NCBI GenBank assembly: GCA_907163375.1
Contig: CAJQUW010001401.1
Span: forward strand, 62,001-126,000
Direction of reading: 5' to 3'
Origin: Prostheceraeus crozeri
Taxonomy: Eukaryota; Platyhelminthes; Polycladida; Euryleptidae
DNA: 64,000 bases
In this document: positions 1 to 64,000 of the stretch, in pieces
How the letters are laid out: the number at the start of each line of letters is the position of its first letter
How positions within the stretch are numbered: position 1 is the first letter of the stretch
Made by a program: the position numbers and the translations under genes
The notes under the pieces: generated by a model
The model's input: the letters and a program-made list of their open reading frames with translations, nothing else
What the model was told of the DNA's origin: nothing
Database searches by the model: none

Positions 1-925
1 GATGATCTAAAGACTGTTTCAAAATGGTGTTATCACAACAAAATGGCCATTAATTTGAGCAAATCAAAATCCATGCTTATATCTACCAACCAAAAGCGAT
101 CTCATCTCGCTGACATTGATGATTTTGAATTGAAATTGAATGAGACAACTCTTATGAACACCAGCTGTCATCGCCTTCTAGGCGTTACCATTCAGCAAAA
201 CTTATCTTGGAGTGCCCATATCAGTAAAGTTTGTCAGAAAGTCAGATCAAAACTCTATATTTTATTCAGATTGAAAGACTTTCTCCCATTTCATGCTCGC
301 CGACAATTTTTCAACTCCTTCATCTTGCCTCATTTTGACTTCTGTCTATCGATTTGGGGCTGGTGTAATGCAACGCAAATGAATGACCTTGAAGTTCTGC
401 TTCGAAAGTCAATGCGATTGATTTTGAATGTCAAATGTTCTGCTGACATGTCATCCATTGATATGTTCAAAAAACTAAACTGGTTTTCTTTGAAGTATCG
501 CCGCAAGCTAAAAGTTGTTCAAATGGTGTATAAATCACAACACAATATGACTCCATCGTATATTTCAGATATTGTCAAAGTTTCCACAAGTAGATGTAAA
601 AGGAATTCATTGAGATCATTCACAGATCAAAAGATGCACGTTCCTTTTTCTCGTTGCAAATTTGGTGACAATTCCTTTCGTGTTACTGGCCCACGTTGTT
701 TCAATGAATTGCCATTACCTATTCGTCTTCTACCGACCTATCGACAATTTACTTCAGCCTGTTACCAGTATTATCTGGATTGCTTCTGAAAGTGACAGTT
801 ACTTTTCTTTCATTTTTGTATTTTTACCTTATTCCTCTTTATCATGTTTGCTCGGCCACAACGAAAAGAGGGTCAACCCTATTGTGCTTCGAGGATAAAT
901 AAAGAATATTATTATTATTATTCCT
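1..925 (+). mobile_element. 3' end of a non-LTR (LINE) retrotransposon, reverse transcriptase C-terminus
   Basis: The frame is open from the first base to the stop at 787-789, so the element is cut by the window edge. The product reads as the end of a LINE reverse transcriptase: a NLSKSKSM segment, then LLGVTIQQNLSW..HI, the block that follows the palm domain in Jockey/CR1/L2-like RTs, then the thumb-like region with the conserved WFSLKYRRKL and a closing FNELPLPIR segment. After a short 3' UTR comes AATAAA-like sequence and an ATT trinucleotide tail (about 905-922), as expected at a LINE 3' end. The remaining frame has no internal break, so this may be a fairly young 5'-truncated copy or part of a longer one to the left. 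The clade was not assigned. Confidence 0.8.
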
Positions 926-1301
926 TATTCCACAACCGCAAAAAGAAGGGAACTTTTGAATTTTAATTCATATTTCTGTTTTTTAACAAAATCGTCTGTG
1001 TCACTTAGGCTTCATCAGAATTCTCAAATGTTCAATTTACATTGATTATCAATGAAGTCATATCTTCATTTACAATACTTCTTTTGAAGCCTCGTACAGG
1101 ATTTCAGATCCCCAAATTTCCATATCGAAAAGGAAGAGTCAGTGTAATCTACATCTAAGTCAGCAGCCTTCCTGCTGATGAATTTTGTTCTACAAGCGGT
1201 TGAAAATGTTTCTTTATGTCCACAATCGTTGGTTGTCTAAATGACTAGCGATGACATAAGCCTCGATCGTATACCTGCAATAATATGCAAAGCCCTTAGA
1301 A
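926..1301. other. unassigned sequence between LINE tail and hAT relic
   Basis: AT-rich sequence with no convincing coding frame, splice-flanked exon or repeat that I recognise. It ends in CCTTAGAA (1294-1301), the left target duplication of the hAT element that follows. Confidence 0.5.
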
Positions 1302-1467
1302 CAGGGGTTCCTAACCTTTCAAAGTTTCACTACCACTTGAGATCTTACACGTTCGCCGCGTGCCACTTCGATTCAAAGAAACTCTTTTTATGTAAGGAAA
1401 CATATAATTCTTTTTTATTTAATCTATGTTTCGAGAAATCGATCTCTAAAGATCACGTAGATATCTA

Positions 1468-3242
1468 CAGGCTGTCCCAGATGTCTCTACGAATTTCATT
1501 TTTATTTTACAAGAAAACTAATAATGATACAGACATGAATCAAGTTTTATTTTGAAAAGCAGACATGGGAGATTTGTTTGATATATGCCCGGCTGCTTAA
1601 ATGGTTTACTTTTCTTTTTTTCATTGGGGCAAAGTTATCACTGTTTTTCGATAGATTCTGTAATAATAATGATTGTATTGTTATCCAATCGAGTGATGTT
1701 CTTCATTGATCAACGCCTGAAATATCTATGGTAATTTCTATCACACAACATTTGAAAGTTGTTTTCTACTTATTAGCTTATTATTCAGGTGTCGAGTCAT
1801 TGTCCGATATCTTCATTTTGAAAAATCTCGACAAAATTTTCAAATAACTGTTCTTTTACTGGATTCACTGTGGTTCGTACTGTGCTCTGACGAGATGGAT
1901 AACTCTGTACGCGCTCGCATTATTTGACTGTATTACTCATCTGGTTGCTCTCCAACTGCTACCTTGCGTGCGTATAAGAAGGAAACTAACTGGTGAACGG
2001 CATCCTCCCTGTACTGAAGGCGGAATTCGAAATCTCGTCAAGAAATTTGAAACTTCTTCGACAATTCAAGACCTCCCCAAATCAGGGCGACATTCATTAA
2101 GTGGTGATCGTGCTTTGACTGTTTCTGGAGCAGTGGAAGAATTTAAATCAAAGAACAATTTTGGAATCTGCTCTGTGCGCGAGGTTGCTGAAGCATCCTA
2201 GATTTCCAAAAGCTCTGTGCACAGAATAATGAGAAACGATTTGCATTTTGAAACCTTACCGTCCTCAATTTGTTCAAAAACTGTTTCCAGCTGATTTTCA
2301 GAAGCGCTTGGAACTTGTCGACTTAATGATCGAAAAGTTCGGTAGTGACTTTAGTGACATTCTGTTTACAGATGAAGCTCATTTTCATCTTTCCGGAGAA
2401 ACGTCTTCGCTGACTGGTGCTGTTTGGGATGATAGCAATCCTCCAATTCGCATACCCAAACCTTTACACAGTTCAAGGTTGACGGTTTGGGTAGGTCTCA
2501 ACAGACGATATGTTATGCCGCCTTATTTCTTCGATGGAAGTGTCACTTCTGCTTCGTACGATATTCCATGGCTTCGTATCTTCCCTTCTTGAAATCAAAA
2601 ATAATTATGTCTCGGACAGTATTCCAACAAGATGGTGCGCCACCGCATATTGGAAAAAAGGTGAAATTGTTGTTGCAAAAGAATTTCAAAGATCGAGTCA
2701 TAAGTCGTCACTTTGATTTCCACTGGCCAGCACGCTCTCCTGACATCACCCCCTTGGATTATTGGTTTTGGGGTCATGTCAAGAATCAGGTATACAAGAA
2801 AAAGATGACAAGTTTGGCTGAATTAAAAGGAAGGATTACTGATGTGTGTTCGACAATTGATAAAGAGATGTTGGCAAGAGTTATCGATTCTTTGCCCGAC
2901 AGACTTTACCAACTGAAATTGAACAAAGGTCATCAACTTACTTGAAACTGCTCGTAAGTGTTGAAATATAGTTTTATTCATGTCGGTATTATGTCTGTTT
3001 TTTCATACAGGAAAAAACAGAATATTTGAAAGGAAAAAACAATTATATTAAAAAAATTTTATTAGAAAAACAATGATAAGTTTGGGAGAAATTAAAAAAA
3101 ATAAACCATTTAAGCAGCCGGGCATATATCAAACAAATCTCCCATGTCAGCTTTTCAAAATAAAACTTGATTCATGTCTGTATCATTATTAGTTTTCTTG
3201 TAAAATAAAAATGAAATTCGTAGAGACATCTGGGACAGCCTG
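1468..3242 (+). mobile_element. Tc1/mariner element of DD41D type with long TIRs
   Basis: Both ends carry terminal inverted repeats of about 137 bp (1468-1604 and 3105-3242) starting CAGGCTGTCCCAGATG, differing at about one position over that length. The element is flanked by TA on both sides (1466-1467 and 3243-3244), the target duplication of the superfamily. It sits inside the hAT relic, so it is younger than that element. Total length is 1775 bp. The broken transposase inside is described separately. Confidence 0.92.
1895..2945 (+). pseudogene. mariner-like (DD41D) transposase, broken
   Basis: The frame starts with MDNSVRARII at 1895, meets an in-frame TGA within a dozen codons and is continued only by changing frame several times (about 1965, 2200-2250 and 2560-2590). 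Recognisable parts in order are a helix-turn-helix region with a DLPKSGR hinge, the first catalytic Asp in FTDEAHFHLSG (about 2375), the second in QQDGAPPH (about 2630), and the third in the SPDITPLDYWFWG segment (about 2755). There are 41 residues between the second and third Asp, so this is a DD41D transposase and not classical mariner (DD34D) or Tc1 (DD34E). The product would bind the TIRs and cut and paste the element. The gene is dead here, while the TIRs remain nearly identical. Confidence 0.88.
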
Positions 3243-4333
3243 TAAATAAACACTGTTTCAAGCACAGAATTAGACAGGTCGTCTCTTCTTCTGTTAGACT
3301 AGAAAGGAAACATTGGAACATGTAACGTTAATGAAATGGCACAATCTGCTGATATTATACCGTAGCAATCGAACATTGATCAGTCAGCTCAACGTTAAAC
3401 ACGCCAAATTGTGCAGAGTTTCAGTGACTGTTATCAACCGGATCACACAGCAAAGAGACACAGACGATGTCAAGTTCTACAGAGAAGTTTGTGAACTTTT
3501 TTCGTGCGCCTGCTATTTTTTTTAATAATAATCGAAGGGCCCAACATTATCGATAAAACTTTTGCGCAATGACCTGAATTCTACGAATCTGACGGAACCG
3601 TGACGATCGGAGCATTTTGAAGGAATTCAGAGCAATCCGCAAGCGACGCACGACTATTTTTCCTTTCTCTACAAGGTATTAAAAATTTCTTTTTGCCCAC
3701 TTAGTAAGTTCCTTCGTGTGCCATCGCTTTGAATCAGTTTGCACTTCTAGCAAAGTGACACGATTAAACAATCTAATTCTGTGGTTTCAAGATACTGTGT
3801 CAAATATTTACGATCAAATATAGGCTGTGTGTTGTTTTTCAAGGAACCTTGTATGTAGGCCTACATGTAAAGCCTATAATATTTGTGGATACGTTTGACT
3901 TGCCAAAGTTAAATATACATTTCTATGCCATGCGCATTCTCAAAATACGTGATTTTTGCTTGCTAAGCTTCAGGCGAAATCTATATACATGGTTTTATTC
4001 TGTCTATTTCGACCTGTCGGTCGCTCAATATTGATGTCATTGCATCGCCTGTCGCATTGATATGTAAACCACCTTATACAAAGTTTGATGTGACAAGATG
4101 AAATCTATGCGCAAAGCAAATCTTTGTCCTTTGAGATAATGAACAGTGATAAATTGCATGAATTTTGTCGTCGATCTAATTTTCTCAAGCTAACCAACAC
4201 TTTTCCTAGTAAATTTGGTCTGTGACATAAATAGATTAAATTATCATGATACATATAGCCTACTTCGGACAGGTGCTCGCGTACCATCTGATGAGCCCTC
4301 GCGTACCACAGATTGGGAACCTCTACCTCAGAA

Positions 4334-4760
4334 TATATTTCCAGAACATAGCTTTTAGAAAATTTCTCTTATGAGTACTCTTGACAAAGAAATATCTCAC
4401 GATGAACCATAGTGTCTTCTTTTAAAAACTTGGTTTTCTCTGACATTCTAAACGCTTTTAGCATCAATAAACATATTTTACGAGAGCAGTTTTGCCTCAG
4501 ATTCCAATCTAACGATTGTCAGATGAAGTAGGACTTCACGGTATCACGTAATTAGGACTGTTTAATGTGATAGAACCAATTCAAGGCAAGCTTCTAAAGC
4601 TCACATTGTGCTATAAATAAGTTATGAATCAAAATTCATGAATAAAGATGCGTAAAGCGCACTATTCCAGCAGCTAAGATAGGCACGCAGCGTGCAGATG
4701 AAGCGTAGTTCTTATCAAATATTAGAAGTAATATTAAAAAGCTGAAAAATCATCATTTAC
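4334..4760 (-). other. intron of the DPP4-like gene
   Basis: Starts at the GTAAATGA donor just left of the 4761-4834 exon. AT-rich, with no exon, RNA gene or repeat that I can identify. Confidence 0.5.
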
Positions 4761-4834
4761 CATGACATCAACATCGACGTTTTTCTCAACCATTGCTTTC
4801 ACCCATTGGGCAGAGTTTTGGAAGTGGACATTAT
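4761..4834 (-). CDS. DPP4-like gene exon with catalytic Asp region (NVHFQNSA)
   Basis: 74 bp: two bases that complete Asp, then NVHFQNSAQWVKAMVEKNVD and a Val-Asp-Val-Met end. It matches DNVHFQNSAELIKAL in DPP4. Acceptor GTTGTAG, donor GTAAATGA. The following exon, expected to carry the catalytic His, was not found down to position 1. Confidence 0.92.
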
Positions 4835-7800
4835 CTACAACAAAGAAATGAAAATAACAGTGTCTTAAAGGAGTGACGATTGATTTTAAGCAGCATTATA
4901 CAGTATTTGATGACATAAGAGATATAAGCCAAGTTGTTGATAGATGTTTGTTGATTAGTTGTCCAACTTTTCACTCTAAGACGGCCTTCTCAAGCGAGTA
5001 CATAGAAAGGATCTTTAGCAGATGTTAATGGAACATTTGAAATTTAAACTATGATGATATGAAACATCAGACATCACAAGAGTGGAGTTTGATGTTGAAT
5101 GCACCATTCCATGGCTAATAATATGCGCCATTGCGCCATTGCGCCTGTTGTTGACGGATAATCTCCCTAAGTTTTGAATTGATATTTTTCTTGATCTAAA
5201 ATAGTTAGTTCAGCATCTTATTTACCATTTGGCATCCTTCAGAAGAAAATTCCTCATCGCTACTAGAGTTCATCATCAAAATGAAAGAAGTAGCATTTCA
5301 AGCTAAATATGCAATGCAACATCAGCTGTATTTCAACTTTACTTGCAGAAGATGCGATCAGAATTGTCAAAAATGAGCAAAACAGACGACTCAAACGAAT
5401 GCAATGAATAGAAAAGACGAATTCTATGAATTACTTCTACGAATTTTTTTTTTGAAAGACGTAATGCTCCTATCAGCTTCCACAAAAAGCATGAGTAATA
5501 TCTTTACTTTCATATTCTATTCGCATTCGATGTCATAAAAAATTGAAATATGTAGAGTCTTCCGAAATCTAGACTTTCCTGTGAGACTGCACCCTAAATC
5601 TTTCACAGTTCAAATAGCGTTCAATGACATGAACAAAAGCAAGGACAAGTAACAAATATGTAACTCAAAAGTTTGAAGAAATCCAAGGAAAGAAATTTGT
5701 TTTGAAGAAATGGTGCGATCAAATTGCGCCAAATGCAGGGAATTTTATATCGACAGCACTGTGGGATTTCTTCATGCGCGTATCAGCGAGCATCTCAGAA
5801 CAACAGAAAAACATATCAGCCACATATCAGCAAACATACAGAGTGCACTCAACATAAAACACCAATCTTGTGATATCTCATCTTTCATGTCATCATGCTT
5901 TATATTTCAAATGTTTTATGGACATCTGCCAAAGATTCTTTTCATGTACTTGCTTGATAAAGCCGCCCTGCGATAAAATTTGCTTAACTAATAATAAGCA
6001 TCAATCAACAGCATGGCTTGGATCTACATTAGATAAGTCATCTTCAAGAAGTATATTTACAGTGTTGGCGAAAACAACCAGACAATCATTATTTTCTCTG
6101 CTGGGAACATTTTGTCTCTATATATGCGTTGTTGATTTATGAACTGAGTGTTTATGCGGTAAATGCAAACGAGCAGGCTAGCTATTTTCGTTGCTTCTTT
6201 CATGCTTTTCTGAATATAAGGTTCGATGACCATGAATTGAATTTCGTTCTGAAAGCTTTCAATTTCAGCAAATAGCCTATTTCTCTATCACAATACCCCA
6301 TTATTAGTCATGAATAGAACAAAATTTTAGTACTCAAAAAACAATCCGGTTGATATTATTGTCAGTCAAGGTTATTTCAATAATCACATGATCAACCATC
6401 ATTATTACCCAAGTGTCGAGCCACTTCATAAGAAATTGCTTCTTGAGATTTATATACAGACCCGTGCAGAAGTCTTTGCGCCCCCTGTAATCAGATCTAA
6501 ATATTCACAATTTTCAGAATACTATATGTTATTCTGAGGTGTACTAACATTTTTGATGAGTCTTGCAATCGATGAGATATCTATACAACTTTGTAATGGA
6601 ACGATAATTAATGTCACATAGAGATACGACTTCCTTAATCAATTTGAATAAGAATTCAGGTCGTGCAGAAATCTTTGCGCTTTTGAATTGTATCATTTCA
6701 AATGACAATTAACTTGCTATGACCGAACTTAAATGCATTCTATGATAATCATCGATAAAAACAAGACTGTAAATCATATCATCAGTTCATATTTGCCAAT
6801 CATGCCCAGAATTTCACTAGATAAGAGAGAATTGGTGGTCCTACCATCACGAAAAAGCAAATCTCAAAATGAAATAGGTTCGCTACTTCGGATTAGTCGC
6901 CGGTCAGTTCAATATATTTTGAAAAAATCAAAAATGCATGGTAGCATTGATGACCGTCCTCGATCGGGCAGACCTCGCATCTTGTCGAAGAGAATAGAGC
7001 GTCGGATGATAATAACTTCAAAGATGAACCCTGATTTGACAGCCAACCTTCTGAAAAACAAACTTTTTGTTGACAATTCAGTATCTGTTGATACAGTGAA
7101 ACGTACCCTACGACGGTACGGGTTATTTGGACGGATTGCCATCAGAAAACCTCTTTTGTCTAAAAAGAACATCAAGTCTCGTTCGGAGTGGTGTCGACAA
7201 CGTCTTTCTTGGGATTATGATAGATGGAGCACAGTCATTTTTTCTGATGAGTGCAAGCTTGAGTTGATTCCAAACCGACGTTTCTACGTTCGCTGAAGTA
7301 TCGGCAACAGATTAAAGGCCAAATATATCCGCCCATCAGTGAAATTCTCTCCTTCTCTTATGATATGGGGAGACATTCGAGGCGACGGTGCTCGTGTTTT
7401 GGTGAGATGTGCCAAAAATGACGATTCGCGCAAATATCAAAGGGTGCTTGACGTTGCATTACCACATATTTATGCTCCGTCGAACATACTTCAGCAAGAT
7501 GGTGCTCCAGCCCATACATCTGCGTCTACTAAGAAATATTTTCAAGATAACAATGTCCGAGTGCTGCAGCCATGGCCTGCCCAAAGTCCAGATCTTTCTG
7601 TTATTGAGAACGTGTGGCGAATTTTGAAAGAAAATGTTTTTAGAAGAAATCCTACAACTATCGACTCATTATGGGAGATGGCTGTTGAGGAGTGGAACAA
7701 CATTCCAAGAGAACAAATTCGTTTCTTGTATAATTCAATCCCGAGAAGATTGAAAGCTGTTCTGGCCGCAAAAGGTGGTCATACGAAATACTGCTTCACA

Positions 7801-10800
7801 TTATGGTTATTATATAAGAGTATAATCTTATAAGATTAATTCGTTTTATTCCTTTCAAATGTAATATAATTAAAGGCGCAAAGACTTTTGCACGACTGAA
7901 ATTGTAGTATACCTGAAATGATCAATCATATATCTATGAATCATTCCACTTTGACTACGTAAACAAAAGTATTAAAAGAACGTCTACAAGAGCTATCCAT
8001 TTGACCTCCTTTCTAATGAATAAATTTGATTTGATAAGCTTTTGAAGATAATGATAACATTTAAGGTCACTAGCGCAAGAACTTCTGCACGGGTCTGTAG
8101 GCCTACACTGAGAACAAACACTGAATCAATTCAAATCACATTGTTGATTTTGAGTGAATTATTCAAAGAAATTGATGCACTCCAACTAAATTTAATGAAA
8201 TACATGTCATTGGAACATGCAGGTTCTCTTTTCTTACACTAATGACTAAGACGGAAAAGTGTCGAAGCTGAACCCAATATATGCTCCTTATCTTTTGAAT
8301 CAGTGTCACATTTCATTAGGCCTCCATCGGTTTAGATGATTGGAGTCGTAGAATGAAGCAATGACAAATAATCACTGAAAAATTTGAATTGCACTACTGT
8401 TTGAGGCGTGGCCTATAAGGTCGCATGATCTGTACATATTCTACCTGTTTTAAGATGCAAGACCCATGTGTATTTACATAAATTGGAAAATAGCATTAAT
8501 ATATAAAATGACTGAATGCTTCTGCAAACACAGCATATCATCTACAAGAATTCTCTTACCATCTCCTGTGCCATGAGTTAAGAGGAAGCGTTTATTTGAT
8601 TTAATAGATCCGGCTCTTTTCACCAAACTCGTTTTCTGGAAAAATCAACATGAATTACAGCAATGCGAATGATCAGTCGTTGTAGAAAAATTGCATCTCA
8701 ACAGGAACAGTTTTACACTAGTAATTAATTACACTGTTTCAGTGCAATCTTGTTGAATAAATGTACTAATCAGACAGAAATTGCTCTTCAGCGAATTGCA
8801 GCTTAATAATAGAGTAATTAAATGTTTAAAAACGAAAATGATGACATTTTTTATACATGCTATAAAATTTTGGATTATTTTTCTGAATGACCAACCTGCA
8901 CGGATGTTATTTAAGAAATTATTAAATTTAAATTCATTGAATAAGACAGAGCACCCGGAGCCATAACGTAAACATTGACACCTTTGAATTCAATTTCAAA
9001 AGCCTACACATTCGTTTTCAATTGCCTCAGAAGTTTTAGGAATAATAAATTCCTTTGGTTCGTAAAATTCACACATACGTGTCGCGTAAATTACTGCAAT
9101 ATTTTGACATGTGAAGTGTGTCGTAATTGTTGATAACTTGATATGGCTACTTCAATCGGTATCGTTGTTTTAACTGATAAGAACGAGTTTGGACAATCAT
9201 TTAATTTACTATTTCAGTTTAAAAAAGGTGTGGTCAGAAAGTGAAAAGCATTCAGATCATTAAGTGTTCACTTGATGATCAAGAACAGGAGTGGACGTTT
9301 GTTATGATAAAAAAAATACCCAATAAAAATATAAGTCATCTAAAGCATGTCGGCACTTTGTGCTATGCGACATTTCATTAGACATGCGTAAAACGTCAAT
9401 ATATGTGATGCAGGCCTCTCTATCAGAGTGCACTGTACATGTAGATAAGTTTCTTTCATAAACCCGATATAGGATTTCTGGTGAATTTAAAGATCTTTCT
9501 TTTATCTGCCTAAAGTAAATATTTAACATTTAGTGCGATAAACTAAAAGATTTGCAGTGAATTATCGGTGGTAGGACATTGGTATGTTGAACTTACTTCA
9601 TATTCTGCCTTGCGGTCAGTGTATAGCCCCAGATAGCGTTCGGTGTAGGCTGTGTCTGTTGAAGAAGGAATTGTATTAACAAGAGCATGGTAAGCATTTA
9701 ATAAAAGAAGGGAAATCGCACGTTGCTGGTAGCCTACGCATAAACTCTCTGTGAATACGAGCGCACTTATCCAAGCATCAGTACGAATGAAGCTTTTCTG
9801 GAGCGTTGTGGTAACTTTTAGCCCGGATGCCTTTTCTGCCGACCACCAATGACACTTTCGGGGCTCGACCTCGGGACCGAAGGATGGTTAGACGAAGCAG
9901 GAATAAGGTGGTCATTAGACATGTCCAGTTCCAATTTCGATTATTTCTCAAATTCTCCTCCTACAGAGCCGTCATTGCTTTTTATAAAACCAAATAAGAA
10001 CATTTACTTGACAAGGCCTTACATTTCCAAGGTCATGAATTTGAACTATCTTCAGATTTGCACGAAAGCGGAACAAATCTTATGAATCCTCCTGATAAAT
10101 ATTTATTTGCAAAAGAAGCAGTAAGTTACGTTAAATTCTGATAGGGACTTCTCTCGTTCGATGTACAGTGATACCACGTGTACTAGGAATGCCCTAAAAT
10201 CAATTCTGTTGGTAAATAATTTGGAAAAGTAAAAATTTAACAGATACATGCAGCCTTTTGGAAAAGTAAGGTAGTTGCTAAATTTGTTTATAGTAATACG
10301 CTATAAGTTATAACTTAAGTTACAAGTGCACAGAGCGGGGTGAATTATCCTATTGCTGTTAGAAATGTTTTAAGTCATTGTGTCATCAAATTGTAATATC
10401 GACTAAAACGGCTCTGAGATTTTTAGCTGAGCCTAGCAGTTCGCCGTGCTGCTCGTCGCGGTTCGGCTCGGTTTTTCTCATCTGTACACAGGGCCACCTC
10501 AGGTCTCTGCGTGAAAGATTCATTTCTTCATTCCCAATCAACGTGGATAAGGCCCTCCATTAACTTACCATAGTAGCGGAAGTCCGTAACAGGCGCATGA
10601 GATACTCCACACGTGATTAGGTCCGTATTTTCCGGATGAGCGAGTAGATGCCCGACAGCAAAGCCGCCATAGGACTACAAAGGCATGATAATGAGCATTA
10701 GGATAATATCTAATTGACCACATGGAGCTGAATCACTTACGGCACCCATAGCTGCCACTTTTGATTTGTCAATATATTGAAGCTTTAGCAGTTCCCTAGA

Positions 10801-13800
10801 AAGAAATTACACAATTAAATTTTCATTTTGCTTATAACTATGATTGAAACAAGAAATAAACAATTTTTACAAAGTCAAATGCAACTAATTTTATTTCGTG
10901 AGAAGAGAAATACTTTTTGTATGCAGTAAATACAAATATCTTTTCAAAGATTTTATAACACAAAGAAAATTTGATTATTTCAATGGGCATCTAAACAGTA
11001 TTTAAATACAAATTCCTGCACAGTGGTAAAAATGGTTTATTCCGAATTTTTGTATTTTCATCAGAAATAGAGCTGTAAAGACTGAAAAAATCTAATTTCA
11101 AATTATTTAAAAGAAGTTACAACAAAATTTATCATCACATTGATAAATTTCATCAATAGCTTAGACAACATTAACAACGCAATAAGTTATTTCGATGACA
11201 TCAAAATGATCATTGCACAAAATGACACACAAATCGCACAAAGATCACTTTCTACGGTATTAAGACTTTTCTTGCTACTTCTATTTTTTGACATTATCGG
11301 GTATTCCCTTCTGATTTTAGCTTCCTAGCTCTGCAGCATGATGACTGCATCTATCAACATCCGATTCAATGGCCTTTATTGTCCACTGTCAATTACGGCT
11401 AACCTTGATATCAGTCTTCGGCATCCTTTGTTCTTACTTGGTTTTGTGTTTCCACTCTTACGCCGTATGCATCGATTGATTTGACAGTTGTGTTGTCTTG
11501 TGTCTCTGTAACCTCAGTCCAACGTTGTACCTGAAGGGGAGTTGTCCGAAAGATGTGTGAATTAAATTTTAAATCAAATGTGGCCTTCCTTATATCTACA
11601 ATATTTGTAAGGGATAAAAGTTTTTTCGCAATTGATAACTGTCGATTAAGAAGGACTCCTGTGTTATCTATAGAGCAGTGATACATCCCGCATCCTCAAT
11701 GTCGATTGCGCTGGTTGAGTGCAATCCCCTTGAAAATCATTCTAAAACGCTGATTATTGATTACATGATTGCATGCTACAGGGCCTACTTGTTGCTTGCG
11801 ATTCGTCTATCGATTGTTGTTTATTAACATCATCTACACGTGATTGTTGAATCTTTCAATTTAAAAGGCATGTTTGCAGCATAATGGATTCGAGAAGCAG
11901 CAACGTAAGTAGTTTAGGGTATAACATCCGGCGCGTCGCTTCGCTCGCACCGGATGTCACACCTTGCGAGATTTTCAAAAAATTTAGGTAGTCTCCTAAT
12001 TTCAAAAATCTAGGTAGTGACAAATTTTCGAAAAATCAAATTTTCAAAAATGTAGGTAGTCTCCAAATTTCGAAAATTTAGGCGGTCGAAAAATATCACG
12101 TGGTCAAAAAATATCGAAAATTTCACGTAGACGAAAATTTAAGTTGTCTCAAAATATCACGTAATCTAAAAAATATCGCGTGGTCGAAAATTTAGGCAGA
12201 TGAAAATTTAGGTAGTCTAAGAATTGCACATAGTCTCAATATGCCAGAAGATTGTATTCAAAATATTTATTAAAAAAAATGGAAACCTCAGAAATGGAAG
12301 AAACCTCAACGGGGACGGCGACGACGAAAATGGAAGAAACTTCAAGAATATATCCTTCGTTATCACAATTAAAAATAACTGAATTGAACATCGAAAAGAT
12401 GAATAAAGAAAAACACAAAGAAGATTAGAGCATTATAAAAAATTAAGAAGACGCAATTATTACTTAGACATTCTTCGTCATTGTACTCTCACCATTGTTT
12501 AAAGTACTAATTGTGTGAACTAGAAGATCATTGTAACTCATAAACTCAAAATTATTCAATGAACACGTACACTGGCTGATGATTGAAGAGAGAGAGATTT
12601 ATTGTTCTAGCAACGGAAAACATCTAACAGCTTTCCCCTAAAATTATATTCCAATCTCTTGTCATTTCAATTTACGCATCGGTAAAATTTTGACAGTTCA
12701 ATTTACGCATCGGTAAAATTTTGACAGTTCAATTTACGCGTCGGTAAAATTTTGATTGCCAAACAATCGGGAATGAAGAATTTTCACATATTGATGAGAA
12801 ATGAATTACTATTGATAAAAGATGTTCCTGAAGTGAATTTTGTAGCAAATCTTCACACGTCAGATGAAAAAGGAGTACATTGGTCTGCGGGTCAAAGAAA
12901 TAAAAACGGTTCTAATTATTATTTTGACTCATATGGATTGCCTCCAACAAATGAAGTCAAAGAATTCCTTGGAAATGGAATTTATAATACATTTCAAATT
13001 CAAAAACCAGGAACAACTTATTGCGGTCAGTTATGTCTCTATGTTTTATTTAAATAACAGGAAGGAGTACCATTTCTTGATGTTATGTTAGAATTGAATA
13101 AGGGAATTTAATTCCCGAAAAACGTTAGTTCTAATGGCTAGCTAAAGGATACTTGTAATTAAAGCTCAAGCGCAGCTAGCTAAAGCGCCACCTAAAGGTT
13201 AAAGCTCGGTTATTTGTAATTCGTTTTCATAAAATCTGCCAGTGATTTCATAATCATCTAAATCTTTGATTTCGTAAGTAATCGGATAAGTTTGGTTTAT
13301 TTTACAAACTTCAAATAATTCTTTAGTCCAATAACCAACAAAGCCTTTTCAAATTTATTCTTATACTTAAATATTCTAACTCTATCTCCAATTTTAAATT
13401 TCGGCTTACGTTTCTGTAAATTCGGATTACTCTCATTCGAATAATTATTTTCGAATATTTTCTTTCGTATCAAATCAGGATCATCAGAAGCCTTCTTTGG
13501 AGTTTCTTCAATACCTGAATGAATCTTATTGTCATAATCCTCAACAATTCCTGGTAATATTTTTAACCATTTCTGATTACCTTGTTCTGTAAATTTCTTG
13601 AATATTTTATTTTTTAAAGTTCTATTGAACCTTTCTGTTACTACAGCTTTGCCAGCATTTTCTGTGGAATAAACTAAATCAAATAATGGCTTAACATTTC
13701 TGCTATAAAACTCAGATCCTTTGTCAATAAACAATTTTTTTGGCTTTCTATTACTTTCTTTAAAGATTTCTTCAAACGCATATTTAACTAATAACCACTT

Positions 13801-16800
13801 TTGTTTTTAAAGGCTTTGCCCAAGCGTATCGTGTATATAAATCTATAACAGTCAATGCGTATTTAGAATCTTTTTCATTTGGCATATGAATAAGATCAGC
13901 ACTCCAAATATCATCTTTATTAAGTACTTTTACCTTCAATGGATATTTCGGCTTTCTATATTCTTTATCGATTTCAGACGCGTAGGTTTCAGAGTTATGA
14001 GTTTTGTCTAAACCCTGTCCGAGCAATCTTTTAGCTTGTAGAGCTTTCTTAACAAACATTCTTTCAATTCTTTCTCTAAATGTAGGATTTTGAATACCAT
14101 CTAATTCTTGAATCATTTTCTTATCAGCTTGATGTCGAGAACTTAGGTCATGATTTCGATGAGCTAAATCGTGTCTATAAGCTGCTGCATCAACTCTGTT
14201 TATTGGTTCTTCACTTGGTTTTGGATTATTATTCTCATCTAGTCTTATATCTAATCAAGTTCCTGGACCGGTATGTGAATGACCGGGAAGATGTTTTTCT
14301 TTTGAATATTTACTCCAAATAAATCCAGGAAAGTTTTCTAATGTTTTTTGTATATCACCTCCAATATGCTGACAATTTCAGGTTTTATATACTTTTAAGA
14401 GATAATTCAATAAATCTAAATTAGAAATTTTTAATTTAATTAAATTTTCGGAATTTGTAGAACTTGTAGAATTTGTAGAATTCGCAGAATTTGTAGAATA
14501 CATTTTTAAAGATAAAATAAAATAAATGTTTTACCTAATCATACTAGGACTTAGATATATTCCAGAACCATCTTTAGTTTGTTTTATTTCCATTAAATCA
14601 TCAACATTATGTAGAATGTTTTTAAGAACTCGTTTTCCTTCATCAACTAAATTTAATTTACTAATAAAATTATCTACTATTCCTTCACCCCTAGCAACTT
14701 TCTCTAGCTCTCTATTATGACGTTTTTGTTCTTCTAATGCTGCCTTCTCTGATTTATTTTTATTTACTGCTTGGACAATACCAGCTGTCCCACCTGCAAC
14801 ACTTCCTGCTGCAATGCCTCCTATTATTAGTGGAATTAATGGGAGAATTCCACCATTCTTTTCTTCTTGTAATTTAATATTCTCTATCATTGGTTTACTT
14901 ATGTAATATTTCTTTTTGCTAATCGTAATAGTTTTAGGTGTATTTTTGTCAACAATGTTACGTAATTTTAATTCAATAGTTTTATTATTATTATTACTTT
15001 TCGCTTGCGACATTTTTAATAAAAAATTTTAATCTGTTCTAGTTATGAAAAAAATTTAATCTAAGAATTTGTTTAATCTATTCTAGTTTTGGAAAAATTT
15101 TAATCTAACAATTTTTTTCATCTATTGTAGTTATGAAAAAAATTTAAGTCATCAAAAATTTTAAGTTATCAAAAATTTTAATTAACTTATAGAACCTTGT
15201 TCAGACGCTTTAGCCGATCGGACCAAAGGTCCTCAGAATACTAACCTATCCTAGCCATCTTTCCATCAAGAATTTCAATAGAATATTTTACATCTTCTAG
15301 CAATAAACCATAAGCCATCAATGAAGTTGTGGAATCTTTCTTTTCAATATTAATTGTTACATCACAGCCAGTCTTGATAATATCTTCAGATTGTGCACTT
15401 AAATCGAAACAGAAAACAGGATATAAATGTCTCCAATCTCCAGGAGTTAATTGTGGTTCAACTCCAAATTCTATACAAAGATTTCTATAAGCATCATATC
15501 CTTCCATAAATTGATTATTGGTATCATCGAATCTCAATGGATCAATTGGATATCGGGTTTGATTTAAAGCAACTTGTAAACTTCGAATTGTATTAATATG
15601 AAAAAGATTGTTGTTCTTATCAAAACTTGGAGAATTATTTCTTTGAAATGTTAGTAATAAATATCTTGGAGTATTCGAAGTTCTAGTAAAATGCCAGTTA
15701 AATCTTTGTTCGGAAAAAGTTACAGAGCTAGCAGTTCGCTTTAGAAAATTTACTGGAATTGGTTTGTTAGTATTTAATCTTTTTGCTAATTCGACCTCTA
15801 AACTAGGAGCAATATGTTTTGTCCACCATTCAAGTCTATCAATTTTTGAATATGCTTTTTTCCAGTCTTTCCATAAATGATTGATTCATTATTTGCTGTG
15901 CGATGAATTATTATTTTAAATTTTAATTGACATGATATTTTATCATAATCTAAATATCCGAATAATGGAGACAATGACCAATTTACTGTCTGTTTACTTT
16001 TCTTGTTAAATTCACGTCTTTCTTTATATGCACTATTGTTTGTTTTATTGAAATGATTTGCAATATTTTCTACATCTTTCGCAATTCCTGCTGCATCTGT
16101 TCCAGCGTGAGTTAAATCATCAACAATTATATCATCATTAGTATCAGGAAACCAACCTTCGATTTCATGCTTTTTATTATTTTCACCAATTGTTACAAAT
16201 CTAAGCATTGTATCAATTACACCTGGAGAATCACTTATTGTTTCTATATTTTGAGTTGCAACATCTAAACGTATTTGTGTAAATAATCTTGTAAAGAAAT
16301 TATTCTCTAATGCAATATCATCGGTTTCTGGTAATGGTGTTGTAAAATTGGCATCACTATATAAAGAATATTCACAGTGTAAAAGGAATCAGGTAAATAT
16401 AAATAACTTTGTTGATTATCAACTTCAAAGATTAAATCTCCTCCAGTATTTACTCTACTAGAAGATCCGGGATTCATAGGAATTCTTATATTGTCATTCT
16501 TTTTTTGATTGTAACTGACGAACGGAGGATCGTCTAATCTAAATTTATTTTCGATAAGAGAAGACATTTTCATGAAAAATAATTTGACTTTTTGTTTTTT
16601 CTCACACACAGAAAAAAAATTTCTCGCACACAGAAAAAAATTTTCATAGGTTTCCTTTTCGAATATATTTTAGAATTTTGCTAAACCATTACCTCTTATT
16701 TCTTCAATTGAATTCTTCTCGTGTTTACTATCAGCAGCTATGTTAGCAATTTTGTTTTTTGTTTCCTCTGAAAGTTTTTTTTTAATTTTTTTAGTTCTTC

Positions 16801-19800
16801 AGAATCATTCTTAAGTTTACGAATAGTTTCTAGTTGTTTTAATTCGTTTTGAGACTTAACAGCATTTGATATTGCGCTAGCTGTACTACCTATAGCAGCT
16901 GCTCCTTTTGCAACAGATGTAATCAAATCTTTATTATTTTTGATTAAGTTAACGATACTTCCGATACCAGAAAATATTCCAGTTCCTCGGTTTACACCAG
17001 CTCCTCTGTTTACACTATCTCCTTCTTTTTGAATAATTGCTACATTGTTATAATGGTAAACAGATTTCATAGATGGTTCATGTGCTATTTTTTGATTTGA
17101 AGCAAAATGTTTAAGATTGTGTCTATAAATTATAGGCATTTTTTAGGATTAAATTTGACTTTTTGGAAAAATATTTACGTTTTGGATCGGCTAAAGCCTC
17201 TGAACAAGGTTCTATTCAAATATACGTGTGTGAATGGACAAAACCGCGTGATAACTTTATTAATTTTCTGTTGCAGTTTATCTATTGCGTCAAGCAGCGT
17301 GTGATGTATTTTCATTTCTTTTCTATTAACTTGCATTTTCTGCTGATTCATCTTCAACGCCGTTTTAAGAGCATTCAAATGAACTTTAAGAACATCTAAC
17401 TGATTTTTAACAGCATCTAACTGTTCTTTATTTCCTTTATAATTTTTCTTTAATTCATTTTCTAAATTGATTTTAAGAGTTTTCATTTTATCAACTTTTT
17501 GATTAAGTGAGTTTACTTCATTTATTATTCTATTCATCTTTTTCATTTGTTGAGTAATTTTAGAACTTAATTCATCAACACTTTTTTGGAATGTAGCTTG
17601 TAGCTGCTTTAAATTTTTTAAAATTCTTTCAGGAAGTTTTTCTATTTCATCTTCTAATTGTTCTTTTAATAGTTGTATCTGAAGTTTATTTTTAATTACT
17701 GCAGATTTTAACTTTATAGAAAGTAATATTAAAATTTTTGATTGTTCAGAAATTTTTTTAATAAGTTTTGCTATATCTGCTTCTAGCTCTCTATCCTTTT
17801 TATCAAGTTTTAATAATTTTTCGTTTAATGATTTGTCATTAAGTTTAAGCAACTTTAATTCATTCATCAGTGAAACCGAAACATCGTTTTTATATTTTTC
17901 TTTTAAGTCATTGATTTGTGTATCAACATATTGTTTATTTGTTAACCGTGTATTTTGTTGCGGAAGAATAGGAAGATTCAATGGACCAGATAAAACGTCT
18001 CCAGTTTTCATGACATAATTGTCTATTTCTATTTCTGATTCACGATTATTCGGAATGTATGCACCAACTCTCCACCAACATTTGGCAACATCATTTTTTG
18101 ACAATAAAAGATATGTCATGCAAATAAGAATAAATTTTTCTCACATAAAAATAAAAATAAATTTTTCTCACATAAAAATAAAAATAGAAGTGACTCAAAT
18201 TTGTCAAGTTTGTAAGATGCGTTTTACAAATCAAACGTTCTTATATTTACATATGAAATATACACCATGTGATCAACTTATAGAACAATCTCAACAAAAT
18301 ATGCAACCTACTCAAAATATGCAACCTGTTCACGAAATTCAACCTGTTCAAGAAATTCAACCTATGTCAAATATTCAACAATTACAACATTTGGTATAGC
18401 AATACCTAACAGATTAACAAATAATGATACATTAAAATGTTTAAAATCTGGAATTGATGATGAAAGAAACGCCTTGAAAAAAAGAAACGCCAATAATATC
18501 TGATGCCAAATCTACATTAGCTGAAGCAAAACAAAACAATTGAAGATAAAAACCAATAATAAACGGTGTGAGTGCTATAATTAATTAATTAATTATATTT
18601 TTAGATATAAGTTTTAGATATAAATTTTAGATATAAATTTTTTAGATATAAATTTTAGATATAAATTTTTAGATGTAATAAAATTTTCATATGTAATGAA
18701 ATTTTTAGATGTAATAAAATAATTATTATTCCCACGTGTCATCATCATCACTTAAATTACTCTCACTGTCGATTGTTTGAAATATTTCAGCTTGAATCTT
18801 CTCCGTTATAAGGTAGTATAATTTCATTTTCATCAGGTGCTTCACGTTTAAGAATATTTATTTGACCAGAAAATTTCTTTTCTTCAGTATTATTATTATT
18901 TTTATCAGGAATACTAATTCCAGTTTCTAAAGATCTTTTCCATGGTTTATTAACTGTAGTCGATAACGTTTTACCCGAATATAATTTTAGAAAATCTTCT
19001 ACTTTTACTTTATTTTGTGAATATCCTTTAAATGTTTTCTTTTCACTAAGTCTTCCTTGTTCATCTACAGTAATACAGTATTTTACTTTAGGTGCAATAA
19101 ACATTGCAAAAATAATTCCACCATTTCCCTAATCCTTTTTTCCTTGACACAATTCCCCACCAACATATCCAGCAACATCTAATTTATTGAAGAGTTCATT
19201 GGAAATGTATATTGAATCAGTGTTTTTTACAATTAATGGAAAACCACAATTAAATGCCCCATCTTCTGTTTCAATATCATAAACATATTATTATTTATTA
19301 TTTAAGTATCTTACAGTGGTGAGATCTTTTGTAATATTATTTTTAACTTGACACGCACTAAAGCATAATGGTTTATCTTTTCTTTCGCTTACTAGCAAAT
19401 TAATACCTAGAGATGATGCCAAATTGTATAAACTACTAAAGGTTTCTTTATTTTTCTGTGTAAAACGAATAGTTGCATATTTCCTTGTAAAAGAAGATTT
19501 CTTGTCCCCATCTGCTGCATAAAATCCAACAAAGAACCAACATCTAATATTGTATTCAGCATTTAGAACATACCAAGGAACACGTTTTTCTTTAAACTGA
19601 TTATAATAATTGTCACTAAAGTACATGGCATATTGTTTTGGATTTTGAAAATTAAGTTTGTATACTCTAGATGATCTCATTGTATTATATATTTTACAAT
19701 CATTTTTATAAACTTCATTAATATATGTTTCTAATTTAATTAAGAGGTAAAGGTCTTGGTTATCTAAAGTACAACAATATCTGGCTCCTGATTCATAATT

Positions 19801-22800
19801 ATAGATTCCAGCAGAACCATTTCCTAAAAAGAACCCTTCTATAAATGCTTGCTTACATCTTAAATTAGGTGGATCATTAAAATAAATATCACTTACAATT
19901 TGTTTCAATATGATTGTATTGTCGTGTAAAAATAATTTACTATGTAGTAAATTTGTTCCTTTATTTTATTCTTGTGGCTTTATTTCATTACCTGTTTCAT
20001 CTAACAATGAATGATCTTCAGTAACATCTACTATTCCCATTTTTGTTCTTATTCGATAAATACTTTTATTTGTACGATGTCTAATAATTTTTTTACTTTA
20101 CTCCATCCATTATGAGTATAAATTTCTAAATTATCAACTAATGAAATTTCTTTCATATCACCATTAATTTCAAACGGATTAATTTTATAGTTGTTTACAA
20201 TACTATCTATTCTAGAAATAAATAATGAATTATTCTTTCTCAATATTACAGGTGTGTCAGCTGCTACTGAATCTGTATAATGAATGTATTTTTCGTTGAA
20301 ACCATTAATTTCTAAAATAAAGTTATTCATGATTCTTCTGGAGTGAGAAAGAATAAGAGAACCTAAGTGTGATGGCATGAATGATATCTTCCCATCTTTT
20401 ACAATATTAGCTTTAAGAAATTCATCATCTTCCATTTCTACTTTCGCTAAATATTGTTCATCATTTAATTTTTCATAATCTTTTACTTCTTGAGCGAAAT
20501 TTTTTCTCAATGTATTCTCATTCCATAAATGATATTTAGTGGTTATGTCTTTTTGTACAGTTTTGCCATATAGCGAATTCATCAATAATTTAATTAACTC
20601 ATCGCCTACAGTGTTTCCCTCTGTTTTATATTTTTTTCTCAAATTAAAATGTTTTTCAATATAATTTCGAAATGGTGAAACTTGATAATTTTTTTCATAA
20701 ATTATACCATCATTAATATGTAAGATTTTTCCACCACATCTAACAATTTCTTGTATGTCTACAGAAGTTAATACATCATAACATATACCATTTCTAAACC
20801 TGATTACTTTTACATGAGAATTATTATTTTGAATTTTAACTTTATCTTTTATAGGAACTGGTTGAAAAAACATATCATTCGGATATTGAAACACAACTGT
20901 AAATATTCCAGTTTTAGGTCTAAATGTTTGAGTATTAAATTTATATACTATTTCCCGTTCTTCTTCTTGACGAAATTTTCTAGCTGATTCAGATTTAGGG
21001 TATTCTGAATTTTCATCATACATAGCTGATGGATATAAAGATGTTGCATCAAAAACCATTAGAAATTCATTTTTTTGTTCAAATAGTTGATTTGAAATTT
21101 TCTTACAAATTTCAGTTTTATCTCCTAAATCTCGATACTGTTTCATTAAATCTATTAAATTACTTCCGGGTAAATACTGTTTTAATATTGGTAACAAGAT
21201 GTTACAAAATGGAGATATGTATTTTCTGATATTTGCTGAAACTCTTCCACCTTTAACAGATTTTCTAATATAATTTCTAGCCCATAAATCTGTATGAGAA
21301 TGAATATTTATATTGTCATTTTGTACGCTTTTCATCCAATCGTTAAATGTTAAAGCGGAGGATGTTAAATTAGTAGTTACATCTTCACCAACTAAATCTC
21401 GCATAACATTATTATATTTGTAGATACAAAAAGCTAAAGAAAGAATATCGTAAACTAAATATGGTCTCCATTCATTTTCTTTTTCTTTATAATTTTCATG
21501 TGTTATGTCTCCAATTTCATATTTTAATTCATACACATTGGTAGGAATTTTAAAATTCTCACACCATTTAGAAAGACTTGTTTTTACATGTTGATAACTA
21601 CATTTCATTATAATAGTTTGAAGTGCTAATTTACCTGGATGTGAATTTTTTTCATATTATTATTATTGTTTTTAAATCTAAAAGATTTTGAATATATCTT
21701 CTAACACATTCAGTTGTATAAGGATTTTGTAATGAAGCAGTTAATATTCCTCTTGAAGTTTTAAGAGGCGGTTTAGATAATTTAAAATTAGCTTTTATCG
21801 GAAAATAAGAATCAAAACCTGATGAATTATGAGCAATTAAAGTTACTTTCGAATAATTAAATTTTCCAAGAGTTTTAATAAATTGATGTATCGGATATGC
21901 GTCCTCTGGGTTTCTCCCGATTGGACATTCATCATTCTCAGTTCTCGTAAATATTTTCACACAATTTTGAAGTTTATTATATTCTAATTCAGTTAGATTA
22001 TTATACTCATTAATTTGTTTTTTAAGTTTTTTAATTGCATCTTCATCTTTTGATCGTTTAATTTTAATCATATCACTTAACAAATGTGTTTCTAATTCTT
22101 TCAATCTTTGTTTCGGTAAGCAACATATAAATTATTAAAATTAATAGCTCCTACAGCATAAGGAATAGGATGAGCTGTTGAACAGTTAGGATCAAGAAAA
22201 GTTTCGAGATCCCATATATATGTTGAACCATAGTCAATTGGTTTCTTTGTGATGGTTTTATACGGAAGTGTTGTTGGATTTTTATCAGTAACTTTTTTAT
22301 ATATTGGTTTGAAATTATTTTCAATTTCTCAAATAGCTTTTAATTTATGAGATTTATTAATTAAACAATAGTGTCCAATTGTTGAACCTTCGTGAAAATA
22401 ATTGTAATAAACATAATTATGAAACGTTTCAATTCCTCTAGGATTTAAATGACGATTGGAAGGACTGTAATACTGAACAAATTCTCCAAAAAAATTATTG
22501 AACTGAGAAAATTTGCAGTTTGACATTACTCCTGTTCCAGATGTGGCTTTCTCTTTATATAAAAAATTAATAAACAATTCTTTCATCATTTCTCCTTGTT
22601 CTTCATTAAAACCTCGTAAAACATTATAACATTAAACATACGTGTATATATAATATATTATGTAGCATTGTTACACGATTGTTTAAATTCATCTTTATTT
22701 CTTACGCATAAATCTCTTAACAAATCACTTAAGTTTCTTGCATTTATTTCAAATAGTATAAATATATTTGCATTCTTTCTAATAACACTTCCATCTAATG

Positions 22801-25800
22801 AATACATACTTTGTGTTAAATAAAAAACACTACAGTTGTTATGTCTACCTCTTGTGAAATAATTTCTCTGAACTGACTGATTTCTATCATTAACACAATC
22901 ATCAAAAATTACACAATGTTTCATTGTTTTATCTAGTTTACTAGGATCTTGCATATTACCACCATCATCTATTAATTGTATCTTTATATGCTTATTTTTA
23001 TTGGATTCTACTAACTGATTATTTTTTGCTGCTTCTTCACACCACGAACTTATTTCTTCTTCATCTTCAGATTTTTCATATTCTTTGAATAATGAAGCAA
23101 TTGCTGTTTTTTTAAGATTATTTTCAAATCCATATTTTAAAAATTGATAGACGGGTTGTTCTGCCGTTGTTGTATAAATTATAAGATTGTTATAATCCAA
23201 AAAATTTGGAGTCGTTAAAATTTTAAATAATAGATATGTTTTTCCACATCCTGATCTTCCACAAATAACTGACAAAACTTTATTAGATAAATTTGGATGA
23301 TGATTAAATTTGAGTTTTTTTAATTTAATGGGGGCACTTCACTCATTTTTTAATAAAAAAATTTTATTTTTAAGAAGAAAAAAATTAAACTTCTCTAACC
23401 AAAAGATCTATCATAATCTCTTCACCTCCAAAATTTATTTCTTTCTCATCAGTGATTCTAATGTTAATGTTGTTAATAGTTTTTCTTGTAATAGGGAAAT
23501 ATATTAATGTTTGTGGAAATACATTTAATCTATAACCAATGGGTACAGTAAAAGCTGGAAAACTGAAAATTAAATTTGACAGTTTACCATTTATATATCC
23601 TCCTTCAATAATGTCACAATGTACAACAATTGAATTTATTTCAGTTATTTTTGGAATCTTCTCACCAAAATGATAACCTTGACTATAGGTTTGTCTATTA
23701 AATCCTAATAGTTTTGACAATGATCTATCATGATTAAAATCAACTTGATGATTTTCGTCTAAAGTAAGAGAAAATTTATTAACTTCCGGTTCAACTGCAA
23801 AATGTAATTGTTTCTTATCTTTAAATGGCATACCTAAATGTCTCTTAATTTCATTTGATATTGGGGCTGTTCATTAACTAAAATTCTGCCGACAGAGAAT
23901 TAAACCAATTTAATATTCTGCCGGCAGAATATTCAGCCGACTTAATGAATGACGGTATATCACCGAAACTGGCTGAATATTCTGCCGGCAGAATATTAAA
24001 TCGGTTTAATTTTCTGTCGGCAGAATTTTAGTTAATGAACAGCCCCATTGATTCAACTTCGTAAGAACCAGGAGGAAAAGTTAGTATGTTCCACGTTTTA
24101 CCTTTATCAGTAGAATATCTAAATTGATCATTCACATCTTTGATAACGTTTTGAATAGTGTTAAATGTGGAGAAACTAGTCAATGCAATTTGATAATTTT
24201 TATTTTGTTCCAAATGTAGAATGGGTTCTAAATTACAAGTGTGTGATGAAGTAGTTGTTATAATTTTTAACGTCGTACTAAATTTTGATGAACCCAAAAT
24301 CTCTGTTAGATTTTCTAAATGATTATTAATTTAGTCTAAATCTGCTGAACACATTTTTTAGTTAAAATTTTGAATAAATATTTTTTTCTAAAAATTAAAA
24401 ACAACAACATATTTCAGCTATACTTTTATAATCCTCTTCATTTAGAATCTTCTTTTCTAACAGTCTTTTCAATATAGCATGAATTTCATTGAAACTAGAA
24501 TTATGTCCTTCTTTTATTGCAGTTATTAGAATATTTAATCCATTTAGTAATTCTTGTGGATCATCTGGTAAGAATACAGTTGTTTCAGTTTTAAAACCTT
24601 TTCCTACTTTTACTCCCGTTGATAATAAATTTTCTAATTGTTTATAACGTCTAAGAGATTTTGCTACACCAACTCTATCTAACATAGCTTTATATTTTAT
24701 GAGATCTTCTACAGCATAATTATTTAAATCTGCTCCTCTTAAAAGATCAACAAAATTTCTATCTAAACTAAAAGGAGATTTATCTGGTGAAAAAATTAAA
24801 CCTCGAAAAGGTTGTGGAAATATTTCTTTTTTCCGAGATAAAATCTAGGTATTGTTTTTCCATCCATAAATGAAATAGAATGTTCAAATTGCATAGATTT
24901 TGGTAATTTCTTATTAATGTTTGATTCTAGTAAACTATAGTCATCTAATATAGTTTTGTGAGCTGGATCTGTTATATTAATTTGTTTATCATTATTTGTG
25001 ATTTCTTTTTCAAGAGTTTTAAATGGTTCCATAGTTTTTTCAAAATCAGTTTGTACTTGCTCGGTTTGCTGCATTTTTTCAAACATATCAGATTGAATAC
25101 CAACTTTTATCATTCTTTGCTGAAGATGATTTTCTTTCATAATATTTCTTTGTTTTATTAACTCTTCTAATTGTTTAATTCTTTTAAAATTATCAGCTCT
25201 AACTTTATCCATTTTTTATATTATCTTTTTATATATTTTTCGTTTTTTATTATATTTTTTATTATATTCTTCATATTATATTTTCATATTATATTTTATC
25301 CATTTTTAAAATATAATATTTGAATTTTGTGGTACCATTGGAATACAACAAAAACATTTTACTGAACAAATTATTTTTTTATTGCTTTGGCGTCTGACAT
25401 CTTTTCGTTTCAAGTTTTGTTTAATAAAGTTTTGCTTAAATTTTCGCTTAAAGTTTTTAGCTCTTCTAAAAAAATTTTATCATTTTCTTCACTAGAAATT
25501 TTACCATCACTAGAAATTTTGTCATCCTGTTTATTCTTGTCATCAACTTTTTCTGACTGTAATTGAAATGATATTTGATTTACTTCATTAGCTATTTGAT
25601 CAAATTTTTCAATCTCATCTAACGTAATAACATTATCATCACATACTCTTTGAAAGTAGCAATGTAATTTGTCATAGACTTCTTTAATATGTAAATGTTT
25701 AGTTTTTAATGATTTTCGTTTCTTAGTTATTGAAGATTTATCTAACATTGTAACAAGTGAAGTTGTAAAAACACCCGTACCTGTTAAAGCAGTAGCAACT

Positions 25801-28800
25801 ACTGGAATTACCAAAACACCTGAAGATATAAAAATTGTTAAAGCACCTAAACTTATAGTCAAAAATATTCCAATACCTTGTGTTGCATTCTTAACTTCAG
25901 ACCATCTCTTACTTAATTTATCATAATGCTCTAATCTTAATAATAATTGTGATTCCTTATCTTTCATATACCTAACTCTATCCTTGTGTTTTTCTTTATT
26001 CAATTCAGTTATTTTTAATTGTGATAACGAAGGATATATTCTCGTCGTCCCCGTTGAGGTTTCTTCCATTTCTGAGGTTTCCATTTTTAAAGAAATATTT
26101 TGAATACAATCTTCTGGTGTATTGAGACTATGTGCAATTCTTAGACTACCTAAATTTTCATCTGCCTAAATTTTCGACCACGCGATATTTTTTAGATTAC
26201 ATGATATTTTGAGACAATTTAAATTTTCGTCTACGTGAAATTTTCGATATTTTTCGACCACGTGATATTTTCGACCGTCTAAATTTTCGAAATTTGGAGA
26301 CTACCTACATTTTTGAAAATTTGATTTTTCGAAAATTTGTCACTACCTAGATTTTTGAAATTAGGAGACTACCTAAATTTTTGAAAATTTCGCAAGGTGT
26401 GACATCCGGTGCGAGCGAAGCGACGCGCCGGATGTCATACCCTAAACTACTAACGTAGGTGCTGCTCGACCAGACCATCCTTAATTACCATAACTTAGAT
26501 ATAGGCATGAAGCTCCTTTCATAGGATTTGGCCGCATCTGTCAATGAAAGAGGATCATTCTCTTAAGTAAAGAAAGTGGTCTAGAAAGCATATTTATGAC
26601 TTATTCCGTCGCATGCCGGCATTTATGTAATCTTATTGCTCAAGAATCATGTTGACAAACCATCTCAATCATGAATTGATTCAGCCAATTTAAATGATTA
26701 AACGAGGAATGTATTTTTAATTTCAGACATAGCAATATCGGCACGGGTACCTGATATTTCAGATCCGGGCCCTTCCAGGACCGGGTGCTCATTGAGATTT
26801 TCAGACCCAACACGGTTCATCGGAAAGTCGATCTAAACTTCAAAAATACGACCCCAAAAAAGAGAGATGAATTTTTGAGAAGTACGTATGTAGTAGATCT
26901 TCAGAAAAAAGTATGTCTAGAGAATCCTGATTGTGCTGTTTCTGAGAAAATCATAGATATCGATTTCCGGATATCCGTGTTTTTCATACTACTAGCTACA
27001 AAAATTCAAAGGACATGAATGAGCTTACAAGTGTCATGTCACACAGTACTGTATTGTAGAAAAAAGCTACGAATGTTTTTCAAAGATCTCTGAGTATGTA
27101 GGAAACATCATTGTTCTGTTGTGACACTGTTTCTACAGCAAAATGAAAGTTTTGAATTTTTGTAGCTAGTAGTATAAAAACACGGATATCTGGAAATCGA
27201 TATCTATGATTTTCTCAAAAACAGCTCAATCAGGATTTTCTGGACATACTTTCTGAAGATCTACTACATAAGTACTTCTCAAAAATGCATCTCTCTTTTT
27301 TGGGGTCGTATTTTTAAAGTTTAGATCGACTTTCCGATGACCCATGCCAAGCCCGACCCGGACCCGCCCAATCCCCGATCACTTCCAGCTCTTTCAATTG
27401 AGCTGTTAGAAACTCACATCTGTCGTTGGGTTAATGGACAGATGTCAAAATGTGAAAATCGCTTAATTTGTATGACGTACTTTTTTAACAAGAGACCATT
27501 TGAGTATGGTAATGAGTCAGCCACAGGGCAGACTAGCATTTTCTGAGCTATATTTTGACACATTGCTCATCGAAATTGGTGGGCTAGAAAAGAAATAGTC
27601 ATGTCGCAAATTTATCACAAAATCGTCATTATACAGTAGTGGCTGAAAATATGCTGCCAGGTGACTCACAAGCAATTAGCAAAGGCATTTTTTTGTTCTC
27701 TCACCACATCGACTGCAGATGCTCAGTATTCAACATTAGTGCATTTATTAAATAGAATTTTGAGGTCAAGAGAAAAATGTAGATAGAAGATTGAAAAAGA
27801 ATTCTTGAGCTGATTTTTATAAAATTTACATATTCGCACTCCTTGCATCACAAGAATTCTGAATATACCAAACACTAAGACATTCGATGAAGAGGCAAGA
27901 ATATTGCATTTTCAGTCATTGACATTATGACTTTAAGATAAATTAGCGATGTCACTATTTTTCTTCGTGTCTACATAATTCGATGAGCAACACATTAAAG
28001 AAAAAGCTCAGAAAATGCATCTCTGACTCATGCCGAACCCTCAGAGACGTGAGCTTTTTCACACCCTCTGAGACCTGAGGGGATAGGTCTTTGTCACAGT
28101 CTTGTCCAGTGGACACCTTTCACATATTCTTGGTTTGCTTTCTTAAATCGATATCAAAACATTATTAGGAAAGCTAATTTTAAGTAAAACAATGATGTTT
28201 GCGTGTAGCAGGTCGATATAACTAATCCTTTAAGTTTCTTTCAGCCTTCTCAGCAAACACATGCGAAAATATGGTATTTTTATAAGTCAACCACATTTAG
28301 CACATGATCAATTGCACTAAGAGGCGGCTTTGCGATATTTTCTGTCACAATAAAGCCTCAGATAGTTGATTTTAATAAAATTGATTTAATCCATGCAGCA
28401 AAACCTTTCCATTTTCCCATTCTTTCAAATTTATCCAAAGCTGTCAAAAATAGGCCTAAGATGAGTCAAAATTGCTGTACTTTTAGAACCTAAAAAACAG
28501 ATGTGGAGATCTCAAACTCATCAACACTGCTGTGAAAAGTTTGTCAGCAGTCTCTTTTTGGTGCTGAACTATGAATATAATGATAGCTTTCATTTCGGAT
28601 ACTGATTTATGTCGAGTTGTTCATATATGCCAATCAGTCACGCGAGATCGTGTGCGATAGCAAAATATTCACATTTTGCGATCTTCCAACACAATGCACA
28701 TCTACGAGCATAATGTAGACGATGAATAAATGACTCTCACTCTTTATGCACCATCGTGCACATGTCCGAAATCATCCGTCATCTAATTACAAAAAAATTG

Positions 28801-31800
28801 TGATGGGAATTTCTACACCCTCTGAGACCTGAGGGGGATTCAGTGGACCCCTTGGCCTATCTACCATATTTCTACTGATTCAATTGAAATGAAATAGCGC
28901 ATGCATATTCACTGTCAAAAATGATGATTTTACGTGGGCATGAGCGGTTGATATGTTCTCAGCGCAAAAAATGAAATAGAAAAATGTGGCTCCGGAGTCT
29001 ACTGGACCCACCCCCTCAGCCTTCTTTATTGAAAAATTGATGTGCGACACGATTGGAAGGCATGAGAATCGATTGAGTTTCAATATAATTTAGATGGTCT
29101 GTTTTTCGCATTAGCTTCATTATAACAAATCTTTCATTACATGCCCTTGATGAACCATCAACTCGATGCTGATATTTGTCCGCATTAAAATCTTGTTCCT
29201 CCTCAATTCATCTGCATGTACCCCGGTTAAGAAAACACTGTGGAAATCATGGAAGCATGTCAGGCCCATTCACAGCGTTGTGCAATCAAAGATCCACCAA
29301 AATAAGTGATTTTCGTCTCAGAATAAGCTCTAATGTAAATTCAAGGGATTGAAAATAACGCACACCTGATACTATTATTTTTCAACATGCACTGAAAATG
29401 AATCAAAGGAGTTGCACGTGCGTAGAATATCAATGCTCAGTAACACGAGATAGCAGAGAAAGCGTGAGCATACAAAGTATGATTTTTTTTATTTGACTGT
29501 ACTTTTTCACATCTGCTTCTAACAAGTAGGATTCAATACATATAGATGCTCATACTTCCTAATAGAACGGTGCACAAGAAAATGTCTTCGAAAAAATTCC
29601 AATATTACTGAACATAAGCTTCATTGCACAAGAGAATGTATATTCATGTGCACTTTCAATTTATGTATAGCCTCACAACACATCTAAAATTCTTAGCAGG
29701 TTAGCAAGAGTTCTATGGTTGCAACTTCATGTAGTTAATCAACATTTAGAGTCAAAGAGATCTATAATAGGAATGCATTTGCTACTAACTTTGCTGGAAA
29801 CATATTTCAACAAACTCTGCATCTATGATAAATATATCTCTGCAATTATTCCACTTCCGATTAGTTTACTAGAAAGGAGATATTGTTGAAGTTTTGCGCA
29901 TCAAAACCATCATTGATCATAATTCCATAATTTTGTCTTAAATAACATTCTAAAAGTAGAAGACAAGTAGGTGCTATTAGTTAAACCTTTCACACTTACA
30001 TTATTTTCAAACTGTAATTGTTTTTGGAAGAAATTTCAAATGCAGTTTAAGAGCATTCTAGGGATCGTAAGAAGTCAGGAGAGGTGTCGTTAGAATCGTA
30101 TTGATCTCCTCTTTCTTTTGGTTATCAATTTTTGCCCTTTTGGTGTCAAGATAGTTGCGCAGTGTTGTCCCAAGAGGTGCGGTCGAAATGTTGCCAAATG
30201 GACACAAAATGAATGAAGATGAAAGAAAGAAATCTATTAGGAAGTTATATGTTTTTGATTACGGTATCTACTTCTGGCATTACTTTTTCGATAAGAGAAT
30301 TGCGAATTCAGATCGCTATTACAGTTCTGTTGCGATTCATGCAAATTGGCTGCATTGCCATTTCCATCATCCGTAGGAATTTTTAATGGAGTTTAGAGAA
30401 CTCTGAACAGTTATTGCTCTTCATATGGATATGGGTTGTTGTCTGAAATCATTGTCAAATGTCATCTTACGTCGTAAATCAAGCAGCTATTCAAATTCAA
30501 ATACTTATTTATCATCGTGTGAGAGAAATATTCGTCAATGGAACGCAGACTCGAATAGATTGATTTAAATAGTCACAAGAATATGATTCTGTGATGCTTC
30601 ATATAGCGTATGACATTTATAATGAGAATAAAGATGTGATAAAAAATATTTTAGTGCAATTATAGAACATCATGTAATAAGCTTAAGTAATAAGGTACTA
30701 TAAACTACTATAAAACAAAAATCCTTAAATCATTTTCATATATGCACACATTATTCAATACAAAAAATGACGGTTTAACGTCAGTGCTCTTCCTTAGCCT
30801 ACCGGGAGCTTGGACTGTGCTTTCATAGTCAGACTTTAATCTGGGGCGTTGAGATTTTTTGGTTCGGATGCCCTTTCTGACGACTTCCAATGACACTGTC
30901 GGTGTTCGACCTCTGGACCGACGAATCGATACGCCAAGCACTTACTCACTGTACCACGGAGACCACCATTGTTCAATACAATCTAATGTAATATTATGGG
31001 ACACATGTAGGCCTACATAGGATCATGCAATTGTTATACATTTTACAAACGTATTGGGCATAATCTCATACAGCAAATTTTCGGTTGCTTAAAAATATTT
31101 ATGTTTCAATTTTGATTAATTGTTCTGAAACGAAAAATTGCGACTTATCGCAAGTCTTGATGTAGTGCCAGTCATTGAAAGCCACCATTCTTTGGATTCT
31201 GTACACCATAGCAACCCTTACGTTGCAGTCGTTTATAGTGTGCACTTCCGTTTTAGTCCTTAATGACATAAGACCATGCAAATCAGGATTCTATGGTCTG
31301 TGCTAAGTTACTCCACTAAATAGCGTGGCTTGATATAGATGAATGCCTACAACATTAAACAAAATTATATACTTGCGCATGACGGCATTAACAATTACAG
31401 GAAAACACATTTGAACATTTTTAAAGCACTTCAGATTAATAATCTCATGAGCTAAAAGGTATTACTACCATAAGTATGTATGACAAGATCATAGACTTGG
31501 TTTAACAAAATCAACAGTACCATGAGTACTCTGAGGCCGGATTGTACGAAAACGTCGCAATTCCAATTTCGTCGCATCCGATAAGGTCGCGTCCGAAAAC
31601 GTCGCATGTCCGTTTTCGTCGTAATAGGATTCCGATTTGGTCGCAGTTGATCTATGTTGCTTCTATAAAAGTCGTCATAGCCACACTTTAGCTTCAGTGT
31701 GGCTTTCTATGTGTTAATTTGATCTTTGTCCTCCAGCAAATATCTATGTGAAGCTTGTCGTCAGACATCACAGAAATTTCTTGTCAATTTATACTTCACG

Positions 31801-34800
31801 GAATCACATTATTGAAAATAAAGGAGATATACATAATATACAAGAAAGTTAAAGCCAACATCCTTCAATAGATTAGTAACCAATGGTGATATAGTGATTT
31901 TGATTTATATCAAAATCAAGCTTCATCACTTGAATCATTTCTGTCTGGAGAGCAAGACCTATTATTTTTCAATAAGAAATTCAATGATGGATAAGACAAA
32001 TGTAGAGATAAGATTAAGCAAACCCAAAAAGGCAAGCCGAAACTGATTCTCAATGGTTATTGCTTCACCATCGATCGCTCTACAGAAAAATCAATATCGT
32101 GGAAGTGCCATACAAGAACCTGTAAGTCCAGATGCTCAACAAACTGCGAGACTTCAGCCTTCATACGCATGCCATCAAACCATGTATGCAATTCTCAAAA
32201 ATCTCTTGCTGAATTAGATGCCGATGATATATTTAATGATCTGAGCAACGAAAACATCATGAGTAAACCAAGTGCAATATTAACAAAATTTCATGGTTCA
32301 ATCTTCGAAGATGTTGCAATACCGGATGATAAGAAATTGAAAAGAAAGATTGCATACAAGAGAGAAAAAAGATTTTGAACAACATCAGGAAACCGAAATG
32401 ATGTCGATCAGATATTAAGGGAAATAAAAACCATATCTGGTGAAAACTTTGTTTTGCATGCTTCGGATGATAAAGATTTGATCATTTTTGAAACAACAGA
32501 AAGCAACCATTTGCCAATCCGAAATGGATGGCTGATGGCACATTTTCCATTGCACCAAGTGAATACTTGCAATTGTATGCCATTTCAGTAAAAGTATACA
32601 ACTTATGGATCCCATTAGTTTTGTGCTTATGAAACATCGCACAGAAAACGACTACTACACCATGTGGACCGAAATAATTAATCGGATGGATGAAAACGGC
32701 ATCGACATCCAAGAGAAGCCAATGTTATTTTTGGATTTTGAGAAAGCTGCAAGCAATGCTTTTAAAACACAATTCCCTGATGGAGTCGTATACAGGTGCC
32801 ATTTTCATTATTCGCAAGCAGTAATTAGAAATATGAAGAAACACAATTTGTACCAACTGTACACCAATGTTAATGATGTTCGACTGCCATTGAAGCAATT
32901 ACTTGCCTTGCCATTTGTTCCGGACAACCTGGTGACAGAAACTTTTCTGAAGATAAAAGACTCTCTTCCGCAATCTGCATGGTCTTTCATGGAGTATTTT
33001 GAGAAAACCTTCATTAGAGGAAAATTGCTGCGCGAAAAATCAGTATACAACGGGAAAATCAGTATACAACAAACGGTTGTACGAATCATGCAAATGGAAT
33101 GTATATTCCAGATTCGAGGAAGATTTGGCAAGAACCACTAACATCGCGGAGGCATTCCATAGAAAATGACAATGCTGAAACTACAATGGAGACCACCCTA
33201 CTCTTTTCCAGCTAGGAAAACGCTTGCTGGACATCAATCAACGACATTGCCATCAGATGATGCAGCATATAACAGCTGAAGCTCCACAAAAGAAGCAGAA
33301 CAAAAAGAATGCCGAGCGAGAAGACCACTTGAAGCGGCTTTTTCAAAAGTTTTCTTCTGGAGAAATGGCACTTGAGGATAACATTTTTTGGATGTGGCGG
33401 AAATGCTTTCACGTGGTGATGCTATGACTGCATGACTTTTGACTATATAGTGAGCTATTTTGTAATTGAGCAATGAAAGTTTTGTATGATTGAAACTTTG
33501 AAAATGTATTTTAGACATCAAATTGTAAATACATTATCTAATATACTACAACATACTGAGATTAATTTTCATTTGCTGGCAACTTCGTAGTGACAAGATT
33601 GCTGAATTTCTACAATACACTTACCTACATACATGTACATCGATTTTGACAATTTTTGGAAGCATGAATTCAACAGGCTAATATTCAGAAAATCCTTGAT
33701 AACAACTACACGCATAATATTTTGACAGTCACTGACAATAACCGAACGTCTCGTACTGGTTAAGGATATGGGTTTTCGTACGAACCAGACGTCCTGGACT
33801 AGTTTTAAGAAATTAGTACCATGCAACGTTTGTACTCTTACCCGTTTGATCCGACGAATTCGGATGCGACCTTTTGCGACGAAATCGGATGCGACTAAAT
33901 CGGAACTGTGACGTTTTGGTATAAATCCCTCTGAGGCATATTCTTAGAATAAATGAAGAAAATTATGCTATAATGAGCAATTGGCAAATTACATATTATT
34001 ACATAGGCATTCGTCATTATGAATGTTAGAGTTGTGTTTTTCGTTCGATGTACCACCAAAAAAGAAATCTTAGCATATGCAAATAGCAGACTCAAAAATA
34101 TCTCAGATGTCGATCAGATTGGATGATATCTACAGCTCTTGCATGAAATCGGTTTTATGAATGCTTGCCTCTGCATAATTAGTCTTTCCATTTCTTTTAC
34201 AGACAAACATCAAACAGGTGGCATAAATGACAAAATGATATTATATTGTAGACGAGAGATGCGTCACCAGTCATTCTCGCTCTCACTGTCACACTTCTCT
34301 CCTCCCTCTCTCTTTTCTCTATCTCTCTTTCTTCTCCTTTCTCTTTCTCTCTCTCATCGGGGATTGACAAAGACCGTGAAACCCAGGTCTTCTCGAGCAT
34401 CAATTTTTTTCTTGTTGCTGAACACAGTGCGAGTGGCACGAGAGGGGGGGCAGTCAACCTTTTCTCCCTCTTCTCTCATTCACTCTCTCTTTCTCTGCTA
34501 TAAGCAATATTGCTTACCTGACACTATCCAACTGATCAAGAATTTCCACTTCTCCCATTCTGAATTTGAGTGCGTATTTGAATTTCAGGCCACGCAATGG
34601 AGTACCTCGACCATCGATACGCGCGACAACCCAATTATTCTCAATGGCTAGAAAATCTTCAAAATGCAATGTGAATTGTTCTGAAACAACTGTGACTCCC
34701 GGACCTGCATACCTGAAAAATGCACAGTAAATCACAGCCAGCGTTTTAAGAATTTTAAGGTAATTGGATAAGAGAAAAGCAGCCCTAAAATTTTAGAGTA

Positions 34801-37800
34801 ATGAGATTTGACAAGCAATCATTATTTCACTTTTTTTATTTGTATAATGAAATAGCTTTGTTGTATTCTGAGCAATACGTTATAAGCGCATATTCACGTT
34901 CTTGACATTTCAGAAATTTGTCTTACGCACATGCTTTAGTTTCACAGAAGGAATAGCAAAGCGCAACAGGAGTTATGAGCGCGTGATTCGCCATCTATTT
35001 ATATGGGAAAAGTTGTGTTAAAAATGAGCAGTTCAAGCAACCCTTAGACTAGTGGAGTAGTCGATTAGGTTGAAGCTCTTGTTGTATGTAGATAAACATT
35101 AATCATGCAAGATTTTGAATTTTACTTTACACACATTAAAGATCTTATAATAGACAACCGGCTTTCATTTATTAGAAAATGAGATGGCGGCTTTTCGAAT
35201 AAAAATAATGATAAATACCCAAAAGAATTTACTGTGGTTATGTGCAGATAAATCCGCCCCATTCCAATTGATTGTAAGTCATTCACGCTCTGCTTAGTGT
35301 TAATATCAGAGCATTGAGAATGACATCCACCCCATACCATCAGAAGATTCGTAAGCAAATGTGCGCACAAGTTACTCAAGTAAAGGGCTCTCAATTTCTA
35401 AAGACCTCACCGGTTCGGTGTGGCCTAAAACGGAGACACTGAAAAAGTCATACACAGTATATACGCTCAATAATTGATGATCAATGGAACAACAGTAACT
35501 TTGGCATCCTGAAGATCGACATGTCTGAGGCTTTTAACAGTGTTTCCAAACAGCTTATTTTTGATGAATGTTCCGGGAATCTCTGCATTGGATTACATCG
35601 TACTACGCTGCTCATTCGACTACTTAATCTTCTGGGTAATTTGACCTCAAAAGTTGGGAGAACCGCAAGGAGAGTCCTTGGTTCGCTGTTGTTTTCTTTG
35701 GCCCTTAGCACAACTGTATGTAACATTTCACAACCAATTCCATTACCTTTTCATTCATGGCATTTAGACGATAGGATCTTAGCTGTTGATTTGGCTCATT
35801 TATGTGAAGTTGTCGACACGCTTCATTAATGATAATTGCTATCCAATATTGACCAGCATACTACATACTACATTTTGAGAATTCTATAATCTAATGTTTT
35901 TAAAGCTGATTTCCCCCTTGATCATCTGACACAGCCTCAGATAGGTGAAAATTCAGGAGTAAAATTCTGATATAAATGATAGCAAGGCTTTTTGTTTTTG
36001 CTGCACTAATAATTGCGCTGCTTAGACGGAGCTTCAAACTTCTTTGCTCAAATTATGCTTAACCGGCTCTAAATTTTTGAAGTGAACCTGCCCTACAGTG
36101 TATACACAAGATTGCATTTGTCAGTTTAATATACTGATCATGTATATTTTGGCATCTTTGGTGCAGTATATTTACGCGTTTCTAAGTTTTAATATTGATT
36201 CTTGCATGTTGTAAACTTTGGTGAACGAATACTACAATTATCAATATAGAAAATAAGAATTTCACTCACACACTCAGGAGCAGTGGATATTTGGTGATGT
36301 GGGCTTCATTGAGCTGAGGAGGAAGGGTGAGGGAAGCGTATACTTTGAGTTCATCCTTGGTCCCTGGCCGTAGAACGAGCTCTCGATAGACAACGCGAGG
36401 CAATGTCTTGTTGACGAGAAAATCCTCTACGACCTTTCGGTCACTCAATACTTTTAAAATTGGAAAAGTTTTGGCACCTATTGACAAAAAAGGAAAATTA
36501 TCTAAATTTACAAGGGAATACATCATAGAACACATCACAACAACAAGAGAAAAGTGAATTACATTCTGAAACCCATCAATAGAGTGCAAAGGGAATATCA
36601 CTTTACTGCCTAGAAGTTGTTTTCAAGGGTAATCATGCCGATGGATTCCTAAATGTTAGTCCTGTGGAGCTCTGGAGGTTGCTTAGATGCAACCAAAAAA
36701 TACATTTCATATTTCCGACCTTCACTGCAAACACCAAGAGACTGGAAAAGGAAAGAGGTTGCTCGGAGCTCGCCTGTGCGATGAGCAATTCTGCGACCAA
36801 CTTCGGTAAGGAAACCAGTGCACACTTCCCAAAAGCTCCTAAAGTCTTCACACAAATTGGGGTGAAAATGCATCTGTCGTCCTGCACGCATTGCTTTGCT
36901 ATCTTCTTGGCTTGAAAGAGATCCGCTACGGCACCAGAATTTGTGGTGGCGGCATCGAAGGTAGAGGCTAAAGTGTGACTTGACGTGAAGTTACAAACTA
37001 AATTTCTACCTCTGTGTAAGAATAGATATAACACACAAAACTCCACCAGTCTACTGATATGTTTTTCTAATATTTTATCGATATTCTGCATTTATTTTTA
37101 GTATATTCTGACACGAGAAAAATATTGAGATTATATTATTAATGCCTAATGGGTTGTATCAATTTTATCGCAAGCTCTGACTGCGACTACTGCTGATTTG
37201 TGTAATTCGCAAGGAAACCTAGCTGAGAGGTCACATCAGTCTCGTCATTGCATATATGTTGCATCAATTTTCTTGTATTTTAGTCATGATTTGTTGGCTA
37301 TAGCACTTTCAGGCCAAACCCAACCCGCGAGCTACTCGACGCAATTACAAGTCTGCTAACAGAACAAGTGGTTCAATCATAGAAGCTAATTTTATGCTTT
37401 TTCATTTTCCAATTTAAAATGAAAATAAATCGATTTAAAGGTTTCGAGTAAACATGAGGCACATAGTCATAATGTGCCACACATGTGGTCTTCCTTCGTC
37501 AAGAAGTCACAAAACGTACGCATAGTAGCAGCATATGTGATTGTCTCACCTGGATTGTTTCGATGCAATGTAGATTGTGGAATGCCTGGACCGCGGCAGT
37601 TTTGGATGAAGGCTCGTGTGTCCTTGCTAAAACTAACTTTATTGTATGTACAGTTGGGTTGATTACACGTCAAACATTGCAACGTTCGAGCCACAATGTC
37701 ATATCTGTAAGAGATGAAACATGTCAATGTGAGTATGACCTTTGAAATGGACAACTGATTGCCTGCATAGCAATCTCTATAAAAACATAAACTTGTGCAT

Positions 37801-40654
37801 TAACATAAACATAATCTACTTTTTACTGCTAAATAAGCAGCGCATATAGGATTTCTCTTTTTTTAGGACTACGAGTCCCTGAATTTAGTGAGACAAAAAA
37901 ATTATTGCACAAAAATAATTTTATGAAAAACATAAAACAATATCGATCAGAGTGGGAAAATGCGGAAATTTGTTTGATACATTGCTCACAATGTTGAAAG
38001 CTTGCGAAGGGATTTTGGCAGTTTCTTTACACGACTTTGTTGACTATTGATTTATCTAAAAATCAATTGATCATGACCCGGATAATCTTCATCTCGAGGA
38101 CATATCTTTTAAAATTAACTCTGGACACAGAAAAATTGGTTCGATACTCAAAGGCAGAACTTGGAAATTTTTAGGCCTTGACTAGGCTCCACCAGTCCAC
38201 TTAAGGTGCGGGATCGGTCAAAACACAAAATGAGTCTGTCTGCTACCAATCTGCCGATGTTGCAATTCTTTATACTTAGCAAGTATTGCTCAGAAGTACT
38301 GTATACATGAAAATCAATGTGTAAAAGATATGGTGCGTGTTCTTTGGAATGATGGAATTTGTTCTTCATCTCTGACTCATCAATGCACTTAGCATAAGTA
38401 AGAATTCAAATTCTGCCAAGTTTTGATCATTTATCTCTACATAATTACAATCCCAATTTTCAATCCATTGAAAGTAACCTTACTGAGAAATTACTTTCAA
38501 CTTCTGAAAGCATTGATAAGATGGAGATGTAAATCGAATGAATCTTTAACGCATACCTACATACTATACATGTGGTAAAATCCAGCAAAAGTAGTCCGCT
38601 TTTTGTCCACTCAAAAAAATTCACGAAAATTTGATTTCTTTTGGTCCTGGAAGCTGTATTTGGTCATGGCTACGCACTGGCTACGTTCTGGCTACCGTAC
38701 TATTATTCCTCATATTCAATTCCCTTGATGGTCATGCTCTCCTCAATGATTATTTATGAATTGACGCCTACGCCGACCAGCACCCAAATAATATTTGGTC
38801 ATTAAACAACCTATATTGGAGATATGCAGAATGTAATCCATGTGGAAGGTGACCAGATCAGACCGCAGTAGCAAAGGAGTAGGGTCCTACGTGCTAATTG
38901 CAATAACGTCATACTTAATACATGAATATGAATTATTTGATGCATTTTAGAGCAGTTCAGTTGTATACATTAGAAGAAATGCGCTCGATACAACCACTGC
39001 AACCTCATTGATGTTTACATGTATGTGCTAAATAATACATCCACAGAATTAGATTCATCTGCGAATACATCATTCTTACTAGCAACATGCACACAATATG
39101 CTAAAACGAAGTTCTAAACTGCACTCTGAATGTGTTACAGAGGAATTTCAGTTATGAAAATAAAGTTTCTAAGCATTGATATGTTCTAAAAGTTGAGATT
39201 CTGTATAAATGTGTTGATTACTTTGCATCAAAAAGTGATTGTAATACATTGCAGTAGCGGGCGTCCACGAGACAGTGGTTGGCAGATGAACTAAAATTTT
39301 ATATAGGGCAGGACAGACATCAATTGTGTTCACTATTGCAAAACATATCATTCTTTCTTACCTGTACGCATTTTCTCGAGTTGGCTTAGGCTCTGCCGCG
39401 ACGAAATATATGTAATCGCCGTTGATTGCATAGATATCCTTGATATCAAATTGCTTTGAAGTTATCCAATTAAATTGATCCTTTAATCCGTCTCTTATCT
39501 GAAATAAACTATGCAAGTAATTTTGGAACTTTTACATAAAACTTTCACTCAGTGTACTTTTGAATTTGTCAGAAAAATGGTCAATGAATCGTAACTAACT
39601 ATTTCAAGCTACTAAGGTGACCAAAGTCAACGGAACCAAGTGAAGGACATCAAAAAATTATAAAAGGGAAATAAAGTTCTTCAGCAATTCAATGCACTGA
39701 CTTTTTCGTGGTTAAATCTACATGTATACCTCAACAGACTTGTGTCAATTACTCATGAAATGTATTTGATTATAATTGCAAGCTACTCCAATTTTCTTCA
39801 AAAGCATCTCAATTTCTTTACAATTACCTTTGATGATTGCCAGCACTTAATTTAGATTTTGAGTGCAATTTTCGTCGTAAATTTCTTTGAAAAAAATTCT
39901 GGTGGTCGTTCACCGGAAACACATCAACGCATGGTGAAGCATAATCAACTAGAATAGTAAAGCAATTTAAACTGCGTGTTAAATGAATATATTGCAGTAC
40001 TGACTGCTAAGTAGCACTCTCTCTCGGCTCTGCCGCCAATTGAAGTGCAAAAGTCCGTCCATCATTGACTTTTTAACGTCATATTTACAGAAGCAGTCCG
40101 GTATTCAGACCTCAATTTACACCACATAACTTACATGACTTTTACTGACTTTCTCTTTTTTTCGTGTTACCGTTTGTTTCTTGTGTGTCTTGTATGCCAC
40201 ATGCATCTCAGATAGTGAAAAATAAATAGATCTTGAATCTGCTTACTTGTACATCTTGTATTTGCAGGTAACCATTTCCTGATCCATCACTGTATTGATT
40301 GTACACCATGTAAAAACGATTATGCGCAGGATCTACAATTGGCTCAAAGTTTGGCTCCTTTAACTGTAAAAATACATGTTCATCTATTAACTGAAATTTA
40401 TCTGTATTCTAAGCGGAATCTTACCAGAGGAATCCAGGCGTCCTGCTTAACACTCTGTTCCCAAATCTGCAAGAGAGAAATTTTCAATCAAAACCATATT
40501 ACTTCCTTTTAATTGATTACTTTAACTGACCACCCGACAGGTTAATTGGCTAGCGTCACATATTGTTATCCAACCTTTGTTCTGTCGACGATTCGTCCAA
40601 CCAACCAAAATTGAAGTATTGTCAAACCAGCGCACGAACACAATGTAGTGATCA
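4761..40654 (-). CDS. DPP4-like serine peptidase (S9B), partial gene, 12 exons
   Basis: Twelve minus-strand exons with GT-AG introns and matching phases give about 449 codons related to vertebrate DPP4/FAP. In transcript order: 40654-40531, 40466-40425, 40363-40247, 39498-39362, 37704-37550, 36477-36270, 34712-34518, 10795-10741, 10674-10569, 9655-9597, 8635-8560, 4834-4761. The family cuts dipeptides after Pro/Ala, usually as a type II membrane or secreted dimer. Visible: late beta-propeller blades, the cysteine-rich CLTCN segment, VYAGP (oxyanion Tyr), GASYGG with the catalytic Ser, and HGTGDDNVHFQ with the catalytic Asp. The catalytic His exon should lie left of position 1, and the N-terminus right of 40654 or outside the window. 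No exon carries a stop, so the gene looks functional. The odd point is Ala where DPP4 has Trp in GWSYGG. Introns hold the Polinton and most other transposons here. Confidence 0.88.
4835..6456 (-). other. intron of the DPP4-like gene, with a possible Penelope remnant
   Basis: Intron between the exons at 4834 and 8560. Apart from the GIY-YIG-like piece (listed separately) and the Tc1 element that follows, nothing else is recognisable. Confidence 0.5.
5710..5976 (+). pseudogene. possible GIY-YIG endonuclease fragment of a Penelope-like element
   Basis: A short open stretch reads CAKCREFYIDSTVGFLHARI followed by SEHLR. It resembles the GIY-YIG domain of Penelope-like retroelements, where two Cys precede a YIG-S/T segment and an R..EHL helix. 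The usual Gly of YIG is Asp here. No reverse transcriptase is visible nearby, so this would be a relic at most. It could be chance similarity. Confidence 0.35.
6457..8097 (+). mobile_element. Tc1-like element with IR/DR ends (DD35E)
   Basis: Flanked by TA (6455-6456 and 8098-8099). Each end has an outer and an inner copy of a direct repeat, core CGTGCAGAARTCTTTGCGC: outer left 6457-6481, inner left about 6660-6682, inner right about 7873-7900, outer right about 8072-8097. This IR/DR layout, with two transposase sites per end, is known from Sleeping Beauty-like Tc1 elements. The transposase lies between the inner repeats. Total length is 1641 bp. It lies in an intron of the DPP4-like gene. Confidence 0.93.
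6802..7833 (+). pseudogene. Tc1-like transposase with one nonsense codon
   Basis: From ATG 6802 the frame runs 343 codons to the stop at 7833, the normal length for a Tc1 transposase, interrupted only by TGA at 7294-7296. An in-frame ATG at 6733 exists, but 6802 (MPRISLDKREL) fits the family start better. It shows a paired HTH region with ISRRSVQYILKK and a GRPRILSK hinge, the first Asp in IFSDECK (about 7248), the second in QQDGAPAH (about 7500), and Glu in SPDLSVIENVW (about 7608). There are 35 residues between the second Asp and the Glu (DD35E), one more than classical Tc1. The TGA could come from CGA by CpG decay. Otherwise it seems close to intact. Confidence 0.92.
8100..8559 (-). other. 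intron of the DPP4-like gene, right of the Tc1 element
   Basis: No gene or repeat recognised, except a TAGGCCTA palindrome directly after the Tc1 element. Confidence 0.5.
8560..8635 (-). CDS. DPP4-like gene exon (LLTHGTGD)
   Basis: 25 codons and one base. The end, RFLLTHGTGD, is the strand leading to the catalytic Asp; the Asp pair is completed across the next splice junction. Acceptor TTTCCAG, donor GTAAGAGA. Confidence 0.9.
8636..9596 (-). other. intron of the DPP4-like gene
   Basis: AT-rich intron of 961 bp between two exons with good splice sites. No feature recognised inside. Confidence 0.55.
9597..9655 (-). CDS. DPP4-like gene exon (YTERYLGL)
   Basis: 59 bp. Completes Asp and encodes TAYTERYLGLYTDRKAEYE, matching the DSVYTERYMGLP motif of DPP4. 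Acceptor CAACAG, donor GTAAGTTC. Ends in phase 0. Confidence 0.92.
9816..9893 (-). repeat. tRNA-derived SINE fragment
   Basis: On the minus strand there is a B-box-like GAGGTCGAGCCCCGAAAGTG followed by TCATTGG, TCGGCAGAAAAGGCATCCGG. The same order of segments occurs at 30790-30966, where an A box is also present. I read both as copies of one tRNA-derived SINE family; this one lacks most of the tRNA 5' half. Confidence 0.55.
9894..10568 (-). other. intron of the DPP4-like gene
   Basis: Remainder of the intron between exons 9597-9655 and 10569-10674. Nothing recognised. Confidence 0.5.
10569..10674 (-). CDS. DPP4-like gene exon with catalytic serine
   Basis: The first codon (10674-10672, TCC) is the nucleophile of GASYGG. 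The exon continues FAVGHLLAHPENT and CGVSHAPVTDFRYY, equal to the CGIAVAPVSRWEYY part of DPP4. One base is left over for the next exon. Acceptor TTTGTAG, donor GTAAGTTA. Confidence 0.92.
10741..10795 (-). CDS. DPP4-like gene exon ending Gly-Ala before the active Ser
   Basis: 55 bp, one base plus 18 codons, ending KSKVAAMGA. The next exon starts with the catalytic Ser, so the active-site signature is split between two exons, which I recall is also the case in the human DPP4 gene. Acceptor TTTCTAG, donor GTAAGTGA. Confidence 0.88.
10796..11907 (-). other. intron sequence left of the Polinton
   Basis: Part of the 23,722-bp intron (10796-34517). No exon or known repeat is visible. It ends with AACGTA (11902-11907), the left target duplication of the Polinton. 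Confidence 0.55.
11908..12456 (+). repeat. left terminal inverted repeat of the Polinton
   Basis: Inverted copy of 25908-26451, with small indels. It starts with a terminal imperfect hairpin (GACATCCGG ... CCGGATGTC around 11926-11963), continues with a degenerate array built on AAATTTTCGAAAATTTAGGTAGTC-like units (about 11975-12230), and then includes the first part of the two-TM protein gene found at the right end. Confidence 0.92.
12279..12428 (+). pseudogene. partial copy of the two-TM protein gene inside the left TIR
   Basis: From ATG 12279 it reads METSEMEETSTGT, as does the gene starting at 26084 on the minus strand, because the terminal repeat runs into that gene. This copy has a duplicated TATTKMEETS-like segment and ends at TAG 12426-12428 where it diverges. 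It lacks the membrane segments and is a by-product of the terminal repeat. Confidence 0.85.
12457..12664. other. Polinton spacer between TIR and protease
   Basis: AT-rich, no frame or motif recognised. Confidence 0.4.
12665..12752. repeat. three tandem copies of a 31-bp unit
   Basis: The unit TTCAATTTACGCATCGGTAA followed by AATTTTGACAG occurs about three times in a row, the last copy with GCG for GCA. It lies directly before the protease frame and may have replaced its true 5' end. Confidence 0.85.
12752..13111 (+). pseudogene. Polinton cysteine protease (adenain/Ulp1-like), with an in-frame stop
   Basis: The frame has the order expected for the C5/Ulp1-type protease of Polintons: GVHWSAG (catalytic His), YYFDSYGLPP (Asp), then TYCGQLCLYVLF, where the second Cys is the likely nucleophile. 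In adenoviruses and by analogy in Polintons it matures capsid proteins. An in-frame TAA at 13055-13057 cuts the frame shortly after the Cys; the same frame goes on to 13111 with a family-like FLDVMLELN tail. No ATG suits the start, which abuts a tandem repeat, so the N-terminus is probably lost. It is the only large Polinton gene on the plus strand. Confidence 0.85.
13199..14503 (-). pseudogene. PLA2-like domain joined to retroviral-type integrase, broken
   Basis: From ATG 14503 one frame runs to about 13795, interrupted by two TGA codons, then continues after frame changes near 13795 and 13347 to TAA 13199-13201. The N-terminus is Ser/Thr/Asn-rich. Next comes a phospholipase-A2 signature of the parvovirus VP1 type: HTGPGT (Ca2+ loop) and VDAAAYRHDLAH (catalytic His-Asp), about 14275-14150. 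Then the integrase core: first Asp in IWSADLIHM, second in FIDKGSEF, Glu in VTERFNRTLK, and a C-terminal SH3/chromo-like part with PKFKIGDRVRIF. Only 29 residues separate the second Asp from the Glu, shorter than the usual D35E, perhaps by a small deletion. The integrase would insert the element and make the 6-bp duplication. The PLA2 domain would act on membranes. Confidence 0.83.
14531..15013 (-). CDS. Polinton small hydrophobic protein, unknown function
   Basis: An intact frame of 160 codons from ATG 15013. It has a lysine-rich N-terminus, a glycine-rich hydrophobic stretch at residues about 56-82 (LPLIPLIIGGIAAGSVAGG), a charged helix (EEQKRHNRELEKVARGEG) and a C-terminal GSGIYLSP. A Gly-rich membrane-active segment is typical of minor virion proteins in adenovirus-like and Polinton-like elements, but I cannot name a homologue. 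It lies 27 bp left-to-right from the start of the PLA2-integrase frame and is one of few unbroken genes here. Confidence 0.7.
   Translation of the reverse strand: MSQAKSNNNNKTIELKLRNIVDKNTPKTITISKKKYYISKPMIENIKLQEEKNGGILPLIPLIIGGIAAGSVAGGTAGIVQAVNKNKSEKAALEEQKRHNRELEKVARGEGIVDNFISKLNLVDEGKRVLKNILHNVDDLMEIKQTKDGSGIYLSPSMIR
15014..15240. other. Polinton spacer with repeated TTTTAATCTA-like motifs
   Basis: AT-rich, with several copies of an AAAAATTTTAATCTA-like motif between 15015 and 15180. At 15191-15218 it holds a 28-bp sequence that recurs inverted at 17184-17211. Confidence 0.6.
15241..16573 (-). pseudogene. Polinton major capsid protein (PY, double jelly-roll), frameshifted
   Basis: About 444 codons from ATG 16573 (a second ATG at 16567) to the stop near 15241, with frame changes near 16375 and 15850. 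The parts read like the Polinton PY/major capsid protein: an early FRLDDPPFVSYN, a middle WWTKHIAPSLEVE-type segment (in the frame left of 15850), a PRYLLLTFQRN strand, then NNQFMEGYDAYRN and a final LLLEDVKYSIEI strand. The length is in the usual range. In the family this protein forms trimeric capsomers. Assignment rests on remembered family patterns and on position between other virion genes, not on an alignment. Confidence 0.72.
16670..17139 (-). pseudogene. Polinton small protein with central Gly/Ala-rich segment, unknown
   Basis: Starts at ATG 17139 (MPIIYRHNLKHF). Has a Gly-rich GIFSGIGSIVNLI stretch and an Ala-rich helix (VAKGAAAIGSTASAISNAV) followed by a basic coiled-coil tail. A long A/T run near 16770-16790 separates two frames; either the protein ends at 16738 or, with a slip in the run, at 16670-16672. 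Membrane-active minor capsid proteins have this look, but I do not recognise it. Confidence 0.55.
17175..18119 (-). CDS. Polinton fibre-like coiled-coil protein
   Basis: An intact frame of 314 codons. Residues about 38-70 read MKTGDVLSGPLNLP, a spacer, then TNKQYVDTQI, which follows the pattern of phage tail-fibre repeats (M.G.L ... KYVD). The next 200 residues or so are a long Lys/Glu/Leu heptad coiled coil without Pro. The last 28 residues (RFCPFTHVYLNRTLFRGF...) differ in style, and this region shares a 28-bp inverted repeat with 15191-15218, so the true C-terminus may be altered. By shape it could be a receptor-binding or tail-like fibre of the Polinton virion. That is inference. Confidence 0.68.
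   Translation of the reverse strand: MTYLLLSKNDVAKCWWRVGAYIPNNRESEIEIDNYVMKTGDVLSGPLNLPILPQQNTRLTNKQYVDTQINDLKEKYKNDVSVSLMNELKLLKLNDKSLNEKLLKLDKKDRELEADIAKLIKKISEQSKILILLSIKLKSAVIKNKLQIQLLKEQLEDEIEKLPERILKNLKQLQATFQKSVDELSSKITQQMKKMNRIINEVNSLNQKVDKMKTLKINLENELKKNYKGNKEQLDAVKNQLDVLKVHLNALKTALKMNQQKMQVNRKEMKIHHTLLDAIDKLQQKINKVITRFCPFTHVYLNRTLFRGFSRSKT
18118..18510 (+). pseudogene. small zinc-finger-like plus-strand frame in the Polinton
   Basis: A frame from ATG 18118 contains CQVCKMRF...LYLHMKYTPC, a single C2H2/C2HC-type finger, followed by Gln/Pro-rich repeats (QPVQEIQP). It ends at 18399. The next frame continues with a charged tail to about 18500, suggesting a frameshift. It overlaps the start of the fibre gene on the other strand. 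A 21-bp direct duplication (TAAATTTTTCTCACATAAAAA at about 18131 and 18157) lies in the N-terminal part. Function unknown. Confidence 0.45.
18598..18725. repeat. AT-rich tandem repeat, TTTTAGATATAAAT units
   Basis: Five or six copies of a TTTTAGATATAAA-like unit followed by two or three TTTTAGATGTAATAAAA units, directly after the 3' end of the polymerase gene. Might act as a transcription terminator or be neutral. Confidence 0.75.
18726..22640 (-). pseudogene. Polinton protein-primed DNA polymerase B, interrupted by an intein
   Basis: Family-B polymerase of the protein-primed type, the replicase of Polintons. In order: an N-terminal region from about 22640, Exo I with DLET (about 22230), Exo II with NSSGFDSYF (about 21830), Exo III with YLVYDILSL (about 21455), motif A DATSLYPS (about 21050), motif B LLMNSLYGK (about 20580), and motif C, which stops after YTD at 20271 and resumes with TDS at 19221. 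Between them lies an intein (separate entry). The C-terminal part ends with an acidic SDDDDTWE tail at 18726. Decay: in-frame stops near 22330, 19985, 19285 and 19131, and frame changes near 22105, 21640, 20090 and 18787. No clear start; a deletion may have joined it to the end of the ATPase gene. Confidence 0.9.
19222..20270 (-). other. intein with LAGLIDADG homing endonuclease in polymerase motif C
   Basis: Begins with Ser (TCA, 20270-20268) in SVAADTPVILR (block A), has block B as VTEDHSLL (about 20010), two LAGLIDADG-type motifs EGFFLGNGSAG (about 19830) and GFYAADGDK (about 19515), and ends with block F VYDIETEDG and block G LIVKN (Asn codon 19224-19222); the residue after the intein is Thr. 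This is a full-length splicing domain with an embedded homing endonuclease, about 350 codons. The insertion point, inside YTDTDS, is the one used by inteins in archaeal and giant-virus polymerase B genes. Oddities: Lys in place of the usual penultimate His, Asn in place of the catalytic Asp in the first LAGLIDADG motif, one frameshift and several stops. The intein is as decayed as its host gene. Confidence 0.9.
22658..23346 (-). pseudogene. Polinton packaging ATPase (FtsK/HerA, A32-like)
   Basis: Walker A is GRSGCGKT (about 23255) and Walker B HCVIFDDCV (about 22915), followed by a VFYLTQSMY strand, the pattern of FtsK/HerA-type genome-packaging ATPases of Polintons and related viruses. The likely start is ATG 23346 (MSEVPPL), with a small frame change near 23320 before the intact stretch beginning at 23275. 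The end is abrupt (FKQSCNNAT) and shorter than I expect for the family, right where the polymerase gene begins without a clear start, so a deletion may have fused the region. It would pump DNA into capsids. Confidence 0.85.
23385..24354 (-). pseudogene. Polinton penton-like minor capsid protein (PW), split by a MITE
   Basis: ATG 24354 opens a frame with one early TAA, then reads on from 24297 to a MITE at 23863-24046 and continues to 23385. Segments such as FRYSTDKGKTW, LTFPPGSYEVE, HDRSLSKLLGF, HCDIIEGGYINGK and INFGGEEIMIDLL are characteristic of the PW/penton-like single jelly-roll protein found at capsid vertices of Polinton-like viruses. Removing the MITE and one copy of its 3-bp duplication leaves the two parts in one frame, so the frame was still open at this point when the MITE inserted. 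Identification is from family memory and position next to the ATPase. Confidence 0.8.
23863..24046. mobile_element. MITE (PIF/Harbinger-like) inside the penton gene
   Basis: 184 bp, beginning GGGGCTGTTCATTAACTAAA and ending in its inverse, with long inverted arms (further TTCTGCCGRCAGAATATT pairs inside) so that almost the whole element folds back. It is flanked by ATT on both sides (23860-23862 and 24047-24049). A 3-bp AT-rich duplication and GGGGCTGTTC-type ends fit PIF/Harbinger MITEs. No coding capacity. Confidence 0.9.
24395..25212 (-). pseudogene. Polinton coiled-coil protein of unknown function, frameshifted
   Basis: From ATG 25212 (MDKVRADNFKRIKQL) an N-terminal coiled coil leads to an IPRFYLGKKK segment near 24835, where the frame breaks. 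The adjacent frame goes on through a SPDKSPFSLDRNFVDLL stretch into the 96-codon segment ending ICCCF at 24395. Together about 270 residues. Proteins with a charged N-terminus and a YLGKK-like block are common in Polintons, but I do not know a function. Confidence 0.6.
25213..25409. other. AT-rich spacer in the Polinton
   Basis: Contains several TATATTTTTTATTATATTTT-like direct repeats (about 25225-25310). Between two minus-strand genes it may hold the promoter of the coiled-coil gene. Nothing more specific is visible. Confidence 0.45.
25410..26084 (-). CDS. Polinton two-TM membrane protein, unknown function
   Basis: An intact frame of 224 codons from ATG 26084. It has an acidic Thr/Ser-rich start (METSEMEETSTG), a helical region, then two hydrophobic segments at residues about 70-112 (GIFLTISLGALTIFI and VLVIPVVATALTGTGVF), a basic turn (TKKRKSLKTKH) and an acidic helix with DDNVITLDEIEKF. 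Membrane proteins of this architecture recur in Polintons; a holin-like or envelope role is a guess. The first 60 codons or so lie within the right terminal repeat, so the promoter must lie in the TIR and a truncated copy is present at the left end. Confidence 0.75.
   Translation of the reverse strand: METSEMEETSTGTTRIYPSLSQLKITELNKEKHKDRVRYMKDKESQLLLRLEHYDKLSKRWSEVKNATQGIGIFLTISLGALTIFISSGVLVIPVVATALTGTGVFTTSLVTMLDKSSITKKRKSLKTKHLHIKEVYDKLHCYFQRVCDDNVITLDEIEKFDQIANEVNQISFQLQSEKVDDKNKQDDKISSDGKISSEENDKIFLEELKTLSENLSKTLLNKT
25908..26451 (-). repeat. right terminal inverted repeat of the Polinton
   Basis: Inverted counterpart of 11908-12456. It has the same terminal hairpin (GACATCCGG...CCGGATGTC, about 26400-26435) and the array of TTTTCGAAATTT/GACTACCTA-like units (26130-26395), and includes the 5' part of the two-TM protein gene. 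Flanked by AACGTA at 26452-26457. Confidence 0.92.
26458..26813 (-). other. intron sequence right of the Polinton
   Basis: No coding or RNA feature recognised. A GC-rich stretch (about 26740-26790, GGGTACC, CCGGGCCC, GGACCGGG) precedes the foldback element and has a similar GC-rich partner after it (27341-27380). Confidence 0.45.
26814..27343. mobile_element. foldback-type element with about 195-bp arms
   Basis: Left arm 26814-27010 and right arm 27151-27343 are inverted copies with roughly 90 percent identity by eye (for example GAAAGTCGATCTAAACTT against AAGTTTAGATCGACTTTC, and CGATTTCCGGATATCCGTG against CACGGATATCTGGAAATCG), separated by about 140 bp. No coding capacity. Target duplications were not clear. 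Probably a non-autonomous foldback element or MITE in the intron. Confidence 0.85.
27536..28020. repeat. inverted repeat pair, possible MITE
   Basis: GCATTTTCTGAGCT...ACATTGCTCATCGAA at about 27536-27578 has an inverted partner at about 27974-28020 (TTCGATGAGCAACACATT...AGCTCAGAAAATGC). The 485-bp unit has no open frame. It could be a MITE; no clear target duplication. Confidence 0.6.
28021..30785 (-). other. intron sequence with a repeated CTCTGAGACCTGAGGGG motif
   Basis: About 2.8 kb without a recognisable gene. The phrase ACACCCTCTGAGACCTGAGG occurs at about 28060-28081 and again at about 28814-28834, each followed within 50 bp by AGTGGACMCCTT, so a short element seems to be present twice. 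Nothing else was supported. Confidence 0.5.
30786..30966 (-). repeat. tRNA-derived SINE
   Basis: Read on the minus strand from 30966: GGTGGTCTCCGTGGTACAGT then GAGTAAGTGC (A-box-like), about 30 bases later GAGGTCGAACACCGACAGTG (B-box-like), then a tRNA-unrelated body CATTGGAAGTCGTCAGAAAG followed by GGCATCC. This is the layout of a polymerase III SINE with a tRNA-like head. A shorter relative lies at 9816-9893. The A and B boxes deviate enough that a functional tRNA is excluded. Confidence 0.7.
30967..31528 (-). other. intron sequence between SINE and MULE
   Basis: No feature recognised apart from another TAGGCCTA palindrome near 31010. Confidence 0.45.
31538..33928 (+). mobile_element. Mutator-like element (MULE) with 9-bp target duplication
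   Basis: The exact 9-bp duplication CTCTGAGGC lies at 31529-31537 and 33929-33937, diagnostic for MULEs. The terminal repeats match inversely over at least 43 bp: left CGGATTGTACGAAAACGTCG, right (inward) GGATTTATACCAAAACGTCA, both going on to TTTCGTCGCATCCG or TTTAGTCGCATCCG. A GTCGCATCCGA-like motif is repeated several more times within each end. The inside encodes a decayed FLYWCH-MULE transposase. Length 2391 bp. Confidence 0.93.
32011..33143 (+). pseudogene. MULE transposase with FLYWCH zinc finger, broken
   Basis: The N-terminal part (about 32040-32190) reads LNGYCFTIDR...ISWKCHTRTCKSRC...MPSNHVC, a FLYWCH-type finger (Trp, Cys-x4-Cys, late His). After a stop at 32376 the frame changes. 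Near 32534 there is ADGTFSIAPSEYLQLY, whose DGTF holds the first catalytic Asp of MULE transposases. A further frame from 32605 gives MLFLDFEKAASNAF (second Asp) and VYRCHFHYSQAVIRNM (the CxxH-like segment), then LALPFVP. The order and motifs are typical of animal MULEs with FLYWCH DNA-binding heads. At least three breaks make it inactive. Confidence 0.88.
33938..34270 (-). other. intron sequence right of the MULE
   Basis: Nothing recognised in this stretch. Confidence 0.45.
34271..34357. repeat. polypyrimidine (CT-rich) tract
   Basis: About 85 bases almost only of C and T on the plus strand, (TCTC)n interspersed with CTTTCTCC. A smaller tract follows at 34460-34497. On the minus strand, in the sense of the DPP4-like gene, it is a GA-rich tract soon after the donor at 34517. 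Confidence 0.85.
34518..34712 (-). CDS. DPP4-like gene exon with oxyanion-hole Tyr
   Basis: 195 bp. Begins by completing Val and gives YAGPG, whose Tyr corresponds to the oxyanion-hole Tyr of DPP4, then VVARIDGRGTPLRG (DPP4: ASFDGRGSGYQG) and GEVEILDQLDSV. The donor GTAAGCAA opens the 23.7-kb intron that holds the Polinton and the MULE. Confidence 0.92.
34713..35481 (-). other. intron of the DPP4-like gene
   Basis: AT-rich; no exon or repeat recognised before the LINE relic at 35482. Confidence 0.45.
35482..35829 (+). pseudogene. LINE reverse transcriptase fragment (palm region)
   Basis: Reads GILKIDMSEAFNSVSKQ, a degenerate QQGDPLG-equivalent (RRVLGSLLFSLAL), and FHSWHLDDRILAV, in which HLDD stands for the catalytic Y/F-x-DD. 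This is the fingers-palm part of a non-LTR RT, with the first catalytic Asp in KIDMSEAFN. The segment between the two is shortened. It is a dead fragment in an intron. Confidence 0.8.
35830..36269 (-). other. intron of the DPP4-like gene
   Basis: No feature recognised. Confidence 0.4.
36270..36477 (-). CDS. DPP4-like gene exon, propeller-to-hydrolase transition
   Basis: 208 bp with two spare bases at each end. It runs from the last propeller strand into the start of the alpha/beta-hydrolase domain, with SLTLPPQLNEAHITKYPLLL, equivalent to MILPPHFDKSKKYPLLL in DPP4. Acceptor GTCAATAG, donor GTGAGTGA. Confidence 0.9.
36649..36990 (-). pseudogene. LINE retrotransposon C-terminal fragment
   Basis: On the minus strand, two overlapping frames give TLASTFDAATTNSGAVAD, then FHPNLCEDF and VGRRIAHRTGELRATSFLFQ. 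That last block is the recurrent ending of a LINE family whose RT has a LDD palm like the relic at 35482-35829. It is in the opposite orientation to that relic, so the two come from separate insertions or a rearranged one. Frameshifted and inactive. Confidence 0.6.
36991..37549 (-). other. intron of the DPP4-like gene
   Basis: No further feature recognised between the LINE relic and the next exon. Confidence 0.4.
37550..37704 (-). CDS. DPP4-like gene exon with cysteine-rich blade
   Basis: 51 codons plus one base at each end. Carries LQCLTCNQPNCTYNKVSFS and CRGPGIPQSTLH, matching the paired-cysteine part of the DPP4 propeller and its last blade. Acceptor TCTTACAG, donor GTGAGACA. Confidence 0.9.
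37705..39361 (-). other. 1.66-kb intron of the DPP4-like gene
   Basis: Clear splice sites at both ends (CTCTTACAG acceptor and GTAAGAAAG donor). No repeat, exon or RNA gene recognised inside. Confidence 0.5.
39362..39498 (-). CDS. DPP4-like gene exon (137 bp)
   Basis: 45 codons plus two bases. Contains NGDYIYFVAAEPKPTRENAY, the blade strand equivalent to SDYLYYISNE in DPP4. Acceptor ATTTCAG, donor GTAAGAAA. Confidence 0.85.
39499..40246 (-). other. intron of the DPP4-like gene
   Basis: Clear GTAAGCAG donor and ATTTCAG acceptor. No feature recognised inside. Confidence 0.5.
40247..40363 (-). CDS. DPP4-like gene exon (117 bp)
   Basis: 39 codons, phase 0 on both sides, between TTTACAG and GTAAGCAG. 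Contains KEPNFEPIVDPAHNRFYMVY, equivalent to the propeller segment around SEPHF in DPP4, and ends LQIQDVQ. Confidence 0.85.
40425..40466 (-). CDS. DPP4-like gene exon (42 bp)
   Basis: Phase 0 in and out, 14 codons (IWEQSVKQDAWIPL) between CTTGCAG and GTAAGATT. The tiny size is accepted because the phase, splice sites and position between two clear propeller exons all agree. Confidence 0.78.
40531..40654 (-). CDS. DPP4-like gene, first recognised exon (beta-propeller)
   Basis: 124 bp, entered with one base to finish a codon. Encodes a propeller blade with DHYIVFVRWFDNTS and WITICDASQLTC, matching the DPP4 stretch before the ICDY segment. The acceptor is TTCCAG; the donor reads GTCAGT. Ends in phase 0. 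No further upstream exon was recognised to the right. Confidence 0.8.
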
Positions 40655-41889
40655 CTGGAAGAAACGGTATAATTAATGTTTTAGAGTTAAACTGAGAGAG
40701 ATATGATAAATCACGTTTCTCTAAAATGGTCAACATTGTCGATGCATCAAGCCTATAGGCTCACTATACAATAGATAGGCCCACGTCCTTACATGTAATA
40801 TTCCTAACAACCGATGCGAGTGTAAAACCAGTCTCTACTTGTGGCAATTGCAGAGCTATTAAGTGGATTGTCAACAGTATTTAATTTTCATAGCGGAGCT
40901 TGCGCAATTTTAATGTTTATTCTAGTATGTTGTTCAAAAGATGCAGGTAACTAATCAAACTGAATGGAAGCAGGTCTATACAGAGGGCCAAGTACTCATG
41001 CATCTGCTTGTGCTTGAAAATAGACTACATGTACGTCTGTAATCATCCGTGTGCGAGGATCAAATACACAAGTTTCAACCTGGCATACTTTCATCTTATT
41101 TTGCATGTGCATCACACCAAAATGACCAAATCACACAGTCTGACTTTATCAAGATGAGAATAGTTATTTACGCAACTAGTGTAAATATCCATCTTTATTG
41201 CTTTCTTCGAGGTCAACATATCTATGCACGAGCCCGAAGGGCGAGGTCATAGAATGTTGATCGAGGAGAAAACAAAAGATGGATATCTTTGCACGAGTTG
41301 TGTAGGTAATTTTATTTTTCACCGATATCATTCATGACCATTATGACTAATCTAATGGTGAAATAATAAGCGGGTTTTATATAATTCAATCGCATATATC
41401 TATATAGAAATCTATAATTCAACCAGTGCAATAATGAAAATATCACTGCACGCCCGTGCAGTAATCTGCTTTACAGGTAAAATAAAGTGACAGGATATCT
41501 ACATTATACGCACGGTGAAAAATAAATTTAATTCACTATCTGTTATTTAACAAACATATGTTGCTAATTGAGTTAAACATAGGTAGCATTATGATATTTT
41601 TTCATACTCAATTTCATTTAAAATTCAAAGCCTCTATTATGGCAGCGCGTAGTTAAGATGAAAATAGTGCGAATGCTCGCGCTACAATCATTCCATGCCA
41701 TAATTTCCTTTAAAAATGAAAACTCTCATTATCATATCTTGTCTGATATTTTAACAAATTTTGAGCAAGCTATGAAACCGTACAACAGAACTACGAAAAT
41801 GTAATTCAATTCTACTGGAGCTTTTCACAATTTTATTGGAATTCCCATAACTGAAAACACTTTTCCCATCGCATGGAAGATCTCGCTGG

Positions 41890-42130
41890 ACATCTGGGGC
41901 CGTATGCTAGAACAACCCCTAACTTAGAATCCTAGGTGGTGTGCTTGAACGTCACCCCTAAGTCACTTAGGAAAAAAATCTTAGGGGATCGCTGGGGGTA
42001 CCTAAATTAGGGTTGGGAGTGTTGGTATGCTGAAACAAAGTTAGGAAGAAAATCCTAGGAATTAAATCACAAAATTTTGACGAAATCTAGGAGAACTTAG
42101 ACCCGCCCCTAAGTCAGGAAATATATATCA
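41890..42130. repeat. degenerate repeat with GGGGCCGTATGCTAGAAC head
   Basis: Starts GGGGCCGTATGCTAGAACAA and contains many CCCCTAAGT, ACTTAGG, CCTAGG and TTAGGGG motifs in both orientations; GTATGCTGAAACA reappears near 42030. It resembles one end of a MITE whose other end is missing. Confidence 0.4.
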
Positions 42131-43073
42131 ATTCTTCAACAAATTTTCTGTATGGACTAAATCAGTTAAACCTATTCAATAGTGGTTTAGATTCACTTTT
42201 ATTGAACAGGTATTAAGTGCCTATGTTCATTTCCTAACAATTTTTTGACGCTTTACCCTGTATGCAAAGGTTTTTGATTACGATGACACTTACTATCTGT
42301 CAGATAATTATTGTAGGCTATCAACGACTAATATAAAATTGTATATCGACGACTTCCAACTCTTGAAGAAATCGTGCTGAAGACAGAAACAAAGAAGATC
42401 AGAAATATGACTATTATGCAGAAAAATGATCCGAATGATCAATTCCCGGAAACTTCGGCGGACGATGGAAAGGAACGCCAGCGAGAAATAATAAATAGAT
42501 ACTTTCTTTAATTTCCTTATTTCTAAGTTGGACTTGAATTTCTAGTAATTTTCGTATACACAATATTATTTGCATTGTCACTCTAGTGAATTAAGTCGTT
42601 TTCAAAAATAATCATCTACATTGGAAAATGGAAGGTTGTATTCGACGACATTATCTTGAATTAAGTTGACTAATCTCAATTCACGAGGAAGACTTTGTGT
42701 TGAGTTTATGAGAATATAAGAGCTTACATGTAATTATAGCATTATGAAAAGTGAAGCATGCAATAGTGATTACTTTAAATTTGCATTATTTGCAATTCAA
42801 GGTATAAGATTGTATTGCCAAAGTATTCAATATCAATAACACAGTTTATCTTTTTAATTCATGGTTTTTAATTATTTTTCACTCTTCCTATCTATAAATA
42901 TTTCCTATCTATAGATCTTTGATGGAAGCTAATAATGGGTCGGATACGTCCTGTTATATTCATCATTGGCATGATGAGATTGAATCTACAATATTTGCTG
43001 TGCGCTCCATTCTGATTGGTTGTTGAAATCTACCAGTTCAATGTCAACTCATGTAATAATAAATGCTGGTAAA

Positions 43074-43150
43074 CTGGTGGCACCATCTTGTTAGTAACAA
43101 GATCTATGTTACTAACAAATCTATGTTAGTAACTGGTGGCACCATCTTCT
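43074..43150. repeat. local duplication of ACTGGTGGCACCATCTT
   Basis: ACTGGTGGCACCATCTT occurs twice, about 60 bp apart, with GTTAGTAAC and TGTTACTAACA palindromic pieces between. Likely a small slip or insertion scar. Confidence 0.6.
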
Positions 43151-45638
43151 CAATCATGAGATGACGATTATAATGCAGTCTATTTTGTTTAATTTGATGC
43201 AGTATTAGCTGAGCTATCGCCAATTTCATGTTTCGACAACTTTTGTGTTGACGATATGTCCACGGTATTCACTCATTAGTTGAGTAATTAAGACCAGAGT
43301 TTGAAAAGTCGGAATTGGGATTAATTCCGACCCGGAATTAATCCCATTTTTCGTCGGAATTGGAATTGGAATTGACGATATTTAAATCTACTGGAATTGG
43401 AATTGGAATTGACCTTGATAAACCTCAATTCCACTTTTTCGATAGACCTGTGAAAATCTATTTGTACAAAAATTGAAATCCCAGTATTCGGCCGTTGTGT
43501 TAACTGCACGCAGAGATAAGAGAGAGATAGATCGACAGAGCTAGTTTTATTCTATTGTTGAATAAAGGGTGCCAATTGTGACTTTGATGGGCCTACAGCC
43601 CCGGACAATGTTAATTCAGCAATTAAACAAACAATGAAAAGATAATCATCTTTGTTCAATCTGTTATTTAGTCATTTATCATGTAAGATAATTAATCAAA
43701 ATAAAACGATTGTTGAATTTAGTTATTGATTGGATAAGCACAAAAATTGGAGATTAACTTAATTGTTGTCCACACGAAAAAAAATCGGTTTGGAAAGAGG
43801 AAAATTAACCCTGCATTAAAGGGCAGCCTGTCAGTTCAAATCACAATATAGACAGTGTCAACAAATTATTCTTATAATTAATGATTCAATTAAAATGTCA
43901 ATGACATGAAATATTATTCAACTTCCAATCACAACAATTGACAATATTAATTTTCAAGACTATGATTATACAAATACGATACTCAACGATAAAAGAAAAA
44001 CTTTAAACTTGCAGTTCACTTCTTGATGTTGAATTCACTTCAATTCGATCGGACTCACTTATACCAAAATAATATCATAAATATCATGAATATCAGTGTC
44101 ACTTATACCGTCAATCTTCAATCGCGCTCGTTGATGTACGTGTTGCTGCATACGCTACTGTGTTGTTGTTCGCTGGTAGGCAGTTGTAGTTGTTACTTCT
44201 GTAGTCAAGTTACACCGCGAGAGCATGGAGTTCTTCTAACAGCTACTGAAGATGTCGTATGTGTTGTTGTTGGTAGCTGTTGTTGTTTCAATTTCTCATC
44301 GTCTCTAATTTATGCAACTTTTTGACACTTGACGATAAATCCACTTTCTTTTGAAAATTGAAAGCTTCCTTTAATCTCTGCTCGTTAACTTTCGACCCGA
44401 CCACATTTCGCTCTTATCACGGAATTTTTGATCTCCTTTTTTAACATGGACCATTAATCAGTTTTCATGATATCATTTTTATCGTCGTTTTTTCTTTCAT
44501 CAACAATCACGTTATTCGCACATTGAATTTCTTTCTTCTGTCAGTTTATTAATAGATTTATTCGCATCTCTCTCTCTCTCTCATAGAAGTAGATAATAGT
44601 ACACTAGAAGGGAAGTTTGACATCTTGCCTATGTACAATGATGGCACATGGAAAAATCTATGGTTTGTAGATCAGATTCGATCTAAAACATTGTATCATA
44701 TTCAAACTATTTGCCAAGTTGGTTGTGGAAGTTGTTGGCAGCAAATTAATGCAGGATTTTTATGAAGATAATATTAAGTGAGATGGTGGCATTGTTTCAT
44801 GTGGTATAGCCTACTATTCCCTGGGTTGGTATATTGTGTCGATTTGCAGCAGTCATTAACAACTATTTTTCAAAATTCGAATTAAAAATTGGTCCACAAA
44901 GTCATAATTGAAAGTGGGCGGTGCACTGGTTGTAAGAATATCTCAATAATTCAATAGAAAAAATCTAATTATAGGATGATTTCTCCTTCATACGGTTAAG
45001 AAACCCAGCGCTTTTGTCGAATAAACACATTGAAAGCTTCTTCACCGACAATAATTTCTCAGATAAGTGAATAGTCGCTGGAACTTTTCAATTAATCATT
45101 AAATGACACATGTGATATAGTGTGATGATATTTTGGAAGCTGATATTCGAAAGCATGTAAAGATTTTGAAAATTGATCAAATATAGTGAACGGGGGAGCC
45201 CTTTCAAGTAAAATGAATACTCTGAGATTTCTTGACCTCTGATTTCAAGCTGGAGCAATGTATGTTCTGTAAATCGACATTGCAAGTTGAATATGTGACT
45301 GATAATACTCTTGATAGATTATAGGAGCGATATTTCAAAATGATGAACGTACAGAACGTTTTAAAGGATTTAAAACGTTCTTTCGAATTAAAAGAACGGA
45401 TTAAAACTTTCTTTGTCGTCCTGTCGCCGCAGTATTTTGTACATTCACTATTGCTTTTGTGTATGATCTTTGGACAAGGGGCAGCAATCCAGATCACAAT
45501 TTGGCTTGATAAATATAAATACAAATGAGAAAACATGGAAACTAGCTCGCACAATTTGCGTTTTGCCCCAACTTAGTTCCCCCGGCGTGCGCCATAATTT
45601 TCATGCAATTTCCATTCTAGGACTTTCTATGGTACTAT

Positions 45639-45639
<1 letters not shown>

Positions 45640-45672
<33 letters not shown>
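45640..45672. repeat. (CT)n microsatellite
   Basis: About 16 uninterrupted CT units. Confidence 0.95.
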
Positions 45673-45675
<3 letters not shown>

Positions 45676-45769
45676 GTTTGATTCTTTGCTGATCGTTAAT
45701 TTTCTTTTCTCTTTTTCACAAGATGTTGAATATCTCGTTTACGAAACGAAAATGGCGTAGGCTGACCGG

Positions 45770-45770
<1 letters not shown>

Positions 45771-45834
<64 letters not shown>
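45771..45834. repeat. (TA)n microsatellite
   Basis: About 31 TA units, followed by CATGTACATGTACA. Confidence 0.97.
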
Positions 45835-45840
<6 letters not shown>

Positions 45841-46146
45841 CATGTACACAAAAAAATATGAACTATTAACATGAGAATGCACATAGGAACGACGCAGGGA
45901 ACGGCACACAGGAATAGCGAGGATAGGATACGGGAACATGGGTTAGATTGAAGCGAGGAAACTTTAGATACATTAACATATACGCGTCATGCAATTATCG
46001 GAATTGAATCTCATTATGGAATTGGAATTGAATTGAACTGTTTCGACTGGAATTGGAATTGGAATTAAAATTTCTGACCTGGAATTGGAATTAAAAAATT
46101 TCAGTGGAATTTTTTCAGCTCTGATTAAGACGTGCACACTTTGAGG

Positions 46147-46260
46147 CAGGGCTGTGGAGCCGGAGCCGAGCCGGAGCCGGAGCCTTAAGGAGCCGATGGT
46201 TTTGGTCGGAGCCGGAGCCGATTTATCACAAAGGCTCCGGCTCCGATAGTTTGAGCTTTG
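46147..46260. repeat. GGAGCC hexamer cluster, lone hAT-like terminus
   Basis: Begins CAGGGCTGTGGAGCCGGAGC and is built from GGAGCC/GGCTCC hexamers in both orientations. CAGGGCTGTGGAG is a common hAT terminal sequence, but no matching right end or 8-bp duplication was found, so this is a fragment at best. Confidence 0.55.
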
Positions 46261-46722
46261 ATATAAATCTAGAATTTTGAAAGTTATTAATTGGCATCAT
46301 AAAAAATTAAATCATTTGAAATCTAAAGATATGTCTTTTAAGTATACCAATGATCTGTCCTCCACGATATCTTTCTTTGCAGTTGCCGCCTTCTTTTGTA
46401 TTATATTTATTATATATTTACACACATGTGTAATATTTTTTATTGCATATGTTTCGTAAGACTAATTTCCATATTGACAACGTATTCTCCAAAATCCATT
46501 AATTTGAAGACTTATTATATGCATGCTAACTAGATGATTGTAGATTCCTAGAGACAAGTCGCCAGTCATTTATGTACACATTTCCAGTTCAGTCAGCAAA
46601 GATAATGTAGCTACATTTCTTGCGCAATGTCTTAAATCTAATACGGTTACTATGTAGGCTATCATCTATCGGTATGGTTACTGGCATCTGTGACAATGCC
46701 AATTTCCTTAGATTGTATTGTA
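46261..46722. other. unassigned AT-rich sequence
   Basis: No gene or repeat recognised. Confidence 0.4.
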
Positions 46723-47149
46723 GGCTTTTGTGCAGTCCCCCCACCAACATTTTTCAAAACAATTGATTATTCAATTTGATCAATTTTGATTGGAGGGATA
46801 ACTCTTCACACTCACACGAATGACCTGACTACAAGTCCTCACATGGCTATAGCAATAAGCGACCCAGCCACTTCTAGTGGCGCCCTATTATTTTAAAGGT
46901 ATCTCATTCACAATGAATTTCCTTTGACTTCAAAATTCAAAGGGTATATTTCAATGCGAAAAACCCGAATGCAAATTACAATGTTGACTTGCTGACGAAG
47001 TTTGCGACCATGACATCGCAATTACCCACGTAGATTTTTACAACAGCACGGAATGCTTCACTCAAACCGGTGATGCTGAAACGGACATCCAATGGTGCTG
47101 CATCTTTTGATCAGAGAAAAAATGGGGGGGGGAGGACTGCACAAGAGCC
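46723..47149. mobile_element. MITE with GGCTYTTGTGCAGTC ends
   Basis: Left end GGCTTTTGTGCAGTCCCCCC and right end in inverse GGCTCTTGTGCAGTCCTCCC form TIRs of about 20 bp. GTA on both sides (46720-46722 and 47150-47152) may be a 3-bp target duplication. No coding capacity over 427 bp. Confidence 0.65.
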
Positions 47150-47152
47150 GTA

Positions 47153-48009
47153 TCGTGTAATAATATTTCCCCAAATGTCATAGACCTGTGGATTTCAAGA
47201 ATTTTCATTATTATTTTTTCCGTCTGTCAACACTTAATATGCTTAAATGTTTTTAAACAATAAAAAAAGACTGTGACGCTCTCAATAAAGGCGCCTTTTG
47301 ACCTCCCTTTTCTATGTGACATTAAACCGCACGTGCATTCGAAAGCTAGCAAAGTAGATGGGATTTCTGCTCGGTGCTCGCAGTCAAATTTTTATTATGC
47401 ATAGCACCCTGCAACATACTGTGTGATACTCCGAGTTCAGTTTCATCAGCCTAACCATCATCAGAGGAATAGTGGTAATGTGTTATACATAAATTGAATA
47501 TAATAATATACATGAATCATTGATGAATTATTTAGTGCAATTTTACGCCATAATGAAAAATACGAAATTAATGTAATGTAAGTTAGGCCTCAACTTATTA
47601 AGTATGCTGCATAGAATTACAAAGCTTGTCCTAAATTAGATATTTTTAATTTTTTAAGTATAATTTTCAATTGTACATTTCTAGCCTACACTGCAATGAG
47701 GCTATCTAAATTACAATTTCTACAGTATGATGAGTCGTGGGCTACCCACCGATCATATTATTCATGGACCAACAGACTATTGAATAAAGGCAATAACAAA
47801 TAACAATAACAACCTAAGCTAGCCTACAGACACTTTAATATTCAATAAGGCAATTGATATCTTTATTGATACGGTATATTTGGCTATATAGCCGATACCC
47901 TTTCCATGTTCGAGTAGATACAGGCCCTATAAGCTATTTAGAGGCATACGCTATCCAGTTTCATATTCAAGCTTTGTTAAAAAGCTTATACTACTATTCG
48001 GCCCCTGTG
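47153..48009. other. unassigned flank of the satellite array
   Basis: AT-rich, no gene recognised. Ends abruptly at GGCCCCTGTGCA where the satellite begins. Confidence 0.5.
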
Positions 48010-51000
48010 CAGAGTTAGAATTTGGGACGTTTTGGTGTGTAGCGCCCAAACGAACCATCGGATGAGAAAACGGAGGCCAGATTCGGATTCAGCGTGAAAT
48101 TCTGCATCGGTATGGTGAATTTGAACGCCATCGGAGAGAAAAAATTTTCGCTGACGTCCCCCCCCCTCTGGACAGCTCGCTTCGATTTTGGCTTCCAGTG
48201 GACGGATTTTGTCGTGCCATAGCTCGTTTGAAAGCTAAGAGTGAGACAAATTCACTGAAAGAATCGGCTTGTTCCTATCTGTCTTCGTTTAGATGTGAGA
48301 CGCCATTTAAGATTTTGGGACATTGGCGAAAAACGACAGAGTTAGAATTTGGGACGTTTTGGGCTGTAGCTTCAAAACGAAGCATCGGATTGGAAAACGG
48401 ATTTCAGATTTGGAATCAGCGTGAAATTCTCTATCTGTATGGTGAGTTTCAAGTCAATCGGCGAGAAAAAATTTTCAACATTTTTCGAAAAACGACAGAG
48501 TTAGAATTTGGGACGTTTGGTGTGTAGCGCCAAAACGAACCATCGGATGGGAAAACGGAGGCCAGATTCGGATTCAGCGTGAAATTCTGCATCGGTATGG
48601 TGAATTTGAACGCAATCGAGAGAAAAAATTTTCGCTGACGTCCCCCCCTCTGGACAGCTCGCTTCGATTTTGGCTTCCAGTGGACGGATTTTGTCGTGCC
48701 ATAGCTCGTTTGAAAGCTAAGAGTGAGACAAATTCACTGAAAGAATCGGCTTGTTCCTATCTGTCTTCGTTTAGATGTGAGACGCCATTTAAGATTTTGG
48801 GACATTGGCGAAAAACGACAGAGTTAGAATTTTGGGACGTTTTTGGGCTGTAGCTTCAAAACGAAGCATCGGATTGGAAAACGGATTTCAGATTTGGAAT
48901 CAGCGTGAAATTCTCTATCTGTATGGTGAGTTTCAAGTCAATCGGCGAGAAAAAATTTTCAACATTTTTCGAAAAAACGACAGAGTTAGAATTTGGGACG
49001 TTTTGGTGTGTAGCGCCCAAACGAACCATCGGATGAGAAAACGGAGGCCAGATTCGGATTCAGCGTGAAATTCTGCATCGGTATGGTGAATTTGAACGCC
49101 ATCGGAGAGAAAAAATTTTCGCTGACGTCCCCCCCCTCTGGACAGCTCGCTTCGATTTTGGCTTCCAGTGGACGGATTTTGTCGTGCCATAGCTCGTTTG
49201 AAAGCTAAGAGTGAGACAAATTCACTGAAAGAATCGGCTTGTTCCTATCTGTCTTCGTTTAGATGTGAGACGCCATTTAAGATTTTGGGACATTGGCGAA
49301 AAACGACAGAGTTAGAATTTGGGACGTTTTGGGCTGTAGCTTCAAAACGAAGCATCGGATTGGAAAACGGATTTCAGATTTGGAATCAGCGTGAAATTCT
49401 CTATCTGTATGGTGAGTTTCAAGTCAATCGGCGAGAAAAAATTTTCAACATTTTTCGAAAAAACGACAGAGTTAGAATTTGGGACGTTTTGGTGTGTAGC
49501 GCCCAAACGAACCATCGGATGAGAAAACGGAGGCCAGATTCGGATTCAGCGTGAAATTCTGCATCGGTATGGTGAATTTGAACGCCATCGGAGAGAAAAA
49601 ATTTTCGCTGACGTCCCCCCCCCCTCTGGACAGCTCGCTTCGATTTTGGCTTCCAGTGGACGGATTTTGTCGTGCCATAGCTCGTTTGAAAGCTAAGAGT
49701 GAGACAAATTCACTGAAAGAATCGGCTTGTTCCTATCTGTCTTCGTTTAGATGTGAGACGCCATTTAAGATTTTGGGACATTGGCGAAAAACGACAGAGT
49801 TAGAATTTGGGACGTTTTGGGCTGTAGCTTCAAAACGAAGCATCGGATTGGAAAACGGATTTCAGATTTGGAATCAGCGTGAAATTCTCTATCTGTATGG
49901 TGAGTTTCAAGTCAATCGGCGAGAAAAAATTTTCAACATTTTTCGAAAAAACGACAGAGTTAGAATTTGGGACGTTTTGGTGTGTAGCGCCCAAACGAAC
50001 CATCGGATGAGAAAACGGAGGCCAGATTCGGATTCAGCGTGAAATTCTGCATCGGTATGGTGAATTTGAACGCCATCGGAGAGAAAAATTTTCGCTGACG
50101 TCCCCCCCCTCTGGACAGCTCGCTTCGATTTTGGCTTCCAGTGGACGGATTTTGTCGTGCCATAGCTCGTTTGAAAGCTAAGAGTGAGACAAATTCACTG
50201 AAAGAATCGGCTTGTTCCTATCTGTCTTCGTTTAGATGTGAGACGCCATTTAAGATTTTGGGACATTGGCGAAAAACGACAGAGTTAGAATTTGGGACGT
50301 TTTGGGCTGTAGCTTCAAAACGAAGCATCGGATTGGAAAACGGATTTCAGATTTGGAATCAGCGTGAAATTCTCTATCTGTATGGTGAGTTTCAAGGCAA
50401 TCGGCGAGAAAAAATTTTCAACATTTTTCGAAAAAACGACAGAGTTAGAATTTGGGACGTTTTGGTGTGTAGCGCCCAAACGAACCATCGGATGAGAAAA
50501 CGGAGGCCAGATTCGGATTCAGCGTGAAATTCTGCATCGGTATGGTGAATTTGAACGCCATCGGAGAGAAAAAATTTTCGCTGACGTCCCCCCCCTCTGG
50601 ACAGCTCGCTTCGATTTTGGCTTCCAGTGGACGGATTTGTCGTGCCATAGCTCGTTTGAAAGCTAAGAGTGAGACAAATTCACTGAAAGAATCGGCTTGT
50701 TCCTATCTGTCTTCGTTTAGATGTGAGACGCCATTTAAGATTTTGGGACATTGGCGAAAAACGACAGAGTTAGAATTTGGGACGTTTTGGGCTGTAGCTT
50801 CAAAACGAAGCATCGGATTGGAAAACGGATTTCAGATTTGGAATCAGCGTGAAATTCTCTATCTGTATGGTGAGTTTCAAGGCAATCGGCGAGAAAAAAT
50901 TTTCAACATTTTTCGAAAAAACGACAGAGTTAGAATTTGGGACGTTTTGGTGTGTAGCGCCCAAACGAACCATCGGATGAGAAAACGGAGGCCAGATTCG

Positions 51001-54000
51001 GATTCAGCGTGAAATTCTGCATCGGTATGGTGAATTTGAACGCCATCGGAGAGAAAAAATTTTCGCTGACGTCCCCCCCCCTCTGGACAGCTCGCTTCGA
51101 TTTGGCTTCCAGTGGACGGATTTTGTCGTGCCATAGCTCGTTTGAAAGCTAAGAGTGAGACAAATTCACTGAAAGAATCGGCTTGTTCCTATCTGTCTTC
51201 GTTTAGATGTGAGACGCCATTTAAGATTTTGGGACATTGGCGAAAAACGACAGAGTTAGAATTTGGGACGTTTTGGGCTGTAGCTTCAAAACGAAGCATC
51301 GGATTGGAAAACGGATTTCAGATTTGGAATCAGCGTGAAATTCTCTATCTGTATGGTGAGTTTCAAGTCAATCGGCGAGAAAAAATTTTCAACATTTTTC
51401 GAAAAAACGACAGAGTTAGAATTTGGGACGTTTTGGTGTGTAGCGCCCAAACGAACCATCGGATGAGAAAACGGAGGCCAGATTCGGATTCAGCGTGAAA
51501 TTCTGCATCGGTATGGTGAATTTGAACGCCATCGGAGAGAAAAAATTTTCGCTGACGTCCCCCCCCCTCTGGACAGCTCGCTTCGATTTTGGCTTCCAGT
51601 GGACGGATTTTGTCGTGCCATAGCTCGTTTGAAAGCTAAGAGTGAGACAAATTCAGTGAAAGAATCGGCTTGTTCCTATCTGTCTTCGTTTAGATGTGAG
51701 ACGCCATTTAAGATTTTGGGACATTGGCGAAAAACGACAGAGTTAGAATTTGGGACGTTTCGGGCTGTAGCTTCAAAACGAAGCATCGGATTGGAAAACG
51801 GATTTCAGATTTGGAATCAGCGTGAAATTCTCTATCTGTATGGTGAGTTTCAAGTCAATCGGCGAGAAAAAATTTTCAACATTTTTCGAAAAAACGACAG
51901 AGTTAGAATTTGGGACGTTTTGGTGTGTAGCGCCCAAACGAACCATCGGATGAGAAAACGGAGGCCAGATTCGGATTCAGCGTGAAATTCTGCATCGGTA
52001 TGGTGAATTTGAACGCCATCGGAGAGAAAAAATTTTCGCTGACGTCCCCCCCCTCTGGACAGCTCGCTTCGATTTTGGCTTCCAGTGGACGGATTTTGTC
52101 GTGCCATAGCTCGTTTGAAAGCTAAGAGTGAGACAAATTCACTGAAAGAATCGGCTTGTTCCTATCTGTCTTCGTTTAGATGTGAGACGCCATTTAAGAT
52201 TTTGGGACATTGGCGAAAAACGACAGAGTTAGAATTTGGGACGTTTTGGGCTGTAGCTTCAAAACGAAGCATCGGATTGGAAAACGGATTTCAGATTTGG
52301 AATCAGCGTGAAATTCTCTATCTGTATGGTGAGTTTCAAGGCAATCGGCGAGAAAAAATTTTCAACATTTTTCGAAAAAACGACAGAGTTAGAATTTGGG
52401 ACGTTTTGGTGTGTAGCGCCCAAACGAACCATCGGATGAGAAAACGGAGGCCAGATTCGGATTCAGCGTGAAATTCTGCATCGGTATGGTGAATTTGAAC
52501 GCCATCGGAGAGAAAAAATTTTCGCTGACGTCCCCCCCCTCTGGACAGCTCGCTTCGATTCTGGCTTCCAGTGGACGGATTTTGTCGTGCCATAGCTCGT
52601 TTGAAAGCTAAGAGTGAGACAAATTCACTGAAAGAATCGGCTTGTTCCTATCTGTCTTCGTTTAGATGTGAGACGCCATTTAAGATTTTGGGACATTGGC
52701 GAAAAACGACAGAGTTAGAATTTGGGACGTTTTGGGCTGTAGCTTCAAAACGAAGCATCGGATTGGAAAACGGATTTCAGATTTGGAATCAGCGTGAAAT
52801 TCTCTATCTGTATGGTGAGTTTCAAGGCAATCGGCGAGAAAAAATTTTCAACATTTTTCGAAAAAACGACAGAGTTAGAATTTGGGACGTTTTGGTGTGT
52901 AGCGCCCAAACGAACCATCGGATGAGAAAACGGAGGCCAGATTCGGATTCAGCGTGAAATTCTGCATCGGTATGGTGAATTTGAACGCCATCGGAGAGAA
53001 AAAATTTTCGCTGACGTCCCCCCCCCTCTGGACAGCTCGCTTCGATTTTGGCTTCCAGTGGACGGATTTTGTCGTGCCATAGCTCGTTTGAAAGCTAAGA
53101 GTGAGACAAATTCACTGAAAGAATCGGCTTGTTCCTATCTGTCTTCGTTTAGATGTGAGACGCCATTTAAGATTTTGGGACATTGGCGAAAAACGACAGA
53201 GTTAGAATTTGGGACGTTTTGGGCTGTAGCTTCAAAACGAAGCATCGGATTGGAAAACGGATTTCAGATTTGGAATCAGCGTGAAATTCTCTATCTGTAT
53301 GGTGAGTTTCAAGGCAATCGGCGAGAAAAAATTTTCAACATTTTTCGAAAAAACGACAGAGTTAGAATTTGGGACGTTTTGGTGTGTAGCGCCCAAACGA
53401 ACCATCGGATGAGAAAACGGAGGCCAGATTCGGATTCAGCGTGAAATTCTGCATCGGTATGGTGAATTTGAACGCCATCGGAGAGAAAAAATTTTCGCTG
53501 ACGTCCCCCCCCCTCTGGACAGCTCGCTTCGATTTTGGCTTCCAGTGGACGGATTTTGTCGTGCCATAGCTCGTTTGAAAGCTAAGAGTGAGACAAATTC
53601 ACTGAAAGAATCGGCTTGTTCCTATCTGTCTTCGTTTAGATGTGAGACGCCATTTAATATTTTGGGACATTGGCGAAAAACGACAGAGTTAGAATTTGGG
53701 ACGTTTTGGGCTGTAGCTTCAAAACGAAGCATCGGATTGGAAAACGGATTTCAGATTTGGAATCAGCGTGAAATTCTCTATCTGTATGGTGAGTTTCAAG
53801 GCAATCGGCGAGAAAAAATTTTCAACATTTTTCGAAAAAACGACAGAGTTAGAATTTGGGACGTTTTGGTGTGTAGCGCCCAAACGAACCATCGGATGAG
53901 AAAACGGAGGCCAGATTCGGATTCAGCGTGAAATTCTGCATCGGTATGGTGAATTTGAACGCCATCGGAGAGAAAAATTTTCGCTGACGTCCCCCCCCCT

Positions 54001-57000
54001 CTGGACAGCTCGCTTCGATTTTGGCTTCCAGTGGACGGATTTTGTCGTGCCATAGCTCGTTTGAAAGCTAAGAGTGAGACAAATTCACTGAAAGAATCGA
54101 CTTGTTCCTATCTGTCTTCGTTTAGATGTGAGACGCCATTTAAGATTTTGGGACATTGGCGAAAAACGACAGAGTTAGAATTTGGGACGTTTTGGGCTGT
54201 AGCTTCAAAACGAAGCATCGGATTGGAAAACGGATTTCAGATTTGGAATCAGCGTGAAATTCTCTATCTGTATGGTGAGTTTCAAGGCAATCGGCGAGAA
54301 AAAATTTTCAACATTTTTCGAAAAAACGACAGAGTTAGAATTTGGGACGTTTTGGTGTGTAGCGCCCAAACGAACCATCGGATGAGAAAACGGAGGCCAG
54401 ATTCGGATTCAGCGTGAAATTCTGCATCGGTATGGTGAATTTGAACGCCATCGGAGAGAAAAAATTTTCGCTGACGTCCCCCCCCTCTGGACAGCTCGCT
54501 TCGATTTTGGCTTCCAGTGGACGGATTTTGTCGTGCAATAGCTCGTTTGAAAGCTAAGAGTGAGACAAATTCACTGAAAGAATCGGCTTGTTCCTATCTG
54601 TCTTCGTTTAGATGTGAGACGCCATTTAAGATTTTGGGACATTGGCGAAAAACGACAGAGTTAGAATTTGGGACGTTTTGGGCTGTAGCTTCAAAACGAA
54701 GCATCGGATTGGAAAACGGATTTCAGATTTGGAATCAGCGTGAAATTCTCTATCTGTATGGTGAGTTTCAAGGCAATCGGCGAGAAAAAATTTTCAACAT
54801 TTTTCGAAAAAACGACAGAGTTAGAATTTGGGACGTTTTGGTGTGTAGCGCCCAAACGAACCATCGGATGAGAAAACGGAGGCCAGATTCGGATTCAGCG
54901 TGAAATTCTGCATCGGTATGGTGAATTTGAACGCCATCGGAGAGAAAAAATTTTCGCTGACGTCCCCCCCCCTCTGGACAGCTCGCTTCGATTTTGGCTT
55001 CCAGTGGACGGATTTTGTCGTGCCATAGCTCGTTTGAAAGCTAAGAGTGAGACAAATTCACTGAAAGAATCGGCTTGTTCCTATCTGTCTTCGTTTAGAT
55101 GTGAGACGCCATTTAAGATTTTGGGACATTGGCGAAAAACGACAGAGTTAGAATTTGGGACGTTTTGGGCTGTAGCTTCAAAACGAAGCATCGGATTGGA
55201 AAACGGATTTCAGATTTGGAATCAGCGTGAAATTCTCTATCTGTATGGTGAGTTTCAAGGCAATCGGCGAGAAAAAATTTTCAACATTTTTCGAAAAAAC
55301 GACAGAGTTAGAATTTGGGACGTTTTGGTGTGTAGCGCCCAAACGAACCATCGGATGAGAAAACGGAGGCCAGATTCGGATTCAGCGTGAAATTCTGCAT
55401 CGGTATGGTGAATTTGAACGCAATCGGAGAGAAAAAATTTTCGCTGACGTCCCCCCCCTCTGGACAGCTCGCTTCGATTTTGGCTTCCAGTGGACGGATT
55501 TTGTCGTGCCATAGCTCGTTTGAAAGCTAAGAGTGAGACAAATTCACTGAAAGAATCGGCTTGTTCCTATCTGTCTTCGTTTAGATGTGAGACGCCATTT
55601 AAGATTTTGGGACATTGGCGAAAAACGACAGAGTTAGAATTTGGGACGTTTTGGGCTGTAGCTTCAAAACGAAGCATCGGATTGGAAAACGGATTTCAGA
55701 TTTGGAATCAGCGTGAAATTCTCTATCTGTATGGTGAGTTTCAAGGCAATCGGCGAGAAAAAATTTTCAACATTTTTCGAAAAAACGACAGAGTTAGAAT
55801 TTGGGACGTTTTGGTGTGTAGCGCCCAAACGAACCATCGGATGAGAAAACGGAGGCCAGATTCGGATTCAGCGTGAAATTCTGCATCGGTATGGTGAATT
55901 TGAACGCCATCGGAGAGAAAAAATTTTCGCTGACGTCCCCCCCCTCTGGACAGCTCGCTTCGATTTTGGCTTCCAGTGGACGGATTTTGTCGTGCCATAG
56001 CTCGTTTGAAAGCTAAGAGTGAGACAAATTCACTGAAAGAATCGGCTTGTTCCTATCTGTCTTCGTTTAGATGTGAGACGCCATTTAAGATTTTGGGACA
56101 TTGGCGAAAAACGACAGAGTTAGAATTTGGGACGTTTTGGGCTGTAGCTTCAAAACGAAGCATCGGATTGGAAAACGGATTTCAGATTTGGAATCAGCGT
56201 GAAATTCTCTATCTGTATGGTGAGTTTCAAGGCAATCGGCGAGAAAAAATTTTCAACATTTTTCGAAAAAACGACAGAGTTAGAATTTGGGACGTTTTGG
56301 TGTGTAGCGCCAAAACGAACCATCGGATGGGAAAACGGAGGCCAGATTCGGATTCAGCGTGAAATTCTGCATCGGTATGGTGAATTTGAACGCCATCGGA
56401 GAGAAAAAATTTTCGCTGACGTCCCCCCCCCTCTGGACAGCTCGCTTCGATTTTGGCTTCCAGTGGACGGATTTTGTCGTGCCATAGCTCGTTTGAAAGC
56501 TAAGAGTGAGACAAATTCACTGAAAGAATCGGCTTGTTCATATCTGTCTTCGTTTAGATGTGAGACGCCATTTAAGATTTTGGGACATTGGCGAAAAACG
56601 ACAGAGTTAGAATTTGGGACGTTTTGGGCTGTAGCTTCAAAACGAAGCATCGGATTGGAAAACGGATTTCAGATTTGGAATCAGCGTGAAATTCTCTATC
56701 TGTATGGTGAGTTTCAAGGCAATCGGCGAGAAAAAATTTTCAACATTTTTCGAAAAAACGACAGAGTTAGAATTTGGGACGTTTTGGTGTGTAGCGCCAA
56801 AACGAACCATCGGATGGGAAAACGGAGGCCAGATTCGGATTCAGCGTGAAATTCTGCATCGGTATGGTGAATTTGAACGCAATCGGAGAGAAAAAATTTT
56901 CGCTGACGTCCCCCCCCTCTGGACAGCTCGCTTCGATTTTGGCTTCCATGGACGGATTTTGTCGTGCCATAGCTCGTTTGAAAGCTAAGAGTGAGACAAA

Positions 57001-60000
57001 TTCACTGAAAGAATCGGCTTGTTCATATCTGTCTTCGTTTAGATGTGAGACGCCATTTAAGATTTTGGGACATTGGCGAAAGACAACGACAGAGTTTATG
57101 AATTTGGGACGTTTTGGGCTGTAGCTTCAAAACGAAGCATCGGATTGGAAAACGGATTTCAGATTTGGAATCAGCGTGAAATTCTCTATCTGTATGGTGA
57201 GTTTCAAGGCAATCGGCGAGAAAAAATTTTCAACATTTTTCGAAAAAACGACAGAGTTAGAATTTGGGACGTTTTGGTGTGTAGCGCCCAAACGAACCAT
57301 CGGATGAGAAAACGGAGGCCAGATTCGGATTCAGCGTGAAATTCTGCATCGGTATGGTGAATTTGAACGCCATCGGAGAGAAAAAATTTTCGCTGACGTC
57401 CCCCCCCTCTGGACAGCTCGCTTCGATTTTGGCTTCCAGTGGACGGATTTTGTCGTGCAATAGCTCGTTTGAAAGCTAAGAGTGAGACAAATTCACTGAA
57501 AGAATCGGCTTGTTCCTATCTGTCTTCGTTTAGATGTGAGACGCCATTTAAGATTTTGGGACATTGGCGAAAAACGACAGAGTTAGAATTTGGGACGTTT
57601 TGGGCTGTAGCTTCAAAACGAAGCATCGGATTGGAAAACGGATTTCAGATTTGGAATCAGCGTGAAATTCTCTATCTGTATGGTGAGTTTCAAGGCAATC
57701 GGCGAGAAAAAATTTTCAACATTTTTCGAAAAAACGACAGAGTTAGAATTTGGGACGTTTTGGTGTGTAGCGCCCAAACGAACCATCGGATGAGAAAACG
57801 GAGGCCAGATTCGGATTCAGCGTGAAATTCTGCATCGGTATGGTGAATTTGAACGCCATCGGAGAGAAAAAATTTTCGCTGACGTCCCCCCCCTCTGGAC
57901 AGCTCGCTTCGATTTTGGCTTCCAGTGGACGGATTTTGTCGTGCCATAGCTCGTTTGAAAGCTAAGAGTGAGACAAATTCACTGAAAGAATCGGCTTGTT
58001 CCTATCTGTCTTCGTTTAGATGTGAGACGCCATTTAAGATTTTGGGACATTGGCGAAAAACGACAGAGTTAGAATTTGGGACGTTTTGGGCTGTAGCTTC
58101 AAAACGAAGCATCGGATTGGAAAACGGATTTCAGATTTGGAATCAGCGTGAAATTCTCTATCTGTATGGTGAGTTTCAAGGCAATCGGCGAGAAAAAATT
58201 TTCAACATTTTTCGAAAAAACGACAGAGTTAGAATTTGGGACGTTTTGGTGTGTAGCGCCCAAACGAACCATCGGATGAGAAAACGGAGGCCAGATTCGG
58301 ATTCAGCGTGAAATTCTGCATCGGTATGGTGAATTTGAACGCCATCGGAGAGAAAAAATTTTCGCTGACGTCCCCCCCCCTCTGGACAGCTCGCTTCGAT
58401 TTTGGCTTCCAGTGGACGGATTTTGTCGTGCCATAGCTCGTTTGAAAGCTAAGAGTGAGACAAATTCACTGAAAGAATCGGCTTGTTCCTATCTGTCTTC
58501 GTTTAGATGTGAGACGCCATTTAAGATTTTGGGACATTGGCGAAAAACGACAGAGTTAGAATTTGGGACGTTTTGGGCTGTAGCTTCAAAACGAAGCATC
58601 GGATTGGAAAACGGATTTCAGATTTGGAATCAGCGTGAAATTCTCTATCTGTATGGTGAGTTTCAAGGCAATCGGCGAGAAAAAATTTTCAACATTTTTC
58701 GAAAAAACGACAGAGTTAGAATTTGGGACGTTTTGGTGTGTAGCGCCCAAACGAACCATCGGATGAGAAAACGGAGGCCAGATTCGGATTCAGCGTGAAA
58801 TTCTGCATCGGTATGGTGAATTTGAACGCCATCGGAGAGAAAAAATTTTCGCTGACGTCCCCCCCCCTCTGGACAGCTCGCTTCGATTTTGGCTTCCAGT
58901 GGACGGATTTTGTCGTGCCATAGCTCGTTTGAAAGCTAAGAGTGAGACAAATTCACTGAAAGAATCGGCTTGTTCCTATCTGTCTTCGTTTAGATGTGAG
59001 ACGCCATTTAATATTTTGGGACATTGGCGAAAAACGACAGAGTTAGAATTTGGGACGTTTTGGGCTGTAGCTTCAAAACGAAGCATCGGATTGGAAAACG
59101 GATTTCAGATTTGGAATCAGCGTGAAATTCTCTATCTGTATGGTGAGTTTCAAGGCAATCGGCGAGAAAAAATTTTCAACATTTTTCGAAAAAACGACAG
59201 AGTTAGAATTTGGGACGTTTTGGTGTGTAGCGCCCAAACGAACCATCGGATGAGAAAACGGAGGCCAGATTCGGATTCAGCGTGAAATTCTGCATCGGTA
59301 TGGTGAATTTGAACGCCATCGGAGAGAAAAAATTTTCGCTGACGTCCCCCCCCTCTGGACAGCTCGCTTCGATTTTGGCTTCCAGTGGACGGATTTTGTC
59401 GTGCCATAGCTCGTTTGAAAGCTAAGAGTGAGACAAATTCACTGAAAGAATCGGCTTGTTCCTATCTGTCTTCGTTTAGATGTGAGACGCCATTTAATAT
59501 TTTGGGACATTGGCGAAAAACGACAGAGTTAGAATTTGGGACGTTTTGGGCTGTAGCTTCAAAACGAAGCATCGGATTGGAAAACGGATTTCAGATTTGG
59601 AATCAGCGTGAAATTCTCTATCTGTATGGTGAGTTTCAAGGCAATCGGCGAGAAAAAATTTTCAACATTTTTCGAAAAAACGACAGAGTTAGAATTTGGG
59701 ACGTTTTGGTGTGTAGCGCCCAAACGAACCATCGGATGAGAAAACGGAGGCCAGATTCGGATTCAGCGTGAAATTCTGCATCGGTATGGTGAATTTGAAC
59801 GCCATCGGAGAGAAAAAATTTTCGCTGACGTCCCCCCCCTCTGGACAGCTCGCTTCGATTTTGGCTTCCAGTGGACGGATTTTGTCGTGCCATAGCTCGT
59901 TTGAAAGCTAAGAGTGAGACAAATTCACTGAAAGAATCGGCTTGTTCCTATCTGTCTTCGTTTAGATGTGAGACGCCATTTAAGATTTTGGGACATTGGC

Positions 60001-63000
60001 GAAAAACGACAGAGTTAGAATTTGGGACGTTTTGGGCTGTAGCTTCAAAACGAAGCATCGGATTGGAAAACGGATTTCAGATTTGGAATCAGCGTGAAAT
60101 TCTCTATCTGTATGGTGAGTTTCAAGGCAATCGGCGAGAAAAAATTTTCAACATTTTTCGAAAAAACGACAGAGTTAGAATTTGGGACGTTTTGGTGTGT
60201 AGCGCCCAAACGAACCATCGGATGAGAAAACGGAGGCCAGATTCGGATTCAGCGTGAAATTCTGCATCGGTATGGTGAATTTGAACGCCATCGGAGAGAA
60301 AAAATTTTCGCTGACGTCCCCCCCCTCTGGACAGCTCGCTTCGATTTTGGCTTCCAGTGGACGGATTTTGTCGTGCCATAGCTCGTTTGAAAGCTAAGAG
60401 TGAGACAAATTCACTGAAAGAATCGGCTTGTTCCTATCTGTCTTCGTTTAGATGTGAGACGCCATTTAAGATTTTGGGACATTGGCGAAAAACGACAGAG
60501 TTAGAATTTGGGACGTTTTGGGCTGTAGCTTCAAAACGAAGCATCGGATTGGAAAACGGATTTCAGATTTGGAATCAGCGTGAAATTCTCTATCTGTATG
60601 GTGAGTTTCAAGGCAATCGGCGAGAAAAAATTTTCAACATTTTTCGAAAAAACGACAGAGTTAGAATTTGGGACGTTTTGGTGTGTAGCGCCCAAACGAA
60701 CCATCGGATGAGAAAACGGAGGCCAGATTCGGATTCAGCGTGAAATTCTGCATCGGTATGGTGAATTTGAACGCCATCGGAGAGAAAAAATTTTCGCTGA
60801 CGTCCCCCCCCTCTGGACAGCTCGCTTCGATTTTGGCTTCCAGTGGACGGATTTTGTCGTGCAATAGCTCGTTTGAAAGCTAAGAGTGAGACAAATTCAC
60901 TGAAAGAATCGGCTTGTTCCTATCTGTCTTCGTTTAGATGTGAGACGCCATTTAAGATTTTGGGACATTGGCGAAAAACGACAGAGTTAGAATTTGGGAC
61001 GTTTTGGGCTGTAGCTTCAAAACGAAGCATCGGATTGGAAAACGGATTTCAGATTTGGAATCAGCGTGAAATTCTCTATCTGTATGGTGAGTTTCAAGGC
61101 AATCGGCGAGAAAAAATTTTCAACATTTTTCGAAAAAACGACAGAGTTAGAATTTGGGACGTTTTGGTGTGTAGCGCCCAAACGAACCATCGGATGAGAA
61201 AACGGAGGCCAGATTCGGATTCAGCGTGAAATTCTGCATCGGTATGGTGAATTTGAACGCCATCGGAGAGAAAAAATTTTCGCTGACGTCCCCCCCCTCT
61301 GGACAGCTCGCTTCGATTTGGCTTCCAGTGGACGGATTTTGTCGTGCCATAGCTCGTTTGAAAGCTAAGAGTAAGACAAATTCACTGAAACAATCGGCTT
61401 GTTCCTATCTGTCTTCGTTTAGATGTGAGACGCCATTTAAGATTTTGGGACATTGGCGAAAAACGACAGAGTTAGAATTTGGGACGTTTTGGGCTGTAGC
61501 TTCAAAACGAAGCATCGGATTGGAAAACGGATTTCAGATTTGGAATCAGCGTGAAATTCTCTATCTGTATGGTGAGTTTCAAGGCAATCGGCGAGAAAAA
61601 ATTTTCAACATTTTTCGAAAAAACGACAGAGTTAGAATTTGGGACGTTTTGGTGTGTAGCGCCCAAACGAACCATCGGATGAGAAAACGGAGGCCAGATT
61701 CGGATTCAGCGTGAAATTCTGCATCGGTATGGTGAATTTGAACGCCATCGGAGAGAAAAAATTTTCGCTGACGTCCCCCCCCTCTGGACAGCTCGCTTCG
61801 ATTTTGGCTTCCAGTGGACGGATTTTGTCGTGCCATAGCTCGTTTGAAAGCTAAGAGTGAGACAAATTCACTGAAAGAATCGGCTTGTTCCTATCTGTCT
61901 TCGTTTAGATGTGAGACGCCATTTAAGATTTTGGGACATTGGCGAAAAACGACAGAGTTAGAATTTGGGACGTTTTGGGCTGTAGCTTCAAAACGAAGCA
62001 TCGGATTGGAAAACGGATTTCAGATTTGGAATCAGCGTGAAATTCTCTATCTGTATGGTGAGTTTCAAGGCAATCGGCGAGAAAAAATTTTCAACATTTT
62101 TCGAAAAAACGACAGAGTTAGAATTTGGGACGTTTTGGTGTGTAGCGCCCAAACGAACCATCGGATGAGAAAACGGAGGCCAGATTCGGATTCAGCGTGA
62201 AATTCTGCATCGGTATGGTGAATTTGAACGCCATCGGAGAGAAAAAATTTTCGCTGACGTCCCCCCCCTCTGGACAGCTCGCTTCGATTTTGGCTTCCAG
62301 TGGACGGATTTTGTCGTGCCATAGCTCGTTTGAAAGCTAAGAGTGAGACAAATTCACTGAAAGAATCGGCTTGTTCCTATCTGTCTTCGTTTAGATGTGA
62401 GACGCCATTTAATATTTTGGGACATTGGCGAAAAACGACAGAGTTAGAATTTGGGACGTTTTGGGCTGTAGCTTCAAAACGAAGCATCGGATTGGAAAAC
62501 GGATTTCAGATTTGGAATCAGCGTGAAATTCTCTATCTGTATGGTGAGTTTCAAGGCAATCGGCGAGAAAAAATTTTCAACATTTTTCGAAAAAACGACA
62601 GAGTTAGAATTTGGGACGTTTTGGTGTGTAGCGCCCAAACGAACCATCGGATGAGAAAACGGAGGCCAGATTCGGATTCAGCGTGAAATTCTGCATCGGT
62701 ATGGTGAATTTGAACGCCATCGGAGAGAAAAAATTTTCGCTGACGTCCCCCCCCCTCTGGACAGCTCGCTTCGATCTTGGCGTTGGCCGTGTTTTAATTC
62801 TGATGGGCTTATATTGTGGCCGCACTATTGGCTAATGGGCATGTTGTTTGGGGCTTTTGGCTAATGTCTATTTGGCGCTTGGCTTGGCATATATTTGGCT
62901 TTATGGGATGTGGCCTCTATCTTTTGGCGCTTTGGGCTGGGCTCTATTAATTTGGCTTATACTTTTTTTTTGGCTTTGCTGGAGTGTGGCTTCTTTATAT

Positions 63001-64000
63001 GGGTTTCTTTCCTGCTATACAATATTTTGGCTTTCACCCTTTATTAACGCTTGTATTATTTTTGGCTTTATAATTTGGGCTTTGCTTGGCAACCTACTTA
63101 TATGCTATCAATACAACGTAAACTCTTTATGGCCTTTGGTGGCATATTTGCTTATGGCTTGGCTGCCTATTGGCCCTTATAATTTAATCTTATACTTGGC
63201 ATTTAACTTGTGGCTTGGCTTTGTGTCTTGCTTTTGGCTTCTCGGCTTTGGCTTATGGGGCTGGTATATGGGGCGGCTCTGCTATTGTACTTTTTTATTT
63301 ATTATTTTTTGTGGGCTCGGCATTTTTGGCTTATTTTTGGCTACGTTTGGGCTTTTTGTTGGGCTTGTGCTTTTATTGGGGCTTTGGCCTGCTTTGCTAG
63401 GTGGCTTTTCCAGTGGACGGATTTTGTCGTGCCATAGCTCGTTTGAAAGCTAAGAGTGAGACAAATTCACTGAAAGAATCGGCTTGTTCCTATCTGTCTT
63501 CGTTTAGATGTGAGACGCCATTTAAGATTTTGGGACATTGGCGAAAAACGACAGAGTTAGAATTTGGGACGTTTTGGGCTGTAGCTTCAAAACGAAGCAT
63601 CGGATTGGAAAACGGATTTCAGATTTGGAATCAGCGTGAAATTCTCTATCTGTATGGTGAGTTTCAAGGCAATCGGCGAGAAAAAATTTTCAACATTTTT
63701 CGAAAAAACGACAGAGTTAGAATTTGGGACGTTTTGGTGTGTAGCGCCCAAACGAACCATCGGATGAGAAAACGGAGGCCAGATTCGGATTCAGCGTGAA
63801 ATTCTGCATCGGTATGGTGAATTTGAACGCCATCGGAGAGAAAAAATTTTCGCTGACGTCCCCCCCCCTCTGGACAGCTCGCTTCGATTTTGGCTTCCAG
63901 TGGACGGATTTTGTCGTGCCATAGCTCGTTTGAAAGCTAAGAGTGAGACAAATTCACTGAAAGAATCGGCTTGTTCCTATCTGTCTTCGTTTAGATGTGA
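48010..64000 (+). repeat. satellite array, 486-bp unit, about 32 copies, runs off the window
   Basis: Head-to-tail copies of a unit of 486-487 bp, starting in mid-unit with GAGTTAGAATTTGGGACG at 48012 and still continuing at 64000. GAGTTAGAATTTGGG occurs twice per unit, 327 and 159 bp apart, because two parts of the unit are diverged copies of each other (for example CCATCGGATGAGAAAACGG and GCATCGGATTGGAAAACGG). A third part (GACAGCTCGC to GAAAAACGACA) has the same kind of start and end and about the same length, so the unit looks like three monomers of about 162 bp. Copies differ by few bases; a C-run in each unit varies in length. Open frames of 128 codons recur in every unit only because the unit has few stops and 486 is divisible by three. 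No protein family is recognisable in them. Confidence 0.95.
62777..63404. repeat. G/T-rich TTTGGC-based block replacing a few bases of one satellite unit
   Basis: One unit is interrupted in its TTCGATTTTGGCTTCCAG segment by about 630 bp in which TTTGGC, GGCTTA, GGGCTT and similar words recur with almost no order, with strong G+T bias on the plus strand. The satellite resumes at TTCCAGTGGACGG (63407). The long open frame through the block would give a very hydrophobic Leu/Trp/Gly/Phe protein, which is a consequence of the base bias. It may be an expanded and scrambled simple repeat grown from the TTTTGGCTT word of the unit, or an assembly error. Confidence 0.75.

Follow-up and report, generated by a model that had tools for sequence, protein, structure and literature searches.

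Inteins inserted at the catalytic motif C of family-B DNA polymerases (PolB) occur in giant viruses and archaea, and they make up a family designated 'pol-c'. Those of PF00136 polymerases lie between the D and T of YxDTDS; they start with Ser1, carry TxxH in block B and a pair of LAGLIDADG motifs, and end in Lys-Asn or His-Asn followed by Thr at +1. The penultimate residue of inteins is usually His, which is not obligatory. For Polintons, the insertions described by Jeong and colleagues are reportedly HNH and VSR domains of nematode, mollusc and oomycete elements, with no LAGLIDADG motif-C intein among them. These, like the insert analysed here, sit as nuclease domains within Polinton polymerases (Jeong et al. 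2023, msad274, cited in PMC11071308), and intein invasion was suggested for them by Krupovic et al. (PMC11071308). According to two reviews, no inteins occur in metazoan genomes, which they put forward in favour of intein inhibitors as drugs (PMC5784728, PMC8529194). Here, we describe what we consider, with a probability of roughly 0.87, to be a LAGLIDADG-bearing PolB motif-C intein in the polymerase of a Polinton, an element now present in many copies in the nuclear DNA of a flatworm close to Polycladida. It differs from the PF00136 inteins in its host, which is a PF03175 Polinton polymerase in an animal genome, and in its separate branch of the intein tree.

Results

The window (the whole stretch of 64,000 nucleotides analysed) contains a Polinton element of 14,544 bp (11908..26451) that is bounded by inverted terminal repeats (left, 11908..12397; right, 25990..26451; arms 93-98% complementary) and by a 6-bp target site duplication, AACGTA (11902..11907 and 26452..26457). 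Its polymerase, capsid, ATPase and integrase genes lie on the minus strand, and matches above the Pfam cut-offs were obtained for a PF03175 polymerase (20052-21656), a piece of a double-jelly-roll capsid protein (15241..15885, PF21738) and a packaging ATPase (22658..23338, Pox_A32). The polymerase is broken, with several pieces upstream of the insert (20271..22631) and a broken part downstream (18787..19221), and an integrase piece from a broken gene (13784..14254) matched rve below cut-off (E 1.2e-4). The Polinton identity proposed in the first-pass annotation is thus borne out by the terminal repeats, the target duplication and the three matches above cut-off. An open reading frame at 12725-13057 resembles an adenovirus-type protease by eye only, with no Pfam match, and an Rfam search of the window returned no match.

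The insert occupies 1049 bp of the minus strand (19222..20270) and splits motif C of the polymerase, YTDTDS, into YTD and TDS, with both boundaries exact to the base as first annotated. Directly after HYTD comes block A, SVAADTPVILR (20238..20270), followed by block B, VTEDHSLL (20002..20025), the LAGLIDADG motif 1 region (19807..19848) and the motif 2 region that matches PF14528 (19501..19539). Blocks F and G run from YVYDIETEDG (block F, 19258-19287) to the terminal Lys-Asn (19222..19287), block G being PLIVKN, whose last base is 19222, with polymerase TDSI next to it. All these landmarks, also on the minus strand, were found where the first reading had put them. The penultimate residue is Lys rather than the usual His. 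This copy is dead, a point absent from the first reading, since the frame of block A differs from that of blocks B to G and in-frame stops are present, and it is probably a member of an older occupied sublineage.

Among 30 fetched loci, which include the window's own locus, the insert was in one open frame (342-350 aa) in 14, and 13 of these 14 open inserts kept all five motif patterns tested, while many of the fetched copies were decayed. TIGR01445 (intein_Nterm) matched an intact natural sister insert with 33.9 bits (cut-off 24.5), and LAGLIDADG_3 (PF14528) matched a natural open insert with 34.5 bits and the window fragment with 31.1 bits (cut-off 22.5). On the open insert, Intein_splicing (PF14890; 28.2 bits, cut-off 35.8) and Hom_end (20.1 bits, cut-off 21.1) stayed below cut-off. 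A profile search of the PDB retrieved PI-PkoII (2e-14), two V-ATPase-type inteins (5e-8 and 6e-8), PI-SceI (about 1e-5), which is from a V-ATPase, and TFIIB inteins (3e-5). PI-PkoII and PI-SceI share the combination of intein and LAGLIDADG with the flatworm insert but have longer chains (537 and 454 aa). An AlphaFold2 model of the insert reached pLDDT 92.6 and pTM 0.91, and of the LAGLIDADG acidic residues, D254 is invariant and D151 nearly invariant over 40 rows. Between copies, the insert had a dN/dS of 0.60 and its N part one of 1.48. These ratios would count against our reading, although copies of this kind decay once integrated, and they were not informative.

A nuclease insertion or polymerase-specific domain without splicing would find a precedent in the nuclease domains of other Polinton polymerases (PMC11071308), and would agree with the Intein_splicing score. 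By contrast, TIGR01445 is above cut-off and both splicing ends are conserved; the insert has a nucleophile at position 1, TxxH in block B, a terminal Asn and Thr at +1; it lies in frame inside a catalytic motif, so that the activity should be abolished if it is left unspliced; and empty homologues with exact ends exist. We rejected this explanation as very improbable. The intein pattern is more than chance, given LAGLIDADG_3 and TIGR01445 above cut-off and a base-exact empty junction in the same genome, and the intein identity originally proposed holds on profiles, empty alleles and homologues with the same site.

PF00136 polymerases on viral and metagenome contigs commonly carry inteins of this family, which raises the possibility that a giant virus or other organism contaminated the assembly. 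However, at least 150 occupied copies are spread over many contigs of the assembly (2.05 Gb), some of them near 1 Mb in length. They sit in an element that has a target duplication of its own and other transposons around it, in transposon-rich host DNA, and many are decayed. Contamination is thus extremely improbable and was rejected. COX1 from the assembly is read in the echinoderm/flatworm mitochondrial code, and its nearest relatives among named proteins are from polyclad flatworms. The initial assignment to animal nuclear DNA is upheld by the COX1 code, the polyclad affinity and the long contigs.

Polymerases with and without the insert, which the first-pass annotation had suggested searching for, are both present in this genome. 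The empty junction gave 1,289 matches in the assembly (reversed control, 0). Empty junctions with ends exact to the base occur in this genome, and an empty homologue, P0121, shows 95% identity across 398 compared residues. Occupied and empty copies share flanking haplotypes, and markers adjoining the insert are fixed in occupied copies and mosaic farther out. Ordinary recombination yields mosaic flanks as well, and uniformity near the junction is biased because the 30 K-type empties were chosen by protein identity around it. Empty-junction targets exist in the genome, and the mosaic flanks are compatible with homing. A K/N marker lying 25 bp ahead of the insert was rejected as an intein tag, the occupied-type letter being common in empties; the K-type counts were 848 exact empties and only 3 exact copies with the intein, and the first 100 empty matches listed were exact.

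These copies bear on whether homing continues. It is possible, at less than even odds, that the intein has ceased homing and is inherited with one Polinton sublineage, recombination between copies spreading or removing the insert. Among 25 occupied copies, insert and flanks are equally diverged (3.75, 3.61 and 3.56%), the youngest burst of copies is empty, and a C-flank tree computed earlier from 60 copies placed its 30 empties in one clade (support 99). Recombination between the flanks is general, the correlation of N- and C-flank distances being only 0.09. By contrast, the endonuclease motifs are kept in 13 of the 14 open inserts, the nearest inteins sit in a barely alignable polymerase group, and, once 12 more empties were added, the N-flank tree required 4 changes of state and the C-flank tree 6, a single change occurring in 0% of 200 bootstrap trees, counts to be read with starred branches that force no more than one change and a bootstrap that had not settled. 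We put forward only tentatively the other reading, namely that a splicing-competent homing intein is now segregating in an animal nuclear genome, moving among more than 1,000 near-identical Polinton targets by cutting motif codons and crossing between unrelated virus-like elements.

Of the 120 homologues listed, 111 had both insert ends located at this site of the polymerase. Among these 111, Ser is first in 110 and Thr is at +1 in all, while 82 have Lys in the penultimate position and 20 have His; the count of terminal Asn is no test because the search pattern required it. The same insertion site and full-length similarity assign the flatworm insert to the PolB motif-C family. Its closest inteins are in P0001-P0006, public ENA proteins, which align with it along its full length (100%) at 44-46% identity (P0001, 45%) and have the same insertion site, and these and the flatworm inteins fall on one side of a branch with an SH-aLRT of 99. 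The polymerases of P0001-P0006, however, belong to another group: that of P0001 matches no better than E 5e-4, the flanks of P0002-P0006 match P0001 at 39-76% but reach E 1e-5 at best against P0121, and only P0001 among the six has a PF03175 match. Because the closest inteins are carried by barely alignable polymerases, these comparisons point to horizontal spread of the intein between polymerase groups. The archaeal and giant-virus inteins noted at the outset for this site are not the nearest kin, which are those of the P0001-P0006 group, with PF00136 polymerases next; named examples of the latter are P0079 (Promethearchaeota) and P0089 (Chloropicon primus). Scanning IMG/VR viral contigs with alignment A2 gave 37 loci, in 8 of which a pattern match placed the intein at this PolB position, and scans of viral contigs with single proteins found no relative.

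Discussion

The putative Hint domain would excise itself through a Ser1 acyl shift, transfer to Thr+1 and Asn cyclisation, restoring YTDTDS. The endonuclease is predicted to cut empty alleles at the motif-C codons, and repair would then copy the intein in together with short flanks. Motif C is hardly free to change; the target may therefore persist in distant polymerases, leaving the intein mobile between virus-like elements.

A search of mostly open-access literature turned up no earlier description of an intein within a Polinton of any animal. The flatworm intein is a counter-example to the view of metazoan genomes without inteins, with at least 150 endonuclease-bearing copies inside a mobile element in the nuclear DNA of one animal, and Polintons represent a plausible route of inteins into animal nuclei. 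Because many occupied and many empty alleles are found side by side, intein gain, loss and co-conversion become measurable in an animal. If homing is indeed ongoing, a three-layer parasite chain of animal, Polinton and intein would be open to direct experiment.

An intein splits motif C of a Polinton polymerase

The family B DNA polymerase (DNA_pol_B_2, 20052-21656, minus strand, E 1.6e-29 on that piece) was found to be split inside motif C, with the upstream piece ending in ...YIHYTD and the downstream piece opening with TDSIYIS, by a 1049-bp insert running from 20270 to 19222 on the minus strand. The first-pass annotation had seen an interruption of motif C here and read it as an intein in a Polinton polymerase of an animal genome. 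The interruption was confirmed, all the blocks it named lie in the 1049 bp between the polymerase halves, and its interpretation is supported overall. We put a probability of roughly 0.87 on a motif-C-type intein with a LAGLIDADG endonuclease, predicted to splice and home, in the polymerase of a Polinton that has multiplied in a flatworm nuclear genome. The window copy itself is broken, as block A is out of frame with blocks B to G and in-frame stops are present.

The Polinton spans 11908-26451 (14,544 bp; ends AGTAGTTTAGGG...CCCTAAACTACT) with terminal inverted repeats whose arms are 93-98% complementary, and is flanked on either side by an AACGTA target duplication. Its GC content is 26-31% in 2-kb windows compared with 32-38% in the remaining window, satellite excluded. 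Its double-jelly-roll capsid protein and Pox_A32-like ATPase both scored above Pfam cut-offs, while the rve integrase match was below its cut-off and the protease-like ORF was not confirmed as a protease. DNA beyond the target duplication (11890-11907 and 26452-26469) is near-palindromic across the element (TCGAGAAGCAGC / GGTGCTGCTCGA), and the target site may have been a quasi-palindrome. We also noted an inverted repeat within the Polinton (23862-24047; 77 nt, 97% complementary, 32-nt gap), transposase matches on either side of the element (Tc1/mariner-like, and FLYWCH plus MULE; 6733-7833 and 31995-33141) and a satellite-like tandem array at 48010-62781 (30.4 copies of a 486-bp unit, 99% matches, GC about 44%).

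The host is a flatworm

The assembly totals 2.05 Gb and gave a single COX1 match, whose frame contains 17 AGA codons and 10 TGA codons. AGA stands at positions expected to be Ser and ATA at those expected to be Ile, as in the echinoderm/flatworm code, with AAA informative at one position. The top named COX1 matches, Pseudostylochus intermedius (74%) and Stylochus stellae (73%), both belong to Polycladida, and nameless proteins were nearer (one JGI metagenome protein at 95%, two others at 75-76%). Judged from this code and the best named matches, the host is a flatworm near Polycladida. COX2 followed by COX1 was found on a contig of 100,701 bp (G000:C6227, locus L031), which may be a mitochondrial concatemer or a nuclear copy.

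Open, broken and empty copies coexist

Searching the assembly with the endonuclease piece gave at least 150 scored matches among 935 first-look candidates, and those other than the window copy were 84-91% identical. The insert lies in a single open frame in 14 of the 30 fetched loci, the window's included (350 aa in 13 of them, 342 aa in the other). Of these 14, 13 keep all five motif patterns (Ser1, a block B containing His, two LAGLIDADG motifs and the Lys-Asn end) and L008 lacks two; copies with an intact insert therefore exist. Among the 13 open inserts, dN/dS was 0.60 over 78 pairs (N-part 1.48, endonuclease 0.51, C-part 0.33) and that of the C-extein 0.30 (66 of the 78 pairs), values that tell little because copies decay neutrally once integrated.

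A search for polymerases with and without the insert, as the first-pass annotation had suggested, recovered both. P0121, a JGI metagenome protein without the insert, is 95% identical to the flatworm polymerase over 398 residues and could come from flatworm DNA in the sample, given that a JGI COX1 likewise shows 95% identity. Its 124-residue junction stretch matched the assembly with 100% identity at at least 150 scored places (3,558 first-look candidates), and because of this identity the intein-free Polinton form looks like a very recent burst. Empty copies read CATTATACAGAT joined directly to ACTGATTCA, and in occupied copies, of which the assembly holds at least 150, TCAGTA...AAAAAC separates the two. 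Allowing up to 2 mismatches, 1,289 places match the empty junction, compared with 0 for a reversed control. Many empty-form open frames near 1,200 codons were seen among loci L032-L061.

Family membership and fold

The proposed profile search, done on the open insert of locus L017, was borne out for TIGR01445 intein_Nterm (33.9 bits, cut-off 24.5) and LAGLIDADG_3 (34.5, cut-off 22.5), but PF14890 Intein_splicing (28.2, E 1.9e-6, cut-off 35.8) and Hom_end (20.1, cut-off 21.1) stayed below threshold. A nine-intein profile matched 11 PDB sequences at E ≤0.01, and its likeness extended from PI-PkoII at the top (2e-14) to V-ATPase-type inteins, PI-SceI and TFIIB inteins. An AlphaFold2 model from 40 sequences (pLDDT 92.6, pTM 0.91) predicted a helical centre with strands at either end.

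A protein search gave 948 matches, and both intein ends could be placed in 111 of the best 120, nine being dropped. Since the placing pattern itself required Asp before the insert, a terminal Asn and Cys/Ser/Thr after it, only the other letters are informative. The first residue was Ser in 110 and Ala in one, the +1 residue was Thr in all 111, and the preceding residues were YGD (103), YMD (5), YSD (2) or FKD (1). The penultimate residue was Lys in 82 (His 20, Ser 7, Leu 1, Ala 1), so that Lys before the terminal Asn is a family trait.

Probable horizontal movement

In a quick intein tree with SH-aLRT support only (69 rows: two flatworm copies plus 67 of the 111), the flatworm inteins and those of ENA proteins P0001-P0006 share one side of a branch (SH-aLRT 99), P0006 on a long branch. 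The P0001-P0006 inteins resemble the flatworm's and occupy the same site, whereas their polymerases belong to a different group; among them PF03175 matched in P0001 only, with the flanks of P0002-P0006 39-76% identical to its polymerase. The P0001 intein is 45% identical to the flatworm intein over its full length, but the best polymerase match between P0001 and P0121 covers 61 residues at E 5e-4. The best 120 of 349 relatives of the flatworm polymerase, with Lottia gigantea and Macrostomum lignano among the named sources, include 83 in which YxDTDS is uninterrupted and 37 in which motif C could not be recognised; the intein pattern matched none of the 120. A close intein in a barely matching polymerase, set against relatives of the flatworm's own polymerase in which the intein pattern was not seen, suggests that the intein has moved horizontally. 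The P0001-P0006 proteins lie on ENA contigs of up to 761 kb, P0001 representing 136 member sequences. In IMG/VR, 8 of 37 related loci have this PolB site occupied by an intein; PF00136 relatives are, we assume, mostly giant viruses.

Probable exchange between copies

Flanks were compared between 30 empties, all picked by P0121 identity, and 30 occupied copies, each side being scored apart (N side without L005, L054, L016 and L021; C side without L007 and L011). Close to the insert, markers are fixed among the occupied copies scored (-25 in 27/27; +15, +33 and +45 in 28/28) and more distant ones are mosaic; L013, L018 and L020 carry an empty-type haplotype upstream and the occupied type beside the insert. 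Of 12 added empties with the occupied-type marker 25 bp before the insert, 11 have the downstream markers of occupied copies (for example L006, L012, L015 and L017). Before these were added, the empties formed one clade in the C-flank tree (60 rows, support 99) and the N-flank tree required 2 changes of state. With them, the N-flank tree (66 rows) requires 4 switches between the occupied and the empty state and the C-flank tree (68 rows) requires 6; one change was allowed in 0% of 200 bootstrap trees, in a bootstrap that had not settled, and starred branches compel at most 1. Across 25 occupied copies, distances in the N flank are almost uncorrelated with those in the C flank (0.09); correlation with the insert is 0.50 for the N flank and 0.53 for the C flank. 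The observations favour recombination among copies in the region of the insert, and exchange driven by the endonuclease (homing with co-conversion) is our preferred reading but falls short of proof. The insert has diverged as much as its flanks among the 25 copies (3.75, 3.61 and 3.56%), so the intein has resided with the Polinton for a while; the youngest burst sampled consists of empty copies. Empty copies L040 and L058 carry short occupied-type marker tracts, possibly intein loss by conversion.

Likely mechanism and meaning

With the intein in its catalytic loop, the precursor polymerase would stay inactive until excision by the Hint domain restored YTDTDS. The endonuclease would cut empty alleles at the YTDTDS codons, and repair off an occupied copy would insert the intein with short flanks. 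Little change is tolerated in motif C, so that escape would be rare and distant polymerases would have the site in common, explaining why one insertion site has been used repeatedly.

Jeong et al. reportedly described HNH and VSR domains in Polinton polymerases in 2023. Passages of PMC11071308, which cites that work, mention that polinton polymerases contain homing endonuclease domains of diverse kinds and suggest intein invasion, so that a nuclease in such a polymerase is, on those passages, not new. According to an excerpt of PMC10991399, a segment of a flatworm cox2 was put to the test as a possible intein, and that reading was not accepted. Excerpts of PMC12220804 and PMC5718144 describe no such case, and our literature searches found no motif-C LAGLIDADG intein in an animal-genome Polinton polymerase with open, broken and empty alleles. 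PMC5784728 and PMC8529194 state that metazoan genomes contain no inteins. The flatworm insert is a new member of an intein family already known, found in a setting described as free of inteins.
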